Shown piece by piece: positions 1-64,000 of a stretch of 64,000 nt of DNA. The translations under genes and the position numbers were made by a program. This DNA is from Caldinitratiruptor microaerophilus (lineage in GTDB: Bacteria; Bacillota; Sulfobacillia; Symbiobacteriales; ZC4RG38). The stretch lies in contig NZ_AP025628.1 in assembly GCF_025999835.1 (NCBI RefSeq), positions 2,046,001 through 2,110,000 of the forward strand, given 5' to 3'. The notes beneath the pieces were generated by a model. The model made no database searches. It was not told the origin of the DNA and saw only the letters and a program-made list of their open reading frames with translations. Every line of letters begins with the position of its first letter. The stretch's first letter is position 1.

Positions 1-1003
<1,003 letters not shown>

Positions 1004-1158
1004 CGCCTCTACGTCCCCTTTCGAGCGCCGTCCCGGTACCCACAGTGTACCGCACCGGCTTGATTTCTCGGTAGCGACCGGCCGCTCCTGCCGCGGCGGT
1101 CCCGCTTGCAGCCGCGGCGCCGGCGCGGGTGGGCACCCCCCGGTCCGGGTGTGACGGG

Positions 1159-1629
1159 TCACGTCCGCAGCGTGGCCACCAACCGCCGCGGGTGGAGGAG
1201 CAGGTCCAGGGCGTCCTCGATCCGCAGTGCCACCACCCGCGCCGCCGCCAGGGCGGCGGCGCTCGCCCCCTCTGCGCCGATCACCACGATGCCCAGGGCC
1301 GCCTCCCGGAGCATGGCCACGTCGTTGAAGCCGTTCCCGATGACCGCCACGTGCGCCGCCCCAAGGTCGCGCACGACCCGGGCCTTGTCCTCCCCTCCCC
1401 CCACCCCCCGGACGGCCGTCAGCCGCACGGGAAGGCTCGCCGTGGCCTGACGGGCGGTCCCGAACGTGTCGGCGGTAAGCACGTGGATCTCCAGGTCCCG
1501 GGCCAGCGCCTCGAGCCGCGGGGCGACGCCCTCGATGAGCTTCCCGTCGGTCGCGATCGTCCCGTTGAAGTCGAGAAGGAGGTAGCGCAGCTGGAGCACG
1601 CCGCTTCCCGGGATCTCGATCTGCCGCAT
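1159..1629 (-). CDS. Small HAD-family hydrolase, soluble P-type-ATPase-like phosphatase
   Basis: A 156-residue HAD protein. Motif I reads DFNGT near residue 19, with Asn where most HAD phosphatases have the second Asp; this matches the small soluble 'P-type ATPase-like' subgroup (family knowledge). Later motifs are a Lys near residue 82 and [10 protein letters not shown] for the acidic metal-binding motif, followed by a small hydrophobic C-terminal part. There is no cap domain, signal peptide or membrane segment. GGGAGG lies 8 nt before the ATG. The substrate is unknown. It may be co-transcribed with lipA, but the 155-bp gap makes that uncertain. Confidence 0.75.
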
Positions 1630-1820
1630 CGATCGTACCTCCCGACACTTGCCGGCTGCGCCGGAATTGCCCGGCCCCGCGGGGAACCCTGGAGTGCGCC
1701 CGCAGGCACCACTCGATGGCGGCCACCGGGACGAAGCAGGGAGGGACCGGGGCCCTGGCGTAGTCCGTTCAGGGAATGCTATGGCAGGGCCAAACCCTGA
1801 TGCCGGAAGGAGTGGAAGCC

Positions 1821-2540
1821 GTGAACCGGATCGGCCGCGACGTGGAGATCACCTGGCTTGGCCACTCGACCTTCCAGATCCGGACGCCGGGCGGCAAGAC
1901 GGTGCTCATCGACCCGTGGGTGCAGGGCAACCCGGCCACCCCCGAGCGCTTCAAGCAGGGCCTGAAGCCGGACATCCTGTTCGTGACCCACGGCCACTTC
2001 GACCACATCGGCGATGCGGTGCAGATCGCCCGGGAGAGCGGGAGCCAGGTCGTCGCCATCTACGAGACGGTGGCGTGGCTGGAGAAGAAGGGTGTCAAGA
2101 ACACGGTCGGCATGAACAAGGGCGGGACGGTCGACCTGGGCGGCATCCGGGCCACCATGGTCCACGCGGTCCACAGCTGCGGCATCATGGATCAGGACGA
2201 GGGCCGGATCATTTACGGCGGTGAGGCGTGCGGCTACGTGCTGGAGCTGGAGAACGGCTTTCGCCTGTACCACGCCGGCGACACCATGGTGTTCGGCGAC
2301 ATGAAGCTCATCGGCGAGCTGTGGCAGCCGGACGTCGCCCTCCTCCCCATCGGCGACCACTTCACCATGGACCCCCGCCAGGCTGCCTACGCCGCCCGCC
2401 TGCTCGGGGTGAAGCGCGTGATCCCGATGCACCACGGCACCTTCCCGCTCCTCACCGGCAAGCCCGCGCAGCTGGAGGAACTCCTGCGGGCCGACGGCAT
2501 CGAGGTGCTGACCCTCCAGCCGGGCGAGTCGTTGACCTGA
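1821..2540 (+). CDS. UPF0173 metallo-beta-lactamase-fold metal-dependent hydrolase
   Basis: A 239-residue metallo-beta-lactamase-fold protein of the UPF0173 (YtkL-like) family. It opens with ITWLGHSTF, typical of the family N-terminus, and carries the metal motif THGHFDH plus later ligands in YHAGDT and MHHGTF. The GTG start at 1821 is preferred over upstream in-frame ATG codons because AAGGAG sits 8 nt before it. The cellular substrate of the family is not established. It diverges from the HAD gene across about 190 bp and is followed by a strong hairpin. Confidence 0.85.
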   Translation: MNRIGRDVEITWLGHSTFQIRTPGGKTVLIDPWVQGNPATPERFKQGLKPDILFVTHGHFDHIGDAVQIARESGSQVVAIYETVAWLEKKGVKNTVGMNKGGTVDLGGIRATMVHAVHSCGIMDQDEGRIIYGGEACGYVLELENGFRLYHAGDTMVFGDMKLIGELWQPDVALLPIGDHFTMDPRQAAYAARLLGVKRVIPMHHGTFPLLTGKPAQLEELLRADGIEVLTLQPGESLT

Positions 2541-2553
2541 GACGGCTTGGACC

Positions 2554-2583
2554 GGGCAGCAGCCGGCCGCCCGGCTGCTGCCC
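2554..2583 (+). terminator. Hairpin after the UPF0173 gene
   Basis: A perfect 13-bp stem (GGGCAGCAGCCGG against CCGGCTGCTGCCC) with a CCGC loop starts 13 nt after the stop codon. No T tract follows, so it may be a GC-rich terminator or only an mRNA 3'-end stabiliser. Confidence 0.6.
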
Positions 2584-2671
2584 ACGCAACTCCAACGTGC
2601 CGGGACCCCGGGGACCCGGCCCCAGCGGAGTGGGTCCTCGGGGGGCTGCACTGCACCCGCCGGTCGACCCC

Positions 2672-2706
2672 GAAAACGGGCGGGCAGAGCAGATCTCTGC
2701 CCGCCC
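2672..2706 (-). terminator. Terminator of the 2-oxoacid dehydrogenase operon
   Basis: A perfect 12-bp stem (GGGCGGGCAGAG / CTCTGCCCGCCC) with a 5-nt loop lies just downstream of the E2 stop codon. On the minus strand it is followed by GTTTTC, a plausible short U tract. Confidence 0.75.
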
Positions 2707-2722
2707 ACCGAATCCCATGCGA

Positions 2723-4120
2723 CTACACCACTTCCATCCCCGGCCGGTACGCCTCCAGCCGGCGCTTCACCGCCTGCAGGAACCGGCCGACGGCGAGCCC
2801 GTCGAGGACCCGGTGATCCATGCTGCAGCAGAGGTTCACCATGTGCCGGATGGCGATGGCGTCGTTCTCGAGCACCACCGGCTCCTTCGTGATGGCCTCC
2901 AGCGTGAGGATGGCCGCCTGGGGGTAGTTGAGGATCGGCGCCGAGGCGACGGACCCGAAGGCCCCCGTGTTGTTCACCGTGAAGGTGCCGCCCTGCACGT
3001 CCTCGAGCGTGAGCTTCCCGGCCCGGGCCCGCTCCGCCAGGTCGTGCACGGCGTGGGCCAGCCCGGCGAGGCTCAGCCGGTCGGCGTGGTGGATGACCGG
3101 CACGACGAGCGCGTCCTCGGTGGCGACGGCGACCGAGATGTGGATGTCGCCGTGGACGATGATCTGGTCCCCCGCCCACGTCGAGTTGAGCATCGGGTAC
3201 TCCCGGAGCGACTCCACGACGGCCCGGATGAAGAACGGCATGAAGGTGAGGTCGATCCCCTCCCGGGCCCGGAACGCCTCCCGGACGGCGTTTCGCAGCT
3301 GGACCAGCCCGGTGACGTCGGCGCGGACCATGGTCCAGGCGTGGGGCTGCTCGTGGCGGGCCTGCACCATTCGCTCGGCGATGCGCCGCCGCACCGGGGT
3401 GACCGGGATCGCCCTGTCCCCGGCGCGGGCGGCGGGCAGGACTGCGCCCGCCGGCGCGGCGGCCTGCGCGAGCGCGGCGGCCGGCACCGGCACGGCCGCC
3501 GGCGCCGGTGCGGCGCCGGTCCGGGAAGGCGCCGGCGGGACGGCCACGGCGCCGGCGGCGCGCGCCGCCAGGTAGCGCTCCACGTCCTTGCGCGTGACCC
3601 GTCCGCCCAGGCCGGTGCCCCGGATGAGGCTCAGGTCGATCCCGTGCTCCTGGGCGAGCCGCGTGACGGCGGGGGAATAGCGGACCGGCGCCCCACTTCC
3701 GTTGCTCCCCGCCGCCGGCCGCTCCGGCGCCACGGCGAGAGCGGCCGCCCGGGGCACGGCAGGGCCGGCCGGCGCGGCGGACCCCCCTGCCGCGGCGGGA
3801 ACGGGCGAGGCGGGTGTAGCCACCGGGCGCGGCTCCGCCGGGGCGGCCGCGGCCGGCGCAGGGGCCCCGGCGGCGGCCCCCTCCGGGACCTCCATCCGGG
3901 CAATGAGGGCGCCGACCGGCACCGTGGTGCCCTCCGCCACCTCCAGGGAGAGGATGACGCCGGCCTCCGGGGACGGGATCTCGGCGTTCACCTTGTCGGT
4001 GATGACCTCGGCGATGGGCTGGTACTTCTCCACCCGGTCGCCGGGCGCCACGAGCCACCGGGTGATGGTGCCTTCGGTGACGCTCTCGCCCAGCTTGGGC
4101 ATCGTGATGTCGAACGGCAA
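2723..4120 (-). CDS. bkdB: Dihydrolipoamide acyltransferase E2 of a branched-chain 2-oxoacid dehydrogenase complex
   Basis: A 465-residue E2 core subunit. Domain order: lipoyl domain (residues 1-80, lipoyl Lys in ITDKVNAEI near 43), a long Ala/Pro linker, the peripheral subunit-binding domain (RYSPAVTRLAQEHGID...), a second Ala/Pro linker, and the acyltransferase domain with catalytic MDHRVLDG near the C-terminus. The proposed start is TTG at 4120 (LPFDITMPKL), 7 nt after GGGGGGT; the ATG six codons later would remove conserved residues. It is the last gene of lpd-E1alpha-E1beta-E2 and is followed by a terminator. Branched-chain specificity is inferred from the heterotetrameric E1 and a bkd-like promoter; acetoin or pyruvate specificity is not excluded. 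Confidence 0.9.
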   Translation of the reverse strand: MPFDITMPKLGESVTEGTITRWLVAPGDRVEKYQPIAEVITDKVNAEIPSPEAGVILSLEVAEGTTVPVGALIARMEVPEGAAAGAPAPAAAAPAEPRPVATPASPVPAAAGGSAAPAGPAVPRAAALAVAPERPAAGSNGSGAPVRYSPAVTRLAQEHGIDLSLIRGTGLGGRVTRKDVERYLAARAAGAVAVPPAPSRTGAAPAPAAVPVPAAALAQAAAPAGAVLPAARAGDRAIPVTPVRRRIAERMVQARHEQPHAWTMVRADVTGLVQLRNAVREAFRAREGIDLTFMPFFIRAVVESLREYPMLNSTWAGDQIIVHGDIHISVAVATEDALVVPVIHHADRLSLAGLAHAVHDLAERARAGKLTLEDVQGGTFTVNNTGAFGSVASAPILNYPQAAILTLEAITKEPVVLENDAIAIRHMVNLCCSMDHRVLDGLAVGRFLQAVKRRLEAYRPGMEVV

Positions 4121-4179
4121 GGCGTGACCCCCCGTTCCAGGTGTGGGCGCGCCGGGCCGGCGAGGCCCGGCGGAAGGCG

Positions 4180-5163
4180 TCAGAACGCAGCGAGTTCCCG
4201 CATCTTGGCCGCGACCTTCTCCGGGCTGAGCATGTACGCCTTCTCCAGGGGCGCCGAGTAGGGCATGGCGGGGATCTCCGGGCCGCACAGGCGCATGACC
4301 GGCGCGTCGAGTTCGAAGAGCACCCGCTCGGCGATCAGGGCCGCCACCTCCGCGCCGATGCCCATGAAGGCGTTGTCCTCGTGAACGATGAGCACCTTGC
4401 CGGTCCGGGCGGCGGCGCGGAGGATCGTCTCCTCGTCGAGCGGCCGGAGCGACCGGAGGTCGACGACCATGGCGCTGATCCCCTCGTGCGCGACCTGCTC
4501 GGCCGCCTCCAGGCAGAAGTGCAGCGTCTTGCCGTAGGAGAAGACGGTGATGTCGGTGCCGTCGCGCTTCACGTCGGCCTTGCCGATGGGGATCGTGTAA
4601 TCGCCCTCGGGCACCTCGCCGCGGGCGGCCCGGTAGAGCCCCTTGTGCTCGAAGAACAGCACGGGGTCGTCGTCCCGGATGGCCGAGCGCAGGAGCCCCC
4701 GGACGTCGTAAGGGGTGCTGGGCACCACGATCTTGAGCCCCGGCGAGTGGGCGAAGTGCGCCTCCACGCTCTGGCTGTGGTACAGCCCGCCGTGGACACC
4801 GCCGCCGAAGGGGGCCCGGATGACCATCGGCACGAACCAGTCGCCGTTCGACCGGTACCGCATCCGGGCGGCCTCGGAGATGATCTGGTTCATCGCGGGC
4901 CAGATGAAGTCGGCGAACTGGATCTCGCACACCGGCCGCATGCCGGTCAGGGCGGCGCCGATCCCGACCCCGACGATCGCCGACTCGGTGAGCGGGGTGT
5001 CGATCACCCGCTCCTCGCCGAACTCGTCGATCAGGCCCTGGGTGGCACGGAAGACCCCGCCCCGGCGGCCGACGTCCTCGCCCATGACGAAGACCCGCTC
5101 GTCCCGGCGCATCTCGTCCCGCAGGGTCTCCCGCACGGCCTCGATGAACTGCATGACCGGCAT
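4180..5163 (-). CDS. bkdAB: 2-oxoacid dehydrogenase E1 component, beta subunit
   Basis: A 327-residue transketolase-like beta subunit of a heterotetrameric E1. It has the Pyr domain (MGEDVGRRGG, IDTPLTESAIVGVGIGAAL, QFADFIWPAMNQI) followed by the C-terminal domain (VVDLRSLRPLDEETI, ILIVHEDN-like segment). Its length is normal for the family. AAGGAGG lies 10 nt before the ATG, and the E1alpha stop is only 5 nt upstream, so the two E1 genes are co-translated neighbours. With E1alpha it performs thiamine-diphosphate-dependent decarboxylation and reductive acylation of E2. Confidence 0.9.
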   Translation of the reverse strand: MPVMQFIEAVRETLRDEMRRDERVFVMGEDVGRRGGVFRATQGLIDEFGEERVIDTPLTESAIVGVGIGAALTGMRPVCEIQFADFIWPAMNQIISEAARMRYRSNGDWFVPMVIRAPFGGGVHGGLYHSQSVEAHFAHSPGLKIVVPSTPYDVRGLLRSAIRDDDPVLFFEHKGLYRAARGEVPEGDYTIPIGKADVKRDGTDITVFSYGKTLHFCLEAAEQVAHEGISAMVVDLRSLRPLDEETILRAAARTGKVLIVHEDNAFMGIGAEVAALIAERVLFELDAPVMRLCGPEIPAMPYSAPLEKAYMLSPEKVAAKMRELAAF

Positions 5164-5168
5164 GGCGC

Positions 5169-6173
5169 TCAGGCCTCCTTGTACACGTGCCGGAACATGC
5201 TCTCCACGCTCGGATGCGGCTGGGCCTCCGCCCAGGCGGCGGCCTCGTCGATCTCCCGGCGGACCCGGTCCTCCAGTTCCTTCTCCCGCGCCTCGTCCAG
5301 GAGGCCCGCCTCGTACAGGTACTGGCGGGTGGTCGCCAGGGGGTCGCGGCGGCGGGCCGCCTCGAGCTCCTCCCGCGGGCGGTAGGTCTTGTCGTCGTCG
5401 TCGGACGAGTGGGCGGTGAGGCGCACGTTCTTCGACTCGATGAGCGTGGGCCCCTCGCCCCGCCGGGCCCGGGCCACGGCCTCGCGGAACACCCGGTACA
5501 CTTCAAGGACGTCGGTGCCGTCGACGACCACCCCGGGCATGCCGTAGCCGGCGGCCCGGTCGGCCACGTTCTGGCACGCCAGCTGTTTCCTCAGGGGTAC
5601 CGAGATCGCGTACTCGTTGTTCTGCACGTGAACGATCACGGGCAGCTTGTGCACGCCCGCGAAGTTCAGGGCTTCGTGGAAGTCGCCCTGGTTCGAGGAC
5701 CCCTCGCCCAGCGCGGTCAGGACCACGATGTTCTTGCCCTGCATCCGGGCGCCGAGGGCGATCCCCACCGCATGCGGCACCTGCGTGGCCACGGGCGACG
5801 ACCCGCTCACGATGTTCCACCGCCGGTGGCTCCAGTGATGCGCCATCTGGCGGCCGCCGGAGGACGGGTCGCCCTCCCGGGCGAAGGCGTGCAGGAACAC
5901 CTCCCGGGGGGTCATCCCCATCACCAGGACCGTGCCGAGGTCCCGGTAGTAGGGCACCACCCAGTCGACCCCCTTCTCCAGGGCGAAGGCCGCACCCACC
6001 TGGGCGCCCTCCTGCCCCTGCGCGGAGATGACGAAGGGGATCTTGCCGCTGCGCTGCAGGAGCCACAGGCGCTCGTCCAGACGGCGGGTGAGGAGCATGT
6101 AGTAGTACATCTCCAGCATCCGCTCGTCCGTCAGCCCCAGCTCCCCGTGGCGGCTTCCGGTCCGGGTCGCCAC
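5169..6173 (-). CDS. bkdAA: 2-oxoacid dehydrogenase E1 component, alpha subunit
   Basis: A 334-residue thiamine-diphosphate-binding alpha subunit. The cofactor motif is GEGSSNQGDFHEALNFA...NN, preceded by GSSPVATQVPHAVG. The phosphorylation-loop-like region SSDDDDKTYR is present. The proposed start is GTG at 6173 (VATRTGSRHG), 9 nt after AGAAGGGG; GTG codons at 6179 and 6182 are alternatives. It lies 32 bp downstream of lpd. Family resemblance is strongest to BCKDH and acetoin E1alpha; branched-chain is preferred from operon context. Confidence 0.9.
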   Translation of the reverse strand: MATRTGSRHGELGLTDERMLEMYYYMLLTRRLDERLWLLQRSGKIPFVISAQGQEGAQVGAAFALEKGVDWVVPYYRDLGTVLVMGMTPREVFLHAFAREGDPSSGGRQMAHHWSHRRWNIVSGSSPVATQVPHAVGIALGARMQGKNIVVLTALGEGSSNQGDFHEALNFAGVHKLPVIVHVQNNEYAISVPLRKQLACQNVADRAAGYGMPGVVVDGTDVLEVYRVFREAVARARRGEGPTLIESKNVRLTAHSSDDDDKTYRPREELEAARRRDPLATTRQYLYEAGLLDEAREKELEDRVRREIDEAAAWAEAQPHPSVESMFRHVYKEA

Positions 6174-6205
6174 CGCCACCACCCCTTCTTCCGCTGTCCG
6201 GCTTC

Positions 6206-7618
6206 CTAGATATGGATCGCCCTGCCTTCGGTCGCCAGTGCCGCCTCGCCGAAGATCTCCGAGAGCGTCGGGTGCGGGTGGACCGCCACCGACACCTCCC
6301 AGGCGGTGGCGTTCAGCAGCAGGGCGAGGCCGGCCTCGCTGATGAGGTCCGTCACGTGCGGGCCGATCAGGTGCGCCCCCAGCAGCTCGCCGGTCTTCGC
6401 GTCGGCCACCAGCTTCGCGAAGCCGTCCACGTCGCCGAACACCAGCGCCTTGCCGATCCCCCGGAAGGGGAACTTCCCGACCTTCACCTCGTGCCCGGCC
6501 GCCCGGGCCTCCGCTTCCGTGAGGCCCACCGAGGCCACCTCCGGCCGGGTGTACGTGCACCGGGGGACCTTCTTGAGGTCGACCGGGTGCGGCTCCAGGC
6601 CCGCCATGTGCTCCACGGCGACGATCCCCTGGTGCGCCGCCACGTGCGCCAGGCCGCCCCCGACGACGTCGCCGATCGCATAGATGCCCGGCTGGCCCGT
6701 GCGGCCGTACTCGTCCACCACGATGTAACCCCGGTCGAGCCGGATGCGCTCGAAGTTCTCCAGGCCGATCCCTTCGCTGTTCGGCGCCCGCCCGACCGAC
6801 ACCAGGAGCATCCCGGCCTCCGCCTGCCGCGCCTCCCCGCCGGCCTCGTACCGCAGGGTGACGCGCCCGCCCTCGACGCGGACACTCTGCGGGTCGACCT
6901 TCGCCCCCGTGACGATCTCGATCTTGCGCCGGCGCAGCAGCTTCTCCGCCTCCGCCGAGACCTCCTCGTCCTCCAGCGGCAGGATGCGGGGCAGCATCTC
7001 GAGCACCGTGACCCGCACGCCCAGGTCGGCGTACAGGGAGGCCCACTCCATGCCGATGGCTCCCCCGCCCAGGATCACGACGCTGTCCGGCAGGCGGTCC
7101 CAGTTCACGGCCTCGTCCGAGGTGAAGACGTGCTCCCCGTCGACGGGGATCCCCAGCGTCCGGGGCCGGCTCCCCGTGGCGATGAGGATGTGCTGCGCCT
7201 CGAGCTTCTCCTGCCCGCCTCCGGCGGTCTCGACGGAAACCCAGCCGTTGGGGGTGAAGATGGACGGGGCCATGAGCGTGCCCGTGCCCTCGATCACGGT
7301 CACGCCGTTCTTGCGCAGGAGGCCCTGGACGCCCTTCCAGAGGTTCGTGACGACCTTGTCCTTGCGGGCCAGGACCTGTGCCCAGTTCACGCCCACCTCG
7401 CCGGCCCGGAGGCCGTACTCGGCCGCGTGGGTGAGGTCGTGGTACACCTCCGCGCTGCGCAGGAACGCCTTGGTGGGGATGCAGCCCCGGTGCAGGCACG
7501 TTCCGCCCACCCGGTCGCGCTCCACCACGGCCACCTTCATGCCCAGCTGGCCGGCGCGGATGGCCGCCACGTAACCGCCTGTGCCGCCACCGAGGATGAC
7601 GAGGTCGAACTCGGGCAT
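6206..7618 (-). CDS. lpdA: Dihydrolipoyl dehydrogenase E3
   Basis: A 470-residue flavoprotein disulfide reductase that reoxidises the E2 dihydrolipoyl arm with NAD+. The FAD motif GGGTGGYVAAIRAGQLG is followed by the redox-active cysteines in GGTCLHRGCIPTK (Cys41/Cys46). The NAD motif is GGGAIGMEWASL, the second FAD motif is IYAIGDVVGG, and the dimerisation domain ends with the His-Pro pair of VHPHPTLSE. It is the first gene of the operon, with AGGAG about 10 nt before the ATG and a sigma-54-type promoter about 125 bp upstream. Confidence 0.95.
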   Translation of the reverse strand: MPEFDLVILGGGTGGYVAAIRAGQLGMKVAVVERDRVGGTCLHRGCIPTKAFLRSAEVYHDLTHAAEYGLRAGEVGVNWAQVLARKDKVVTNLWKGVQGLLRKNGVTVIEGTGTLMAPSIFTPNGWVSVETAGGGQEKLEAQHILIATGSRPRTLGIPVDGEHVFTSDEAVNWDRLPDSVVILGGGAIGMEWASLYADLGVRVTVLEMLPRILPLEDEEVSAEAEKLLRRRKIEIVTGAKVDPQSVRVEGGRVTLRYEAGGEARQAEAGMLLVSVGRAPNSEGIGLENFERIRLDRGYIVVDEYGRTGQPGIYAIGDVVGGGLAHVAAHQGIVAVEHMAGLEPHPVDLKKVPRCTYTRPEVASVGLTEAEARAAGHEVKVGKFPFRGIGKALVFGDVDGFAKLVADAKTGELLGAHLIGPHVTDLISEAGLALLLNATAWEVSVAVHPHPTLSEIFGEAALATEGRAIHI

Positions 7619-7743
7619 GCTGTCAGGTCTCCTCTCTTCGTATGGGGCTGCTCCGTCTTTCGCCCCCTTCCGGAACCGTTCCTTCCGAGCCGCTGTGCGC
7701 GGAGGTCACAAGAACGGCTTCGGCTGCCTCGCCCGCACTAGCA

Positions 7744-7759
7744 CGCAAATTCCATGCCA
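7744..7759 (-). promoter_or_regulatory. Sigma-54 -24/-12 promoter of the lpd-bkd operon
   Basis: On the minus strand the sequence reads TGGCATGGAATTTGCG. It matches the consensus TGGCACG-N4-TTGCW at all but one position of the core, with exactly 10 nt between the invariant GG and GC. Transcription would begin near 7733, leaving a leader of about 115 nt before lpdA. Bacillus bkd operons are sigma-L/BkdR dependent (established knowledge), which supports the reading. It has not been tested here. Confidence 0.75.
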
Positions 7760-7901
7760 CCCGCCGGAGTGCCTGCTCGCCTTCTCCGGACGCCCTTCCC
7801 GGCCGGTATGTGCAACTTCTTGCGTAAGTGCGCGGACTTGTGCAGGAATCGGCATGCAGCCCGGTGCCGACGGGGGCGGAAGGCACGCCAGGGTATTGAA
7901 G

Positions 7902-7914
7902 CGATCGATACATC
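7902..7914 (+). promoter_or_regulatory. Candidate enhancer element upstream of the lpd-bkd operon
   Basis: CGATCGATACATC lies about 145 bp upstream of the -24 element. It matches CGATCTATACGTC at 13921-13933, upstream of the other sigma-54 promoter, at 11 of 13 positions. The role as an enhancer-binding-protein site is inference only. Confidence 0.35.
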
Positions 7915-7986
7915 ACGACGAAAAAATCGATTACTCCGATCGATGGCGGCCATGGTATGGTCCTGGTAGGAAGACGAGACGCGGGG

Positions 7987-9042
7987 GTGCACGGAGCCGT
8001 GCTGCGCGTCGCCATCAACGGGTTCGGCCGGATCGGCCGGATGGTTTGCCGCAGGCTACTCCAGAGCCCGCTCCTCCAGGTCGTCGCCGTCAACGCCTCG
8101 TACGACAGCCAGATCCTGGCCCACCTGCTCCGGCGCGACAGCCTCCACGGGGTACTCGACCGCACGGTGGAGGCCGGAGAGGACGCCCTGTGGGTGGACG
8201 GGCAGGAGATCCGCCTCACCCACGAACGCGACCCGGCCCGCCTGCCGTGGGCGGAGATCGGGGTCGACCTGGTCATCGAGGCGACGGGCAAGTTCCGCGG
8301 CGGCGAGGGGGCACAGGCGCACCTGGACGCCGGCGCCGGCCGGGTCATCGTGACCGCGCCGGCCAAGGGTCACGTCGACGCCACCATCGTCTACGGGGTG
8401 AATCACCACACCTTCGACCCCGAACGCCACCGGCTGATCAGCGCCGCCTCGTGCACCACCACCTGTCTGGCGCCCATCGTGAAGGTCCTGCACGAGGCGT
8501 TCCACCTCGAAACCGGTCTCATGACGACCGTCCATTCCTACACGAGCGATCAGAACCTGCTCGACAACCCGCACAAGGACCTGCGGCGCGCCCGCGGCGC
8601 CGGCTTCAACATCATCCCGACCACGACCGGCGCGGCGAAGGCGGTGGGCCTCGTCGTGCCCGAGGTCGCCGGGCGGCTCACGGGCTACGCCCTGCGGGTG
8701 CCGACCCCGGACGTCTCCGTCGTGGACCTGACGGCCCGCTTCCGCGAGCCGGTGACGGTCGAGTCCGTGAACCGCGTCCTGCGCGAGGCGGCCGAGGGGG
8801 AACTCAAGGGGATCCTCGGGTACAGCGAGGAGCCCCTGGTTTCCTCGGACTACGTCGGCGACTCCCGCTCGGGCATCGTCGACGGCCTTTCCACCCTGGT
8901 CGGCCGCGACAACCTGGTCAAGGTCGTGGCGTGGTACGACAACGAGTGGGGCTACTCCTGCCGGGTGGCCGACCTCGCCGAGCACATGGCCCGCACCCTC
9001 CTCCGCGCCGCCGAGGAGGAGACCCCGGTGGCGGCCGGCTAG
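7987..9042 (+). CDS. gap: Type I glyceraldehyde-3-phosphate dehydrogenase
   Basis: NAD(P)-dependent GAPDH. The Rossmann motif INGFGRIGR is at the N-terminus, the catalytic cysteine lies in SAASCTTTCLAPIVKVL, and the C-terminal WYDNEWGYSCRVADL is diagnostic. The start is uncertain: GTG at 7987 follows AGGAAG by 12 nt; GTG at 7999 (VLRVAINGFG) fits the usual N-terminus better but has a poorly spaced GGAG; ATG at 7957 is also in frame. No pgk or tpi follows, so the gene is monocistronic and ends in a strong terminator. An erythrose-4-phosphate dehydrogenase role cannot be excluded by sequence alone. Confidence 0.92.
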   Translation: MHGAVLRVAINGFGRIGRMVCRRLLQSPLLQVVAVNASYDSQILAHLLRRDSLHGVLDRTVEAGEDALWVDGQEIRLTHERDPARLPWAEIGVDLVIEATGKFRGGEGAQAHLDAGAGRVIVTAPAKGHVDATIVYGVNHHTFDPERHRLISAASCTTTCLAPIVKVLHEAFHLETGLMTTVHSYTSDQNLLDNPHKDLRRARGAGFNIIPTTTGAAKAVGLVVPEVAGRLTGYALRVPTPDVSVVDLTARFREPVTVESVNRVLREAAEGELKGILGYSEEPLVSSDYVGDSRSGIVDGLSTLVGRDNLVKVVAWYDNEWGYSCRVADLAEHMARTLLRAAEEETPVAAG

Positions 9043-9060
9043 GCGCCGCCGGTACGACGA

Positions 9061-9090
9061 GGGCCCGTCCGGGCACGCCCGGACGGGCCC
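9061..9090 (+). terminator. Terminator after gap
   Basis: A near-perfect 13-14 bp hairpin (GGGCCCGTCCGGGC / GCCCGGACGGGCCC) with a minimal loop, followed by TTGCCTT, lies between the convergent gap gene and the 2-hydroxyacid dehydrogenase gene. It could serve both strands. Confidence 0.75.
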
Positions 9091-9096
9091 TTGCCT

Positions 9097-10035
9097 TCAG
9101 TAGCCCCGCTGCCGGTCGACCACACCCAGGAGCGGCTCACCGCTCACCCAGCGGCGGTAGTTCTCGAGGAAGACAGGGACGGCATCGGCAGGAACGGTGG
9201 GGCCGGAGCAGTGCGGCGTGATCACGACCCCGGGCAGGTCCCAGAGCGGGCTCTCCGGCGGCAACGGCTCGGTCTCGAAGACGTCGAGGACGGCCAGCCG
9301 GATCCGCCCGGACCGGATCACGTCGGCCAGGGCAGCCTCGTCGACCGTGGCGCCCCGGCCGACGTTCACCAGCACGGCGCCCGGCTTCAGGTTCTCCAGC
9401 ACAGATCGGTCGAACAGGTGGTAGGTCTCCGGGGTGTTCGGGAGGACCAGTACGAGGTAGTCGACCTCCCGGACGAACTCCCGCACGTCCCGCACCGGGA
9501 AGACCCGCTCCGCGAGCGGATGCGGCGCCCCGCTCCGGTTGAGCCCCCGGATCCGCATGCCCAGCGCCTGGCCGAGCCGGGCGATCTCGGTGCCGATCGC
9601 CCCGAGCCCGGCCACGCCGAGAACCCGCCCCATGAGGCGCTCCGGGCGGTGCTGCTTCCACTCGCGGCGCGCCTGCTGCTGGCGGAAGAGATCGATGTGG
9701 TAGGCATGGGCCAGCAGGTGGGCGAAGACGTACTGGGCGATCAGGGGGCCGAAGGGACCCACCATCCGGGTCAGCACCACGCCGTCAGGGATGGGCAGGC
9801 TCATCCACTGCTCCACGCCCGCCCACAGGCTCTGGATCCAGCGCAGGCGGCGGGCGCGCTCCATGGCCTCGGCTGGAAAGCGCCCGGCCAGGAGGATCTC
9901 GGCTTCGGGGCTGAGCGCCGTGGCCTCCTCGGGGGCCGTCGCCCGCAGGATCGGCCCGGGGTAACCGCCTTCGCGCAGGAGACGGACGATCTCGTCGGCT
10001 TCGGTGCGGTGATACACCAGGAGCGTCTCTGCCAC
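9097..10035 (-). CDS. D-2-hydroxyacid dehydrogenase (NAD-binding)
   Basis: A 312-residue D-isomer-specific 2-hydroxyacid dehydrogenase. The NAD-binding motif GVAGLGAIGTEIARLGQALG is central, and NVGRGATVDEAAL and DVFETEPLP are family signatures. The active-site His lies in ITPHCSGPT, where the usual Ala/Thr context differs slightly. GTG at 10035 (VAETLLVYHR) is chosen because GGAGGG sits 6 nt before it; a longer frame upstream lacks homology-like sequence. The substrate is unknown; GhrA-type glyoxylate/hydroxypyruvate reductases are the nearest general match. Confidence 0.85.
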   Translation of the reverse strand: MAETLLVYHRTEADEIVRLLREGGYPGPILRATAPEEATALSPEAEILLAGRFPAEAMERARRLRWIQSLWAGVEQWMSLPIPDGVVLTRMVGPFGPLIAQYVFAHLLAHAYHIDLFRQQQARREWKQHRPERLMGRVLGVAGLGAIGTEIARLGQALGMRIRGLNRSGAPHPLAERVFPVRDVREFVREVDYLVLVLPNTPETYHLFDRSVLENLKPGAVLVNVGRGATVDEAALADVIRSGRIRLAVLDVFETEPLPPESPLWDLPGVVITPHCSGPTVPADAVPVFLENYRRWVSGEPLLGVVDRQRGY

Positions 10036-10106
10036 CTCGAGCCCTCCACCTCCGTGGAACCAAGAAGGGTGCGGCACAGCCGCACCCTTCGTTCGTCCCG
10101 CATCCC

Positions 10107-10183
10107 TGGTGCGAGGGAGTGGACTCGAACCACCGACCTCGCGCTTATCAGGCGCGTGCTCTGACCAGCTGAGCTACCCTCGC
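10107..10183 (-). tRNA. tRNA-Ile (anticodon GAT)
   Basis: On the minus strand the gene folds as a standard cloverleaf: acceptor GCGAGGG/CCCTCGC, D-arm AGCTCAGCTGGTCAGAGC, anticodon loop CTGATAA (anticodon GAT), T-arm with GGTTCGAGTCC, discriminator A and an encoded CCA. No rRNA genes flank it, so it is a solitary copy rather than part of an rrn spacer. Confidence 0.97.
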
Positions 10184-10258
10184 ATGCGGCCGGTCCCCGG
10201 CCGGCGAGGTGCATTTTATCACGTTCCGGCGGCGAATTCAACCGGGTCACGGGCCGGG

Positions 10259-10732
10259 TCACGCCGGGCCGTCCGCGCTCCGAGCCGGTCCGGCCATGGT
10301 CGCCGGTCGGGCCGGGGAAAACCGCCGGTAGACTGCCCGCGCCACGGCGATCAGGCTCCCGTCCCCGTCCGTGATCCGGACGTCCGCCACGAAGATGCGC
10401 CGGCGGGCGCTCAGGATCTCCGCCCGGGCGACCAGGCGTCCCTCCTTCACCGGGGCGATGTACGTGACCGTCAACTCGATCGTGCTGATCGGCTCGTCCG
10501 GCGCGATCAGCCGAAAGGCCGCCGCGGCGGCCGAGTCGGCCAGAGCGCTGATCACCCCGCCGTGGACGACGCCCTGGACCTGCAGGAGCTCAGGCCGGAC
10601 GGGGAGCTCGACCTCCGCGTAGCCGGGACGCTCGGTCAGGACGCGCATTCCGAGGAGATGCCAGAACGGCGAGCGCTCGAAGCCGGTTCCCTCCGTGCTG
10701 GCGGCGTTCAGCGAGTTCAACCTGGCGTACAC
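10259..10732 (-). CDS. PaaI-type hotdog-fold thioesterase
   Basis: A hotdog-fold protein of about 157 residues. It contains FWHLLGMRV, the family motif VVHGGVISALADSAAAAAF with the catalytic region, and ELTVTYIAPVKEGRLVARAEIL for the central strands. It probably hydrolyses acyl- or aryl-CoA thioesters. The start is unsure: GTG at 10732 overlaps its own Shine-Dalgarno-like AGGGG, while TTG at 10720 (LNSLNAAST) is better spaced. It is a single gene, downstream of the 2-hydroxyacid dehydrogenase/tRNA cluster and divergent from the orphan at 10948. Confidence 0.8.
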   Translation of the reverse strand: MYARLNSLNAASTEGTGFERSPFWHLLGMRVLTERPGYAEVELPVRPELLQVQGVVHGGVISALADSAAAAAFRLIAPDEPISTIELTVTYIAPVKEGRLVARAEILSARRRIFVADVRITDGDGSLIAVARAVYRRFSPARPATMAGPARSADGPA

Positions 10733-10947
10733 CCCTGACGTATTCGGTCTGTGGTGAGGGCGGTGCGCGCCTTGGCGGCCGCTTCTCGTTCCAGTACGCC
10801 ACTCGGGGTGCCGGTACCTTCCGGCCCCTGAACGTGCCCGGCTCCTGTGACGGGGCGACGGATCACCAACGGCTGAACCGGGTAGCGGCGGATGGCCGTG
10901 CATACGCTGAGGAAGAACACCGCGCGGAGTCGAAGGAGGGGCCTTCC

Positions 10948-11409
10948 GTGCCGGCCAGCGCATTTCCCTCGTCCGCCCCCACCCTGCAGCCGGTCTCCGT
11001 GAGCCCGACCGCCCGGGTCGTGATCCCGGCGGGCCAGTTCACGTGCCTGACGGGGTTCGTGACCCGGCGCCCGGCCATCGGCATCCCGTTCGCCGGCACC
11101 CACCTGCTCGTCGGGCTGGGCGGGCAGGTCATCGCGAGCCTGGAGAGCACCATCGTGAACCTGGAGGCCCTGGTAGGCCAGTTCGTGACGCTGTGCGGGG
11201 TCAGCCGGGGGGAGATCGAAGGCGTCACCGCCGTCAACGTCACCAGCGCCTTCGCCTCGCCGTTCGGCATCTCTCCCCTGCAGGTGCCCTTCCTTTCGCC
11301 GCTCCTCCAGTGGTTCCTCCTGCAGCAGTTTCTCCTGTCCGCACTGCAGGGCCAGCCGGGCGCGCCCGGCGCGTTGGGAACCCCGGCGGGCCTTCCGTTC
11401 GGCGCCTGA
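10948..11409 (+). CDS. Orphan hypothetical protein with a possible OB-like core
   Basis: A 153-residue protein I do not recognise. GTG at 10948 follows AAGGAGG by about 8 nt, which supports it as a real gene. The N-terminal 25 residues are Ser/Pro-rich. Residues about 25-100 are predicted beta-rich, including ESTIVNLEALVGQFVTLCG and GVTAVNVTSAF, an arrangement reminiscent of small OB folds (inference). The C-terminal part is hydrophobic (LSPLLQWFLLQQFLLSAL) and ends in a Gly/Pro/Ala tail. There is no signal peptide. It is convergent with the molybdoenzyme gene, with only 2 bp between the stop codons. Confidence 0.6.
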   Translation: MPASAFPSSAPTLQPVSVSPTARVVIPAGQFTCLTGFVTRRPAIGIPFAGTHLLVGLGGQVIASLESTIVNLEALVGQFVTLCGVSRGEIEGVTAVNVTSAFASPFGISPLQVPFLSPLLQWFLLQQFLLSALQGQPGAPGALGTPAGLPFGA

Positions 11410-11411
11410 AC

Positions 11412-11984
11412 TCAGTCATCCCAGTACCTCTCCTGCTTCCACGGGTCGCCCCGGCGGTGATACCCGTTCCGCTCCCAGAACCCGAGGCGCTCCTCGTGCA
11501 GGAGCTCGAAGCCCCGTACCCACTTCGCGCTCTTCCAGAAGTACAGGTGGGGGACGACAAGGCGCAGGGGCCAGCCGTGCTCGGGGGTGAGGGGCTCGCC
11601 GTCGGCACGGTCGGCCAGCAGGACGTTCTCCCGCAGGAGGTCCTCGAGAGGCAGGTTCGTGGTGAAGCCGGCCTCGGCGTGCACCAGGACGTGCCGGGCC
11701 TCCGGAAGAGCACCGGCGGCGTCCAGCAGCACCCGGGCGGGAACCCCCTCGAACTCGGTGTCCAGCCGGCTCCAGCGGGTGACGCAGTGGATGTCGACCC
11801 GGACCCGCTCCCTGGGGAGGGCCTGGAACTCTTCCCAGGTCCACGTGCGGGGTTCCTCCACGAGGCCCCACACCCGGAAGGTCCAGGTGGCGAGGTCCAC
11901 CCGGGGCACGTCACCGTGGTGGAGCACCGGCCACTTGCGGGTCACGACCTGCCCCGGGGGGATCCGGGCCCTTTCCTCCCGCAA
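11412..11984 (-). CDS. Sulfite-oxidase-like molybdopterin oxidoreductase
   Basis: A 190-residue protein with the SUOX-type molybdopterin fold, resembling the catalytic half of YedY/MsrP-like proteins. The cysteine in DIHCVTRWS is in the position of the molybdenum ligand. Other family features are FRVWGLVEEPRTWTWEEFQALP and PLRLVVPHLYFWKSAKWVRGFEL. There is no Tat signal, haem domain or dimerisation domain, so it is a short cytoplasmic version. Substrate and electron partner are unknown. It lies just downstream of the sigma-54 activator gene, whose stop is 6 bp upstream. Confidence 0.85.
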   Translation of the reverse strand: MREERARIPPGQVVTRKWPVLHHGDVPRVDLATWTFRVWGLVEEPRTWTWEEFQALPRERVRVDIHCVTRWSRLDTEFEGVPARVLLDAAGALPEARHVLVHAEAGFTTNLPLEDLLRENVLLADRADGEPLTPEHGWPLRLVVPHLYFWKSAKWVRGFELLHEERLGFWERNGYHRRGDPWKQERYWDD

Positions 11985-11990
11985 GTTCTT

Positions 11991-13892
11991 TCACCTCCCG
12001 GTTTCGATTGTACCACCCGCCAGTCCGAGGCGGCGCAGCTTGTTGTACAGTGTGGCCCGGGAGACGCCGAGGAGGCGCGCGGCCCGGGCCCGGTTCCCGC
12101 CGGTCGCCGCCAGCGCCGCCTCGATCGCCTGTCGCTCGGCCGCCTCCGCGGCGCTGCCGAGGGGCAGGACGGCCGCGGCAGCCGCGCGCCCGGACAAAGC
12201 GGCATGCGGCGCCGGGGCAGCGGGCCTCTCCACGGTAGCGGACCTCGCCGCGGGGGCGGGCGGCACCGGCGCGGCCGGATCGGCGACGGCGCGCACCGGC
12301 GGCACGATGCGCGGTGCGGGCGCCCGGGGGCTCGCGTCGGCGGAGGGGGACGGCAGCAGGTGCTCGGGGAGCTGGGCGACGCGGATGATGCCGTCGTCCG
12401 CCAGCACCACCAGCCGCTCGATCACGTTGCGCAGCTCCCGGATGTTGCCGGGCCAGTGGTACCGGAAGAGCGCCTCCATGACCTCCGGCTGCACGCCCAG
12501 GATCCGCCGGTCGTACTTGAGGCTGAACTCCTGCAGGAACTGGTGGATGAGGTCGGGCAGGTCGTCCGGCCGCTCCCGCAGCGGGGGCAGCTCGATGCAG
12601 ATCACGTTCAGCCGGTAGTACAGGTCCGCCCGGAAGGCGCCGCGGCGGACCATCTCCTCGATGTCCCGGTTGGTCGCGGCGATCACCCGGATGTCCACCG
12701 TCTGGGGGCGGGTGCCCCCGACCCGGTAGAAGGTCCGGTCCTGCAGCACCCGGAGGAGCTTCACCTGGATCTCCAGCGGCAGGTCGGCCACCTCGTCCAG
12801 GAAGAGCGTGCCGCCGTGCGCCAGCTCCAGCTTGCCCGGCTTGCCCTTGCGTTCCGCGCCGGTGAAGGCGCCGGGCTCGTACCCGAACAGCTCGCTCTCG
12901 AAGAGCGAGGGGGGGATCGCCCCGCAGTTGATGGCGATGAAGGGCCCCCGGGAGCGGTCGGAGGCGCTGTGGATGGCCTGCGCGAGCAAGTCCTTGCCTA
13001 CCCCGCTCTCGCCGCGGATGAGGACCGTCGCCGACGTGCCGGCCGCCCGGCGCGCCAGCTCCACCGCCCGGCGGACTCCCTCGGCCCGCCCGGTGACCGC
13101 CCGGAAGGGGTCCCCGGCCCCTGCCTGGCGGAACTGCTCGACCCGGGACTGCAGCGCCTGGACCTCCGTCCGGGCCGCCTGGAGCTGCTCGTTCATGCGG
13201 ACGAGCCGCGTCACGTCCTGCTCGACCGAGACCGCGCCGACCACCTGCCCGTCCAGCTCGACGGGCGCCGCGTTGATGATCACGTGCACGTCCGGCCGGG
13301 GCAGGTGGTAGCCCTGCCGCACCGAGGTCCCGTGCCGGATCGCCTTGAGGCTCCAGAGGTCCTCCGGCCGGAAGAAGGAGGCCAGGGGGCGGCCCAGGAT
13401 CGCCTGGGGGGAGATCCCGTAGAGGCGCTCGGCGGTCTCGTTCCAGGCGACCACGTTGCCCTCGCCGTCGATGATCGAGATCGCGTGCTCGCTCAGCGTG
13501 AGCACCGAGCGGAACCGGGCCTCCAGCAGGGCCAGGTTTCGGGCCACCCAGACGCCGAGGTCGGCAGGGTCGACCGCCCCGCGCACCTGCCCGTCCTCCC
13601 CCACCAGTACGGAGAAGCCCTCGTAGAGCGACGGGTCGGTGAGGTCGTCCAGGCTGAGGCCGCGGCGGACCGTCACCGGGCGCCAGGGCAGGTCGGCCGC
13701 GGCCCGTTCGTCGCGCCCACCGAGCAGGGGCAGGAGGGCGACCCTCCGCGCGGCGCCGGACGGGAGCCCGTCACGCAGGAGCACCACCACGGGCGCATCG
13801 CTCTCCCGGATGGCCCGGACGGGAGCATGGGCGTCGACGGAGACCACCCGGCGTACGGGAATCGTGGCGGGGTCAGGGCGGAGATACGTCAT
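11991..13892 (-). CDS. Sigma-54-dependent enhancer-binding protein with a PAS domain (RocR/BkdR type)
   Basis: A 633-residue activator. Residues 1-120 form an unassigned N-terminal region; 121-230 a PAS domain (ISIIDGEGNVVAWNETAERLYGI); 231-257 a coiled-coil linker; 265-500 the AAA+ domain with Walker A GESGVGKD (294-301), the sigma-54-contact loop GAFTGA (341-346) and Walker B LFLDEVAD (363-370); 512-580 a Pro/Ala linker; 584-628 a Fis-type HTH (NRARAARLLGVSRATLYNKL). It is divergent from rocA, whose promoter is a consensus sigma-54 site, so control of the proline operon is likely. The lpd-bkd operon is a second candidate target. The signal sensed is unknown. Confidence 0.92.
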   Translation of the reverse strand: MTYLRPDPATIPVRRVVSVDAHAPVRAIRESDAPVVVLLRDGLPSGAARRVALLPLLGGRDERAAADLPWRPVTVRRGLSLDDLTDPSLYEGFSVLVGEDGQVRGAVDPADLGVWVARNLALLEARFRSVLTLSEHAISIIDGEGNVVAWNETAERLYGISPQAILGRPLASFFRPEDLWSLKAIRHGTSVRQGYHLPRPDVHVIINAAPVELDGQVVGAVSVEQDVTRLVRMNEQLQAARTEVQALQSRVEQFRQAGAGDPFRAVTGRAEGVRRAVELARRAAGTSATVLIRGESGVGKDLLAQAIHSASDRSRGPFIAINCGAIPPSLFESELFGYEPGAFTGAERKGKPGKLELAHGGTLFLDEVADLPLEIQVKLLRVLQDRTFYRVGGTRPQTVDIRVIAATNRDIEEMVRRGAFRADLYYRLNVICIELPPLRERPDDLPDLIHQFLQEFSLKYDRRILGVQPEVMEALFRYHWPGNIRELRNVIERLVVLADDGIIRVAQLPEHLLPSPSADASPRAPAPRIVPPVRAVADPAAPVPPAPAARSATVERPAAPAPHAALSGRAAAAAVLPLGSAAEAAERQAIEAALAATGGNRARAARLLGVSRATLYNKLRRLGLAGGTIETGR

Positions 13893-13911
13893 GCCGGCGA
13901 CCTCCCCGCGG

Positions 13912-13960
13912 GGTGTCTAACGATCTATACGTCCAGGGAATTCGACACGGCCGGTGTCTA
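13912..13960. promoter_or_regulatory. Candidate activator sites between the activator gene and rocA
   Basis: GGTGTCTA occurs twice as a direct repeat (13912-13919 and 13953-13960, 41 bp apart, close to four helical turns). The second copy overlaps an inverted repeat, GACAC-N5-GTGTC (13944-13958). CGATCTATACGTC at 13921-13933 matches a sequence upstream of the lpd-bkd promoter. These lie 80-125 bp upstream of the -24 box, the usual distance for enhancer sites. Function is inferred. Confidence 0.45.
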
Positions 13961-14037
13961 TTCCTTGATACATTTCGAGCCAGCCGCGCCGGGTCGTGGA
14001 GCCCAGTACAGAGCGAGCCACGTCCACGCCGCATGAC

Positions 14038-14054
14038 TGGCACGATCCTTGCTA
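14038..14054 (+). promoter_or_regulatory. Consensus sigma-54 -24/-12 promoter of the proline operon
   Basis: TGGCACGATCCTTGCTA is an exact match to TGGCACG-N4-TTGCW, preceded by a pyrimidine as in the extended consensus. Transcription would start near 14064, about 95 nt before the rocA start codon. A TGCTACACT extended -10-like sequence overlaps the -12 element but has no -35 partner. Confidence 0.9.
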
Positions 14055-14131
14055 CACTGTGTCGTGGCCCCCACATCCGGTCCGGGGGACCTGCCGAGAG
14101 ACCGGGGCGGCCGCCCACGCGGCCGGTGTGC

Positions 14132-14151
14132 CCCGGAACGGTTCCGGGAGG
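14132..14151 (+). promoter_or_regulatory. Leader hairpin overlapping the rocA ribosome binding site
   Basis: CCCGGAA and TTCCGGG form a 7-bp stem with a CGG loop. The 3' arm includes the first three bases of the GGGAGG ribosome binding site at 14146-14151. It could reduce initiation at rocA. Whether this matters in the cell is unknown. Confidence 0.4.
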
Positions 14152-14159
14152 TGTGGCAC

Positions 14160-15716
14160 GTGGCGGTTGCAGAGTTCCGGAACGAACCGGCCACCGACTT
14201 CGGCCGCGAGGAGAACCGCCGGGCGTACGAGGCGGCGATCCGGAAGGTCGAGTCGCAGTTCGGCCGGGACTACCCCCTCATCATCGGCGGCGAACGCGTG
14301 ACCACCGCGGAGAAGATCGTCTCGCGCAACCCGGCGGCGCCCTCCGAGGTCGTCGGCACCACCGGCAAGGCCGGTCCGGCCGAGGTCGACCGCGCGCTGG
14401 AGGCGGCCCGCAAGGCCTTCGAGACGTGGAGCCGCACGGATCCCCTGGCGCGGGCCCGGATCCTGTGGAAGGCGGCGGCCATCATGCGGCGCCGCAAGCA
14501 CGAGCTGAGCGCCACCATGACCGTGGAGGTCGGCAAGACCTGGCCGGAGGCAGATGCGGACACGGCGGAGGCCATCGACTTCCTCGAGTTCTACGGGCGC
14601 GAGATGGCCCGGCTGGCCCAGGCGCAGCCCCTGACCCGCCTGATGGGCGAGGACAACGAGGTCTACTACCTGCCCCTCGGTGTGGGCGTGATCCACTCGC
14701 CCTTCAACTTCCCGCTGGCGATCCTCACGGGGATGACCTCCGCGGCCATCGTGGCCGGGAACACCGTGCTGGTCAAGCCCTCGGTCCACACGCCGGTCAT
14801 CGCCGCGAAGTTCTTCGAGATCCTCGAAGAGGCAGGGCTGCCGCCCGGGGTGGCCAACTACGTCCCCGGCGATCCGGCGGAGATCGGCGAGATGCTCACC
14901 ACCGACCCCCGGATTCACTTCGTCAGCTTCACCGGGTCGGCGGCGGTGGGCGCGAAGATCCACGAGCAGGCGGCCCGGGTGCAGCCGGGGCAGCGGTTCC
15001 TCCGTCGGGTCGTGGCCGAGATGGGCGGCAAGGACGCCATCATCGTGGACTCGGAGGTGGACGTGGACGAGGCCGTGCTGGGCATCGTCACCTCCGCCTT
15101 CGGCTTCGGGGGCCAGAAGTGCTCGGCGTGCTCACGGGCGATCGTCCTCGAGGACCGCTACGACGAGGTCCTGGAGAAGGTGACGAAGGCGGCCCAGGCC
15201 CTGCGCCTCGGCGACCCGCGGCGGCCGGAGGTCCAGATGGGACCGGTCGGCTCCGAGGCGGCGTACCGGCGGGTTCTGGAGTACATCCAGATCGGCCGGG
15301 GCGAGGGCCGCCTGGTGACCGGCGGCGGGGCGCCGGAAGGGCTCGGCGACGGCTACTTCGTCTCGCCGACGATCTTCGCGGACGTGGACCCGCACGCCCG
15401 GATCGCCCAGGAGGAGATCTTCGGCCCGGTGCTGGCGTTCTTCAAGGCCGGCAGTTTCGAGGAGGCCGTCGCCATCGCCAACGACACGCAGTACGGCCTC
15501 ACCGGGTCCGTGTACAGCCGCAACCGGGCCAACCTGGAGTACGCCCGGCGGGAGTTCCACGTCGGCAACCTGTACTTCAACCGCAAGTGCACGGGCGCCC
15601 TCGTCGGAGTGCACCCCTTCGGCGGCTTCAAGATGTCCGGCACCGATTCGAAGGCCGGCGGACGGGACTACCTCCTTCTCTTCACGCAGGCGAAGAGCGT
15701 GTCCGAGAAGTTCTGA
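14160..15716 (+). CDS. rocA: 1-pyrroline-5-carboxylate dehydrogenase
   Basis: A 518-residue aldehyde dehydrogenase of the RocA/PruA group, oxidising glutamate semialdehyde to glutamate with NAD+. Visible signatures are SPFNFPLAILTGMTSAAIVAGNT, the catalytic Glu in AEMGGKDAI, the nucleophile Cys in GFGGQKCSACSRA, and EEIFGPVLAFFKAG. The C-terminal FNRKCTGALVGVHPFGGFKMSGT is typical of P5C dehydrogenases. GTG at 14160 follows GGGAGG by 8 nt. It is the first gene of an operon with an ABC transporter and proline dehydrogenase, which confirms the pathway. Confidence 0.95.
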   Translation: MAVAEFRNEPATDFGREENRRAYEAAIRKVESQFGRDYPLIIGGERVTTAEKIVSRNPAAPSEVVGTTGKAGPAEVDRALEAARKAFETWSRTDPLARARILWKAAAIMRRRKHELSATMTVEVGKTWPEADADTAEAIDFLEFYGREMARLAQAQPLTRLMGEDNEVYYLPLGVGVIHSPFNFPLAILTGMTSAAIVAGNTVLVKPSVHTPVIAAKFFEILEEAGLPPGVANYVPGDPAEIGEMLTTDPRIHFVSFTGSAAVGAKIHEQAARVQPGQRFLRRVVAEMGGKDAIIVDSEVDVDEAVLGIVTSAFGFGGQKCSACSRAIVLEDRYDEVLEKVTKAAQALRLGDPRRPEVQMGPVGSEAAYRRVLEYIQIGRGEGRLVTGGGAPEGLGDGYFVSPTIFADVDPHARIAQEEIFGPVLAFFKAGSFEEAVAIANDTQYGLTGSVYSRNRANLEYARREFHVGNLYFNRKCTGALVGVHPFGGFKMSGTDSKAGGRDYLLLFTQAKSVSEKF

Positions 15717-15782
15717 GAGAACACAGCCGCGGGAACGGCCGGAGCTCTGAGCTCCGCCAAACATAAAAGGGGGTCATCGCAG

Positions 15783-16997
15783 GTGTCCAAGGTACGTCGC
15801 GTCGTCACAGCCCTGGGACTGGCCGCGGCCGTCGCCCTGGCAGCGGGCTGCGGCGGCGGGGGTGGATCCGGCGGGCAGCCGTCCGGGAGCCAGGCCCAGG
15901 GCGGCGGATCGGGCGGCGGGGAGGCCGCCGGGACCATCCGCATCGGGGTCCAGGGGCCGCTCACCGGGAACTATGCGTACGAAGGTACGGGGTTCGTGCG
16001 GGCCATCACCATGCTGGCCGACGAGATCAACCAGGCCGGCGGCGTGAACGGAAAGAAGATCGAGATCCTCAAGGAGGACGACAAGGGCGACCCGAAGGAG
16101 GCCGCGCTGGCCGCACAGAAGCTCGTCAGCCAGAAGGTCGTCGCCGTCGTCGGCAGCTACTCCTCCAGCGCCACCGAGCCCGCCCAGCAGATCTACGCCG
16201 ACGCCGGCATCCTTCACATCACTCCCTCCTCCACCGCCACCAAGCTCAGCGAGAAGGGCATCAAGACGTTCTTCCGCACCGCCTTCATCGACGACGCTCA
16301 GGGTCGCTTCGCGGCGAACTTCCTGGTGAAGGAACTGGGGAAGCAGAAGATCGCCCTGGTGCACGACAACTCCACGTACGCCAAGGGCCTGGCCGAGTGG
16401 ACGAAGAAGTACGTCGAGGAGAACGGCGCGCAGGTCGTGTTCTTCGACGCCCTGAACCCCAAGGAGAAGGACTTCAGCCCGCTCCTCACCAAGCTGAAGG
16501 GCACCCAGCCCGACGCCATCTTCTTCACCGGCTACTTCTCCGAGGGCGGGCTCCTGCTGAAGCAGGCCCGTGACCTGGGGATCGAGGCCACCTTCGCGGC
16601 CGGCAACGCGAACAACAACCCCGAGTTCTTCAAGATCGCCGGCAAGGACCTGGCCAAGCAGGCGATCATCGTCTCCGAGCCCATGCCGGTCGACCTCGCC
16701 GCCCAGAACCCCGACGCCAAGAAGTTCATCGACAGCTACAAGCAGAAGTACGGCGAGGAGCCGGGCAGCGTGTGGATCGTCTCGGCCGCCGACGCCTTCC
16801 GGGTGATCGTCGAGGCCATCACGAAGACCGGCAAGACGGACGGCAAGGCGCTGGCCGAGTACCTGCACACCCAGCTGAAGGACTTCCCGGGCCTGACCGG
16901 ACCGATCAACTTCAACGAGAAGGGCGACCGCACCGGCACCATCCACCGCGCCTACACCTTCGACGACAACGGAACCCTCGTCCCCTTCAAGAAGTGA
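15783..16997 (+). CDS. livK: Branched-chain amino acid type ABC transporter substrate-binding lipoprotein
   Basis: A 404-residue type I periplasmic-binding-fold receptor. The signal peptide ends in a lipobox (ALAAGC, Cys near residue 23), followed by a Gly/Ser-rich tether to about residue 48, so the mature protein is membrane-anchored. The core starts TIRIGVQGPLTGNYAYEGTGF and contains VVGSYSSSATEPAQQIYADAGI, as in LivJ/LivK. GTG at 15783 is preceded by AAAAGGGGGT with 8-nt spacing. It sits between rocA and livHMGF and upstream of proline dehydrogenase, so proline or a related amino acid is a more likely ligand than leucine (inference). Confidence 0.9.
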   Translation: MSKVRRVVTALGLAAAVALAAGCGGGGGSGGQPSGSQAQGGGSGGGEAAGTIRIGVQGPLTGNYAYEGTGFVRAITMLADEINQAGGVNGKKIEILKEDDKGDPKEAALAAQKLVSQKVVAVVGSYSSSATEPAQQIYADAGILHITPSSTATKLSEKGIKTFFRTAFIDDAQGRFAANFLVKELGKQKIALVHDNSTYAKGLAEWTKKYVEENGAQVVFFDALNPKEKDFSPLLTKLKGTQPDAIFFTGYFSEGGLLLKQARDLGIEATFAAGNANNNPEFFKIAGKDLAKQAIIVSEPMPVDLAAQNPDAKKFIDSYKQKYGEEPGSVWIVSAADAFRVIVEAITKTGKTDGKALAEYLHTQLKDFPGLTGPINFNEKGDRTGTIHRAYTFDDNGTLVPFKK

Positions 16998-17014
16998 CGT
17001 CATCCCCGGCATGA

Positions 17015-17045
17015 GCCCCGGGCCCGGCAGCGACGGGCCCGGGGC
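17015..17045 (+). terminator. Intercistronic hairpin between livK and livH
   Basis: A perfect 12-bp GC-only stem (GCCCCGGGCCCG / CGGGCCCGGGGC) with a 7-nt loop and no T tract lies 18 bp after livK. It probably attenuates transcription or protects the livK mRNA 3' end, giving more binding protein than permease. Confidence 0.55.
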
Positions 17046-17059
17046 CGGCCCCGGGAGGG

Positions 17060-17965
17060 GTGCGCGTGCAGGCATTCCTGCAGCAGATCGTCAACGGGCT
17101 CACCATCGGGTCGGTCTACGCCCTGGTGGCGCTGGGCTACACGATGGTCTTCGGCGTGCTCAAGATCGTCAACTTCGCGCATGGCGAGCTGTTCATGCTG
17201 GGGGCGTACCTGGGCTTCACCGCCGCCGTCACCTGGACGGAGGTCGCCCGCACGGCGACCGGTCTCATCCTCTTCACGCTCGGCGCGTCGCTCGTCGTCG
17301 CCGTGGTCGGGCTGCTCGTGGAGCGGGTGGCCTACCGCCCCCTGCGCCGGTCGAGCCGCCTGGCCACCGTGGTGTCCGCCCTGGGCGTGTCGATCTTCCT
17401 CCAGAACGCCGTGATGCTCCTCTACGGACCCAACTACCAGGTGTACCCGGAGGGCCTCGTCTCCGACCGGGCGTGGCAGGTGTTCGGCGTCGAGATCACG
17501 CTCATGCGCGCGGCCATCCTGGCCACCTCGCTCGCCCTGATGGCGGGCCTGTACTTCTTCGTCATGCGGACCCGCCTCGGGATGGCGACCCGGGCGGCCG
17601 CGATCGACCAGGACACGGCCCGGCTCATGGGCATCGACGTGGACGCCATCATCCGGCTCATCTTCTTCCTCGGGCCGCTGCTCGGGGCCGTGGCCGGGAT
17701 CCTGGTCGGCCTCTTCTACCGCCAGATCAACTTCACCATGGGCTGGACCTACGGCATGAAGGCCTTCACGGCCGCCATCCTGGGAGGCATCGGCAACATC
17801 CCCGGGGCGATGGTGGGCGGGCTCCTCCTCGGCATCCTGGAGACCCTCGGTGCAGGATACGTGTCTGCCGCCTGGAAGGATGCCCTGGCCTTCTTCATCC
17901 TCATCGGGATCCTCATCCTGCGGCCGACCGGCCTCCTGGGCGAGCGCGTGGCGGAGAAGGTGTGA
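17060..17965 (+). CDS. livH: Branched-chain amino acid type ABC transporter permease LivH
   Basis: A 301-residue integral membrane permease with about eight hydrophobic segments. It opens QQIVNGLTIGSVYALVALGY and carries the family segments VFGVLKIVNFAHGELFMLGAY and GMKAFTAAILGGIGNIPGAM, the latter containing the EAA-like loop that contacts the ATPases. The start is GTG at 17060, preceded by GGGAGGG. livM follows 14 bp after its stop. It forms the translocation pore together with LivM. Confidence 0.93.
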   Translation: MRVQAFLQQIVNGLTIGSVYALVALGYTMVFGVLKIVNFAHGELFMLGAYLGFTAAVTWTEVARTATGLILFTLGASLVVAVVGLLVERVAYRPLRRSSRLATVVSALGVSIFLQNAVMLLYGPNYQVYPEGLVSDRAWQVFGVEITLMRAAILATSLALMAGLYFFVMRTRLGMATRAAAIDQDTARLMGIDVDAIIRLIFFLGPLLGAVAGILVGLFYRQINFTMGWTYGMKAFTAAILGGIGNIPGAMVGGLLLGILETLGAGYVSAAWKDALAFFILIGILILRPTGLLGERVAEKV

Positions 17966-17979
17966 CAGGGGGTGAGGCC

Positions 17980-18954
17980 ATGCTCGCAAGTCCGGGCGCC
18001 CGCCGGCTGGCCCTCGGGGGCCTCGCCCTGGCGGCGGCGCTCCTGCCTCTGGCGCTGACGAACTACTGGCTCGACGTGCTCACCTTCTACGGGCTGTACG
18101 TCCTTCTCGGCCTCGCCCTCAACGTGGTGGTGGGTTACACGGGCCTGTTCAACCTCGGCCAGGCGGCCTTCTACGGCATCGGCGCCTACGTCACCGCCAT
18201 CCTCAACACCCGCCTGGGCGTGCCCGTCCTCCTCACCCTGCCCGTGGCCGCCGTGGCGGCCGGCGCCGTGGCCTACGCCGTGGGCCGTCCCATCCTGCAC
18301 CTGCGCGGCGACTACCTGGCCCTCGTCACCATCGGGCTGGGCGAGATCACGCTCATCGCCATCAACAACGACGTCTTCGGGCTCACCGGCGGGCCGAACG
18401 GCATCTTCGGCATCGACCGGCCGTCCGTCCTCGGTTTCGTCTTCGGAACCTCGCTCCGCTATTACTACCTCGTCTGGGCGGTCGTGGCCGTGGTGATCGG
18501 GCTCCTGCACCGGCTGGAGAACTCCCGGGTGGGGCGGGCCTGGATGCTCATCCGGGAGGACGAGGTGGCCGCTGCCGCGGCCGGCGTCGACGTCGCGGCG
18601 TACAAGACCCTGGCCTTCAGCCTGTCCGCCGCGCTGGCGGGCGCGGTCGGGACGCTCTACGCCGGGAAGATGACGGTGATCGCCCCGGAGAGCTTCAGCA
18701 CCTGGGAATCGGTCCTGATGTTCAGCATCGTGATCCTGGGTGGCGCCGGCTCCATCCCGGGCGTGTTCGTCGGCGCCCTCGGCATGGTGGTGCTGCCCGA
18801 GCTCTTCCGGGACTTCTCGAACTGGCGAATGCTCGTCTTCGGCGCCGCCATGGTGGCGATGATGGTCTTCCGCCCGGCGGGCCTGTGGCCGGCACGTCCT
18901 TCCGCAGCCCCGGGGCGGCCCGCGAAGGGAGGTGCCCGCCGTGCCGCTGCTTGA
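17980..18954 (+). CDS. livM: Branched-chain amino acid type ABC transporter permease LivM
   Basis: A 324-residue membrane permease. Its hydrophobic segments include GLYVLLGLALNVVVGYTGLF, followed by NLGQAAFYGIGAYVTAIL and the ATPase-contacting segment VLMFSIVILGGAGSIPGVF, which are LivM hallmarks. ATG at 17980 lies behind AGGGGGTGAGG. The C-terminal tail is basic and Pro/Ala-rich and overlaps the start of livG by 14 bp, implying coupled translation. Confidence 0.93.
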   Translation: MLASPGARRLALGGLALAAALLPLALTNYWLDVLTFYGLYVLLGLALNVVVGYTGLFNLGQAAFYGIGAYVTAILNTRLGVPVLLTLPVAAVAAGAVAYAVGRPILHLRGDYLALVTIGLGEITLIAINNDVFGLTGGPNGIFGIDRPSVLGFVFGTSLRYYYLVWAVVAVVIGLLHRLENSRVGRAWMLIREDEVAAAAAGVDVAAYKTLAFSLSAALAGAVGTLYAGKMTVIAPESFSTWESVLMFSIVILGGAGSIPGVFVGALGMVVLPELFRDFSNWRMLVFGAAMVAMMVFRPAGLWPARPSAAPGRPAKGGARRAAA

Positions 18955-19716
18955 GCTGGAGCGGGTGACGCGGCGGTTCGGCGGCCTCGTGGCGGTCCAG
19001 GACGTCTCCTTCACGGTGAACGAGGGCGAGATCCTGGGGCTCATCGGGCCCAACGGCGCCGGGAAGACCACCGTGTTCAACCTCATCACCGGCATCCTCC
19101 GCCCCGACAGCGGCCACATCCGCCTGGACGGGACCGACATCACCGGCTGGAAGCCGCACGCCGTCGCCGCCCGCGGGATCGCCCGCACGTTCCAGAACAA
19201 CCGGCTGTTCTGGGGCCTCACGGTCCTGGAGAACGCGCTGGCCGGCCAGCACAGCCGGGGCCGGGCCGGGGTCCTGGCCTCGGTCCTTCGGACGCCGGCG
19301 CAGCGGGCCGAGGAGGAACGGATGGCCGCGACCGCGCGCCGCAGCCTGGAGCGGCTGGGGCTCTGGGAGCGGCGGGACCTCCCCGCCCGGTCGCTCCCCT
19401 ACGGCGACCAGAAGCGGCTGGAACTGGCCCGGGCGCTGGCCTCCGAGCCGCGACTCCTCATCCTCGACGAGCCGGCCGGCGGGCTCAACGAGGAGGAGAC
19501 GGCCGAGCTGGCCGAGATCATCCGGGGCATCCGCCGGGACGGCATCACCGTGCTGGTGATCGAGCACGACATGAGCCTGGTGATGGGCCTGTGCGACCGC
19601 ATCGTGGTGCTGGACAACGGGCAGAAGATCGCCGAGGGGACCCCCGCCCAGGTCCAGTCCGACCCGGTCGTGATCGAGGCGTACCTGGGTCGCGACCAGG
19701 CGGAGGAGGTGGCGGG

Positions 19717-19720
<4 letters not shown>
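18941..19720 (+). CDS. livG: ABC transporter ATP-binding protein LivG
   Basis: A 259-residue ATPase. Walker A is GPNGAGKT, the Q-loop region contains FQNNRLFWGLTVLEN, the signature is SLPYGDQKRLELARALA (a YGDQKR form typical of LivG), Walker B is LLILDEPAGGLN, and the H-loop His lies in VIEHDMSLVM. GTG at 18941 (VPLLELERV) follows AAGGGAGG by 8 nt; GTG at 18932 is too close to the ribosome binding site. Its stop overlaps the livF start (ATGA). Confidence 0.93.
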
Positions 19721-20448
<728 letters not shown>

Positions 20449-20511
20449 GCGGGTCCCGGCCGGCCGCCCTGCCGCCGCACCCACGTCATCCTCTCCAAGG
20501 GGGCTTCGGCT

Positions 20512-21438
20512 ATGGACGCCACACTCCTCGCCCGCCGTGCCATCCTCTCCCTCTTCCTCAACCCGACCGTGGCCGGAGCTGCCCAGCGCTACGGCATGAA
20601 GCTGGGTGCGCTCCGGTTCATCGCCGGGGCCGAGCGCGCGGACGCCATCGCCGCGGTGAGGCGCCTGAACGAGAAGGGCATCGCCGCCACCCTCGATTAC
20701 CTCGGCGAGAGCGTGACCCGCCCGGAGGAGGCCGAGGCGACGGTGCGGGAGTACGTGGAGCTTCTCGGCGACATCCACCGGGCCGGGGTCGACTCCAACG
20801 TCTCCATCAAGCTCACGGCCATGGGCCTGGCCATCGACGCCGACCTGGCCCTGGCCGGCGCCCGGCGCCTCGTGCAGGAGGCCGCCCGCCTGGGGAACTT
20901 CGTCCGGATCGACATGGAGGACACACCGTGGACCGACGCCACCCTCCGGATCTACCGCACCCTGCGGGCGGAGGGGCTGGACAACGTCGGCGTGGTCATC
21001 CAGGCCTACCTGTACCGGAGCGAGAAGGACCTGGAGGACCTGGCCGCGCTGGGGGCCAACGTGCGCCTCTGCAAGGGTGCTTACAAGGAGCCCCCCGACC
21101 GGGCGTTCCCCGACAAGGCGCAAGTTGACGCCAACTACCTCAAGCTCGCCGCCCGGCGCCTGCGGAGCGGGCTCTACACGGGATTCGCCACCCACGACGA
21201 GCGGGCGATCGCCTTCGTCAAGGAGGAGGCGCGCCGCCTCGGCCTCGGCCGGGACCGCTTCGAGTTCCAGATGCTCTACGGGATCCGGGGCGACCTCCAG
21301 GAGCAGCTGGTCCGGGAGGGCTACCGGGTCCGGGTCTACGTGCCCTACGGCACCCAGTGGTACCCGTACTTCGTGCGGCGGCTGGCCGAGCGCCCGGCCA
21401 ACGTGGCGTTCGTGCTCCGCAACATCCTGAGGGGCTGA
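20512..21438 (+). CDS. putB: Proline dehydrogenase
   Basis: A 308-residue monofunctional FAD-dependent proline dehydrogenase with the TIM-barrel fold. Signatures are KLTAMGLAID, FVRIDMEDTPWTD, GVVIQAYLYRSEKDL, RLCKGAYKEP and FATHDERAI; the C-terminal YGIRGDLQEQL and YVPYGTQWYPYFVRRLAERP bind substrate carboxylate and flavin. It oxidises proline to P5C and passes electrons to the quinone pool. It lies 63 bp after livF in the rocA-liv operon; the FAD oxidase gene begins within its stop codon (TGATG). Confidence 0.96.
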   Translation: MDATLLARRAILSLFLNPTVAGAAQRYGMKLGALRFIAGAERADAIAAVRRLNEKGIAATLDYLGESVTRPEEAEATVREYVELLGDIHRAGVDSNVSIKLTAMGLAIDADLALAGARRLVQEAARLGNFVRIDMEDTPWTDATLRIYRTLRAEGLDNVGVVIQAYLYRSEKDLEDLAALGANVRLCKGAYKEPPDRAFPDKAQVDANYLKLAARRLRSGLYTGFATHDERAIAFVKEEARRLGLGRDRFEFQMLYGIRGDLQEQLVREGYRVRVYVPYGTQWYPYFVRRLAERPANVAFVLRNILRG

Positions 21439-22592
21439 TGCCGGTGGCCGAGACCGCGGACGTCGTGATCGCGGGCGGGGGGATCGTGGGCCTGGCGACC
21501 GCCTACTACCTGGCCGCCCGGGGCATCCGCGACGTGCTCGTCCTGGAGCGGGAGCCGGCGCTGGTGACGGGGTCGACGGCCCGCAGCGCCGGCGGCATCC
21601 GCCTGCAGTTCTCGACCGAGGTCAACATCCGGCTCTCCCGTTACGGGCTGGAGGTGCTGCGGCGGTTCCGCGACGAGTTCGGGGTCGACCCGGCCTTCCG
21701 CCAGGTGGGCTACCTGTTCCTCCTCAGCACCCCCGAAGAGGAGGCGGCGTTCCGCCGGAACCTGGAGCTGCAGCGGCGGCTGGGCGTGCCGGTGCACTGG
21801 CTGGAGCCGGGCGAGGTGGCCCGCGACTTCCCCTGGGTCAACCCGGAGGGGCTCGTGGGAGCCACCTTCTGCCCGGAGGACGGCCACGCGGACCCCTACA
21901 CGGTGGCGATGGCCTTCGGCCGTCGGGCCCGGGAGCTGGGCGTGCGGGTGGCGACCGGCCGCTCCGTGACCGGGGTGCGGGTGGCCGGAGGACGGGTCCG
22001 GGGGGTCGACACGCCGGCGGGGCCGGTGGAGGCGCCGGTCGTCGTGAACGCCGCCGGGCCGGACGCCGGTGCGGTCGGCCGGATGGCGGGCGTCGACGTG
22101 CCGGTCGAGCCCTACCGGCGCCAGGTCTTCGTCACGGACGCGTTCGCCGGGCTCCCGCGTGAGATCCCGCTCACGATCGACTTCGCCACCTCGTCGTACG
22201 CCCGCCGGGAAGGCGACCGGGTCCTCTTCGGCATGAGCGACCCCGAGGAGCCGCCGGGCCGGCCCCTCGTGGTGGACGACGCCTTCCTCGTGCGCGCCGC
22301 CGCCACGATCGCCGCGCGCATCCCGGCCCTCGCCGAGGCCCGCGTGGCCCGTGGGTGGGCGGGCTACTACGAGGTGACGCCGGACCACAACGCCATCGTG
22401 GGCCCCGTGCCGGAGGTCGAGGGGCTGTACGTGGCGGCGGGGTTCAGCGGCCACGGCTTCCAGCACGGGCCGGGCGTGGGCCGGGTGATCGCGGAGATGA
22501 TCGCCGGCGAGGAGCCGTTCCTGGACGTGCGCTCCCTCTCGATCGAGCGCTTCCGCACCGGCAAGTCCCTGCGGGAGCAGGGCGTGGTCTGA
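21438..22592 (+). CDS. FAD-dependent amine/amino acid oxidase (DadA/SoxB-like)
   Basis: A 384-residue D-amino-acid oxidase-superfamily flavoprotein. The N-terminal dinucleotide motif is VIAGGGIVGLATAYYLAARG, with GSTARSAGGIRLQFS for flavin contact, and the C-terminal FAD motif lies in YVAAGFSGHGFQHGPGVG, as in sarcosine and glycine oxidases. The ATG overlaps the proline dehydrogenase stop. In this operon it may oxidise proline, hydroxyproline, sarcosine or a D-amino acid. The substrate is not readable from sequence. Confidence 0.88.
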   Translation: MPVAETADVVIAGGGIVGLATAYYLAARGIRDVLVLEREPALVTGSTARSAGGIRLQFSTEVNIRLSRYGLEVLRRFRDEFGVDPAFRQVGYLFLLSTPEEEAAFRRNLELQRRLGVPVHWLEPGEVARDFPWVNPEGLVGATFCPEDGHADPYTVAMAFGRRARELGVRVATGRSVTGVRVAGGRVRGVDTPAGPVEAPVVVNAAGPDAGAVGRMAGVDVPVEPYRRQVFVTDAFAGLPREIPLTIDFATSSYARREGDRVLFGMSDPEEPPGRPLVVDDAFLVRAAATIAARIPALAEARVARGWAGYYEVTPDHNAIVGPVPEVEGLYVAAGFSGHGFQHGPGVGRVIAEMIAGEEPFLDVRSLSIERFRTGKSLREQGVV

Positions 22593-22606
22593 CGGCGCCT
22601 CCGCCC

Positions 22607-23218
22607 TCAGCGACCCAGCCGGGGGCGCCCGAGGCCCCGCAGCGCCAGCAGGACCAGGGCGGCGAACCCGGCGCCCGCGATCCACGTGAGGGGCAGCCGG
22701 ATGTCGCCCCAGCGCTCCCCCAGGGCATACCCGGCGTAGGCGAAGCCGTAGGACCACGGCAGCGAGCCCAGAAACGTGAGCCAGAGGAAGCGGGCGGGCG
22801 GCATCCGGGCGATGCCGGCCGGGATGGAGACCAGCGTGCGCGCGCCCGGGAAGAAGCGCGCGCCGAACACTGCCAGCGCGCCCCACCGCTCGAACCAGCG
22901 CTCCAGCTGCTCGAGCGCGTCCGCCCGGAGGCGAATGGCCGGACCCCAGCGACGCACCAGGGCCCGGCCGCCGGCGCGCGCGGCCGCGTACGCGGCGGCG
23001 GAACCGGCAAGGAAGGCCAGGTTCGCCATGAGCACGAGCGCCGGCAGCCCTCCCCCCCGCCGGGCCGCCAGGAAGCCGGCGAAAGCGAGGATGGGCTCGC
23101 TGGGGACGGGGACGCACGCCCCGTCCAGGAACATGAGGATGGCCACGCCGATGGGCCCCCAGTGCGCCGCCGCATCGGCCAGGCCCCCTCGCCACAGCTC
23201 GCTCAGGCCTCCCGCCAC
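22607..23218 (-). CDS. DedA-family membrane protein
   Basis: A 203-residue DedA/SNARE-associated family protein (probable lipid or undecaprenyl-phosphate flippase family). The reentrant-loop motif EPILAFAGFLAA is near residue 40, and FGARFFPGARTLVSIPAGIARMP is the conserved central segment with its Arg and Pro residues. Four to five hydrophobic segments follow. It is convergent with the amine oxidase gene (14 bp between stops). Confidence 0.88.
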   Translation of the reverse strand: MAGGLSELWRGGLADAAAHWGPIGVAILMFLDGACVPVPSEPILAFAGFLAARRGGGLPALVLMANLAFLAGSAAAYAAARAGGRALVRRWGPAIRLRADALEQLERWFERWGALAVFGARFFPGARTLVSIPAGIARMPPARFLWLTFLGSLPWSYGFAYAGYALGERWGDIRLPLTWIAGAGFAALVLLALRGLGRPRLGR

Positions 23219-23267
23219 GGCGTCACCCCCGCCAGAGGGCTACGCCGGGTCGGGGCGGCCTATGCGA

Positions 23268-23294
23268 GCCGGAGCCACCCCGGCGGGCTCCGGC
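23268..23294 (-). terminator. Hairpin downstream of endonuclease IV gene
   Basis: A 9-bp stem (GCCGGAGCC / GGCTCCGGC) with a 9-nt loop lies 9 nt past the nfo stop on the minus strand. There is no clear T tract, so this is a tentative terminator. Confidence 0.4.
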
Positions 23295-23302
23295 GCGGCA
23301 GG

Positions 23303-24151
23303 TCAGTCGCGCTCCGCCAGGATCTCCCGCACGGCCCGGATCTCGTCCGCGTACTCGCGGATGTCGTCCACAGGCGTTTCCAGGACGACCGGCAGGGTAC
23401 GGATGAAGGGGTTCTCCAGGATGGCACGGATGCCGGCCCGGCCCAGGTGCCCCCGGCCGATCAGCTCGTGCCGGTCCCGGTGCGAGCCGAGCGGCGTCTT
23501 GGAGTCGTTGAGGTGCAGGCAGCCGATGCGGTCCAGGCCGATCACCCGGTCAAAGGTCTCCACCATCCCCGCCACCCCCTCGGGGGTGCGCAGGTCGAAG
23601 CCGGCGGCGAAGAGGTGGCACGAATCCAGGCACACGCCCAGGGCCGGGTGCCAGTCGGCGGCCTCGAGGATCCGGCGCAGGTGACCGGGTTCGTAGCCCA
23701 CCTCGCTTCCCTGGCCGGACATCGTCTCCAGGAGGAGCCGGGTGCGCCCGGCGTACCCGTCGAGGGCGTGGCGGACCGCCCCCGCGATGCGCTCGATCCC
23801 TGCGTCGACCCCTTCGCCCACGTGGCTGCCGGGGTGGACCACCAGCACGTCCGCGCCGATCCGGTCGCCCCAGCGGAGGTCCTGGTACAGCACGTCCCGG
23901 GCGAAGCGGTACGCGTCCGGCTTGGGCGAGGCGAGGTTCACGGTGTACGGGAAGTGCCCGACGAGGGCCTGCACCCCCAGGGCGGCGCGGCGCTCGTTGC
24001 CCTCCTGGATCTCGCCGTCGGTCATGTCGCGCTGCTTGCCCCCGCGGGGATTGCGGGTGAAGAACTGGAACGTGTTCCCACCGAGTTCGACGCACAGGTC
24101 CATGGCGGCGGCCAGTCCGGCCGTGATGGTGAGGTGCGCGCCCAGGATCAA
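23303..24151 (-). CDS. nfo: Deoxyribonuclease IV (AP endonuclease)
   Basis: A 282-residue EndoIV-family AP endonuclease acting in base-excision repair. TIM-barrel metal ligands are seen in VVHPGSHVGEG, LLLETMSGQG, GVCLDSCHLFAAGFD, CLHLNDSKTPLGSHRDRHELIGRG and LETP. The proposed start is TTG at 24151 (LILGAHLTITAG), preceded by AAGGAGGT at 8-nt spacing; the upstream in-frame ATG has no ribosome binding site. It is a single gene, divergent from queG. Confidence 0.93.
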   Translation of the reverse strand: MILGAHLTITAGLAAAMDLCVELGGNTFQFFTRNPRGGKQRDMTDGEIQEGNERRAALGVQALVGHFPYTVNLASPKPDAYRFARDVLYQDLRWGDRIGADVLVVHPGSHVGEGVDAGIERIAGAVRHALDGYAGRTRLLLETMSGQGSEVGYEPGHLRRILEAADWHPALGVCLDSCHLFAAGFDLRTPEGVAGMVETFDRVIGLDRIGCLHLNDSKTPLGSHRDRHELIGRGHLGRAGIRAILENPFIRTLPVVLETPVDDIREYADEIRAVREILAERD

Positions 24152-24322
24152 GACACAAACCTCCTTCCGGATCATCTTACCACATGCGTTCCGCCCGCCT
24201 CGGACCGGCCGGACCGGGACCAGGCAGAACCGGTGCCGCCGGCAGGAACGCCAGCGCGCGCACGCCGGTCGCACCGGCCGGGTCGCGCCACGTCCGGCGA
24301 ACCCCGAGGTGACCCTGCGGTG

Positions 24323-24342
24323 CTACACTGGATCGCAGGAGG
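24323..24342 (+). promoter_or_regulatory. Extended -10 promoter and ribosome binding site of queG
   Basis: TGCTACACT (TGN-TACACT) ends at 24329, 23 nt before the queG start, with no good -35 box. AGGAGG at 24337-24342 favours the GTG at 24352 (9 nt away) over the GTG at 24346 (3 nt away). Confidence 0.45.
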
Positions 24343-24351
24343 CTTGTGGCG

Positions 24352-25566
24352 GTGCGGCTGGAGGACGAGCTGAAGGCGTACGCCCGGTCCATCGGTCTGG
24401 ACGCCGTCGGCATCGCGGCGGCCGGGCCCTTCGCGCCCGAGCGCGACGTCCTCCTCGACCGGCAGGCCCGGGGGCTCCGTACGACCTTCGAGGAACCGGA
24501 CGTCGAGCTCCGCACCGACCCGCAGCGCCTTCTTCCCGGCGCCCGCTCGATCGTCGCCGTCGGGGTGAGCTACCTTTCTCGGGCACACGTGCCCGGAGCC
24601 AGGGACGGGGAGTCCGGCGCGGACGGCCCGCGTGGCTTTCTGTCCCGCTACTGCCGGGGACCCGACTACCACGTGTACCTGCGGGAGCGCCTGCGGCTCC
24701 TGGCTGCCTGGCTCGCCGCGCGGGTGCCCGGGGCGCGCACCTACGCCTTCGCCGACACGGAGCCACCCATCGACCGGGCGGTCGCCGAGCGGGCCGGACT
24801 CGGCTTCTACGGCCGCAGCGGCCTTCTCATCAGCCCCGTGTACGGCACCTGGCTCTTCCTCGGCGGGCTCCTCACCGACGTCCAGCTCGAGCCCGACCCG
24901 CCCTGGCACGGCACGTGCGGGAACTGCACCCGCTGCGTGGACGCCTGCCCCACCGGGGCGATCATCGAGGACGGGGTGGTCGACCCGCGCCGCTGCCTGT
25001 CCTACGTCACCCAGATGAAGGGCTCCCTGCCCGAGGACCTCCGGGAGCCCCTCGGCAACATGATCTTCGGCTGTGACGTCTGCCAGGACGTCTGCCCGTA
25101 CAACCGGCGCCCCTCCGTGCGGGCCGGCGATCACCCGGAACTGTCCGCCCTCCCGCAGGTCGGCGGCGACGACGGACCCCTCCTGGCCGAGCTGATCCGC
25201 CTCTCCCCGGCCACCTTCCGGTCCACGTACGCCCGCACGGCGGCCGGCTGGCGCGGGAAGACGGTGCTGCAGCGCAACGCGGCCGTCGCGCTCGGCAACA
25301 GCCGGGACCCCCGGGCGGTGCCCCTGCTGGCGGAAGCGCTGGGAAACCCTTCGCCGGTCGTGAGGGCACACGCGGCCTGGGCCCTGGGCCGGCTGGCCGC
25401 CGCCCTGCCGGACCTGGCCCCGGAGGTGCGGGAGATCCTGGAGCAGGCGCTGGCCACCGAGACAGAGCCGGCGGTCCGGCAGGCCCTCTCGAAAGCCGCG
25501 AACGACGCGAAAACCCCCGCCGGAACGGCGGGGGAGACGCCTGTCCGTCCGGGCGGGCCCGGGTAG
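24352..25566 (+). CDS. queG: Epoxyqueuosine reductase QueG
   Basis: A 404-residue cobalamin- and iron-sulfur-dependent enzyme for the last step of queuosine synthesis in tRNA. The N-terminal cobalamin-binding region includes GLGFYGRSGLLISPVYGTWLFLG. Two 4Fe-4S ligand sets follow: CGNCTRCVDACPTGAI and CDVCQDVCPYN. The C-terminal 90 residues have two HEAT-like repeats (NAAVALGNSRDPRAVPLLAEAL and AHAAWALGRLA), usual for the family. The last codons overlap a terminator for the gene on the other strand. Confidence 0.95.
   Translation: MRLEDELKAYARSIGLDAVGIAAAGPFAPERDVLLDRQARGLRTTFEEPDVELRTDPQRLLPGARSIVAVGVSYLSRAHVPGARDGESGADGPRGFLSRYCRGPDYHVYLRERLRLLAAWLAARVPGARTYAFADTEPPIDRAVAERAGLGFYGRSGLLISPVYGTWLFLGGLLTDVQLEPDPPWHGTCGNCTRCVDACPTGAIIEDGVVDPRRCLSYVTQMKGSLPEDLREPLGNMIFGCDVCQDVCPYNRRPSVRAGDHPELSALPQVGGDDGPLLAELIRLSPATFRSTYARTAAGWRGKTVLQRNAAVALGNSRDPRAVPLLAEALGNPSPVVRAHAAWALGRLAAALPDLAPEVREILEQALATETEPAVRQALSKAANDAKTPAGTAGETPVRPGGPG
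25510..25534 (-). terminator. Terminator of the IscA-like gene, inside queG codons
   Basis: On the minus strand CCCCCGCC-GTTCC-GGCGGGGG is followed by TTTT, a good intrinsic terminator 40 bp after the IscA-like stop. It lies within the last 20 codons of the convergent queG gene. Confidence 0.75.
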
Positions 25567-25573
25567 CCGCGGC

Positions 25574-25897
25574 TCAGTGGTGGCCGTGGCCCCCGCAACC
25601 GCAACTGGAGCGCACGTTGGGGTTGTGGATGGCGAAGCCGCTGCCCTGGGGATGCTCGACGAAGTCGATCTCCGCCCCGTCGAGCAACTCGGCGCTCTCG
25701 GCGTCCACCAGGAGGCGCATCCCGCCCTGCTCCACGACCTCGTCACCGGGACGGGGGCTCCGGTCGAGGCTCATGTGGTACGCGTAGCCGCAGCAGCCGC
25801 TCCGGGTCACCGCGATCCGCACCGCGAGCAGCTCGCCCTTCTCGGCGATGATCTCGCGCAGCCGGCCGGAAGCCCGCTCCGTCAGGGTGATGACCAC
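25574..25897 (-). CDS. HesB/IscA-family iron-sulfur cluster carrier
   Basis: A 107-residue A-type carrier. The three conserved cysteines appear as GCCGYAY (first Cys region near residue 35) and the C-terminal CGCG. Between them lie DFVEHPQGSGFAIHNPNV and LVDAESAELLDGAEID, both typical of the family. The C-terminus is extended by GGHGHH, a short His tail. GTG at 25897 follows GAGGAGGT. It may load clusters into radical-SAM or other Fe-S enzymes such as the neighbouring QueG; that link is inferred from position only. Confidence 0.9.
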   Translation of the reverse strand: MVITLTERASGRLREIIAEKGELLAVRIAVTRSGCCGYAYHMSLDRSPRPGDEVVEQGGMRLLVDAESAELLDGAEIDFVEHPQGSGFAIHNPNVRSSCGCGGHGHH

Positions 25898-25971
25898 GCT
25901 CCCTGCACCTCCTCTCAGACGTCTGCGCCCATTCTAACATACGCATCGCATTTCTGGCACCGGCGCCCGCC

Positions 25972-27039
25972 TCAAAGTTCGCCCAGCCGGCGCACCACCG
26001 GCTCGCCGCCGGCGTCGCGAATGAGGCGCTCCGCTTCCTCCGGGGTGAAGGGCCCCTCGCGCCCGGCCGCCAGCTCGAGCCGCTCCACCTCGAGGTGGGT
26101 GCCGCCCAGGTCGTCCGCGCCGCCGCCCAGCGCCACCTGGGCGACCTTGGCCCCCAGGACGAGCACCGACGTCTGGACGTGCGGAACGTTATCGGCCAGG
26201 AGGCGGGCCAGGGCGACGGCTCGCAGGTACCCGTACGCCGGGGTCCGGGCCGAGGCCGGGAGCACCGCCACCGCAGTGAACCCGGCGGACCCCGCGGCGA
26301 GGAGGCGGTCCTGCAGCGCCCGCAGCCGCAGCAAGTACAGGGCCTGGTCCCGGGGCGACTCCCCCGCCCCGACCGGCAGCGTGGCCACCAGGCGCAGCCC
26401 CGTCCGGGCCGCCGCCAGGGCCGCCTCCTCCCACTCGGGCCACGGCCCGCTCAGGAGGCGCCGGGCCTCCTGCCCGCGCATCCCCTGCACGGCGTCGAGT
26501 GCCGCCGCGGGGAGGACGTCCGCCCCGGCCGCGCGCAGTCCGGCCGCCAGCTCCGCTGCCGGCCTCCCTTCCCTTTCGGCCCACAGGATCAGGTCCGTGG
26601 CCGAGAGGGCCACCAGGCGCATCCCGGGCGCCGCCGCCCGGACGGCCCGGACGATCGCCATGAGGTCGTTCCAGGAGAGGTCCCTCGGGTGGCCCCCCTG
26701 CAGCACGGCCTGCACGGCTCCCCGCGCGGCGGCCTCGGCGGCCCGCGCGGCCGCCTCCTCCGGCCGGAGCCGGTACGCCCCCGCCGCGCCGGGCGCCGGC
26801 CCCTCCCCGCACATGGGGCAGCCGGCGTCGCAGGTGCCCGTGTAGGCGATCGTCACGTCCGGAGCGTACCCGACCTGTGCGCCCCGCCGCCGGGCCATCT
26901 CGCCGGCCGCCAGGGCCAAGAGCGGCACCTCGGCTTCCCCGGCGAGGAGCAGGGCGCCGGCCTCGTCGGGGCGGCGCCCTTCGAGCAGGTCGCGGAGAAC
27001 CGCCGCGACACGGGCCGATCCGTACGTCACCGCCGGCAC
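25972..27039 (-). CDS. Divergent MqnC/MqnE-superfamily radical-SAM protein
   Basis: A 355-residue radical-SAM protein that follows the MqnE gene by 31 bp. The cluster motif CDAGCPMCG is a normal CX3CX2C. LQGGHPRDLSWNDL and LGGGADDLGGTHLEVE align with the LQGGHHP and FGANDFGGT segments of MqnC. However, the GGGAE segment usual in MqnC/MqnE is replaced by LPAAALDAVQ. It could be a diverged dehypoxanthine futalosine cyclase completing the pathway, or a paralogue with another function. GTG at 27039 follows GGGGGT by 7 nt. Confidence 0.65.
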   Translation of the reverse strand: MPAVTYGSARVAAVLRDLLEGRRPDEAGALLLAGEAEVPLLALAAGEMARRRGAQVGYAPDVTIAYTGTCDAGCPMCGEGPAPGAAGAYRLRPEEAAARAAEAAARGAVQAVLQGGHPRDLSWNDLMAIVRAVRAAAPGMRLVALSATDLILWAEREGRPAAELAAGLRAAGADVLPAAALDAVQGMRGQEARRLLSGPWPEWEEAALAAARTGLRLVATLPVGAGESPRDQALYLLRLRALQDRLLAAGSAGFTAVAVLPASARTPAYGYLRAVALARLLADNVPHVQTSVLVLGAKVAQVALGGGADDLGGTHLEVERLELAAGREGPFTPEEAERLIRDAGGEPVVRRLGEL

Positions 27040-27070
27040 GTGCGATACCCCCGTCAGCAGTCGATCCCCA

Positions 27071-28183
27071 TCAGGCGGGGATCTTCAGGATCCGGTAGTA
27101 CGGGTCCCGCTCCGCCGGGATGAGCCCGGCGCCGCGGATGAGGTCGACCAGCTCGCGCTCGCTCTGCTCCAGCGGCGACGTCGAACCCGCGAGATGGTAG
27201 ATCCGCTCCTCCCGGATGGTACCGTCGACGTCGTTCGCGCCCCAGCGGAGCGACACCTGGGCCATCCGGGGCGACATCATCACCCAGTACGCCTTGATGT
27301 ACCGGAAGTTGTCCAGCAGCAGGCGGGAGGTGGCCATGATGCGCAGGTCGTACCACCCTGTCGGGCCGGGAAGGTGGGCAAGCTCCGTGTTCGTCGGGTG
27401 GAAGGCCAGCGGAACGAAGCACTGGAAGCCGCCGGTCTCATCCTGCAGCTCCCGCAGGCGCTCCAGGTGGTAGACGACGTGCCGGGGCTCCTCGACCGTC
27501 CCGTACAGCATCGTGGCGTTCGACCGGATCCCCCGCCGGTGCGCCAGGCGGTGCACCTCGAGGTAGCGCTCGGCGCTCATCTTGCCCTTGCAGATGACGT
27601 CGTGCACCTCGGGGTGCATCTGCTCCGCCCCGCCGCCGGTGATCGACCCGTGGCCGGCGGCCTGCAGGCGGTCGAGCACTTCGTCGAGCGAGAGCTTGAA
27701 CTTGCGGGCGAAGAAGTCGATCTCCACCGCCGTGAAGGCTTTCAGGTGCACGTGGGGAAGCGCCCGCTTGATGGCGCTCAGGAAGCCCGTGTAGTACTCG
27801 AACGGAAGGTCGGGGTGCAATCCGCCGACCATGTGAATCTCGGTGATGCCGGCGCTCGCCCAGGCCCGGGCCTTGGTTACCATCTCCTCGATCTGGAACG
27901 TATAGGCGTCGGGGTCGTCACGGGTCTTGCCGAAGGCGCAGAACTTGCATACATTGTGCAGGACGCAGACGTTGGAGTAATTTATGTAACCGGCGTTGTT
28001 GTAGTAGACGTGGTCCCCGACCCGCACGTGGCGGGCGAGGTCCGCCAGCATCCCGATCGCTGCCAGGTTCGGATGGGTGAGGATCCGGACGCCGTCCGCC
28101 CCGCTCAGCCGCTCGCCGGCCTGCACCTTCTCGTAGATGTCGTAGAGATCGCGAGGCAGGAGCGCCTCGATCACCGGCGCCAA
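27071..28183 (-). CDS. mqnE: Aminodeoxyfutalosine synthase MqnE
   Basis: A 370-residue radical-SAM enzyme of the futalosine menaquinone pathway, joining 3-(1-carboxyvinyl)oxybenzoate to a SAM-derived adenosyl group. Family segments are NNAGYINYSNVC, EIHMVGGLHPDLPFEYY, GHGSITGGGAEQMHPEVHD, SNATMLYGTVEEP and RWGANDVDGTI. The cysteine cluster reads CVLHNVCKFC, a CX5CX2C spacing instead of CX3CX2C. The TTG start at 28183 is chosen because GGAGGG lies 7 nt before it; GTG at 28204 is upstream of the ribosome binding site. Confidence 0.88.
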   Translation of the reverse strand: MAPVIEALLPRDLYDIYEKVQAGERLSGADGVRILTHPNLAAIGMLADLARHVRVGDHVYYNNAGYINYSNVCVLHNVCKFCAFGKTRDDPDAYTFQIEEMVTKARAWASAGITEIHMVGGLHPDLPFEYYTGFLSAIKRALPHVHLKAFTAVEIDFFARKFKLSLDEVLDRLQAAGHGSITGGGAEQMHPEVHDVICKGKMSAERYLEVHRLAHRRGIRSNATMLYGTVEEPRHVVYHLERLRELQDETGGFQCFVPLAFHPTNTELAHLPGPTGWYDLRIMATSRLLLDNFRYIKAYWVMMSPRMAQVSLRWGANDVDGTIREERIYHLAGSTSPLEQSERELVDLIRGAGLIPAERDPYYRILKIPA

Positions 28184-28215
28184 CGGACATCCCTCCGCAG
28201 CCACTGGTCGGGGCT

Positions 28216-28257
28216 ATTGTACACCTCCGGCGTCGGAAAAGGAAACACCTGCGGTTT
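28216..28257 (-). promoter_or_regulatory. Putative mqnE promoter with operator-like half
   Basis: On the minus strand TACAAT (28221-28216) could be a -10 box about 30 nt before the mqnE start; the -35 is not recognisable. Just upstream, 28245-28257 reads ACACC-TGC-GGTTT, a one-mismatch copy of the AAACC-N3-GGTTT repeat found in the divergent promoter. Confidence 0.45.
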
Positions 28258-28351
28258 CGGGAAGCGACTCCGACACGAGGCAACGGAGCAATCCGGAAAA
28301 CCCGCCCCGGTTGCGACTTTCGCGTTTTTCCCCGCTGGCGTGAAATGAATC

Positions 28352-28381
28352 TTGACCTTCGTGAAACCGCAGGTTTATACT
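28352..28381 (+). promoter_or_regulatory. Sigma-A promoter of the HTH gene with palindrome in its spacer
   Basis: TTGACC (28352-28357) and TATACT (28376-28381) are separated by 18 bp. The spacer contains AAACC-GCA-GGTTT (28364-28376), a perfect inverted repeat whose last base overlaps the -10 box. A repressor bound here would block RNA polymerase. Confidence 0.75.
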
Positions 28382-28403
28382 CTTAACGAAGGGAGGCGCA
28401 AGA

Positions 28404-28946
28404 ATGGTTGATACCTATACGACCCTCACGGGGGCCGTTATCGACCTGGGCAACCTCACGCCGGAACAGCGCCAGTTCTTCGTCCGTTGCCTCGAGGCCT
28501 ACCGGCAGGAGATCAGCTGGCCCGACTTCATCAACCTGGTGCGGGGACGGGAGAATCCCCTCCTCCGCGAGACCGGGGCGATCACGAAGGAGGTCACCGA
28601 GCACCCGCTCTACAAGGTGCTGAGCGATCTGGAGGAGCGGCTGGGCGTCCGGCAGGGCTGGACCCGGCCTCAGGGCGGCGCGGACGTCCACCGGGACCCG
28701 ACGGAGGACCGGTGGGTGTCGGTCGCCGAGGCCGCCCGCATGAAGGGCGTCAGCGTGCCGGCGATTCACAACGCGGTCCGGCGGGGCGATCTGGTCGCCC
28801 GCCCGGCGGGCGCGGGCAGCCGCTTCCTGGTGATCTCGGTGCGCAGTCTGGAGGCCTACCGCCCGCGGCGTGTCCGGCGCGGCCGCAAGGACAGCGAGGC
28901 AGCCGGGGATGCGCCGGCGGAGGTCGAGGCCAGGGAAGGCGAGTGA
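28404..28946 (+). CDS. Helix-turn-helix (MerR/excisionase-type) DNA-binding protein
   Basis: A 180-residue protein. Residues 1-92 form an acidic, helical, unrecognised domain (TPEQRQFFVRCLEAYRQEIS). Residues about 97-155 form an excisionase/MerR-like winged helix (WVSVAEAARMKGVSVPAIHN, AVRRGDLVARPAGAG, FLVISVRSLEAYRP), and the tail is charged. There is no recombinase nearby, so a chromosomal regulator is likelier than a phage excisionase. GGGAGG lies 7 nt before the ATG. It diverges from mqnE, and both promoters carry related palindromes, so it may control itself and mqnE (inference). Confidence 0.75.
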   Translation: MVDTYTTLTGAVIDLGNLTPEQRQFFVRCLEAYRQEISWPDFINLVRGRENPLLRETGAITKEVTEHPLYKVLSDLEERLGVRQGWTRPQGGADVHRDPTEDRWVSVAEAARMKGVSVPAIHNAVRRGDLVARPAGAGSRFLVISVRSLEAYRPRRVRRGRKDSEAAGDAPAEVEAREGE

Positions 28947-28965
28947 GGGCTTGCAGCGATCGGCA

Positions 28966-28995
28966 CCCCGGGCTGGGCCCGGGGTTTTCTTCTTT
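28966..28995 (+). terminator. Terminator after the HTH gene
   Basis: CCCCGGGC-TGG-GCCCGGGG followed by TTTTCTTCTTT is a textbook intrinsic terminator 20 nt after the stop. A -10-like TACAAT at 29004-29009 for the next gene begins 8 bp later. Confidence 0.88.
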
Positions 28996-29028
28996 CCGGA
29001 TGGTACAATAGCAACGAGGTGACACAAA

Positions 29029-29673
29029 ATGTTGGCCTTCTCAGGCTTCGAGCCCGATGATTTCGAGGTGTTCGCGATTCCCGGCCTCGGGCCCCGGATG
29101 GCGGCCATCAAGGAGCGGCTCCGGCCCAAGCTGGAGGCCATCGGCCAGGCGCTCGCCCCGACGCTCACCGAAGCGACCGGGGTCCCGTTCGTCATCCATG
29201 TGGCCCGCCACGCCCGGCGCACCGTGAACCCACCGGACCACACCTGGGTGGCGCTCGGCACGAATCCCCGCGGCTACAAGGCGCACCCGCACTTCGAGGT
29301 CGGCCTGTGCGCCACCCACGTCTTCATCCGGGCCGGGCTCATCTACGAGGCGGACACCCGTCCCGCCTTCGCCGACGCCCTCATCGCCGCGCTGCCGGAG
29401 GTCCGGCGGGCTCTCCCGGCCCACTACCGGTGGTTCGACGACGCCGACCCGGGCGAGGGCAAGCGCCACGGCGACATGACCGGCGCCGACTTCGAGGCGC
29501 TGGCGCAGACGCTCCGGCACCGCCGCGACGCGAGCGGCCTGGCCGGCCTCAACGTCGACCGGGAAGAGGCCGTCCGGCTGGGCGGGGCGGGGTTCCTGCA
29601 GCTGGCGGAGGAAACCTGCCGGACACTCGTCCCCGTGTGGCGGCTCGCCGCCGGGGCGGCCGCCCGCACGTAG
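29029..29673 (+). CDS. DUF1054 (YktB-like) protein
   Basis: A 214-residue member of the DUF1054 family, widespread in Bacillota and of unknown function. It opens with FSGFEPDDFEVFAIPGLGPRM, and contains HVARHARRTVNPPDHTWVALG and HFEVGLCATHVFIRAGLIYE, all typical. There is no signal peptide or membrane segment. GAGGTG lies 8 nt before the ATG. It appears to have its own promoter (TACAAT at 29004-29009) just after the previous terminator. Confidence 0.85.
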   Translation: MLAFSGFEPDDFEVFAIPGLGPRMAAIKERLRPKLEAIGQALAPTLTEATGVPFVIHVARHARRTVNPPDHTWVALGTNPRGYKAHPHFEVGLCATHVFIRAGLIYEADTRPAFADALIAALPEVRRALPAHYRWFDDADPGEGKRHGDMTGADFEALAQTLRHRRDASGLAGLNVDREEAVRLGGAGFLQLAEETCRTLVPVWRLAAGAAART

Positions 29674-29752
29674 CAAGCGTACGACCCGACAGGGAACCAC
29701 CCCGCGCCGGCGAATTCCCACGCTAGAAGACTCCGGCGGGGAGGCATGGACC

Positions 29753-30583
29753 ATGCCGCAGACCGAGGCGCTCGACCCGAGGGCGGTGGCCGAGGCCATC
29801 GACCGCCACGTCCGCCCCGAGACCTTCCCGGTGGCCATCCGGGTCCTGCGCGGCGGTGAGCCGCTCCCACCCAAGGTCCGGAGGCCGCTGCAGGACATGG
29901 GGATCCGGATCAGCATCTGCCAGGGCATCTCGATGGCCCGGCGCTACGGCTGGTCGATCGCCATGGGCGAGGAGGACCTCTCCTGCCCGATCGCCCTGGT
30001 GGCCTTCGGCTTCGCCCCGGCCATCCCGTACTACACGGAGGGCAACCTCGCCGCCGGCATGTACGTGGAGACCTGCGGCCAGGGCAAGCTCACCGAAGAG
30101 GAGGTGCCCCGATTCGCCGCGGAGGAGGCCGGGGTGGTGGTCGCCGCTCCGCTCGCGCGAGCGAACTTCGAGCCGGAGACCGTGCTCGTCTACGGCAACT
30201 CGGCCCAGGTCATGCGGCTGGTCACCGCGGCCCTGTGGAAGCGCGGGGGCGCCCTCACCAGCGCCACCGCGGGGCGGGCGGACTGCGCGGACATCGTGGT
30301 GAAGACGTGGCGCACGGGCGAGCCGCAGTTCATCCTGCCCTGCTACGGCGACCGGGTCTTTGGCCAGACGCAGGACCACGAGATGGCCTTCACCATCCCC
30401 TGGAGCCGGGTGCCCGAGCTGCTGGAGGGCCTCGAGGGAACCCACCGCGGCGGGGTACGCTACCCCATCCCGCACTATCTGCGCTATGAAGCCCGGTTCC
30501 CGGACACGTACGAGCACATGAAGCAGCTCCTGGAGGAGGCCAGGCGCCAGGCGAGCGCGGGCACTCCCCGTCAGGACGGCTGA
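29753..30583 (+). CDS. DUF169 family protein
   Basis: A 276-residue DUF169 protein of unknown role. It contains VAIRVLRGGEPLPPKVRRPL, ISICQGISMARRYGWSIAMG, and several conserved cysteines (CQG, CPIAL, CGQG, CADIV, CYGDR) that could bind metal or a cluster (inference). It is soluble by appearance. GGGGAGG precedes the ATG. It ends 23 bp before the convergent glcF stop, with a hairpin between the two. Confidence 0.82.
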   Translation: MPQTEALDPRAVAEAIDRHVRPETFPVAIRVLRGGEPLPPKVRRPLQDMGIRISICQGISMARRYGWSIAMGEEDLSCPIALVAFGFAPAIPYYTEGNLAAGMYVETCGQGKLTEEEVPRFAAEEAGVVVAAPLARANFEPETVLVYGNSAQVMRLVTAALWKRGGALTSATAGRADCADIVVKTWRTGEPQFILPCYGDRVFGQTQDHEMAFTIPWSRVPELLEGLEGTHRGGVRYPIPHYLRYEARFPDTYEHMKQLLEEARRQASAGTPRQDG

Positions 30584-30593
30584 GCCACCACGA

Positions 30594-30620
30594 ACGCCAC
30601 GGGGTTCACTCCCGTGGCGT
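30594..30620. terminator. Shared terminator hairpin between DUF169 and glcF
   Basis: A perfect 10-bp stem (ACGCCACGGG / CCCGTGGCGT) with a 7-nt loop lies between the convergent genes. It overlaps the last codons and stop of glcF. There is no strong T tract on either strand. Confidence 0.5.
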
Positions 30621-32012
30621 GTCCGTCAGCGCGCGGTCCAGGACCTGCGCCAGGTGCAGGACCTCCACCTCGGCGCCGAGGCCGTGCGTGCGCACGCCGT
30701 GGGCCATCTGCAGGTGGCACCCCGGGTTCGCCACGACGATGACCCGGGCCCCGGTGGCCGCCGCGTGGCTCATCTTCTCGTCCAGGACCGCGCCGGCCAT
30801 GGCGGGCTGCAGAAGGTTGTAGATCCCCGCGCTGCCGCAGCAGCGGTCGGCCTCCTCCATCTCCACGAAGCGCAGACCCGGGATCGCCCGCAGAAGCTGA
30901 CGGGGCTGCGCCCGCACCCCCTGCCCGTGGGCCAGGTGGCACGAGTCCTGGTAAGTGACGGTGAGGGGCAGCGGCCGGAGCGTGGCGTCGCCGAGGCCGT
31001 GCTCGGCCAGCCACTCGCTCAGGTCCCGGACCCGGGCGGCGAAGGCTGCCGCGGCGGGGTCGTCCGGCAGGAGGTGCCCGTACTCCTTCAGGTGTGCCCC
31101 GCAGCCGCCGGCGGCGTTCACGATCGCGTCCACGGGACCCAGCCGCCCGAACGCCTCGACGTTCTGCCGGGCCAGGCGACGTGCGGCTTCCCGGTCGCCG
31201 CTGTGGGCGTGGAGGGCCCCGCAGCACGTCGCCGCCGCGGGGATCACCACCTCGCAGCCCGTGCGGCTCAGCACGCGCACCGTGGCGAGGTTGACCTCCA
31301 GGTAGAGGGCGTCCTGGATGCAGCCCGGAAAGAAGGCCACGCGGTGCCGGCGCCTGCCCTGCGCCGGGACCACCCAGCCCGACCCGTCCGGTAACGGCCG
31401 GAGGAGCCGCTCCCACTCCGCCCACAGGCGCCGGTCGGGCGCCGGGGGCATGGAAAGGCCCAGCTCCCGCAGGTGAGCCGGCACCAGCCCGGTCGCACGG
31501 CGCAGGAGCGGGCGTGCGGCCGAGGCCAGCCGCACTGCCGCCCGCAGCCGGCCACGGTGCGGGAGCAGGTGCCGGAGGGCCAGGCGCTGGAGCAGGCGGC
31601 CGAGGCGGGAACGCCGCCGCGCCAGGGACGGGGCGATGGCCGACCGCGCCCCCTCGAGGACCCGCCCGTAGCGGATCCCCGAGGGGCACGCCGTCTCGCA
31701 CGCCCGGCAGCCGAGGCAGAGGTCGAGCGGGCCGGCCACGGCGTCCGGGCCAAGGGTGCCCTCGACCAGCGCCCGCACGAGCGCCAGGCGGCCCCGCGGC
31801 GAGGCGGGCTCCAGGCCGGTCTGCCGGTAGGTCGGGCACGCCTCCAGGCAGAAGCCGCACTTCACGCAGCGAAGCGCCTCGTCGTACTCGGCCGCCAGGA
31901 GCACCGCGAGGGGGCCCGCGGCCGCGCCGGCGCCGCGCCCGGCCGCCGCGGCCCCGCCGGGATCGGCAGGGGGGGCGGGCTGGAGGGCGACCTCCCTCTC
32001 CGGCTCAGCCAC
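30606..32012 (-). CDS. glcF: Glycolate oxidase iron-sulfur subunit GlcF
   Basis: A 468-residue protein with two N-terminal 4Fe-4S sets (CVKCGFCLEACPTY and CLGCRACETACPSG) and two C-terminal cysteine-rich CCG domains (CCGALHAHSG, and DSCHLAHG with CCGSAGIYN). It transfers electrons from the flavoprotein GlcD to the quinone pool. GTG at 32012 (VAEPEREVAL) is preferred over GTG at 32021 for its spacing to GGGGGG. The gene overlaps glcD by 8 bp. No glcE is present, so this is the two-subunit arrangement; lactate rather than glycolate is possible. Confidence 0.9.
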   Translation of the reverse strand: MAEPEREVALQPAPPADPGGAAAAGRGAGAAAGPLAVLLAAEYDEALRCVKCGFCLEACPTYRQTGLEPASPRGRLALVRALVEGTLGPDAVAGPLDLCLGCRACETACPSGIRYGRVLEGARSAIAPSLARRRSRLGRLLQRLALRHLLPHRGRLRAAVRLASAARPLLRRATGLVPAHLRELGLSMPPAPDRRLWAEWERLLRPLPDGSGWVVPAQGRRRHRVAFFPGCIQDALYLEVNLATVRVLSRTGCEVVIPAAATCCGALHAHSGDREAARRLARQNVEAFGRLGPVDAIVNAAGGCGAHLKEYGHLLPDDPAAAAFAARVRDLSEWLAEHGLGDATLRPLPLTVTYQDSCHLAHGQGVRAQPRQLLRAIPGLRFVEMEEADRCCGSAGIYNLLQPAMAGAVLDEKMSHAAATGARVIVVANPGCHLQMAHGVRTHGLGAEVEVLHLAQVLDRALTDTPRE

Positions 32013-33456
32013 GGGTCCCACCCCCCGTCGGGGCCGGCCCGGGCTCGGCCGCCGGCGCCGCCTCCGTGGCCTGGGGTCCGTCGAGCGCCATCTTGCCCGG
32101 GTTGAGGATGTTCAGCGGGTCCAGGGCCCGCTTCACGGCCCGCATGACCTCCATGCCGACGGGGCCGACCTCCCACTCGAGGAACGGCGCCTTCAGGAGA
32201 CCGATCCCGTGCTCGCCGGTGAGGGTGCCACCGAGGTCGAGCGCCACCCGGGCCAGGTCCGCCAGCCAGGCCTCGACGCGGGCCCTCTCCTCGGGCCGGC
32301 GGGGATCCATCACGACGTTCGGGTGCAGGTTCCCATCCCCGGCGTGGCCGTAGACGACCATCGGCAGGTCGCGGTAGCGCTCGCGCAGGTACTGGAAGCG
32401 CCGGATGAAGGCCGGGATCTCGCCGGGCGGAACGGTCACGTCCTCCCCCACCTTGATCGGCCGGATGCGGGTGAGGGAGGGGTTGATCGCGCGGCGGGCC
32501 TGCCAGAGCTCGGCCGCCTGGGCGGCATCGGCGGCCACCCGCACCGCGCTCGCCCCGTGAGCCTCGCACAGCTCGGCCACCCGGCGGGCCTGGCGGTCGA
32601 CGGCCTCGGCGAAGCCGTCGACCTCGATGATGAGGACGGCCTCCGCTTCTACCGGCAGCCCGGCCTGGAGGTAGTCTTCGACAACCCGGAGGGCGGTCTG
32701 GTCGACGAGCTCGAGGGTCGTGGGCACGATCCCCTTCGCCACGATGTCCCCCACGGCAGCGCTGGCGTCCGCCAGCCGGGGGAACACCCCGAGGAGGGTC
32801 CGCTGCGTCTCGGGCTGGGGAATGAGGCGGAGCGTCGCCCCGGTGATGACCCCGAGCGTCCCCTCGGAACCCACCAGAAGGCGCGTCAGGTCGTAGCCCG
32901 TCACGTTCTTGACCGTCTTGCCGCCGGTCCGGAGCACCTCGCCGGAGGCCAGGACGACCTCGAGGCCCAGCACGTAGTCCCGGGTCACGCCGTACTTGAA
33001 GCACCGGGGGCCGCCGGCCCCCGTGGCGATGTTGCCGCCGATCGTGGAGACCTTCGCCGACGCCGGGTCCGGCGGGTAGAACAGGCCCTCCCGGGCGACC
33101 TGCCGCTGCAGTTCGGCGGTCACGACCCCCGGCTCGACCACGGCGAGGAGGTTCCGGGTGTCGATGTCCACGATGCGCCGCATCCGGGTGAGGCTGAGCA
33201 GGATCCCGCCCCGGACGGGGACCGCCCCGCCCGCCAGCCCGGTGCCGGCGCCCCGCGGGGTGACCGGGATGCGCTCGGCCGCCGCCAGCCGCACGATCTC
33301 CTGGACCTGCCGGGTCTCCGCCGGCAGCACCACCACGTCCGGGCGCCCCGTGTGCCACGTCGCGTCGAAGGAGTAGCAGACCAGGTCCTGCGGCTCGGTC
33401 AGCACGTACTGCGGGCCCACGATGGACTGCAAGGCCTGGATCACGCGCGCGTGCAC
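32005..33456 (-). CDS. glcD: Glycolate/lactate oxidase FAD subunit GlcD
   Basis: A 483-residue PCMH-type flavoprotein. The FAD-binding region shows TPRGAGTGLAGGAVP, PASAKVSTIGGNIATGAGGPRC and GGKTVKNVTGYDL; the C-terminal domain shows YGHAGDGNLHPNV and GEHGIGLLKAPFL, typical of GlcD and D-lactate dehydrogenases. GTG at 33456 (VHARVIQALQ) has GGGAGGGG 6 nt upstream. The C-terminal tail is Pro/Ala-rich and overlaps glcF. Confidence 0.92.
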   Translation of the reverse strand: MHARVIQALQSIVGPQYVLTEPQDLVCYSFDATWHTGRPDVVVLPAETRQVQEIVRLAAAERIPVTPRGAGTGLAGGAVPVRGGILLSLTRMRRIVDIDTRNLLAVVEPGVVTAELQRQVAREGLFYPPDPASAKVSTIGGNIATGAGGPRCFKYGVTRDYVLGLEVVLASGEVLRTGGKTVKNVTGYDLTRLLVGSEGTLGVITGATLRLIPQPETQRTLLGVFPRLADASAAVGDIVAKGIVPTTLELVDQTALRVVEDYLQAGLPVEAEAVLIIEVDGFAEAVDRQARRVAELCEAHGASAVRVAADAAQAAELWQARRAINPSLTRIRPIKVGEDVTVPPGEIPAFIRRFQYLRERYRDLPMVVYGHAGDGNLHPNVVMDPRRPEERARVEAWLADLARVALDLGGTLTGEHGIGLLKAPFLEWEVGPVGMEVMRAVKRALDPLNILNPGKMALDGPQATEAAPAAEPGPAPTGGGTRG

Positions 33457-33578
33457 AGCCGACCCCTCCCGTGCCACGATCTGTCATAGCTTCCATGCCC
33501 GGCACCATGCATCCTGCCGTGTGATGGGGGACCGCCTCCGACCGATCGTATCCGCGCGCGATCATCGGTCGATAGGCT

Positions 33579-33607
33579 TTATCGCTAGGTTATCGCTAGG
33601 GTATAAT
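33579..33607 (+). promoter_or_regulatory. Promoter with tandem 11-bp repeats upstream of the AlbA_2 gene
   Basis: TTATCGCTAGG occurs twice head to tail (33579-33589, 33590-33600), immediately followed by TATAAT (33602-33607). The repeats fill the space between the expected -35 and -10, one per helical turn. This looks like an operator for a DNA-binding protein, perhaps the product of the gene it precedes. Confidence 0.6.
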
Positions 33608-33639
33608 GCATAGTAGAGCGTTACACGGGAAGTGTCCAC

Positions 33640-35058
33640 ATGGAACGTCAGGAACTGAAGGCGCTCGAGGGTCCATTCGTGGAGTTCAAGCGCCAGTTGG
33701 ACGACCCGCTCGCCCTGGCCCGCACCCTGATCGCATTCGCCAACGGGCGGGGTGGGCGCATCATCGTCGGAGTGGACGATCGGACACGGGAGCCCGTGGG
33801 CATCCCGAGCGACGACGTTCCCTCGCTCGAGGAGTGGGTGACCAGCGTCGCTTACGACCGGTGCGAACCGCTCATCGTCCCGGTGGTCCGCACGGAGTGG
33901 TGCGAAGGACATCTTCTCTTGGTCATCCACGTCTACCCCGGCCCGGAGAAACCCTATCACCTCAAGGGAAGGCCGCCGTCCGAGTCCACGTACATCCGAG
34001 TGGGTTCGACGAGCCGGCTCGCCGACCGGGAGACGATCCGCCAACTGGAGCGGGAGAGCCGCAACATCGGGTTCGACGAGACGCCGGTCTACGACGCTAC
34101 CCCGGACGACCTCGACACGGGGCTGATCAAGGAGTACCTCCGATCGCGCCACCAGCACCGTGGCACTCCACCGGAGGACGTGACGCCCGAACTTCTACGC
34201 AAGCTCCGGGCCACCGTGAGCGAGCAAGGCCGCGTCTACCCCACGGTGGCGGGGATCCTCCTCTTCACGACCCAGCCGGATCGGTTCCTCCCGAACGCCC
34301 GCATCCGGTGCGCCCGGTTCAAGGGGACCACGACCGACGAGTTCATCGACCAGCAGGAGATCACGGGTCCCCTCTGGGAACAGGTCGACCAGGCACTCAA
34401 GTTCGTACGGCGGAACATCCGGCTCAGCGGCCGGATCGAAGGGGTGCGGCGGGTGGACCGGTACGAATACCCCCTCGATGCCGTTCGCGAAGCCGTGGTC
34501 AACGCGGTCGTACACAGGGACTACTCCATATCCGGTCAGGACATCCGGCTCGCCATCTTCGACGACTGCATCGAGATCACCAGCCCGGGCCTCCTGCCGA
34601 CCGGGATCTCGGTTGAAGAACTGGGAACCGGGGCTTCCGAGGTGCGAAACCGGGTCATCGCCCGAACACTGAAGGACATGGGCCTGATCGAGGAATGGGG
34701 GCGCGGCACGCGGATCATGAAAGAGGCGATGGCCGCTTGGGGCCTTCCCCCTCCCCGATTCGAGGAGAAGGGTCGCGATTTCCAGGTGACCCTCATCGGC
34801 CCGGGGCCCGGCGGGGTGGGGGCGATTCCCCCCGACGTGGCGGCCCGCCTCACCCCGCGGCAGCAGGAGATCTTGCACCTGGCCCTGGCGCGCGGCGGGG
34901 TCACCGCCGGCGACGTGCAGAGCGCCTTCGGTCTCTCACGGGCCGCCGCCTACCTCCACCTGCGCGGACTCGTCGACAAGGGCCTGCTGCAGCCCGTGGG
35001 CACGAGGCGGTGGCGGCGCTACGTCCCCGTCACATGGCCCAGCCGCCGTTCACGCTGA
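33640..35058 (+). CDS. AlbA_2/Schlafen-type regulator with GHKL ATPase-like and winged-helix domains
   Basis: A 472-residue protein. Residues 1-125 form an AlbA_2 (Schlafen-like) domain (EFKRQLDDPLALARTLIAFA...GRIIVGVDD); residues about 260-380 resemble a HATPase_c_4 domain (LDAVREAVVNAVVHRDYS, IEITSPGLLPTGIS, EEWGRGTRIMKEAM); residues about 410-465 form a winged helix (LTPRQQEILHLALARG, DVQSAFGLSRAAAYLHLRGL). Such proteins are transcriptional regulators or stress and defence-associated; the role here is unknown. Codon choice looks slightly more A/T-rich than in its neighbours. Its 3' end overlaps the convergent SDR gene by 29 bp. Confidence 0.82.
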   Translation: MERQELKALEGPFVEFKRQLDDPLALARTLIAFANGRGGRIIVGVDDRTREPVGIPSDDVPSLEEWVTSVAYDRCEPLIVPVVRTEWCEGHLLLVIHVYPGPEKPYHLKGRPPSESTYIRVGSTSRLADRETIRQLERESRNIGFDETPVYDATPDDLDTGLIKEYLRSRHQHRGTPPEDVTPELLRKLRATVSEQGRVYPTVAGILLFTTQPDRFLPNARIRCARFKGTTTDEFIDQQEITGPLWEQVDQALKFVRRNIRLSGRIEGVRRVDRYEYPLDAVREAVVNAVVHRDYSISGQDIRLAIFDDCIEITSPGLLPTGISVEELGTGASEVRNRVIARTLKDMGLIEEWGRGTRIMKEAMAAWGLPPPRFEEKGRDFQVTLIGPGPGGVGAIPPDVAARLTPRQQEILHLALARGGVTAGDVQSAFGLSRAAAYLHLRGLVDKGLLQPVGTRRWRRYVPVTWPSRRSR

Positions 35059-35806
35059 CCACCTGCCCGGTGATGTACGAGGCGCCGTCGGAGGCGAGGA
35101 ACAGGACCGCCTCCGCGACGTCCTCCGGCCGGCCGATGCGGCCGAGGGGGATCCGGCGAACGAGGTCCTCCCGGTCCGCGGGGGTGAGGTCGGCGAGCAT
35201 CTCCGTCTCGATGGCTCCGGGGGCGACGGCGTTCACCGTGATGCCCGCCGGGGCCAGCTCGCGCGCCAGGCCCCGGGCGTAGCCGGCGAGCGCCGCCTTG
35301 GCGGCCGCGTAAGCGGCCTCACCGGCGGCGCCGGTGAGGCCCCAGATCGACGAGATGAGGATGATCCGGCCGGCGCCTGACGCCCGCAAGTAGGGCAGGG
35401 CCGCCCGCACGCAGGCCACGGCGCCCCCCAGGTGGACGGCCCACAGCCGGTCCCACTCCGCCGGCGTGGTGTCCAGGATGAGCTTCTCCAGGGCGACCCC
35501 GGCGTTGTGAACCAGGACGTCCAGCCGGCCGAAGGTCCGGGCCGCCGCCTCGACGAGCCGCCGGGCCTCGCGGGGGTCGGCCACGTCCGCCTGAGAGGCG
35601 AAGGCGGGGGGCACGTCCCCGGTGCGCTGCGCGCCGGCGCCAAGTCGCCGGATCGCCTCGACGGTCGTCTGGGCCCCGGCCACATCGTGGCTATAGTTGA
35701 CGCACACGGCCGCGCCGGCACGGGCCAGCGAGAGGGCGATCGCCCTGCCGATCCCGCGCGACGCCCCTGTCACCAGCGCCGCCCTGCCGGCGAGCGGCCC
35801 CACCAT
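35030..35806 (-). CDS. fabG: SDR-family 3-oxoacyl-ACP reductase-like oxidoreductase
   Basis: A 258-residue classical short-chain dehydrogenase. The cofactor motif is TGASRGIGRAIALSLARAG, NAG is in LVHNAGVALEKL, the catalytic Ser lies in IILISSIWG, the Tyr/Lys pair in AAYAAAKAAL, and the C-terminus GQVVSVNGGWAM is FabG-like. A short extra segment follows beta-3 (RTGDVPPAFASQADV). It lies 17 bp after the TRAP permease gene on the same strand, so it may act on the imported substrate. The fabG assignment is by family, not by context. Confidence 0.82.
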   Translation of the reverse strand: MVGPLAGRAALVTGASRGIGRAIALSLARAGAAVCVNYSHDVAGAQTTVEAIRRLGAGAQRTGDVPPAFASQADVADPREARRLVEAAARTFGRLDVLVHNAGVALEKLILDTTPAEWDRLWAVHLGGAVACVRAALPYLRASGAGRIILISSIWGLTGAAGEAAYAAAKAALAGYARGLARELAPAGITVNAVAPGAIETEMLADLTPADREDLVRRIPLGRIGRPEDVAEAVLFLASDGASYITGQVVSVNGGWAM

Positions 35807-35823
35807 CCGGATCCCCCCGAAGC

Positions 35824-37788
35824 TCAGGCCGACGCCTGCTGCTGCCCTCCGGCGCGGGACCGCAGCCCCAGGTACTGCCACACCAGCGCGGCGGCGAACA
35901 GGCTGAACCCGACGACGTCCCCGACCGGGGTCGGGTAGATGAGCAGGAGCCCTGCCGCCACAAGCATAACACGCTGCAGCCACGAGGCGTGACCGAGGAG
36001 CCACCCGCCGGCGCCGGCCACGAGGGCGGTGATGCCCACCACGGACGTCGCCACGCCCAACAGCACCTGCGGCCACGAGCCGATGAGCAGCAGGCTCACG
36101 CCCTCCGGCCGCAGGGTGAACATGAAGGGCACGATGAACGCCGGCAGGGCGTACTTCCACGTCTTCCACATCGTCTTGTACGGGTTCCCGCCGGTGATGG
36201 CGGACACCGCGAAGCACGAGAGGGCCGTGGGCGGCGAGACCTCGGACAGCAGCGCATAGTAGAAGATGAACATGTGGGCCGCCGGTTCCGGCACCCCGAG
36301 CCGGATGAGCGCCGGGGCGGTGATCACCGCCGCCACGATGTACGAGGCCGTGATCGGGAGCGCCAGCCCGAGGATCAGCAGCACGATGGCCGTGTACAGC
36401 AGGGTCAGGAACAGGTTCCCCCCGGCCAGGTCGATGATGATGCTGGAGAACTTGAGCCCCAGGCCGGTGAGGTTGACGACGCCGATCAGGATGCCTGCCG
36501 TCGCCGTGGTGGCGGCCACGCCCAGGACCGAGAGCGCGCCCTGCTCCAGGGCGGCGAGGAGCTTCTTCGGCGTGAGGGCCGTGTCACGGCGCAGGTAGCT
36601 GACCAGCACCGCCACCAGCATGCTCCACAGCACCGCCCACATGGCCGAGAAGCCCAGCGCCAGGAAGATCACGATGACGACGAGGCTGGTGAAGTGGAAC
36701 CAGTAGGTGCGCACGAGCTGCCCCAGGGGCTTCGTCTCCATGGGGACCTCGCGCGTCCCGAGCTTGACCGTGTCCAGCTCGATCATCAGCAGGATCGACA
36801 GGTAGTAGAGGAGCGTGGGCAGGAGCGACCACTTGATCACTTCGAGGTAGGAGACCCGCGTGAGCTCGGCGATCAGGAACGAGGCCGCACCCATCACCGG
36901 CGGCGACAGCACGGCCCCGATGCCGCCGGCGGACAGGATCGCCCCGGCCGACTCCCGGTCGTAGCCGGCCTTGCGGAGGATCGGGTAGGTGATGGACCCC
37001 AGGGTGACCGTGGTGGCCACCCCGCTGCCGGACGGACCGCCGAGGAGGAACGAGGCGAGCGTGACCGTCCGCCCCGCACCGCTCCGGCGCCGGCCCATGG
37101 CGGCGAACGAGAAGTCGACGAAGAAGCTGCCGGCGCCGCTCATGTCGAGGATCGCACCGTACAGGGTGAACAGGATGATGAACGTGGCGGAAACCCCGAT
37201 CGGTACCCCGAAGATGCCCTCGAGGGTCATGTACTGCAGGCCGACCAGCCGGGTGAGCGGGTACCCGCGATGGGTCCAGGGCGCCGGCAGGTAGGGGCCG
37301 GCGAAGGCGTACACCAGCGCCAGGATGGCGAGGATGGGCAGGATGGGCCCCGTCGTCCGCCGGCCGGCCTCCAGGACCAGGACGATCGTCACGATGCCCA
37401 GCACCAGGTCCAGGGTGTTGGGCGTCACGGAGCGGTAGACGAACTCGTCGAAGTCCACCACGATGTAGGCCATGGCGGCGACGCCTGCCAGGGCCAGCAC
37501 CCAGTCCAGGACCGTGAGCCGCCGCAGCCGCTTCGAGGGCGGGTACAGGAGGAACGCGAGGAAGAACAGGAATCCCACGTGCACGGCCCGCAGGAGCTGG
37601 GCCGGCACCGTGCCGGCAGCGGAGTACAGGCCCCACAGGCTCATGAGGATCGCCGCGATGCGGATCACCCAGCGCATCGGACCCTCGAACTTGCGCGTGG
37701 CGCCCTCGTACTCCTCGATGATCTCCTGGACGCGCGCCTCGTCCAGGACCGCGCCGGTCTCCTGGAGATCCGGATCCGCGGCGGTCAC
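35824..37788 (-). CDS. TAXI-type TRAP transporter fused permease (4TM-12TM)
   Basis: A 654-residue membrane protein combining the small (DctQ-like) and large (DctM-like) TRAP membrane subunits, as usual in TAXI systems. The N-terminal 30 residues are cytoplasmic; many hydrophobic segments follow. Landmarks include GGPSGSGVATTVTLGSI and AGGIGAVLSPPVMGAASFLIAE of the transport domain. GTG at 37788 overlaps the DUF1850 stop (GTGA), implying translational coupling. It probably imports a carboxylate using a Na+ or H+ gradient; the substrate is unknown. Confidence 0.9.
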   Translation of the reverse strand: MTAADPDLQETGAVLDEARVQEIIEEYEGATRKFEGPMRWVIRIAAILMSLWGLYSAAGTVPAQLLRAVHVGFLFFLAFLLYPPSKRLRRLTVLDWVLALAGVAAMAYIVVDFDEFVYRSVTPNTLDLVLGIVTIVLVLEAGRRTTGPILPILAILALVYAFAGPYLPAPWTHRGYPLTRLVGLQYMTLEGIFGVPIGVSATFIILFTLYGAILDMSGAGSFFVDFSFAAMGRRRSGAGRTVTLASFLLGGPSGSGVATTVTLGSITYPILRKAGYDRESAGAILSAGGIGAVLSPPVMGAASFLIAELTRVSYLEVIKWSLLPTLLYYLSILLMIELDTVKLGTREVPMETKPLGQLVRTYWFHFTSLVVIVIFLALGFSAMWAVLWSMLVAVLVSYLRRDTALTPKKLLAALEQGALSVLGVAATTATAGILIGVVNLTGLGLKFSSIIIDLAGGNLFLTLLYTAIVLLILGLALPITASYIVAAVITAPALIRLGVPEPAAHMFIFYYALLSEVSPPTALSCFAVSAITGGNPYKTMWKTWKYALPAFIVPFMFTLRPEGVSLLLIGSWPQVLLGVATSVVGITALVAGAGGWLLGHASWLQRVMLVAAGLLLIYPTPVGDVVGFSLFAAALVWQYLGLRSRAGGQQQASA

Positions 37789-38348
37789 TCCGCGCTTCTG
37801 GTCGCGCAATCCGCAGTCCCCCTCCCCAACCAGTACAGCGACAGCCCGAAGGGTACGAGGCGAACCCTGAGCGTGGCCGGCCCCCACGCGCCGGCGACGG
37901 CGCTGAGCGGCAGCCGGCACGTCCGGTCCTCGTACGTCCGACGGCCCACCGGCGTAGCCGCCACGGTGAGGCGGCGGTACGGGAACCGGAACCCGTACAG
38001 CCGGGTGCGGCCCGGCACGACCTCGGCGCGCGCACCCGGGATGTCGTAGTAGCCGGCGATGCGCTCGTCCGGAGCGACCACCTCGTAGAGCACGAGCCGG
38101 CCCCACAGGTCGACCTCGAACGCCTCGGTCACGGGTACATCGAAGAGCGAGTGCTCGTAGCGGAGTGCGAAGCGATAGCCGGGGTACACCGGACGGCGAA
38201 GGGGGGCCCCGCGGCCGGGGCTGCCCACCTCCAGCACCGGCACCGGCAGGAGGGCGGCGAGCAGCACGAACAGGAGAAGGAGGGCGCCGGGCCGCACACC
38301 GACCCGACGCCCGGTCCGGGGACGCCGGCTCACCGTCCGGCTAGACAC
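37785..38348 (-). CDS. DUF1850 membrane-anchored protein of the TAXI-TRAP locus
   Basis: A 187-residue DUF1850 protein. An N-terminal hydrophobic segment (GALLLLFVLLAALLPVPVL) acts as an uncleaved anchor or signal. The rest is extracytoplasmic and beta-rich (YRFALRYEHSLFDVPVTEAF, YGFRFPYRRLTV). DUF1850 genes frequently sit between TAXI receptor and permease genes (family knowledge), suggesting an accessory subunit. GTG at 38348 overlaps the receptor stop by 8 bp; GTG at 38333 is an alternative start. Confidence 0.8.
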   Translation of the reverse strand: MSSRTVSRRPRTGRRVGVRPGALLLLFVLLAALLPVPVLEVGSPGRGAPLRRPVYPGYRFALRYEHSLFDVPVTEAFEVDLWGRLVLYEVVAPDERIAGYYDIPGARAEVVPGRTRLYGFRFPYRRLTVAATPVGRRTYEDRTCRLPLSAVAGAWGPATLRVRLVPFGLSLYWLGRGTADCATRSAE

Positions 38349-39402
38349 CCTTCTCCTTGTAGAACTTCATGGCACCGGGGTGGAACTCGACGGGCGACCC
38401 CTTCGTCGCGGTCTGGAGCGTGAGCTTCTTCGCCTCGGGGTGGACTGCCTCGAGTTCCGCCTTGTTGTCGAACATGGCCTTCAGGATGTTGTAGGCCAGA
38501 TCCTCCGGCATGTCCCGGTGCACGACCAGCAGGTTCGGCACGCCGGCCACGATCACTTCCTGATCGACGCCGGGGTACACGCCGGGCGGCACGGGCACCG
38601 GCGTGTAGAGCGGCCCGTACTCCTTGACCAGCGCGTCGATGATGTCGTCCGTCGGCAGGAGCTTGATCTTCACGCCCGGAGTGGAGGCCAGCTCGAGCAC
38701 GCCGGCCGTGGGAAGCCCGCCCGACCAGAAGAAGGCGTCGATCTTGCCGTCCTTCAGGGCGTCCGCCGACTCGCCCACGCCAAGCCGCTCCCGCTTGATC
38801 CCGCTCTGCGGGTCGATGCCGTAGGCCTTCAGGACCCGCTCGGCGATGACCTCGGTGCCGCTGTTGGGCGACCCCGTGGAGACGCGCTTGCCCGCCAGGT
38901 CCTTCACCGAGTTGATGCCGCTGTCCGCTTTCACCACGATGTGGGTGTAGTTGGCGTAGAGTACCGCAAGCGCCTGGATGGGCAGGGGCTCCTTGAACTT
39001 GCCCTTCCCCTTCACCGCGTCGTAGGCCGAGTCGCCCAGGGTGAACGCCACGTCCGCAGACTTCTGGGCGAGAAGGTTCAGGTTCTCGACGGAGGCCGAC
39101 GTCACCTCTGCCGTGGCCTCGACGCCCGGCACGTGCTTGGAGAGAACCTGCGCCAGACCGCCGCCGTAAACGTAGTAGACGCCGCTGGTGCCGCCGGTGG
39201 CGATCGAGATTCGCTTGACCGCCCCGCTGGACGCCTGCTGGCCGCCCTGCGCCGGCGCCGCCCCGCTCGAGCTCGCCGCCGGGGCGCTACCGCCCGTGCC
39301 GCCCTGTCCTCCCGAAGCCGGGGCGGCCGGTTTCTGTCCGCAGGCAGACACGAGGACCGAGAGCGCGAGGACGAATGGTACGACCAACCGTGCGCGTTTC
39401 AC
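38341..39402 (-). CDS. TAXI-family TRAP transporter substrate-binding lipoprotein
   Basis: A 353-residue receptor. The lipobox is LSVLVSAC (Cys near residue 21), followed by a Gly/Ser/Ala-rich tether of about 40 residues. The mature domain starts ISIATGGTSGVYYVYGGGLAQVLSKHV, the TAXI signature, with VENLNLLAQKSADVAFTLGDSAYDA and RVSTGSPNSGTEVIAERVL. It delivers substrate to the fused permease downstream. The upstream 213 bp hold an A/T-rich promoter-like stretch with a tandem repeat that may be bound by the response regulator. Confidence 0.92.
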   Translation of the reverse strand: MKRARLVVPFVLALSVLVSACGQKPAAPASGGQGGTGGSAPAASSSGAAPAQGGQQASSGAVKRISIATGGTSGVYYVYGGGLAQVLSKHVPGVEATAEVTSASVENLNLLAQKSADVAFTLGDSAYDAVKGKGKFKEPLPIQALAVLYANYTHIVVKADSGINSVKDLAGKRVSTGSPNSGTEVIAERVLKAYGIDPQSGIKRERLGVGESADALKDGKIDAFFWSGGLPTAGVLELASTPGVKIKLLPTDDIIDALVKEYGPLYTPVPVPPGVYPGVDQEVIVAGVPNLLVVHRDMPEDLAYNILKAMFDNKAELEAVHPEAKKLTLQTATKGSPVEFHPGAMKFYKEKGV

Positions 39403-39550
39403 CCCAGGAACCCCCTCCCGGGCAGTCCCCCACCGCCCGGCGGGCGAACCCGCCGGGGCGGCCGGAGGCGTGCGCCCTTGGTTCTTCTTTCGTGTCCAAA
39501 TTACACAACCGCGAACGTAAACCTGTTTTGCATCTTTACACGCTTGTCCT

Positions 39551-39568
39551 GTGCGTTTTGTGCGTTTT
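39551..39568 (-). promoter_or_regulatory. Tandem 9-bp repeat upstream of the TAXI receptor gene
   Basis: GTGCGTTTT occurs twice head to tail on the plus strand (AAAACGCAC on the coding strand), in an otherwise unusually A/T-rich patch (39490-39585) upstream of the receptor gene. It is a candidate binding site for the response regulator encoded next door. No clear -35/-10 pair could be assigned. Confidence 0.4.
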
Positions 39569-39615
39569 GCTCATAAAGATCACGAAGGCCGGCGTCGGGC
39601 CCACCGAAAGAGGGA

Positions 39616-40299
39616 TCACGCTTTCGGCCCGATCCACCGGTAGGACCGCTCCGGCCGCCCGACCGTGCCGTACACCGGGCTCACCTCCACCCGGCCGGCG
39701 CCGGCCAGGTACCGGAGGTAGCGCTGGGCCGTGCTCCGGCTCACCCCGGCCGCTGCCGCAACGGTCTCGACCCCGACCGCCTCGCCGGCCGCCCGCAGAG
39801 CCGCCTCGATCCGCTCGAGGGTGAGCGGGTCGATGCCCTTGGGAAGGGACGACATCCCCTCACGCCGCCCCACCAGCGCGTAGAGCCGGTCGATCGCCGC
39901 CTGCTCCACCTCCCCTTCCCGGGGCATCTCGCTCCGGTAGCTGCGGTAGCGCTGCAGCGCCTCGTGGAGCCGCTCCATCCGGAAGGGCTTGAGGAGGTAG
40001 TCAACGACGCCCGCGCGCACCGCCTGCTGCACCTCCGCCGCCTCCCGGGCCGCGGAGATCACGATCACGTCCGTGCCCAGGCCGAGGGCCCGGATGCGGC
40101 GCAGGACCTCCTGGCCGCTGATGTCGGGAAGGTACAGGTCGAGGATCACGAGATCGGGCTTGAGGGCCTCCACCTGGTCGAGGGCCTCCCGCCCGGAGCG
40201 GGCCGTGCCGACCACCTGGAAGCCTTCCACGCGGCCCACGTGGCGGGCGTGGATCTGAGCGACCATGAAGTCATCGTCCACGACGAGCACCCGGATCAT
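39616..40299 (-). CDS. CitB/DcuR-family response regulator
   Basis: A 227-residue response regulator. The receiver domain (1-120) has the acidic pair DDD at 8-10, the phosphoacceptor Asp in LVILDLYLPD (near 54), Ser in VISAA, and Lys in YLLKPF. The C-terminal part (about 160-215) is a winged helix typical of CitB/DctR regulators (VETVAAAAGVSRSTAQRYLRYLAGAG). Its start overlaps the kinase 3' end by 29 bp. It probably activates the TAXI-TRAP genes directly downstream. Confidence 0.92.
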   Translation of the reverse strand: MIRVLVVDDDFMVAQIHARHVGRVEGFQVVGTARSGREALDQVEALKPDLVILDLYLPDISGQEVLRRIRALGLGTDVIVISAAREAAEVQQAVRAGVVDYLLKPFRMERLHEALQRYRSYRSEMPREGEVEQAAIDRLYALVGRREGMSSLPKGIDPLTLERIEAALRAAGEAVGVETVAAAAGVSRSTAQRYLRYLAGAGRVEVSPVYGTVGRPERSYRWIGPKA

Positions 40300-41947
40300 C
40301 GCGCCGGCCCCCCTCTCCGTCCCCGCAAGGCAGGCGCACCACGAAGCGGGCGCCGCCCCCCTCCGACTCGCAGACCGTCACGTCCCCGCCCACCTGACTC
40401 ACCCGGCGCCGCACCAGGGCGAGCCCCAGGCCGCGGTGCCCCGGCGACTCGGACCGGGTGCTGAACCCCTCGGCGAAGATAGCCTCCCGCAGCGCCGGCG
40501 GCACCCCGGGGCCGCCGTCGGACACTTCGAGGACGGCGTCCGGGCCCGTGTCGTCCAGGCGGACCCGGACCCAGCGCCGCTCCTCGGGGAGGTTCTGGAC
40601 CGCCTCCACGGCGTTCTCGATCAGGTTGCCGAGGACCGTGACGAGGAGGCTCCGCCCGAAGCGCTCCGGCGCCCGGGTGAGCCGGCTCGCCGGGTCCAGC
40701 TCCAGGCGCACGCCCAGCTCGGCCGCCCGGTTGTACTTGCCCAGGATCAGGGCGGCCACCGTGGTGTCCGGCACCGCCCGCGCCAGGTGGTCCAGGAGCC
40801 GCTGGTGCTGCTCCTCGGTCCGCATGATGAACTCCAGCGCCTCGTCGGCCGCCCCGAGCTGGATGAGTCCGGCGATCGTGTGCAGGCGGTTGGTGAACTC
40901 GTGCGTCTGCGCCCGCAGCGCCTCGCTGTACCTGCGGATGTCCGTGAGCTCCCTGGCGATGCGTCGGATCTCGCTCCGGTCGCGGAAGCTGGCCACCACG
41001 CCGGCGATGCGGCCGCCGATGTGGATGGGGACCTGGTTGGCCACCACCTCGGCGTCCCCCAGGAGCATCTCCTGGTCGTACTCCGGCTCCCCGGTCTCGA
41101 GCACCCGGAGCATGCGGCAGCCCGGCAGGATCTCGCCGACGTGCCGGCCGACCGGGCTCTCCTCCAGGTCCATCAGGCGCTGCGCCTCCCGGTTGCACAC
41201 CGTGATGCGCCCCTCCGCGTCGATGGCCAGGATCCCCTCGCGGATGGCGGCCAGCACGGCGTCTCGCTCCTCGACGATCCGGGCGATCTGCGGCGGCTCC
41301 AGACCGAAGATCTCCCGCTTGATCCCCCGCGCCAGCCGGGCAGCGCCCAGCGAGCCCAAGATGAGCGCCGCGGCGGCGATGAAGGCCGCCTCGCGGCCGA
41401 ACCGCAAGGTGAGGAGGCGCACGTCCTGCACCCGGAATCCCACGGAGACGAGCCCGAGGATCTCGCCGTCCCGCCCGTAGATCGGGGCGATGCCGGCCAG
41501 CGCGGTCTCGTTCGCTTCCCGGATCCGCGTGTAGTACGCGGCCCCCTCGTACAGGGCCGGGCCGTAGTCGAGACTGGCGGTCGCCTTGCCCACCCACTCC
41601 GGAACCGGGTGCGACAGCCGGGTGCCGCTCTGGTCGAGCACCACCACGAAGTCGGCCCCGACGAGGCGACGCACGCGCTCGGCCAGCGGAGCCACCACCG
41701 GGATGGGGTCGCGGGTGTATAGGCTATCGGCGATGCCCGGCATGGCGGCCACGGTGCGGGCGATGTCGAGCGCCCGCGTTCCGATCTGCCGCTCCAGGGC
41801 CTCGGCCGCCCGGTACCAGAGCGTGCTCACCGTGAGCACGAGGAGCCCCAGGAGGAGGGCCAGCACGAGGAAGGTGACCTTCCGCTCCAGGCCCATCCGC
41901 CCGAGGCCGGTGGCGGCCCTCGGGAGGGCGGCCCCGCCGGCCGTCAC
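40271..41947 (-). CDS. CitA/DcuS-like sensor histidine kinase
   Basis: A 558-residue membrane kinase. Two transmembrane segments (about residues 25-45 and 180-200) flank an extracytoplasmic PAS/Cache-like sensor (GADFVVVLDQSGTRLSHPVPEW, GLVSVGFRVQDV). A cytoplasmic PAS domain follows (GILAIDAEGRITVCNREAQRLMD), then the SpoOB-type His box (LRAQTHEFTNRLHTIAGLIQLG) and the ATPase domain with NLIENAVEAV, DGGPGVPP and GHRGLGLALVRR. GTG at 41947 overlaps the upstream TAXI stop (GTGA). The ligand is probably a carboxylate, sensed alone or through the TAXI protein. Confidence 0.92.
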   Translation of the reverse strand: MTAGGAALPRAATGLGRMGLERKVTFLVLALLLGLLVLTVSTLWYRAAEALERQIGTRALDIARTVAAMPGIADSLYTRDPIPVVAPLAERVRRLVGADFVVVLDQSGTRLSHPVPEWVGKATASLDYGPALYEGAAYYTRIREANETALAGIAPIYGRDGEILGLVSVGFRVQDVRLLTLRFGREAAFIAAAALILGSLGAARLARGIKREIFGLEPPQIARIVEERDAVLAAIREGILAIDAEGRITVCNREAQRLMDLEESPVGRHVGEILPGCRMLRVLETGEPEYDQEMLLGDAEVVANQVPIHIGGRIAGVVASFRDRSEIRRIARELTDIRRYSEALRAQTHEFTNRLHTIAGLIQLGAADEALEFIMRTEEQHQRLLDHLARAVPDTTVAALILGKYNRAAELGVRLELDPASRLTRAPERFGRSLLVTVLGNLIENAVEAVQNLPEERRWVRVRLDDTGPDAVLEVSDGGPGVPPALREAIFAEGFSTRSESPGHRGLGLALVRRRVSQVGGDVTVCESEGGGARFVVRLPCGDGEGGRRDDPGARRGR

Positions 41948-42942
41948 TGCAGGATCCCCGCTTCCCGGAAGAACCGCGCGGCGCCCGGGTGGAGCGGGAC
42001 CACCCCGGTGATGCCGCGCAGGGCAGCCGTGAGCTGGAGCCGGCCGGCCGGGTGCGCCCGGGCCAGTTCGTCCGACTCGGCGTACAGGGTCCGGACCACG
42101 TCGTAGGTCAGGTCGTCCGGCAGGTCGGCCCGGCAGATGAGGATGTTCGACACGGCGACGGTGCGGACGGGCTCCGACTGACCGGGGTAGGTGCCCGCCG
42201 GGATCGTGTAGGGCGCGTACCACGGGTGCCGGGCGATGAGCGCCCGGACCCGGTCCTCCTCCAGCCCGATCAGCCGCGCGACGCCGGAGGACAGCGCGTC
42301 CACCACCGCGGGGGTGGGCACGCCCCCGGCGATGACCGCCGCGTCTGCCTTCCCCCGGGCCAGGGCCTCGACGCTCTCCCCGTAGCCCAGGTAGAGCGCC
42401 TCGGTGTTGCCGCCTTCGCCGTAACGCAGCCCGTAGACCTCGAGCAACTCCCGGGCATTGATCTCGGTGGCGCTGTCCCGGGGGCCGGGCGCCAGGGGGC
42501 GGCCAGCCATGTCGGCGACCCGGGTCACCCCACTCCCTTCCCTGGCGAGGACGTGGATCACGTTCGGGTAGAGGTAGGTGAGCCCCCGCACGGCCGTCTG
42601 CCGCGGGCGGCCGCTCAGCGGTCCCGCGGCGTTCACCGCGTAGTAGACGATGCCGCTCTGGCCGAAGGCGATCTCCGCTTCGCCCCGCGCCAGCAGGTCG
42701 ACGTTCTCGGGGGTTCCCGCGGTGGCCAGCGCCACGAACCTCCGGCCGAGCCGCTGTTCCAGCACCCGGGCCATCGCCTGGCCGAGCGGGTAGTACACGC
42801 CGGCGGGGGTGGCGGTGGCGATGCGGACCGCGGGCGGAAGCGAGGCCGGCGGGGAGGCCGGCTGAGCGGGGCGGCGGGCGTACAGGCCGCCCAGCACGAC
42901 GAGCGCCCCTGCCGCCACGGCCGCGACGGGCTGCCAGCGCAC
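41944..42942 (-). CDS. TAXI-family receptor coupled to the sensor kinase
   Basis: A 332-residue TAXI solute-binding protein with an N-terminal hydrophobic anchor (VAAVAAGALVVLGGLYARR) but no lipobox. The core signature is VRIATATPAGVYYPLGQAMARVLEQ, with PENVDLLARGEAEIAFGQSGIVYYA and DSATEINARELLEVYGLRYG. GTG at 42942 follows AGAGGGGG by 9 nt; the frame is open upstream, but no earlier start has a ribosome binding site. Its stop overlaps the kinase start, so it is probably the periplasmic sensor partner of the kinase rather than the transport receptor (inference). Confidence 0.85.
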   Translation of the reverse strand: MRWQPVAAVAAGALVVLGGLYARRPAQPASPPASLPPAVRIATATPAGVYYPLGQAMARVLEQRLGRRFVALATAGTPENVDLLARGEAEIAFGQSGIVYYAVNAAGPLSGRPRQTAVRGLTYLYPNVIHVLAREGSGVTRVADMAGRPLAPGPRDSATEINARELLEVYGLRYGEGGNTEALYLGYGESVEALARGKADAAVIAGGVPTPAVVDALSSGVARLIGLEEDRVRALIARHPWYAPYTIPAGTYPGQSEPVRTVAVSNILICRADLPDDLTYDVVRTLYAESDELARAHPAGRLQLTAALRGITGVVPLHPGAARFFREAGILQ

Positions 42943-43300
42943 GGGTCCGGACCCCCTCTCGCGCGGCTGGACTCCCGTCGCTTGGTTCCGCGCGCGAACC
43001 GCACACTCCTGCTCCCGGCCGCCGCGGGGGTGCCCGGCGCCGCCCCCGTCGCCGGGCGAGTCCCGGGTCATACGAATTGTTGATAGGCGAGCGACGGGTC
43101 TGCCGGTGCCGCATCGCAGAACGGCGTTCCGCTCCGTGTTTCGGGCGGTCGCTGCGGCGTCCGCCGCTGCGCTCCGGCCGGCGCACCTATGCCCTGCTCG
43201 CAAAGTTGTGTTATAGTCTTTCCGTGTCGGGGAAGGGGCACGAGCGGGACCCCTGGGTCGGGGGCCTCGACCTGATCGAGCGGGAGGTAAGCCAAGACCC
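42943..43300. other. 358-bp divergent intergenic region
   Basis: This region separates the minus-strand TAXI-kinase operon from the ferredoxin-NADP reductase gene. Apart from the extended -10 promoter at 43209-43217 I see nothing definite. The frame of the TAXI gene stays open to 43302 but lacks a credible start there. Confidence 0.5.
43209..43217 (+). promoter_or_regulatory. Extended -10 promoter of the ferredoxin-NADP reductase gene
   Basis: TG-T-TATAGT forms an extended -10 element 84 nt before the ATG. No good -35 sequence is seen 17 bp upstream. Confidence 0.5.
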
Positions 43301-44329
43301 ATGTCGGAGCACAGCGCAGACCTCTACGACATCACGTTCATCGGCGGCGGGCCGACGGGCCTGTTCGGCATCTTCTACGCCGGGATGCGGCACGCGCGCA
43401 CGAAGGTGATCGAGAGCCTGCCGGAACTGGGCGGCCAGCTCACGGCTCTGTACCCCGAAAAGTACATCTATGACGTGGGCGGCTTCCCGGAGGTGCTGGC
43501 CAGGGACCTGGTCGAGAACCTGAAGAAGCAGGCGTTCACGGCCAACCCCGACTGCACGGTGTGCCTGGGCGAGCGCGTGATCGGCCTCACCAGGGAGGCG
43601 GACGGGACCTTCACCCTCACCACCGACAAGGGCACGCACCGGAGCCGGGCCGTCATCATCACCGCCGGCATCGGCGGGTTCGAGCCCAACCGCCTGCCGA
43701 ACGAGGACGCGCAGCGCTTCGAGGGCAAGGGCGTCTGGTACAACATCCCCGAGCTGGCCTGGTTCCAGGGCAAGCAGGTCCTGGTCATCGGCGGCGGCGA
43801 CTCCGCCGTGGACTACGCCCTCATGCTCGAGCCCATCGCCCGGCACGTCACCCTGATCCACCGCCGGGACGGCTTCCGGGCCCACGACGCCAGCGTGAAG
43901 AAGCTGGCCGAGTCCTCCGTCGAGGTCAAGCTGTTCTACGAGCTCAAGTCCCTCTCCGGCGACGGCTGGGTGCGGGAGGCCACGATCTTCGACAACCGCA
44001 CCAAGGAGGAGACCACCATCCCGGTCGACGCCGTGGTGATCGGCACGGGCTTCAAGGCCTCCCTCGGGGCGATCAAGGACTGGGGCCTCGAGATGAAGGG
44101 CAACCAGATCGTGGTCAACTCCAAGGGAGAGACGAACATCCCGGGCGTGTACGCCGCCGGTGACATCGCGTGGTACCCCGGCAAGATCCGGTTGATCGCC
44201 ACCGGCTTCGGGGAGGTCGCCACGGCCGTGAACAACGCCAAGGCGTTCATCGACCCCGGGTCGGCGGTGTTCCCCGGCCACTCCTCGGAGAAGAGCGAGG
44301 AGAAGAAGGAACTGAGCGAGAAGAAGTAG
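43301..44329 (+). CDS. Ferredoxin-NADP+ reductase, YumC/thioredoxin-reductase type
   Basis: A 342-residue flavoprotein. The FAD motif is TFIGGGPTGLFGIFYAGMR, the NADP motif is VLVIGGGDSAVDYALML followed by HRRDGFRAH, and the second flavin motif is VYAAGDIAWYPG. There is no CxxC pair, which separates it from thioredoxin reductase. The C-terminus is a charged Lys/Glu/Ser tail. It probably exchanges electrons between ferredoxin, reduced by the 2-oxoacid oxidoreductase, and NADP. GCGGGAGG precedes the ATG. It is monocistronic, with a strong terminator. Confidence 0.93.
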   Translation: MSEHSADLYDITFIGGGPTGLFGIFYAGMRHARTKVIESLPELGGQLTALYPEKYIYDVGGFPEVLARDLVENLKKQAFTANPDCTVCLGERVIGLTREADGTFTLTTDKGTHRSRAVIITAGIGGFEPNRLPNEDAQRFEGKGVWYNIPELAWFQGKQVLVIGGGDSAVDYALMLEPIARHVTLIHRRDGFRAHDASVKKLAESSVEVKLFYELKSLSGDGWVREATIFDNRTKEETTIPVDAVVIGTGFKASLGAIKDWGLEMKGNQIVVNSKGETNIPGVYAAGDIAWYPGKIRLIATGFGEVATAVNNAKAFIDPGSAVFPGHSSEKSEEKKELSEKK

Positions 44330-44346
44330 TGCCCGGCGGGCGATCC

Positions 44347-44379
44347 GCGCGCCGGCCGCCCCCGTGGCGGCCGGCGCGC
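44347..44379. terminator. Bidirectional terminator between the ferredoxin reductase and NDH-2 genes
   Basis: A perfect 14-bp stem (GCGCGCCGGCCGCC / GGCGGCCGGCGCGC) with a 5-nt loop lies between the two convergent genes. No T tract is present. Confidence 0.65.
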
Positions 44380-44385
44380 GGCGCG

Positions 44386-45657
44386 TCAGGCGGGCGAGAC
44401 CTCGCCCGGTGACGGCGCAATCCGCCCGTTCTCCCCGGCCGCCACCTCCAGCCCCCCCGGCCGCAGGCCAGGCCGGGGCCGCAGCGTGCGCAGCGCCAGC
44501 CGCCGCGCCCACGGCCGGGCGTATCGGGCGAGCACCGGGATGAGGCCCCCGGTCTCGACCGCGTGGTGGGCCTCGATGAGCCGCTTGATCACGACCGCCG
44601 GCAGGCCGGTGAAGCGCCCGGCGCCCACGTAACCCACCGCCTCCCGGCCGCCGAGGGTGGCGAAGGCCCCAAGCAGGCGGGGCTGGAACGGCACCTCGTC
44701 CCGGCCTGCCAGGCGCCGGAGCAGGTTGCGGGCAGCGTGGCGCCCCATCTGGACGGCCAGCTGGGCGGAGGGGGGCAACTCCTGCCCCGTGGCCGGGTCG
44801 GTGAACGATGCAGCGTCGCCCGCCACGTAGATCTCGGGGAACCCCTCGGCGCGCAGGAGCGGGTCGACCTTCACGCGACCCCGGGGGGTGACGGGCAGGC
44901 CCGATCGGGCCAGCACGGGGCTTCCGCGTACCCCGCCCGCCCAGACGAGGAGGTCGTACGGGAGGGCGGGGCCTTGCTCCACGTGCACGTGCGCCGGGTC
45001 GACGGAGACGATCTTCGTCCCGGTCCGGACGCGTACGCCCTTCTCCTCCAGCACCCGCTGCGCCTCCCGGGCGAGGATCGGGTCGAAGCCGGGCATGAGG
45101 GCCGGGGCGGCCTCGACGACGGTGATCTGCAGCCGGTCCGGGTACCGCTCGGCCAGCTCGCCGGCCACCTCCACCCCGGTGAGGCCACCCCCGGCGATCA
45201 CCACCCGCCGGGGCCCGCCGCCCTCCACCAGCCCGGCGACGCGGGCCGCCAGCTGCCGGGCGGCCGCCGGGTTCCCGACCTCGAGACCGTGCTCCCGGGC
45301 GCCCGGGATGCGGAAGAACTCCGCTTCACCCCCCACGGCCAGGATGAGGTAGTCGTACGGGAGAGACTCCCCGCCCGCGAGAACGAGCCGGCGTGGGCCG
45401 GGCTCCACCCGGTCGACGCTCCCGACGACCAGCCGCCCCCGCGCGGCGACGAAGCGCCGCAGGGACACGCGGACGCCCTCCTCCTCGACCCCGCCGGCCA
45501 CCAGCGCCGGGAACTCCGTGACGAAGTAATGGTAGGGCGTGGCGCTGACCAGGAGGAGCTCGAGGCGCGGACCCCGGTCCGCCAGCTCGCCGAAGGCGCT
45601 CAGGCCGGCGTAGCCGCCGCCGGCCACCACGACGCGCGTCCGCCCCGCTTCGGGCAC
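44386..45657 (-). CDS. ndh: Type II NADH dehydrogenase (NDH-2)
   Basis: A 423-residue single-subunit NADH:quinone oxidoreductase. The first dinucleotide motif is VVVAGGGYAGLSAFGEL, the second VVIAGGGLTGVEVAGELAE, and flavin contact is IYVAGDAASFTD. The C-terminal membrane-association region includes GGREAVGYVGAGRFTGLPAVVIKRLIEAHH. It feeds electrons from NADH into menaquinone without proton pumping. GTG at 45657 follows GGGTGAGG. It lies 63 bp after the TPR lipoprotein gene. Confidence 0.9.
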   Translation of the reverse strand: MPEAGRTRVVVAGGGYAGLSAFGELADRGPRLELLLVSATPYHYFVTEFPALVAGGVEEEGVRVSLRRFVAARGRLVVGSVDRVEPGPRRLVLAGGESLPYDYLILAVGGEAEFFRIPGAREHGLEVGNPAAARQLAARVAGLVEGGGPRRVVIAGGGLTGVEVAGELAERYPDRLQITVVEAAPALMPGFDPILAREAQRVLEEKGVRVRTGTKIVSVDPAHVHVEQGPALPYDLLVWAGGVRGSPVLARSGLPVTPRGRVKVDPLLRAEGFPEIYVAGDAASFTDPATGQELPPSAQLAVQMGRHAARNLLRRLAGRDEVPFQPRLLGAFATLGGREAVGYVGAGRFTGLPAVVIKRLIEAHHAVETGGLIPVLARYARPWARRLALRTLRPRPGLRPGGLEVAAGENGRIAPSPGEVSPA

Positions 45658-45720
45658 CGCCTCACCCCCCGGGCCGGCTCCGCCTCCAGCCCGGGGATTA
45701 GTGTGCCCACGCCGGGGGCG

Positions 45721-46680
45721 TCACGGCGCGGCCGGGGCCACGGGTCCCACCTGCTCCGTCAGGACCGCGAGGTCGACGGCGAGGAGGTTGCCCACGACGT
45801 CGCCGGGGTCGAGCACCAGCGCCACCGCCGCCTCGCGGGCCGCTCCCTCCAGGTCGCCCGTCAGGATCTGGACCTGGGCGAGCGACAGCCGGACGGCCGC
45901 CGCGAAGGACGCGGAGTAGAAGTCGGGGTAGCGGTCCACGCTCGCCAGGGCGTCACGGTACGCCCGGGCGGCCAGGGGAGGCTGGCCCAGGGCCCGGAAG
46001 AGGTTGCCGAACTGAATCAGGACTTCGCCCCGCAGTTCCTCCGGCACGACCCGGTAGGCCTGATCCAGCTCGACGGCCGCCGCCTCGCGCTGCCCGCCGA
46101 AGGCCAGGGCCTGGGCCTTCTGCACGTGGGCTCGGTAACTCCAGGGGTCGATGGCCAGCATGGTGTCGGCCACCTGCCCGAGGGTCGCCACGTCGCCCCG
46201 GCGGGCCGCTTCCCGGGCCCGCTCCACCAGCGGATCGGCCAGACCGACCCCCCAGCGCCCCTCCTCGTAGCGGAGCGTCACCCACCACTCCCGGCCCTCG
46301 AGCGGCGGCGCGCCCTCGAGCTCCCAGCGCACCCCCCGCACCGGGAAACGCACCCAGCCGGGGTCTTCCTCCCGGGGCTCGCCCACCTCGCGGTAACCGT
46401 AGGCCACGTACGATTCGAAGAACGCCTTCAGGTCCTCGAGGCGGTATGCCTTCCTGGCCCGGGCGCTCAGCAGCTCGTACACGCGCGCCCAGTCGAGCGA
46501 ACGGCGTGCCTGCAGGTAGGCCTCCAGCGCCGCGCGGGCGCCCTGGAGCGAGGGGTCCCCGAGAGCCGCCGCGGGGGTCGGGTCCCGTCGCCCCTGGCAG
46601 CCTCCGGCGAACAGGGCCAGCGCCAGCGCGAGGACGGCCCACCGCGCCACACTCCCGGAGCGGGCTGACGGCCGCCGCAC
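45721..46680 (-). CDS. TPR-containing lipoprotein of unknown function
   Basis: A 319-residue protein. The signal peptide ends in a lipobox (LALFAGGC, Cys near residue 28). Residues 45-155 resemble an NTF2/DUF4878-like domain (ALEAYLQARRSLDWARVYELL, WWVTLRYEEGRWGVGLADPLV). Residues about 160-300 form three to four TPR-like helix pairs (DVATLGQVADTMLAIDPWSY, AAAVELDQAYRVVPEELRG). It is surface-exposed by prediction. The partner is unknown; position suggests co-transcription with NDH-2 downstream. Confidence 0.7.
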   Translation of the reverse strand: MRRPSARSGSVARWAVLALALALFAGGCQGRRDPTPAAALGDPSLQGARAALEAYLQARRSLDWARVYELLSARARKAYRLEDLKAFFESYVAYGYREVGEPREEDPGWVRFPVRGVRWELEGAPPLEGREWWVTLRYEEGRWGVGLADPLVERAREAARRGDVATLGQVADTMLAIDPWSYRAHVQKAQALAFGGQREAAAVELDQAYRVVPEELRGEVLIQFGNLFRALGQPPLAARAYRDALASVDRYPDFYSASFAAAVRLSLAQVQILTGDLEGAAREAAVALVLDPGDVVGNLLAVDLAVLTEQVGPVAPAAP

Positions 46681-46758
46681 AGGGGCTCCCCCCTCTTCTC
46701 CCGGTTGGAATCATCTTACGTCCCACGTTCCGGCCCCGTCCAGACGGGAAGCGGCGGT

Positions 46759-47664
46759 TCAGCCCATCCCGCCCTCCGGGGCGCCGAGCGCGGCGAGGAG
46801 GGCCTGAAAGTCCGGCGGCGGCGGAACTTCCAGGGACAGCAGCGTCCGGTTGCGCGGGTGGACGAAGCGCACCCTCCACGCGTGCAGGGCCGGCCGGGCC
46901 AGCCGGTCCGTGGGGCCGCCGTACAGCGCGTCGCCCAGCAGGGGGTGCCCGGCCCAGGCCAGGTGTACCCGGATCTGGTGGGTCCGGCCCGTCTCGAGCG
47001 TCACCTCGCACAGGGTGGCGGCGGGCCAGCGGCTCACCGCGCGGACGCGGGTCACGGCCGGCTGGCCGGCAGGGTCGACCCTTCGGCGCACGGGGTGGTC
47101 CGGGTCGCGCCCGATGGGCTGGTCGATCGTGAGCGCATCGGCCTCGATCCGGCCCGAGGCCACGGCCAGGTAGACCCGCTCCAGCCGCCCGGCCAGCGCG
47201 GCGTGCGCCCAGGCGTTCTTGGCGAACACCACGAGCCCGGAAGTACCCCGGTCGAGCCGGTTCACGGGATGCACCGGCGCGGGTTCGCCCCGCGAGGCCA
47301 GGTAGTGCACGGCCGCATTCGCCAGCGTGCCGCCGCACACCCCCCGGGTGGGGTGGACCACCTGGCCGGGCGGCTTGTTCACGACCAGGAGGTCGGCGTC
47401 CTCGTGGACCACCTCCAGCGGCAGCGGCTCCGGCGCCACCCCGGGCGAGGCTTCCTCTTCCACGAGGACGACGACCTCCGCGCCCGCCGGGACGGGGTCC
47501 ACCACCCGCCGGGGCTCGCCGTCCACCAGGACCCGGCCGTGGTGGCGGACCCGCCGCAGGAGCGTGGAGGTGACCCGGAAGCGGCGGCGGAGCAGCGTGT
47601 CGAGCCGGAGGCCGGCGGCCTCCGGCTCGACGGTGAAGCGGAAGAGCTCGCGCAGCCCGCTCAC
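46759..47664 (-). CDS. RluA-family pseudouridine synthase
   Basis: A 301-residue enzyme. An S4 RNA-binding domain is at the N-terminus (LRLDTLLRRRFRVTSTLLRRV). The catalytic domain has the signature HPVNRLDRGTSGLVVFAKN with the active-site Asp, plus ETGRTHQIRVHLAWAGHPLLGDALYGG. It isomerises uridines in rRNA or tRNA; the exact target among RluC, RluD and RluA types is not readable. Its GTG start overlaps the thiE stop (GTGA), placing it at the end of the thiamine operon. Confidence 0.92.
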   Translation of the reverse strand: MSGLRELFRFTVEPEAAGLRLDTLLRRRFRVTSTLLRRVRHHGRVLVDGEPRRVVDPVPAGAEVVVLVEEEASPGVAPEPLPLEVVHEDADLLVVNKPPGQVVHPTRGVCGGTLANAAVHYLASRGEPAPVHPVNRLDRGTSGLVVFAKNAWAHAALAGRLERVYLAVASGRIEADALTIDQPIGRDPDHPVRRRVDPAGQPAVTRVRAVSRWPAATLCEVTLETGRTHQIRVHLAWAGHPLLGDALYGGPTDRLARPALHAWRVRFVHPRNRTLLSLEVPPPPDFQALLAALGAPEGGMG

Positions 47665-48359
47665 GCCCCCCGGGAATCCGGCCTGCCGCCCGGCGCCGCC
47701 GTTCCGGCCGCAGCCTCCACGGCGTCCAGGAGCGCGCGGGCGGCGGCGCGGACGTCGGGGGCGGCCACCACGGCGGAGATGACGGCCACCCCCGCCGCGC
47801 CGGCGCGCACCACTTCCGCGGCGTTCCCCGCGTGAATGCCGCCGATCGCCACCACGGGGATCCGCACCCGCCGGGCGATGCGGGCCAGGCCTACCACGCC
47901 GATCGGCTCGCCCGCGTCCGCCTTGGAGCCCGTGGGGAACACGGCGCCGACGCCGAGGTAGTCGGCGCCGCCCGCCTCTGCCGCCAGGGCCTGCGCCTCG
48001 TCCTCCACCGAGATGCCGATGAGGAAGTCCGGCCCGGCGACCCGCCGCGCCTCGGCCAGCGGCAGGTCGTCCTGGCCCAGGTGGACGCCATCGGCCCCGA
48101 CGGCCAGGGCCACGTCCAGCCGGTCGTTCACGAAGAAGAGCACCCCGGCCTCCCGGGTCAGCTCGCGCAGGCGGCGACCCACCTCGACCAGCCGCCGGCC
48201 ACCCCAGTCCTTCCCGCGCAGCTGGATCGCCGTCGCCCCCCCGGCGATGGCCTCCGCCACCACCTGGTCGGTGGGGCGCCCCCGCGAAAGGCCCTCGTCC
48301 GTCAGCACGTAGAGCCGCAGCCGCCGGGCCAGGGCCTCGCGGCGCCCGCCGCCGGTCAT
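47661..48359 (-). CDS. thiE: Thiamine-phosphate synthase
   Basis: A 232-residue TIM-barrel enzyme that joins HMP-pyrophosphate and thiazole phosphate. Signatures are LYVLTDEGLSRGR, GATAIQLRGKDW, FFVNDRLDVALAVGADGVHLGQDDLP, IGISVEDEAQALAAEAGGADYLGVGAVFPTGSK and VAIGGIHAGNAAEVV. The ATG overlaps the thiM stop (ATGA), and its own stop overlaps the pseudouridine synthase start. Confidence 0.95.
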   Translation of the reverse strand: MTGGGRREALARRLRLYVLTDEGLSRGRPTDQVVAEAIAGGATAIQLRGKDWGGRRLVEVGRRLRELTREAGVLFFVNDRLDVALAVGADGVHLGQDDLPLAEARRVAGPDFLIGISVEDEAQALAAEAGGADYLGVGAVFPTGSKADAGEPIGVVGLARIARRVRIPVVAIGGIHAGNAAEVVRAGAAGVAVISAVVAAPDVRAAARALLDAVEAAAGTAAPGGRPDSRGA

Positions 48360-49174
48360 GCGGCTCCCCCCTCGACCCAGTCGATCCGCACGCCTGCCGC
48401 CAACTCGGCCGGGGTCAGGCCGTACAGCGCATCGAAGAGGCTGACCTGGAAGGAGCCCGGGCCCGCCGCCCGGGCGGCGGCCACCTCCGCCGCGTACCCG
48501 TAGTAGGCGAGGGCGCAGGCAGCGGCCACCAGCGGGTCGCTGCCCACGGCGACGAACGCCGCGACCACGGCGGTGGCCATGCAGCCCGTCCCCGTCACCG
48601 CCGTGAGGAGCCGGTGCCCGTTCCGCACGGCGGCGACCCGGCGGCCGTCGCTCACGTGGTCGACCTCCCCGGTCACCGCCGCCACCACCCCGAGCCGCTG
48701 CGCCGCCGCCCGGGCCAGTGCGGCGCCGCCCGCCGCGGCCCCGGCCGAGTCGACCCCCTGCACCCGCCCTCCAACGCCGCTCAGCACGCCGATCTCCCCC
48801 GCGTTGCCCCGCAGCACGGCGACCCGCAGCTCGCGGAGGAGCCGCTCGGCCGTCCGGGTGCGCAGCTCGGTCGCGCCGGCGCCCACCGGGTCGAGCACCA
48901 CCGGCACCCCGGCGTCGTTCGCCGCCCGTCCGGCGCGGAGCATGGAGTCGACCCAGCGCTCGTCGAGCGTGCCGATGTTGAGCACCACCGCCCGGGCTGC
49001 CCGGGCCATCTCCGCCACCTCTTCGGCGGCGTGCGCCATGACCGGCGCGGCGCCCACCGCCAGGGTCGCGTTGGCGGTGACGTTCATGACCACGAGGTTG
49101 GTGAGGTGGTGGATGAGCGGCCGCTCCCGGCGCACCCGCACCAGGAGGTCGGCTGCGGTCTCGCCCCAGTTCAT
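48356..49174 (-). CDS. thiM: Hydroxyethylthiazole kinase
   Basis: A 272-residue ribokinase-like kinase that phosphorylates the thiazole moiety in salvage. Signatures are PLIHHLTNLVVMNVTANATLAVGA, PVMAHAAEEVAEMA, NIGTLD, VLDPVGAGATELRT, ILRGN-like VLRGNAGEIGVLSG and VTGTGCMATAVVAAFVA. It is followed with a 4-nt overlap by thiE and preceded 17 bp upstream by thiD. The set thiD-thiM-thiE is the salvage route; thiC and thiG are not in the window. Confidence 0.95.
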   Translation of the reverse strand: MNWGETAADLLVRVRRERPLIHHLTNLVVMNVTANATLAVGAAPVMAHAAEEVAEMARAARAVVLNIGTLDERWVDSMLRAGRAANDAGVPVVLDPVGAGATELRTRTAERLLRELRVAVLRGNAGEIGVLSGVGGRVQGVDSAGAAAGGAALARAAAQRLGVVAAVTGEVDHVSDGRRVAAVRNGHRLLTAVTGTGCMATAVVAAFVAVGSDPLVAAACALAYYGYAAEVAAARAAGPGSFQVSLFDALYGLTPAELAAGVRIDWVEGGAA

Positions 49175-49191
49175 GCCGCTGTGCCCCCCGA

Positions 49192-49992
49192 TCAGGCGTC
49201 CGCCAGGTGGGCGAAGAAGTGGTTGGTGGGCCCGTGCCCCCCGCCGATGCCGGGCGCGTGCGCGATGGCCCAGGAGATGACCTTCTTGGCCCGCTGGAGC
49301 GCCGCCGGCACGTCGAGGCCGCGCGCCAGCCCGGCGGCGATGGTCGCCGAGAACGTGCAGCCCGTCCCGTGCGTGTGCCGGGTGTCGATCCGTTCGCCGT
49401 CCAGCTCGAAGAAGCCCTGGCCGTCGTAGACCAGGTCGACCGCCCTGCCCTCTGCCAGGTGCCCTCCCTTGACGACCACCCAGCGGGGCCCCAGCGCGTG
49501 GATGCGGCGGGCGGCCTCCTCCATGTCCGCCCGGCTGCGGACCGGCCGGCCGGCGAGCGCCGCCGCCTCCGGCAGGTTGGGGGTGACGACCAGCGCCAGG
49601 GGCAGGATCTCGTCGACCACCGCCTGCCGGGCCTCCGGCTCCAGCAGGGGCTCGCCCCCCTTGGCGACCATCACCGGGTCCACGACGAGCCGCTCCACCC
49701 GCCAGCGCCTGAGCGCCCGCGCGGCGGCCCGCACGATGCCGGCGCTTCCCAGCATGCCCGTCTTCGCCGCGTCCGTGCCGATGTCGCTCAGCACGGAGTC
49801 GATCTGCTTCTCCACCATCTCCGGCGAGACCAGCTCCACGGCCTGCACCCCGAGGGTGTTCTGGGCCGTCACCCCCGTGATCGCGGCCGTGCCGTACACG
49901 CCCAGCGCGGCGAAGGTCTTCAGGTCGGCCTCGATCCCGGCCCCGCCGCCGCTGTCCGAACCGGCGATGGTGAGCGCCCGTGCCATGCCCAT
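49192..49992 (-). CDS. thiD: Hydroxymethylpyrimidine (phosphate) kinase
   Basis: A 266-residue ribokinase-fold kinase making HMP pyrophosphate. Signatures are ALTIAGSDSGGGAGIEADLKTF, ALGVYGTAAITGVTAQNT, VDPVMVAKGGEPLL, VVTPNLPEA, VVKGGHL and HTHGTGCTFSATIAAGLARG. ATG at 49992 follows AGGAGG by 9 nt. I searched the upstream region by eye for the conserved elements of a TPP riboswitch (CTGAGA, ACCTGAT) and found none. Confidence 0.95.
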   Translation of the reverse strand: MGMARALTIAGSDSGGGAGIEADLKTFAALGVYGTAAITGVTAQNTLGVQAVELVSPEMVEKQIDSVLSDIGTDAAKTGMLGSAGIVRAAARALRRWRVERLVVDPVMVAKGGEPLLEPEARQAVVDEILPLALVVTPNLPEAAALAGRPVRSRADMEEAARRIHALGPRWVVVKGGHLAEGRAVDLVYDGQGFFELDGERIDTRHTHGTGCTFSATIAAGLARGLDVPAALQRAKKVISWAIAHAPGIGGGHGPTNHFFAHLADA

Positions 49993-50093
49993 CTTCTGCA
50001 GCCTCCTGTGGTGCGGCGCCGGCATTCCGGGCCGCCGGCCGGCCCTGCGAAGGGAAGGCCGGCCGCCACGCGTGCCGGAGCGGCCCCGGCCCT

Positions 50094-50330
50094 TCAAAAC
50101 GGGAGACCCCGGGCGATCCGCCACTCGACCAGCAGCACCCCCGCCGCCAGCGCGCCCAGGCTGAGCACCGCCAGGGCCACCCCGGTCACCGGCACGTGAA
50201 GCCACAGGGGTAGCGGCTGGTGATCGATGAGCCAGATCAGCAGGGGGATGTCGGCCAGCGCCGCCGCGGTGGCCGCCGCCGCCCCCCACAGAAACCGATC
50301 CGCCGGCGCCTTGCCGCCCTCACCCTCCAC
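50094..50330 (-). CDS. Small two-helix membrane protein upstream of thiD
   Basis: A 78-residue protein I do not recognise. It has two hydrophobic segments (FLWGAAAATAAALADIPLLI and LHVPVTGVALAVLSLGALAAGVLLV) separated by a short polar loop with a His-Gln-Pro sequence. GTG at 50330 has GGAAAGGA about 9 nt upstream; the longer frame from ATG at 50354 has none. It lies 101 bp before thiD and 99 bp after the helicase gene, so its link to thiamine uptake is only positional. Confidence 0.55.
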   Translation of the reverse strand: MEGEGGKAPADRFLWGAAAATAAALADIPLLIWLIDHQPLPLWLHVPVTGVALAVLSLGALAAGVLLVEWRIARGLPF

Positions 50331-50429
50331 GAGCCCACATCCTTTCCCGCGCATGCGTGCCCGGTAGCTTCCGGGGACCTTTGACGAGGAGAGTTCGGCG
50401 CCTGCGGCCCGGGTTCCTCTGGGTCGCCC

Positions 50430-51815
50430 TCAGCGCACGAGCGAGAGCACCTCGTCCTGCACCGCCCCGGCGGTGAACGATGCGGCGCCCCGGGCCCGGG
50501 GACCGGCCGCCGGCCCCTCCCCGTCCAGGATGGCGGACAGGAGCCGGCGCTTCTGCTCGACCAGCCCGGCAATCCGCTCCTCGATGGTGTCCCGGGCCAG
50601 GAGCCCCGTCACGAACACCGTCCGGTGCTGGCCGATGCGGTGCACCCGGTCCTCCGCCTGCTCGGCCGCGGCGGGGTTCCACCAGTGGTCGAGGTGGTAG
50701 ACGTGGTTCGCCCGTGTGAGGGTGAGCCCCACCCCGCCGGCCTTCAGCGACATGAGGAGGACCCGGGGCCAGTGGTCCTCCTCGAAGCGCCGCAGCAGTT
50801 CGTCCCGCTGCCACTGCGACAGCTCGCCGCTGAAGAGCGCCGCCCCGAAGGGCTCGAAGCGGGGCAGGAGGGGCAACAGGGACTTCTCGGGGAACTGGGA
50901 GAACACGAGCACCTTCTCGCCCCGCGCCAGGATGTCGGGTAGGTCGCGCAGGATGTAGTCCACCTTGCTGCTCGCCCCCGTGGCGGGGTCGAGGTTGCAG
51001 ATCTCCTTGAGCCGGGTGAGCAGGCCGAGCACGGCTCCGCCCCCGCCCCCGGCCGGCCCCGGCAGTTCGCCCCGGGCGGCGGCGAGGGCAGCCTCGTAGG
51101 CGGCCCGCTGGGCCGGGTGCAGGTCGACCCACACGTCCCGCCGCAGCTTGGGCGGCAGGTATGCCAGCACCTCGGCCTTGCGCCGGCGGAGCATGAAGGG
51201 CGCCAGCGCCTCCCGGGCCTCGGCGGGGCTCGGCGCGGTCCGCCAGGACGGCCCGGGCACCGCCCCGGCGAGCAGGAAGGAGAACACGGCCAGCAGCTCC
51301 TCCAGCCGGTTCTCCAGGGGGGTGCCGGAGAGGCCCCAGCGGATCGGGCTCCGCAGCCCGGCCACGGCCCGGGCGAGCTGGGTGGCCGGGTTCTTGATGC
51401 GCTGGATCTCGTCGAGGATCACGAGGTCGAACGCCCGGGCGTCGGGCAGGGCGGAATCCACCCGCCACGTCTCGTACCCGCAGAGGAAGATCTGGTTCTT
51501 TGGCCACTGCCAGTACCAGATCCGGCGGGAGGGCGGGCCGTACACGGGACAGCAGATCAGTTCGGGCGCCCAGCGGCGCACCTTGCGCCACCAGTCCCAG
51601 AGGAGCGTCTTGGGGCACAGGACCAGGGCGCGGCGCACCTTGCCCACGGCGAACAGGCGCCTTGCGGCGCAGATCGCCTGGATCGACTTGCCCAGGCCCA
51701 TCTCGTCGCACAGGAGCGCCGCCGGCCGCTCGACCAGGAAGCGCACGCCCTCCTCCTGGAACGGGTACAGCGGTGGCGGCGGCGGTGGCGGGGCGAGGTA
51801 GGCCACCGTCTCCAT
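50430..51815 (-). CDS. SNF2-family DEAD/DEAH-like helicase (short form)
   Basis: A 461-residue SNF2 ATPase without the N-terminal extension of longer bacterial homologues. Motif I is DEMGLGKSIQ, motif II is the variant DEIQ (LVILDEIQRIKN), motif III is LSGTPLENRLEEL, motif V is SLKAGGVGLTLTRANHVYHLDHWWNP, and motif VI is QAEDRVHRIGQ. It is probably a DNA translocase involved in transcription or repair; no nuclease or zinc domain is fused. ATG at 51815 follows GGGGAG by about 9 nt. Confidence 0.9.
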   Translation of the reverse strand: METVAYLAPPPPPPPLYPFQEEGVRFLVERPAALLCDEMGLGKSIQAICAARRLFAVGKVRRALVLCPKTLLWDWWRKVRRWAPELICCPVYGPPSRRIWYWQWPKNQIFLCGYETWRVDSALPDARAFDLVILDEIQRIKNPATQLARAVAGLRSPIRWGLSGTPLENRLEELLAVFSFLLAGAVPGPSWRTAPSPAEAREALAPFMLRRRKAEVLAYLPPKLRRDVWVDLHPAQRAAYEAALAAARGELPGPAGGGGGAVLGLLTRLKEICNLDPATGASSKVDYILRDLPDILARGEKVLVFSQFPEKSLLPLLPRFEPFGAALFSGELSQWQRDELLRRFEEDHWPRVLLMSLKAGGVGLTLTRANHVYHLDHWWNPAAAEQAEDRVHRIGQHRTVFVTGLLARDTIEERIAGLVEQKRRLLSAILDGEGPAAGPRARGAASFTAGAVQDEVLSLVR

Positions 51816-52005
51816 CGGCGTTCACTCCCCGGGGCTCGGCGGAACCTGCGAGTTATGTTCCGCCCGCACGCGGGAGCCCATGCGGCGAAAAGAAAGGCAA
51901 CGCCGGCGGCCACGTCCTGTTTCCGGCGGCCGTTGCCGGCGTGTTCGCGCGCGGCAGGAAGGGCCCGCCGCACCGCGGAAATCGGTTTTGAGGAGGCATG
52001 AAGAC

Positions 52006-53184
52006 GTGAAGCCGCTTGCGCGTGTCGCCGCCGAGATCCCCCCGCAGGGGGTCCGGGTCATCTTCGAGCTGGCCTGGAAGATCCCGGACGCCATTCACCT
52101 GGAGGTCGGGGAGCCGAACTTCCCGACCCCGGCCCACATCGTCGAGGCGGCCGCACTGGCCGTCCGGGACGACCGCTGGCACCACTACACGCCGAACGCG
52201 GGGATCTGGTCCCTGCGCGAGGCCATCGCCGAGAAGATGCGTAGCCGCAACGGCCTGGAGGTCACACCCGAGCAGGTCGTCGTCCACGCGGGCGCCGTGG
52301 AGGGCATCGCCAGTATCCTTCTGGCGCTCGCCGAGGCCGGCGACGAGGTGCTGATCCCGGGCCTCGCCTGGCCGAACTACGAGATGTTCCTGCGCCTGCA
52401 GGGTGCCACGCCGGTCCCGTACCCGCTGCGCGAGGAGAACGGCTTCCTCCCCGACCCGGACGAGATCGCCCGTCGGATCACCCCGCGGACGAAGGCCCTC
52501 TTCATCAACACGCCGGGCAACCCCACCGGCGCCGTCTTCCCGGCCGAACTCCTGCGGACGCTCGTCGACCTCTGCCGGCGCTACGACCTGTACCTCGTCT
52601 CGGACGAGGTGTACGAGGACATCGTCTTCGACGCCCCGCACGTCAGCGCCGCCCGGTTCGACACGGACGGCCGGGTCATCACCCTGTCGGGGTTCTCGAA
52701 GGGGTACGCGATGACGGGCTGGCGGATCGGGTACACCGTGTCGCCGCCCCGCATCGCCGAGGTGATCACGAAGATCCAGGAACCCCTCATCTCCTGCACG
52801 AACGCGGTCGCCCAGAAGGCGGCCGAAGCCGCCCTGCGGGGCCCGCAGGACGTGGTCGAGGCGATGCGTCAGGCCTACCGGCGCCGGCGAGACATGGCCC
52901 TGGACATCCTGCGCCGGGAGGGGCTCTACCGCTACACGCCGCAGGGCGCGTTCTACCTCCTCGTCGACGTCCGCGGCGCCGGCGAGGACTCTTACGCCGT
53001 GGCCAAGGCCCTGCTCCGGGAGGAGAAGGTCGCGGTCGCGCCCGGCGAGGCCTTCGGCGCCCAGGGGCGCGGCCTGGTCCGGGTCTCTCTCGCCTCCAGC
53101 GAGGAGGCCATCCGCGAGGGGCTCACCCGGCTCGCCCGCTTCGTGCGCCGGCCGCTCCACGCCCCCGCCGCTGGCGACGACTGA
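52006..53184 (+). CDS. PLP-dependent class I/II aminotransferase
   Basis: A 392-residue fold-type I aminotransferase of the aspartate/aromatic group. IHLEVGEPNFPTPAHIVEAA opens the core, HYTPNAGIWSLREAIAEKM follows, NTPGNPTGAVF contains the substrate-binding Asn, LVSDEVYEDIVF the PLP-ring Asp/Tyr, and SGFSKGYAMTGWRIGY the Schiff-base Lys and phosphate-binding Arg. GTG at 52006 follows GAGGAGG by 9 nt. Substrate specificity is not readable. A role in branched-chain or aromatic amino acid degradation would suit the surrounding metabolism (inference). Confidence 0.9.
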   Translation: MKPLARVAAEIPPQGVRVIFELAWKIPDAIHLEVGEPNFPTPAHIVEAAALAVRDDRWHHYTPNAGIWSLREAIAEKMRSRNGLEVTPEQVVVHAGAVEGIASILLALAEAGDEVLIPGLAWPNYEMFLRLQGATPVPYPLREENGFLPDPDEIARRITPRTKALFINTPGNPTGAVFPAELLRTLVDLCRRYDLYLVSDEVYEDIVFDAPHVSAARFDTDGRVITLSGFSKGYAMTGWRIGYTVSPPRIAEVITKIQEPLISCTNAVAQKAAEAALRGPQDVVEAMRQAYRRRRDMALDILRREGLYRYTPQGAFYLLVDVRGAGEDSYAVAKALLREEKVAVAPGEAFGAQGRGLVRVSLASSEEAIREGLTRLARFVRRPLHAPAAGDD

Positions 53185-53206
53185 CGGCCGCCGACTACAG
53201 CCGGGC

Positions 53207-54502
53207 TCAGTAGATGAACTCCCGGATGTCGTAGAGCGACACGCGCGGACCGGGGTCGGAGCGGAGGGCGGCGCGCAGGGTCTCTAGCTGGGCGCCGACC
53301 TCCTCCTCCGTCAGGGCCCGCACGCCCTCGGCCCGGGCGCGCGCCGCGTACTCGAGGGCCGGGTGCTCCACGAACGGCGAGAGGTAGATGATGTCCCCCG
53401 GCCCCAGCCCCATCGCCCGGACGACGCGGACGGTCTCCGCCACGTGCCGGGCGGCGTACCGGTCCCCGCCGGCCCCGGCCATGACGATCACCCCGACCGC
53501 CAGCCCCGCCGCCTTCATCTCCCGCACGAGCTCCACGGCGTCGGCCGGTGTTCCCGGCTTGTTGAGGAAGGCCAGCAGGTCGGCGCTGCCCGTCTCCAGC
53601 CCGACGTAGACCCGCCGCAGGCCCCGTCGCGCCATCTCCTCGAACTCCCGGCGCCCCTTCGTGATGCTGCCGGTGAAGACGTCCAGGAAGGAGTAGAAGC
53701 CCTCGAAGTGGACCGGGTGCTCCCGGCGCCAGGCGGCAAGGGCTCCGCCGGCCAGCCCCGCCGGGGGCACGGGGAACACCCGGGCCGCCGCCTCCATGTG
53801 GGACAGCAAGAGCGGTTGCGGGGTGACCAGCGCGTTGGCGTCGGCGAGGAAGACCGTGCGGCGCAGGCCGAGGGACGGCCCCAGGAACGCCCGCACCGCG
53901 TCCAGGTGGGCGGCGAACTGGGCGGCCGTCCGCACCCGGAACGGCCGGTCCCGGTAGAAGTTGCAGAAGGTGCACCGGTTCCACGAGCAGCCTTCCGTCG
54001 CCTGCAGCACCACGGCCAGGTACTGGTCCGGCGGCAGGATGGTCACCGGCCGGTACACCTGGCGGAAGCGTTCGGCGGTGGCCTGATGGTCGGCCCAGGA
54101 GTACGCGGCGGCGCGTTCGAGCCAGGCCGCGGCAACGGCGGTCAGGTCCGTCTCCGGACGGGTCTCGCCGGCCCGCACCAGCCGGGCCTCCCCCGCTCCG
54201 ACCGCGCGCCGCGCGGCGGCGGCGGCTTCCCGCACGCGGGCGAGAAGGGCCTGCTTTCCCTCTTCGTCCAGGTCGGCCCGCACGTGCTGCAACCCGGCCG
54301 GCCCCCGTTCCCAGCCCTTCTCGAGCACCTGGCCGGAAAGCCCCCACTTGTAGGTGCGCCGGCCTTCGAAGGTGTAGAAGACCCGGCCGGTGGCGTCGAA
54401 CGCGCTGACGTGCCGCCCTCCGATGCTCACCGAGAGGGAGTGCGGATAGATCGCCACCGTCACTTCGGCGGCCGACACGCCAGACCCGACGGGGATCGTC
54501 AC
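53207..54502 (-). CDS. Radical-SAM protein with CX4CX2C cluster motif
   Basis: A 431-residue radical-SAM protein of unknown reaction. Residues 1-150 are a beta-rich then helical N-terminal extension (VTVAIYPHSLSVSIGGRHVS). The cluster motif is EGCSWNRCTFCNFY (CX4CX2C, as in several uncharacterised Bacillota families), followed by FLADANALVTPQPLL, RVYVGLETGS and IYLSPFVEHPALEY. GTG at 54502 overlaps the stop of the membrane-protein gene (GTGA), so the two are translationally coupled and may work together. Confidence 0.8.
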   Translation of the reverse strand: MTIPVGSGVSAAEVTVAIYPHSLSVSIGGRHVSAFDATGRVFYTFEGRRTYKWGLSGQVLEKGWERGPAGLQHVRADLDEEGKQALLARVREAAAAARRAVGAGEARLVRAGETRPETDLTAVAAAWLERAAAYSWADHQATAERFRQVYRPVTILPPDQYLAVVLQATEGCSWNRCTFCNFYRDRPFRVRTAAQFAAHLDAVRAFLGPSLGLRRTVFLADANALVTPQPLLLSHMEAAARVFPVPPAGLAGGALAAWRREHPVHFEGFYSFLDVFTGSITKGRREFEEMARRGLRRVYVGLETGSADLLAFLNKPGTPADAVELVREMKAAGLAVGVIVMAGAGGDRYAARHVAETVRVVRAMGLGPGDIIYLSPFVEHPALEYAARARAEGVRALTEEEVGAQLETLRAALRSDPGPRVSLYDIREFIY

Positions 54503-55266
54503 GGCGAACCCACCTCGTCGCCCGGTCTCCGGGCCGCGTCCCGTCGCGGGCGACCCGACCCCTCCCGCGCGACGTCGGGGCGCTGCGCCAGGGCGGAGCC
54601 GGGCATGGCCAGGAAGCCGGCGAACAGGACGACGGTGCCGGCGGCCAGGGTGACCCAGAAGGCGCCGGAGCCCTGGAGGACCCGGGCCATCGTCCCGGCC
54701 GCGGCGTTGATCAGCGTGCCTCCGGCGATGAGGGCGTTGCCGAGGAGCAGCCGCCCCGGCGAGCGGCGCCGGAGGACCCGCCACGCGCTCCACAGGGCGA
54801 CCCCGAATACCCCGACGGTGCCGTACGTGTTCATGAGGATGAGCACGGCGAGCCCCGGCCCGAGATCGAGCACGTGCACGCCCGCCCCCGCCCCGGTGGC
54901 CGCGACCTGGCGAAGGGCCTGCAGGTCCGCAGGCGCCCGGAAGATGACGTACGCGCCCACCGCGCCCAGGGCGACGAGGGCCCAGAGGAGTCCCCCGGCC
55001 ACGCGGCGGGGCAGCGCCATGTAGAGGCTCCCCTGGCCGAGCAGTGCCGCCATCAGCAGGGCGCCGGTGAGGTAGTACACCCGGAACCACGCCAGGCTGA
55101 GCCAGACGGTGCTGAGGATGAAGGCCACGGCCCCCACCCCCGAGAGGAAGAGCGACAGCGCCCACACGGCCTGCTGCGGCCGCCGCCTGTGGACGTACTG
55201 CCGCAGCACCAGCGCAGCGAAGGCGAAGCTGACGGCCGCGACCACGGCCGGGTACAGGTACTGCAC
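54499..55266 (-). CDS. Polytopic membrane protein coupled to the radical-SAM gene
   Basis: A 255-residue protein with about seven hydrophobic segments (for example YLYPAVVAAVSFAFAALVL, AVWALSLFLSGVGAVAFILS, NALIAGGTLINAAAGTMARV). The topology resembles 7TM sensor-like or diverged histidine-kinase-receptor membrane domains, but no signalling domain is attached. GTG at 55266 follows GGGAGGG by 6 nt. Family unknown. Overlap with the radical-SAM start suggests a common function, perhaps on a lipid or membrane substrate (inference). Confidence 0.7.
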   Translation of the reverse strand: MQYLYPAVVAAVSFAFAALVLRQYVHRRRPQQAVWALSLFLSGVGAVAFILSTVWLSLAWFRVYYLTGALLMAALLGQGSLYMALPRRVAGGLLWALVALGAVGAYVIFRAPADLQALRQVAATGAGAGVHVLDLGPGLAVLILMNTYGTVGVFGVALWSAWRVLRRRSPGRLLLGNALIAGGTLINAAAGTMARVLQGSGAFWVTLAAGTVVLFAGFLAMPGSALAQRPDVAREGSGRPRRDAARRPGDEVGSP

Positions 55267-55360
55267 CGCAATCCCTCCCGCGAGCTTCTTCGGCGCGCGG
55301 ACGCCCCGCACCTTCGCGCCCGCCGGCTGCCCGGGCAGGAAACCCGGAGCGCCGGCCGTC

Positions 55361-56431
55361 CTACGCCTCGGGGCCCGCCGGGCTGCGGCGGGCCAGCAGC
55401 TCGGCGGCCTCGATGTACGCGGCCGACTCGCCGACGTGCCACGGGTACTCCAGCCCGGCGAACCGCTCCTCCACCTCCGCCAGCGCGGCCGCCGCGCGCG
55501 GCCTGTCGCCGGCCCGTGCGGCCGCCACCGCCGCCAGCACCCAGGGGAACGCGTCTTCCTCCAGCCGGTGCCACGCGGGGTGCGCGGCGGCGAACGCGTG
55601 GTACCCCGCAGGGTCGTCGGTGAGGCCATGGACGAGCGGGAAGAACTGGACCACCCCGTCCGGGTAGAAGCGGCCCTCGCTGCGCCAGCGGGTCCCGTAG
55701 GGCCCGAGGCCCCAGTCGAGGCGGCCGTCACCTCGGGCGAAGCGCCCGAGGGCCGACTCCACGCGCGCCGCCCGCTCCCGGGCCGCGGCGGCCTCCTCCC
55801 GCTCCCCGGCGGCCTCCAGGACCCGGGCCCAGTCGAACCACCCCCGCCAGACCTCGACGTTGTCCATCAGGAACTTGACCGGGTAGTCGGCGCGCGCCCA
55901 GGTGAGCCCGTCCCGGTCGGTGAGGGACTCGATGGCGCCGGCCACGCGGCGCAGGTCGTCCAGGTGGGCCCGCACCCACCGCACGTCGCCGCCTGCGTCC
56001 AGGTAGGCAGCCACCAGGGAGAGGAAGGTCGCCGCGTAGGCGTCGGACGAGTCGCGGGTACCCCGGGAGACCTCCATGCCGTGGCGGACGGTGAAGTCGT
56101 CGATGGTCCCGTCCGGGTTCAGGTGCCGGACGTACCAGTTCATGTAGCGGCGAACGGCCGCACGGCCCGACCGGTCCGCCAGCAGGGCCCGGGCGGCCCG
56201 ATTGGCGAAATACGGATTGATGTCGAGCCGGGCCGGGGTCAGGGCGATCGCGCCGGTGGGCCGCTGGGACGCCAGGATGTACTGCCGGTGGCGCGCGATC
56301 CGGTCCGCCGGCCGGTCCCGGCGGGCTCCACCCCCACCCGACCAGCCCACCACACACGCCACCCCCACCAGGGCCAGGAGCGCGAGGCCACGGCTTCGGA
56401 ACCCACGGTTGAGTCTTCCCGCCCGCCCCAT
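55361..56431 (-). CDS. Secreted or anchored six-hairpin-barrel-like protein
   Basis: A 356-residue protein with an N-terminal hydrophobic segment (GLALLALVGVACVVGW). The remainder is a series of helices with aromatic and acidic patches (INPYFANRAARALLADRS, MNWYVRHLNPDGTIDDF, SSDAYAATFLSLVAAYL, PVKFLMDNVEVWRGWFDWARV, FPWVLAAVAAARAGDRPRAA), reminiscent of (alpha/alpha)6 glycoside hydrolases. Catalytic residues could not be assigned. The start is ATG at 56431, with an alternative ATG 6 nt upstream. The hydrolase role is inference. Confidence 0.6.
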   Translation of the reverse strand: MGRAGRLNRGFRSRGLALLALVGVACVVGWSGGGGARRDRPADRIARHRQYILASQRPTGAIALTPARLDINPYFANRAARALLADRSGRAAVRRYMNWYVRHLNPDGTIDDFTVRHGMEVSRGTRDSSDAYAATFLSLVAAYLDAGGDVRWVRAHLDDLRRVAGAIESLTDRDGLTWARADYPVKFLMDNVEVWRGWFDWARVLEAAGEREEAAAARERAARVESALGRFARGDGRLDWGLGPYGTRWRSEGRFYPDGVVQFFPLVHGLTDDPAGYHAFAAAHPAWHRLEEDAFPWVLAAVAAARAGDRPRAAAALAEVEERFAGLEYPWHVGESAAYIEAAELLARRSPAGPEA

Positions 56432-56648
56432 CCCCATCCCCTCTCTCCACCGTGTTCCGCCGTTCCGGCAGGGCCCCTGGACATTCACTCAGGGTCCTGG
56501 AATAATGGTAACGCAAAGGATATGTGCCGCGTTTTTCATTTGCTTTACAAAACGGTTGGTGAACGATTGCAGGCACCACGAATTCGGCCGGCCGCGTGCT
56601 CGCGGGGTACGCCGAGAGGACCGGCCCGGAGGGAAAGGAGGGAACCCG
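56432..56648. other. 217-bp A/T-rich divergent intergenic region
   Basis: The segment 56500-56565 is clearly richer in A and T than its surroundings and probably holds promoters for both flanking genes. No confident -35/-10 pair could be assigned on either strand. Confidence 0.4.
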
Positions 56649-57017
56649 GTGGACGGACACGCACACGGCCACGGCCCGGGGCACGGACATGCCCACGGGC
56701 ACGGGCGCCTGGACGCCCACGGCCACACCCGGTTCCACGCGCCGATCATGGAGCGACCCACCACGCTGTGGGGCAAGATCAAGCAGTTCTTCTGGGGCTT
56801 CCTGTTCTTCGAGTGGTACCACGAACTCCAGCACGAGCGGGCCAAGTACAACGACGTGATGAACCTCATCCTCTTCGGCGAAATGCTGGGCATCCCGCTC
56901 ATGAACTCGTCGATCGGGCTGCGGCTGCTCCCGTACGCCCTGCCCGACCTGCCGGCCTGGAAGCACCGCCAGCTCGAGGAGCACGTCGTCGAGGAGCACG
57001 CGCCGCACATCCACTGA
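56649..57017 (+). CDS. Small protein with His-rich N-terminus
   Basis: A 122-residue protein. The first 35 residues contain about 13 histidines, mostly in His-Gly or His-Ala repeats (HAHGHGPGHGHAHGHG), a likely binding or storage tract for Ni, Zn or Co. The rest is helical and amphipathic (TLWGKIKQFFWGFLFFEWYH, VMNLILFGEMLGIPLM) and ends EEHVVEEHAPHIH. It may be membrane-associated. GTG at 56649 follows AAAGGAGG by 7 nt. The family is not recognised. It precedes the TM protein at 57057 by 39 bp. Confidence 0.7.
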   Translation: MDGHAHGHGPGHGHAHGHGRLDAHGHTRFHAPIMERPTTLWGKIKQFFWGFLFFEWYHELQHERAKYNDVMNLILFGEMLGIPLMNSSIGLRLLPYALPDLPAWKHRQLEEHVVEEHAPHIH

Positions 57018-57056
57018 ACGGGGGACCCGCCGCCCTAGGCAGGGAGGGCTGCGCCG

Positions 57057-57590
57057 TTGGAACAGACCTTGACCCGCGTGGTCGTCTTCCTGGCGTTCGC
57101 GCTGCTCGGGTGGTGGTTCGTGGGCAACTGGCTCAACCGCCGGCGGGCGAACGCCCTGGCCCGGGTGATCTACCACGCCGTCCCGGTCCTCGGGCAGCGA
57201 GCCACGATCCGCCCGGTGGGCTCGGGCAGCGCCGGGTTCCACATCGAGATCCAGGACCCGGTCCCGGGGGTGCGCTGGGCCGCCCTCCTGTGCCTGCTGG
57301 AGGCGCGCGACTTCCCCCTGGCGTGGATCTATACCCGGCTGCGCGGCCGGCGTGACACGGTCATCCTGCGCGTGGACTTCGCCACCCCCCCGAAGGAAGA
57401 AGCCCGCCCCGACCCCCGCACGGCGGGGGCGCAGGCGGGCCTGCGGCGGGTCATCGCCTTCCGGGTGCAGCCGGAGAGCCCCCACCTGCAGCTGAGCTTC
57501 GGCGTCGGCGGCGGCGAGGAGGACGAGATCCGGCGGGCCTTCGAGTTCGCCGCCCGCCTGGCGCGGGGCGAGGTCGCCCCGTCGGGCTGA
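57057..57590 (+). CDS. Hypothetical protein with one N-terminal transmembrane helix
   Basis: A 177-residue protein I do not recognise. Residues 7-25 form a hydrophobic helix (VVVFLAFALLGWWFVGNWL), followed by a soluble alpha/beta domain (RATIRPVGSGSAGFHIEIQD, WAALLCLLEARDFPLAWIY, RDTVILRVDFATPPKEE). TTG at 57057 follows GGGAGGG by 8 nt. It follows the His-rich gene on the same strand and ends before a strong terminator, so the two genes form a small operon. Confidence 0.65.
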   Translation: MEQTLTRVVVFLAFALLGWWFVGNWLNRRRANALARVIYHAVPVLGQRATIRPVGSGSAGFHIEIQDPVPGVRWAALLCLLEARDFPLAWIYTRLRGRRDTVILRVDFATPPKEEARPDPRTAGAQAGLRRVIAFRVQPESPHLQLSFGVGGGEEDEIRRAFEFAARLARGEVAPSG

Positions 57591-57617
57591 CCGTGCCCCC
57601 GGAGGCCCGCACCGCGA

Positions 57618-57646
57618 GAAGGCCGCCCCGGCGAGGGGCGGCCTTC
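57618..57646. terminator. Terminator between the hypothetical operon and tctB
   Basis: A perfect 12-bp stem (GAAGGCCGCCCC / GGGGCGGCCTTC) with a 5-nt loop separates the convergent genes at 57590 and 57663. It probably terminates both transcripts. Confidence 0.7.
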
Positions 57647-57662
57647 GCCGCGGCGGCGCGGG

Positions 57663-58148
57663 CTAGAACGGAAGCCCCAAGCGGTAGAAGATGCTCTTCG
57701 GCAGCGCCACCCGGAAGCCCCGCTCGAAGACGAAGTACAGGACCACGGCGAAGACGATGCCGTGAAGGAGCGTCCAGTACCAGCGGAAGCGCCCGTACCA
57801 CCAGCCGAAGAGCCACGAGTAGGCGGCGGCCACGACGTAGAAGCCGAGGCGCCCCGCGCCGGCGGTGGCCAGAAGGATTGGCAGGCCGACCTTCCCCACC
57901 TCCGCGGCGGCGCGAGGGTCCTCGAAGAAGCGGACGTCCCCCTTCCTCCGCCACGCCTCCCAGCCGGCCCCGAGGATCCCCAGCACCATCAGGAGGCTGA
58001 GGAAGAAGGGGAAGAAACCGGGGGCGGGGCCGGAGTCCCCCCATCCCGGACCGAGCCGGACGGCGTCGTAGGCAACCAGCCCGGCGAGCACCAGCATCCC
58101 CAGGGTGACAACGAGGTCCACGGCTCGCAGGCTCACCCTGCTCAGCAC
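57663..58148 (-). CDS. tctB: Tripartite tricarboxylate transporter small permease TctB
   Basis: A 161-residue TctB-family membrane protein with four hydrophobic segments (LVVTLGMLVLAGLVAYDAV, GFFPFFLSLLMVLGILGAGW, LGFYVVAAAYSWLFGWWYG, LHGIVFAVVLYFVFERGF). The APGFFPF segment and the C-terminal LPKSIFYRLGLPF resemble the family. Transcription order on the minus strand is tctA, tctC, tctB, and this is the last gene. Confidence 0.85.
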   Translation of the reverse strand: MLSRVSLRAVDLVVTLGMLVLAGLVAYDAVRLGPGWGDSGPAPGFFPFFLSLLMVLGILGAGWEAWRRKGDVRFFEDPRAAAEVGKVGLPILLATAGAGRLGFYVVAAAYSWLFGWWYGRFRWYWTLLHGIVFAVVLYFVFERGFRVALPKSIFYRLGLPF

Positions 58149-58161
58149 GCCGTCCGCCCCC

Positions 58162-59283
58162 CTACTTCACCCAGCCGATGTCCCGCATGAGCTGCGCGTG
58201 CAGGGTGTCGTACTGGTGGAGGAACTGCCTGAACTCGTCCCCGCCGAGGAAGCGCGCCACCATCATGTTCTGGGAGAGGTAGTCCTGCCACTCCTTCGTC
58301 TCGAACACCCTCTTGAACAGGTCGACCAGCCAGGCACGGTTCTCCTCGGGGATCCCCGGCGCGGCGATGATGCCGCGCACCTGATAGTACGCCAGCTCGG
58401 AGTGGTCCCCCAGCCCGACCTCCTTGTACGTCGGAACGTCGGGAAGGAACTTGAGGCGCTCCTCCGTGAAAGCCACGAGGGGCCGCATCCGGTCGGGGTA
58501 ATGCGGGGAAGCCTCGCTGGGCTGGTTGACGCTGGCCTCCACGTGCTTGCCGGCCACCTGGGCGGCGACCTGCCCGCCGCCCTTCTCAGGAACGTACTTG
58601 AACGGTTGCCCGCCGAGCGCCCGCTGGAGCAGGTTGAACAGGATCTCGTCTTCCTGCTTGCTACCGGTCCCCACGACGGTGACGCTCCGCTCCCTGGCCG
58701 CCTTGACGAAGTCGTCCCAGGTCTTCCAGGAGTCGACGTGCGTCCAGAGCACGAAGGGATCCAGGGCCATGAGGGCGACGGGGGTGAAGTCGCTGGCGAT
58801 CGCCTTGAAGGGGAGCTTCTGCAGCTGCGGGGTCGTGAACACGGAGTTCAGGGTGATCAGGACGGCGTTCGGGTCGCCCTTCTTGCCGTAGAGGTACTGC
58901 AGGCCCACGGCCCCGGCCCCGCCGGGCTTGTTCACCACCAGGAAGGGCTGGGGCGAGAGCTTGTACTTGTCGATCACGCTCGTGATGAACCGCGCGTACT
59001 GGTCCGACCCGCCCCCCGGCTCCGTGGTGACCACGAACTCGACGGGCTTGTCCGGCGGCCTGGGCGTGACGGCCGCCGCCCCCGACGCCCCGGCGGGCGA
59101 CCCCTGCCCCGGCGACTGCGCCGGACCGGCGGGCTGCGCCTGGGCGGACGGCTGGTCCTGTCCGGAGCGCTGGCTCCCCTGGGCCGGCGCCTGGCCGCCT
59201 CCACACCCTGCCAGGACGGTGAGGCCGAGGCCGGCCAGGAGCGCGACCAGGCCCCTCTGCCAGGGCTGTCGATGGTGGATCAC
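58162..59283 (-). CDS. tctC: Tripartite tricarboxylate transporter receptor lipoprotein TctC
   Basis: A 373-residue extracytoplasmic receptor. The lipobox is LGLTVLAGC (Cys near residue 26), with a long Gln/Pro/Gly/Ser tether to about residue 75. The core has VEFVVTTEPGGGSDQYARFI, VVNKPGGAGAVGLQYLYG and YVPEKGGGQVAAQVAGKHV, typical of Bug/TctC proteins. GTG at 59283 follows GGAGGAGGGG. The substrate is probably a di- or tricarboxylate. Confidence 0.9.
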   Translation of the reverse strand: MIHHRQPWQRGLVALLAGLGLTVLAGCGGGQAPAQGSQRSGQDQPSAQAQPAGPAQSPGQGSPAGASGAAAVTPRPPDKPVEFVVTTEPGGGSDQYARFITSVIDKYKLSPQPFLVVNKPGGAGAVGLQYLYGKKGDPNAVLITLNSVFTTPQLQKLPFKAIASDFTPVALMALDPFVLWTHVDSWKTWDDFVKAARERSVTVVGTGSKQEDEILFNLLQRALGGQPFKYVPEKGGGQVAAQVAGKHVEASVNQPSEASPHYPDRMRPLVAFTEERLKFLPDVPTYKEVGLGDHSELAYYQVRGIIAAPGIPEENRAWLVDLFKRVFETKEWQDYLSQNMMVARFLGGDEFRQFLHQYDTLHAQLMRDIGWVK

Positions 59284-59339
59284 CGCTGACCCCTCCTCCC
59301 CAAGATGGAACGTGCCGTGCGCGCGGGCCCGCGCACCGG

Positions 59340-60887
59340 TCAACCGGCCCTCGCCACGACCTCCGACCGGCTCTCGCCCCGCCCCGGGCCCCGCCGTCCC
59401 AGCCGGACCAGGGCCTGGACCGCCGGCAGGAGGAACAGGGCGAGACCGATCACCGTGAGCGGTGCCGCCAGTGGCCGGGCGAACAGGATCGCCGGGGACC
59501 CGTTGCCCAGGATGAGCGTCTGGCGCAGGGCCGTCTCCGTGGGGGCCCCGAGCACCAGGGCCACGACCAGCGGCGCGACCGGGTACCCCAGGCGGCGCAG
59601 CACGAAACCGACCACACCGAACAGCAGGACGAGCCAGACGTGGAACAGGGAGTTGCTGATGGCGTACGCCCCCAGCATGCTGAAGATCACGATCATCGGG
59701 GTCAGCAGCGCGTAAGGCACCCGCATGATCGCCGTCAGGGCCGGGGTCGCGAACAGGCACACCAGGAAGGCGAAGGCGTTGGCCACGTAGAGGCTGGCGA
59801 TGAAACCCCACACAAGGTCCGGCTTTTGCTCGAAGAGCGTCGGGCCGGGCAGGAGGCCCCACGTGTACAGCCCTGCCATGATCACCGCCGCGGTCGGAGA
59901 ACCCGGGACACCCAGGGTGATCATCGGCAGGATCGAGCCGATGGCCGCCGACTTGTTGGCCGACTCGGGGGCCAGGACCCCCTGGATCGCCCCACGGCCG
60001 AACTCCTCCTGGTTCCGCGCCGTCTTGCGCGCCAGCCCGTAGGCCATGAACGAGGCAGGCGTGGCCCCCAGCCCCGGCAGGATGCCCACCCAGAAGCCGA
60101 GCAGCGACGACCACACCGCCAGGAGCCAGTTCCTGCCGATGCTCCGGAGGCTCTCGACCACGTCTGCCAGCCCCAGGCGGCTCGCTGCCTTCTGGGTGCT
60201 CCCGTCCCCCTGCTCGGTCGCGCTGGCAAGGATCTCACCGATTCCGAAGAGGCCGATGGTGACCGGAACGAAGTCGATCCCCTCGAGCAGGGTCACGCTG
60301 CCGAAGGTGAGGCGGGGCTGGCCCGTCACGATGTCGAGGCCGACCGAGGCCATCAGGAACCCGAGCGCCATCATGATGAGGGTCCGGAACGGCGACTTTC
60401 CGCCCATCCCGATGAAGGTGCCGAACGTGATCAGGAGGACGGCGAACAGTTCCGGAGCCCCGAACTTGAGGGCCATGCCGGCGAAGGGCTGCGCGAGGAA
60501 CGTGAACAACGCCGCGGACAGGATCGCCGAGAACAGCGACACCAGGAACGCCGCCGTCAGCGCCATGCCGCCCCTGCCCTGCCTGGTCAGCGGGTAACCG
60601 TCGAACATGGTGGCGACCGACCACGGCTCCCCGGGGATGCCGAAGAGGATGGAGGTCACCACCCCGCCGAAGGCCGACCCCCAGTAGATGCCGGCCAGGA
60701 ACATGAGAGCGGCGTTCGGCGGCATGAAGATCGTGATGGGAAGCAGGATCGCCACGCCGGCCGTCCCGCCGAGTCCCGGCAGGACGCCGATCACGAGGCC
60801 CAGGATGACGCCGAGCCCCGTGAAGAGCAGGTTGTATGGTTGAAGGGCGGTTTCAAACCCGAGCCCGATGCTTGCCAGCGCACCCAT
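59340..60887 (-). CDS. tctA: Tripartite tricarboxylate transporter large permease TctA
   Basis: A 515-residue membrane permease with about 11-12 hydrophobic segments. The family signature GVLPGLGGTAGVAILLPITIFM is near the N-terminus, with GIYWGSAFGGVVTSILFGIPGEPWSVATMFDGYPL, and the repeat LGFWVGILPGLGATPASFMAYGL, then GVLAPESANKSAAIGSILPMITLGVPGSPTAA. The ATG at 60887 is the first gene of tctA-tctC-tctB. It completes a cation-coupled secondary transporter. Confidence 0.92.
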   Translation of the reverse strand: MGALASIGLGFETALQPYNLLFTGLGVILGLVIGVLPGLGGTAGVAILLPITIFMPPNAALMFLAGIYWGSAFGGVVTSILFGIPGEPWSVATMFDGYPLTRQGRGGMALTAAFLVSLFSAILSAALFTFLAQPFAGMALKFGAPELFAVLLITFGTFIGMGGKSPFRTLIMMALGFLMASVGLDIVTGQPRLTFGSVTLLEGIDFVPVTIGLFGIGEILASATEQGDGSTQKAASRLGLADVVESLRSIGRNWLLAVWSSLLGFWVGILPGLGATPASFMAYGLARKTARNQEEFGRGAIQGVLAPESANKSAAIGSILPMITLGVPGSPTAAVIMAGLYTWGLLPGPTLFEQKPDLVWGFIASLYVANAFAFLVCLFATPALTAIMRVPYALLTPMIVIFSMLGAYAISNSLFHVWLVLLFGVVGFVLRRLGYPVAPLVVALVLGAPTETALRQTLILGNGSPAILFARPLAAPLTVIGLALFLLPAVQALVRLGRRGPGRGESRSEVVARAG

Positions 60888-60924
60888 GGATGCTCTTCAC
60901 TCCCCCTCCCCGCCAGACGGGTCA

Positions 60925-61209
60925 TCACCCGGCCGCCGCCTGCCCCAGGCCGCCGAGCAACGCGGCGGCCGCGATTCCGACCCCGCCGCCGCACCAGATC
61001 GCCCCGAGCACCCGCCAGCCGATGGGACCCAGGAAGTCCCGGCCGGCCACCCGCCCCCAGTCCACGCGGGCCCGGAGCCGCGGCACACGGTCCGCAGCCA
61101 GCCGTGTCCCCCAGATCAGGCACCACGCCCCCCAGGCCACCCACGTCAGACCGATCGCGAACAGCACCGCCATCACCGCCATCGCCGCCCTCGCCTGCGG
61201 AAGTCTCAC
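60925..61209 (-). CDS. Small membrane protein upstream of tctA
   Basis: A 94-residue protein with two hydrophobic segments (AMAVMAVLFAIGLTWVAWGAW and IGWRVLGAIWCGGGVGIAAA) separated by a basic stretch. It is not recognised. It starts at a GTG (61209) with a weak AAGGCGG upstream and ends 37 bp before tctA, so it could be co-transcribed with the transporter or be a separate orphan. Confidence 0.5.
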   Translation of the reverse strand: MRLPQARAAMAVMAVLFAIGLTWVAWGAWCLIWGTRLAADRVPRLRARVDWGRVAGRDFLGPIGWRVLGAIWCGGGVGIAAAALLGGLGQAAAG

Positions 61210-61355
61210 TTGACCGCCTTATTCACCTCCATCTCCCTAGTCCTGTTTGCGTAAGTACCTGTAAGATTCTGACGTATAAAGGCACTCACTCCCCCTTCGC
61301 GCCAGGGACGGCCTCTGCCCGCTCCCAGGTCCGGATGACCGGCCCGCCGGCGGGA

Positions 61356-61667
61356 CTACGGCAATCGTACCACGCTCACCGGGTCCGGGGAGCGGATGTC
61401 ACGGGCGTTATCGATGAGTTCGATCTCGCCCCGGTCCGACATCACCCGGAACGACCCGTCGAGCCGGTACTGCCGGATGATCGCGACCGTCCCGTCGGCG
61501 TACCAGTACCGGCGCTCCGAGAAGTCCGGCGTCTCGCGCACCTGGCAGCTGACCGCCGGCTCGCCCCTCCACACGAAACGGTACGGGGCGGGCGGCAGGC
61601 GCAGGTCGTAGGGGAACTCCTCCACGGACCAACCCTCCCCCGGCGCAAGCCCCGGCCACCGGGTCAC
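61356..61667 (-). CDS. Small hypothetical protein (third of three after the ferredoxin oxidoreductase)
   Basis: A 103-residue soluble protein, beta-rich (PYRFVWRGEPAVSCQVRETP, RYWYADGTVAIIRQYRLDGS). Its GTG start overlaps the stop of the preceding small gene (GTGA). There is one cysteine. No family is recognised; the repeated aromatic/Arg pattern suggests a small beta-sheet domain. Confidence 0.6.
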   Translation of the reverse strand: MTRWPGLAPGEGWSVEEFPYDLRLPPAPYRFVWRGEPAVSCQVRETPDFSERRYWYADGTVAIIRQYRLDGSFRVMSDRGEIELIDNARDIRSPDPVSVVRLP

Positions 61668-61927
61668 GACAGCCCGAGCGCGGCGAACAGGGCGTCACGC
61701 TGCGGCCCCGGCTCGAGCGCGGCGATCAGCTCTTCCAGCCCCCACCCGGCCTCCTCGAGCAGCACCTGCGCCCGCACGAAGTGCGGCAGCCGCTCCCCCG
61801 GCGGCACCGGCGCGACGACCAGGTGCTCGATCACCTGGAGGACCGCCGCCCTGACGGGTTCGACCTCGTGCGGCAACACCCGTTTGAAGGGCGACACGGA
61901 CAGCCGGATCCGCCACTCCGATTCCAA
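61664..61927 (-). CDS. Small hypothetical protein (second of three)
   Basis: An 87-residue helical protein (VEPVRAAVLQVIEHLVVAPV, AQVLLEEAGWGLEELIAAL). There are no membrane segments or cysteines. It begins 4 bp after the stop of the 89-residue protein gene and overlaps the next gene by 4 bp. Not recognised. Confidence 0.6.
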   Translation of the reverse strand: MESEWRIRLSVSPFKRVLPHEVEPVRAAVLQVIEHLVVAPVPPGERLPHFVRAQVLLEEAGWGLEELIAALEPGPQRDALFAALGLS

Positions 61928-61931
61928 CGGC

Positions 61932-62201
61932 TCATCCTCCCCCCGCGGCCTCGAGTTCCTGCGCCAGCCGGTCCCAGAGGTCCGACTCGCGGAAGTCGAG
62001 CACGGCGCTCAGGCGGAACCGGCGCCCCAGCGTCCGGCCGTCGGCCAGCTCGACCGGCCCGGCGTCCTCCCAGACCTCGAACCGGGGATCGTCCACCTGG
62101 AGGCTCAGCCTGAGGACGGCCCGCAGGAGCTGCTGCCGGTCGGCGAAGTACCGGCGCTGCCGCCCGCCCTCGAACCGGACCTCGTACCGGGCTCCGTGCA
62201 T
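61932..62201 (-). CDS. Small hypothetical protein (first of three)
   Basis: An 89-residue protein (YEVRFEGGRQRRYFADRQQL, RRFRLSAVLDFRESDLWDRL), acidic at the C-terminus and cysteine-free. ATG at 62201 follows GGAGGGAG. It lies 60 bp after porB, so all three small genes may belong to the oxidoreductase operon. No function is evident. Confidence 0.6.
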   Translation of the reverse strand: MHGARYEVRFEGGRQRRYFADRQQLLRAVLRLSLQVDDPRFEVWEDAGPVELADGRTLGRRFRLSAVLDFRESDLWDRLAQELEAAGGG

Positions 62202-62261
62202 GGTCTCTCCCTCCGCGGGGCCGGGGCGGGGAAGCACGGGGCCTCCCCGCCCGCGCGGCCG

Positions 62262-63350
62262 TCAGGCTCCCCGGGTGCGTGCGACGGGCAGGGCGTACTC
62301 GGCCTGCTCGATCGGCACCTGCCGGGCGGGGTCCTCCAGCTCGCGCAGCCACTCGGGCACCTCGACCCCGATCATCTCGAAGTTCCTGTTCGCAGCCCGC
62401 TGGAGGGCGGCCACGTGCTCCGGCAGGAGGTGGCCGAACCGCCCCTGCATGGCGAGGTAGTCGGTGACGGGCCGGATGACCGGTGGCTTGAAGTAGCTGT
62501 ACTGGCGCGTCCCGGGATCGTACTCCCACACCGGGAACAGGCCGCACTCGACGACCCGCCGGCTGAGCTCGACCGACATCGGGGTCTGGTAGACGAAGCC
62601 CTTCTGGCACGGCGTGTAGATGTGCAGGAAGGCCGCCCCCCGGTGGTTGAGGCCCTTCCGGACCTTGTTGATCACGTCGATCGGGTAGCCGATTGTCGTG
62701 GTCGCCACGTAGCACCACGGGTGACCCTCGGCCATCATCCTGGCGAGCTGCTTCGGCCACAGCTTCTTCCCCTCGGGGATCACCGGCCCCGGCGGGGTGA
62801 AGGTCGTCATGCCGCCGTACGGCGTGGTGGGCGACACCTGGATGCCCGTGTTGGCGTAGCACTCGTTGTCGTAGCAGATGAACAGGGCGTCGTGGTTGCG
62901 GTAGAGGGCGCCGGAGAGGGAGCCGAGGCCGATGTCCGAGGCGCTGCCGTCACCCGCCATGACGATGACGTTCGGGTACTCCCCGTCGTACTTCCCCTTG
63001 CGGATCCGCGCCTCGTAGGCGGCCGCCACCCCGGAGGTGAAGGAACCCGCCGAGCCGATCTGGGTGTGGGCCCACGGGATCGTGTACGGGGTGCACAGGT
63101 AGCTCGAGTTGGCCACGTACATGCAGCCCGTCGGCCCCACGGCGATGGTGTTGTTGCCCGCCGCCTTGAGCACCCAGCGGTACTCGATCGCCGGACCGCA
63201 CCCGGCGCAGGTGCGGTGGCCCGCCTGGTACGGGTCTTCCTCGGGGAGGTCGGGGAGGTAGTGGCGGAGCCGCTCCTGGTCGGCCACCGCCGCGCTGCGC
63301 CCGTCTTCGGGGAGCAGCGGAAGATGCTGACGCACCACGGCCTGAGCCAT
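62262..63350 (-). CDS. porB: 2-oxoacid:ferredoxin oxidoreductase, beta subunit
   Basis: A 362-residue TPP- and Fe-S-binding subunit. The N-terminal part carries TCAGCG cluster ligands and GPTGCMYV; the TPP motif runs from GDGSASDIGLGSLSGALYR to the Asn residues in YDNECYANTG, with the diagnostic TPYGGMT. It catalyses oxidative decarboxylation of pyruvate or another 2-oxoacid with ferredoxin as acceptor. It lies 30 bp after the alpha subunit. Pyruvate specificity is likely from overall resemblance but not certain. Confidence 0.92.
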   Translation of the reverse strand: MAQAVVRQHLPLLPEDGRSAAVADQERLRHYLPDLPEEDPYQAGHRTCAGCGPAIEYRWVLKAAGNNTIAVGPTGCMYVANSSYLCTPYTIPWAHTQIGSAGSFTSGVAAAYEARIRKGKYDGEYPNVIVMAGDGSASDIGLGSLSGALYRNHDALFICYDNECYANTGIQVSPTTPYGGMTTFTPPGPVIPEGKKLWPKQLARMMAEGHPWCYVATTTIGYPIDVINKVRKGLNHRGAAFLHIYTPCQKGFVYQTPMSVELSRRVVECGLFPVWEYDPGTRQYSYFKPPVIRPVTDYLAMQGRFGHLLPEHVAALQRAANRNFEMIGVEVPEWLRELEDPARQVPIEQAEYALPVARTRGA

Positions 63351-63380
63351 CGTGTCCGGACCTCCTCCCGGTCTCCGGCC

Positions 63381-64000
63381 TCAGTCCTCGAAGTTCACCC
63401 AGTGGGCCAGCTTCTCGACCTTGCCGGTGCGCAGGGCCTTGAGCATCTTGCCGGCCATCCACAGGAACTCCCGGAGCGGGATCGTCTCACCGCCGAGCCC
63501 CGCCATGAAGGACGTCACGAGCGGCCGGTTCGGCAGGTGGTAGAGGGCCGTCATCACCTCGGGGGTGAGGATCCCGCCGTAGGTGGGCCCGCCGAGCCCC
63601 AGGTTGGTCTCCACGACCCCGACCACCTTGGCCCGCTCCAGCGCCTTCTGCAGGTCCTCGGTGGGGAAGGGCCGCACCCACAGGAGCCGCGCCATCCCGG
63701 CCCTCACGCCCTGCTCCCGCAGCCGCCGCACCGCGAACCGGCAGGTGACCGCGTGGGCGCCCTGGATCACGAACACGATGTCGGCGTCGTCGAGCATGTA
63801 CTCCTCGACGAAGTCCGGGTAGTGGCGCCCGAAGATCTCGCCGAAGAGCCGGGTCTTCTCCCGGATCACCGGGATGGCCTCCTCCATCGCCCGCTGGCGC
63901 TCGAGCTGCAGGGGCGGCCCCTGCTCCGGCATGATCTGGGGCCCGTGGGACACCGGCTTCTTGGGGTCCAGGGCGTAGGGTAGCTTGAAGGGGGGCAGGA
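63381..64000 (-). CDS. porA: 2-oxoacid:ferredoxin oxidoreductase, alpha subunit (5' end beyond the window)
   Basis: The C-terminal 206 codons of an alpha subunit, open at the right edge. Family segments include YMLDDADIVFVIQGAHAVTC, VRPFPTEDLQKAL, VVGVVETNLGLGGPTYGGIL and GLGGETIPLREFLW. The apparent start at 63953 is only an internal GTG, because conserved sequence (PFKLPYALDPKKP) continues upstream. Whether the gamma domain is fused or separate cannot be seen. Confidence 0.9.
   Translation of the reverse strand, partial: LPPFKLPYALDPKKPVSHGPQIMPEQGPPLQLERQRAMEEAIPVIREKTRLFGEIFGRHYPDFVEEYMLDDADIVFVIQGAHAVTCRFAVRRLREQGVRAGMARLLWVRPFPTEDLQKALERAKVVGVVETNLGLGGPTYGGILTPEVMTALYHLPNRPLVTSFMAGLGGETIPLREFLWMAGKMLKALRTGKVEKLAHWVNFED

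Follow-up and report, generated by a model that had tools for sequence, protein, structure and literature searches.

The DctB, DctS and DctR genes of B. subtilis lie in one cluster with the transporter DctA, and DctB belongs to the DctP family. TctDE-type kinases and regulators form another family than those of the CitA/DcuS type. A review describes DctB as a membrane co-receptor required by DctS in B. subtilis, and DctB-DctS-DctA as a tripartite unit (PMC6978683); DctA is reported to switch DcuS to its responsive state (PMC8307970). In the BctC-BctDE and TctC-TctDE systems, the binding protein is reported to present its ligand to a sensor kinase, which in turn induces the transporter (PMC5812351, PMC9602780). 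According to a 2022 survey, only about ten pairs of binding protein and sensor kinase are characterised and more families are to be expected (PMC9602780).

Here we analyse a locus of Caldinitratiruptor microaerophilus in which the gene of a TAXI protein, TAXI-1, precedes and overlaps that of a CitA/DcuS-type kinase. It lies in a stretch of 64,000 nucleotides (the window, meaning the whole stretch of DNA that was analysed) from a genome of 3.6 Mb on one contig. We propose, with a probability of roughly 0.6, that TAXI-1 is a ligand-binding co-receptor of the co-encoded CitA-type kinase, which would have lost its own site. Like DctB-DctS-DctR, the locus unites a CitA/DcuS-family kinase, a CitB/DcuR-family regulator and a binding-protein gene in the same cluster with a transporter; unlike DctB, TAXI-1 belongs to the TAXI family (TIGR02122/PF16868) and not to the DctP family, and its gene is located directly 5' of the kinase gene with a 4-nt overlap. 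CitA-CitB, the nearest kinase group, shares the families of ectodomain, kinase and regulator, whereas the window kinase has lost two of the four citrate residues (R107 to A, K109 to I) and a TAXI gene has been added. The locus differs from TctC/TctDE in having a TAXI protein, a SPOB_a kinase and an HTH_64 regulator, TctC being of another family, and BctC, unlike TAXI-1 as proposed here, doubles as a transport binding protein. Finally, TAXI-1 shares fold and family with the binding proteins of TAXI-TRAP and TAXI-GltS transporters, yet it lacks a dedicated permease and is linked to a kinase.

A sequence-only reading of this DNA had seen TctC/TctDE-like logic in the locus. Binding-protein-assisted sensing, the core of that idea, gains support here, but the closest precedent is DctB-DctS-DctR. 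Since binding-protein-assisted kinases have been described, the working principle is known, and the new part is the TAXI family in this role. We found no report that pairs a TAXI protein with a kinase in the open-licence PMC literature; subscription papers could contain one. The locus would provide a TAXI case of binding protein-kinase pairing, with a second species as control.

Layout of the locus

The genes follow one another on the minus strand in the order TAXI-1, CitA/DcuS-type kinase, DcuR/DpiA-type regulator, TAXI-2, DUF1850-like protein and fused TRAP permease:

41944-42942, minus strand: TAXI-1, 332 aa, GTG start, no lipobox; proposed sensory binding protein
41944-41947, minus strand: overlap GTGA of the TAXI-1 stop (TGA) and the kinase start (GTG), 4 nt, read from the sequence
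40271-41947, minus strand: CitA/DcuS-type sensor histidine kinase, 558 aa from GTG
39616-40299, minus strand: CitB/DcuR/DpiA-type response regulator, Response_reg and HTH_64
39403-39615, minus strand: candidate control region, gap between regulator and TAXI-2, 213 nt
38341-39402, minus strand: TAXI-2, lipoprotein binding protein of the TRAP transporter, 353 aa; TIGR02122 332 bits (cut-off 84.35)
37785-38348, minus strand: DUF1850-like protein; PF08905 E 0.006, 17.3 bits, below the cut-off of 27
35824-37788, minus strand: TRAP transporter fused permease; TIGR02123 566 bits, cut-off 320.65

Both TAXI genes recognised in the sequence-only reading score above the TIGR02122 cut-off, TAXI-1 with 265.7 bits. 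TAXI-1 also matches PF16868 (1.1e-73) and belongs to the TAXI family; its nearest solved structures are 8u79/1us4 (E 1e-46). The kinase consists of sCache_3_2 (E 9e-28), PAS, SPOB_a and HATPase_c domains with intact catalytic motifs (His349, Asn441 and Asn445). Its best model is DcuS/MalK (PRK11086; 402 bits, below the cut-off of 520), and the best PDB match of its ectodomain is Geobacillus CitA. The best models of the regulator, DcuR and DpiA, also remain below cut-off (148.8 bits against 262 for DcuR). The GTGA overlap is present as described earlier, but the term "translationally fused" that had been attached to it does not apply: the genes overlap without being fused, and an ATG at 41896 is an alternative start of the kinase. 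The other overlaps are those of kinase and regulator (29 nt), TAXI-2 and the DUF1850-like gene (8 nt), and the DUF1850-like gene and the permease (4 nt).

TAXI-2 carries the lipobox VSAC and forms a standard TAXI-TRAP transporter operon with the DUF1850-like gene and the fused permease. Its placement as a lipoprotein beside DUF1850 and a permease thus stands for the lipobox and the permease, while the DUF1850 match is weak by itself; that assignment rests on position and on better-scoring homologues that occupy the equivalent position elsewhere among TAXI-TRAP operons. The 213-nt gap upstream of TAXI-2 contains a tandem of AAAACGCAC, at 39551-39559 and 39560-39568, and this 18-nt tandem occurs a single time in the genome with up to three mismatches allowed. 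It is absent from the corresponding locus of the second species (L034, genome G005, see below) and was rejected as a conserved operator. A promoter and terminator scan returned nothing above chance.

TAXI-1 has a hydrophobic stretch of 18 residues, after which comes Arg-Arg. A lipobox pattern is found in 41 of 47 TAXI N-termini; the match in the TAXI protein of G005 falls inside the hydrophobic stretch and is considered untrustworthy. TAXI-1 may be anchored in the membrane or may have a cleaved signal peptide, and Roden is said to have described membrane-anchored TAXI proteins in transport in 2023. The AlphaFold model of TAXI-1 has a confident core (mean pLDDT 90), and residues 1-36 are of low confidence and mostly disordered. 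The model has no N-terminal helix, an observation that counts against a co-receptor.

Distribution of the trio and descent of TAXI-1

The trio of TAXI gene, kinase and regulator recurs in a second species, G005, with identities of 46% (TAXI), 50% (kinase) and 58% (regulator). It is located on contig C37 (L034, found again as the MAG contig L067) of an assembly that is 88% complete. TAXI and kinase genes overlap there by 4 nt (ATGA), and a DASS symporter follows 3' of the trio (TIGR00785 241.8 bits, cut-off 198.6). On the evidence of the two sequences, recurrence in a second species places the arrangement with its 4-nt overlap beyond chance.

Among the eight genomes of the order, three encode full-length kinases of this kind: two in the window genome, one in G005 and one in G004. 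In the class (154 genomes), eight kinases in seven genomes pass E 1e-60, and among the kinase contexts read TAXI coupling is found only in G000 and G005. At the level of the phylum (398 genomes, only the best candidates per genome being scored), we surveyed 72 DcuS-type loci, namely 71 from the phylum table, with partial matches lower in that table left out, and that of G004. A TAXI gene is present in one of the 72 (L090, arranged TAXI-permease-kinase), and in none of them does a TAXI gene overlap the kinase gene; the same is true of the three plasmids examined among 431 plasmid records with a TAXI match. A contig scan with the TAXI pair returned only four relatives because it requires exact peptide stretches, and one of these was G005 again. 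Searches at order and class level around G209 and G060 (1 and 13 genomes) gave no further cases. A TAXI protein coupled to such a kinase is therefore a rare variant, found in two species. This narrow distribution speaks against a co-receptor.

Other binding proteins are frequent near related kinases. DctP-like proteins, called with a profile that we made from eight members, occur in 33/72 DcuS-type kinase loci, mostly as a lipoprotein directly after the regulator, and seven loci have two of them (L099, L103, L117, L120, L135, L136 and L139). By eye, a TctC-like protein follows the regulator in L131 and L132, which also encode a CitM-like permease, and L202 and L203 lie amid TctC-like genes.

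A search of the 398 phylum genomes with the TAXI pair gave matches in 140 at E 1e-40. A fused permease is present in 28 of the 29 other TAXI loci fetched automatically, the remaining one (L171) ending at a contig edge, and the TAXI gene adjoins the fused permease in all 20 larger stretches. The two proposed sensory TAXI proteins, of the window and of G005, form one clade (support 0.987), the sister of which is the permease-linked L172 (support 0.943). From the permease linkage of its relatives and this permease-linked sister, it follows that kinase coupling is rare and that TAXI-1 is derived from transport proteins. TAXI-1 and TAXI-2 fall in different clades of the tree, and a recent duplication of TAXI-2 was rejected as the origin of TAXI-1.

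Against five TAXI genes, the window genome encodes four fused permeases that score above cut-off. Each of these permeases adjoins one TAXI gene other than TAXI-1, which is left as a surplus. In the G005 assembly there is a single TAXI match, and no fused TRAP permease reaches the cut-off (best 22.4 bits against 320.65), so that its TAXI protein is without a TRAP partner there. Conversely, G001, from the family of the window genome, has TAXI-2, DUF1850-like and permease genes without the trio (L039). Trio with a DASS symporter in one genome and transporter without trio in the other indicate that the two are separate modules.

These data bear on the alternative that TAXI-1 works in transport as a further binding protein, feeding the TRAP permease here and the DASS symporter in G005, and is simply co-transcribed with the two-component genes. 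Wherever the context is readable, the nearest relatives of TAXI-1 adjoin fused permeases, in line with an ancestor in transport, and a TAXI protein acting with the symporter GltS has been described (PMC12344293). TAXI-1 is, however, the sole one of the five TAXI genes without a fused permease of its own, its position ahead of the kinase is kept where the transporter downstream is of another family, and it is in a different clade from TAXI-2, all of which makes this alternative unlikely. That TAXI proteins can serve non-TRAP symporters, so that TAXI-1 could be a transport protein, nonetheless counts against a co-receptor. It is also conceivable that transporter activity generates the signal, as for DctA-DcuS, with TAXI-1 as an adaptor between transporter and kinase. 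The action of DctA on DcuS (PMC8307970) and the tripartite DctB-DctS-DctA unit (PMC6978683) are precedents, but the two species have transporters of different families (TRAP versus DASS), and we regard this as highly improbable.

The CitA citrate positions in the kinase

The citrate contacts described for Klebsiella CitA include R66, H69, R107 and K109; replacing any one of them by alanine raised the Kd 38- to >300-fold (PMC3353115). In the window kinase, the R107 and K109 positions are A151 and I153; Arg110 and His113 are kept at R66 and H69. Over the four columns the window kinase thus reads RHAI and the G005 kinase RAAV, and neither TAXI-coupled kinase has the residue set of a CitA citrate sensor. 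The retention of Arg110 and His113 in the window kinase weighs against a co-receptor, although the His is lost in G005.

The R107 column is Arg in 65/74 aligned kinases and Ala in both TAXI-coupled ones. In a set of 76 kinases (the 74 with four added and two, L140 and L133, dropped), RHRF is the signature of 53/76, and RHRK, with all four citrate residues, that of four (L110, L129, L137 and L200). These four share a clade of support 0.991 with L131/L132 and the TAXI-coupled kinases, in a midpoint-rooted tree where L200 as sister is supported at 0.45 only. Loss of the R107-column Arg shows no association with binding proteins nearby (Fisher p 0.32; 76 kinases, L140 and L133 dropped, TctC labels assigned by eye, sequences not independent), an observation that also tells against a co-receptor. 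Many DctP-linked kinases retain this Arg, and three of the ten kinases without it have no binding protein in the stretch, so Arg loss alone is no sign of a partner. A general rule by which a nearby binding protein goes with a lost kinase Arg is not supported. The residue loss fits outsourced ligand binding in the two TAXI-coupled kinases, yet it does not mark binding-protein-linked kinases in general.

The kinase could instead sense its ligand directly through an altered sCache pocket, TAXI-1 being incidental or a ligand buffer. The ectodomain is complete, Arg and His are kept at the R66 and H69 positions in the window, and the Arg-less kinases without a binding protein show that Arg loss need not mean a partner; against this, the overlap of TAXI-1 and kinase genes is conserved in both species and the H69-position His is also lost in G005. 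We consider direct sensing quite unlikely. As an extension of the co-receptor proposal, the kinase may have given up direct binding after gaining TAXI-1, with the ectodomain as a docking surface and TAXI-1 as an obligate ligand-binding subunit, a step that we put forward tentatively and at somewhat less than even odds; the result would be a TAXI-based receptor kinase that needs no TRAP permease. At the level of residues, the locus leads to the prediction that the kinase by itself would not bind citrate.

Proposed signalling route and candidate ligand

The conserved overlapping trio, the surplus TAXI gene, the lost citrate residues and the binding proteins near many related kinases together support TAXI-1 as a co-receptor. 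Ligand-loaded TAXI-1 would dock on the sCache ectodomain of the kinase, which appears to descend from the citrate-binding CitA domain minus two citrate-coordinating residues, and docking would set kinase activity. The kinase would then pass phosphate to the regulator, which would control nearby transporter genes from a target promoter that we infer. The ligand would be an organic acid, perhaps a 2-hydroxy acid.

Tyr50 and Gln95 of TAXI-1 match Y45 and Q93 of VcGluP, described as the two key positions, where exchange for alanine cost the most affinity (PMC11574862). As read from alignments, the Q93 position is Leu in TAXI-2; at the Y200 position, TAXI-1 has Ile and TAXI-2 has Trp. Because their pockets and clades differ, it is doubtful that TAXI-1 and TAXI-2 share a ligand, and the common ligand that the sequence-only reading implies is not supported. 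A putative sensing TAXI protein and a transporting one could be compared within one genome, and the locus is a possible route to ligands of the poorly characterised TAXI proteins.

GlcD/GlcF genes are a weak clue to the ligand: GlcD-like genes number at least three in the genome and occur in only 3/20 TAXI stretches. No LarA-type racemase, Ldh_2 or D-2-hydroxyacid dehydrogenase gene lies beside L172, the nearest relative of TAXI-1. Such genes do lie beside close permease-linked relatives, with at least one of them in L173-L177, L187 and L190 (assigned partly via sequence clusters), and from these neighbours our guess is that TAXI-1 might bind a hydroxy acid.

Binding-protein genes beside DcuS- and CitA-type kinases

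At many DcuS-type kinase/regulator pairs in survey loci L083-L141, a gene for a DctP-like lipoprotein lies immediately 3' of the regulator gene. This is a DctB-like architecture, after the binding-protein co-receptor of the B. subtilis kinase DctS, and it is widespread and mostly uncharacterised. A DctP-like protein is encoded within the stretch at 33 of 72 DcuS-type kinase loci, and some loci with the lipoprotein carry an additional DctP inside a TRAP operon. The DcuS-type kinases of L128 and L130 have degenerate ligand residues, and in both loci ATP synthase genes are divergent from the kinase genes.

TctC-like proteins also occur at kinase loci in other genomes:

L131, 4331-5302: TctC-like protein
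L132, 8299-9276: TctC-like protein
L202, 6970-8064: second TctC-like gene, opposite strand, between the kinase and regulator genes

The first two, labelled by eye, immediately follow the regulator of a CitA-group kinase, precede a CitM-like single permease, and look like further co-receptors. The other TctC-like gene of L202 encodes the TctC component of a TctCBA operon, and the kinase at this locus has His at the alignment position of Klebsiella CitA Arg107.

TAXI-TRAP neighbourhoods in other genomes

Two further loci contain TAXI-TRAP genes:

L195 (Pseudosulfitobacter plasmid), 5914-12507: TAXI, TRAP permease, DUF1850, then ATP-binding protein and sigma-54 regulator
L190, 2139-3296: galactarate/altronate dehydratase-type gene adjoining TAXI-TRAP

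L195 is a TAXI-TRAP/two-component neighbourhood of another kind. The L190 neighbours also include LarA-like and D-2-hydroxyacid dehydrogenase genes, a set that may serve the breakdown of a sugar acid or sulfolactate.

Genes downstream of the window's TAXI-TRAP operon

35030-35767 (-): SDR, 3' of the permease
33640-35058 (+): protein with Schlafen AlbA_2 and RecG C-terminal-type (HATPase_c_4) domains
30606-33477 (-): GlcD-like and GlcF-like oxidase genes

The SDR scores 241.3 bits against the EF-P 5-aminopentanone reductase (YmfI) model, above the cut-off of 238, and the Schlafen/AlbA-type protein is likely a transcriptional regulator. Both genes stand between the operon and the oxidase genes, whose GlcD-like (493 bits) and GlcF-like (274 bits) matches are below cut-off. 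The genome holds at least three GlcD-like genes, this copy among them.
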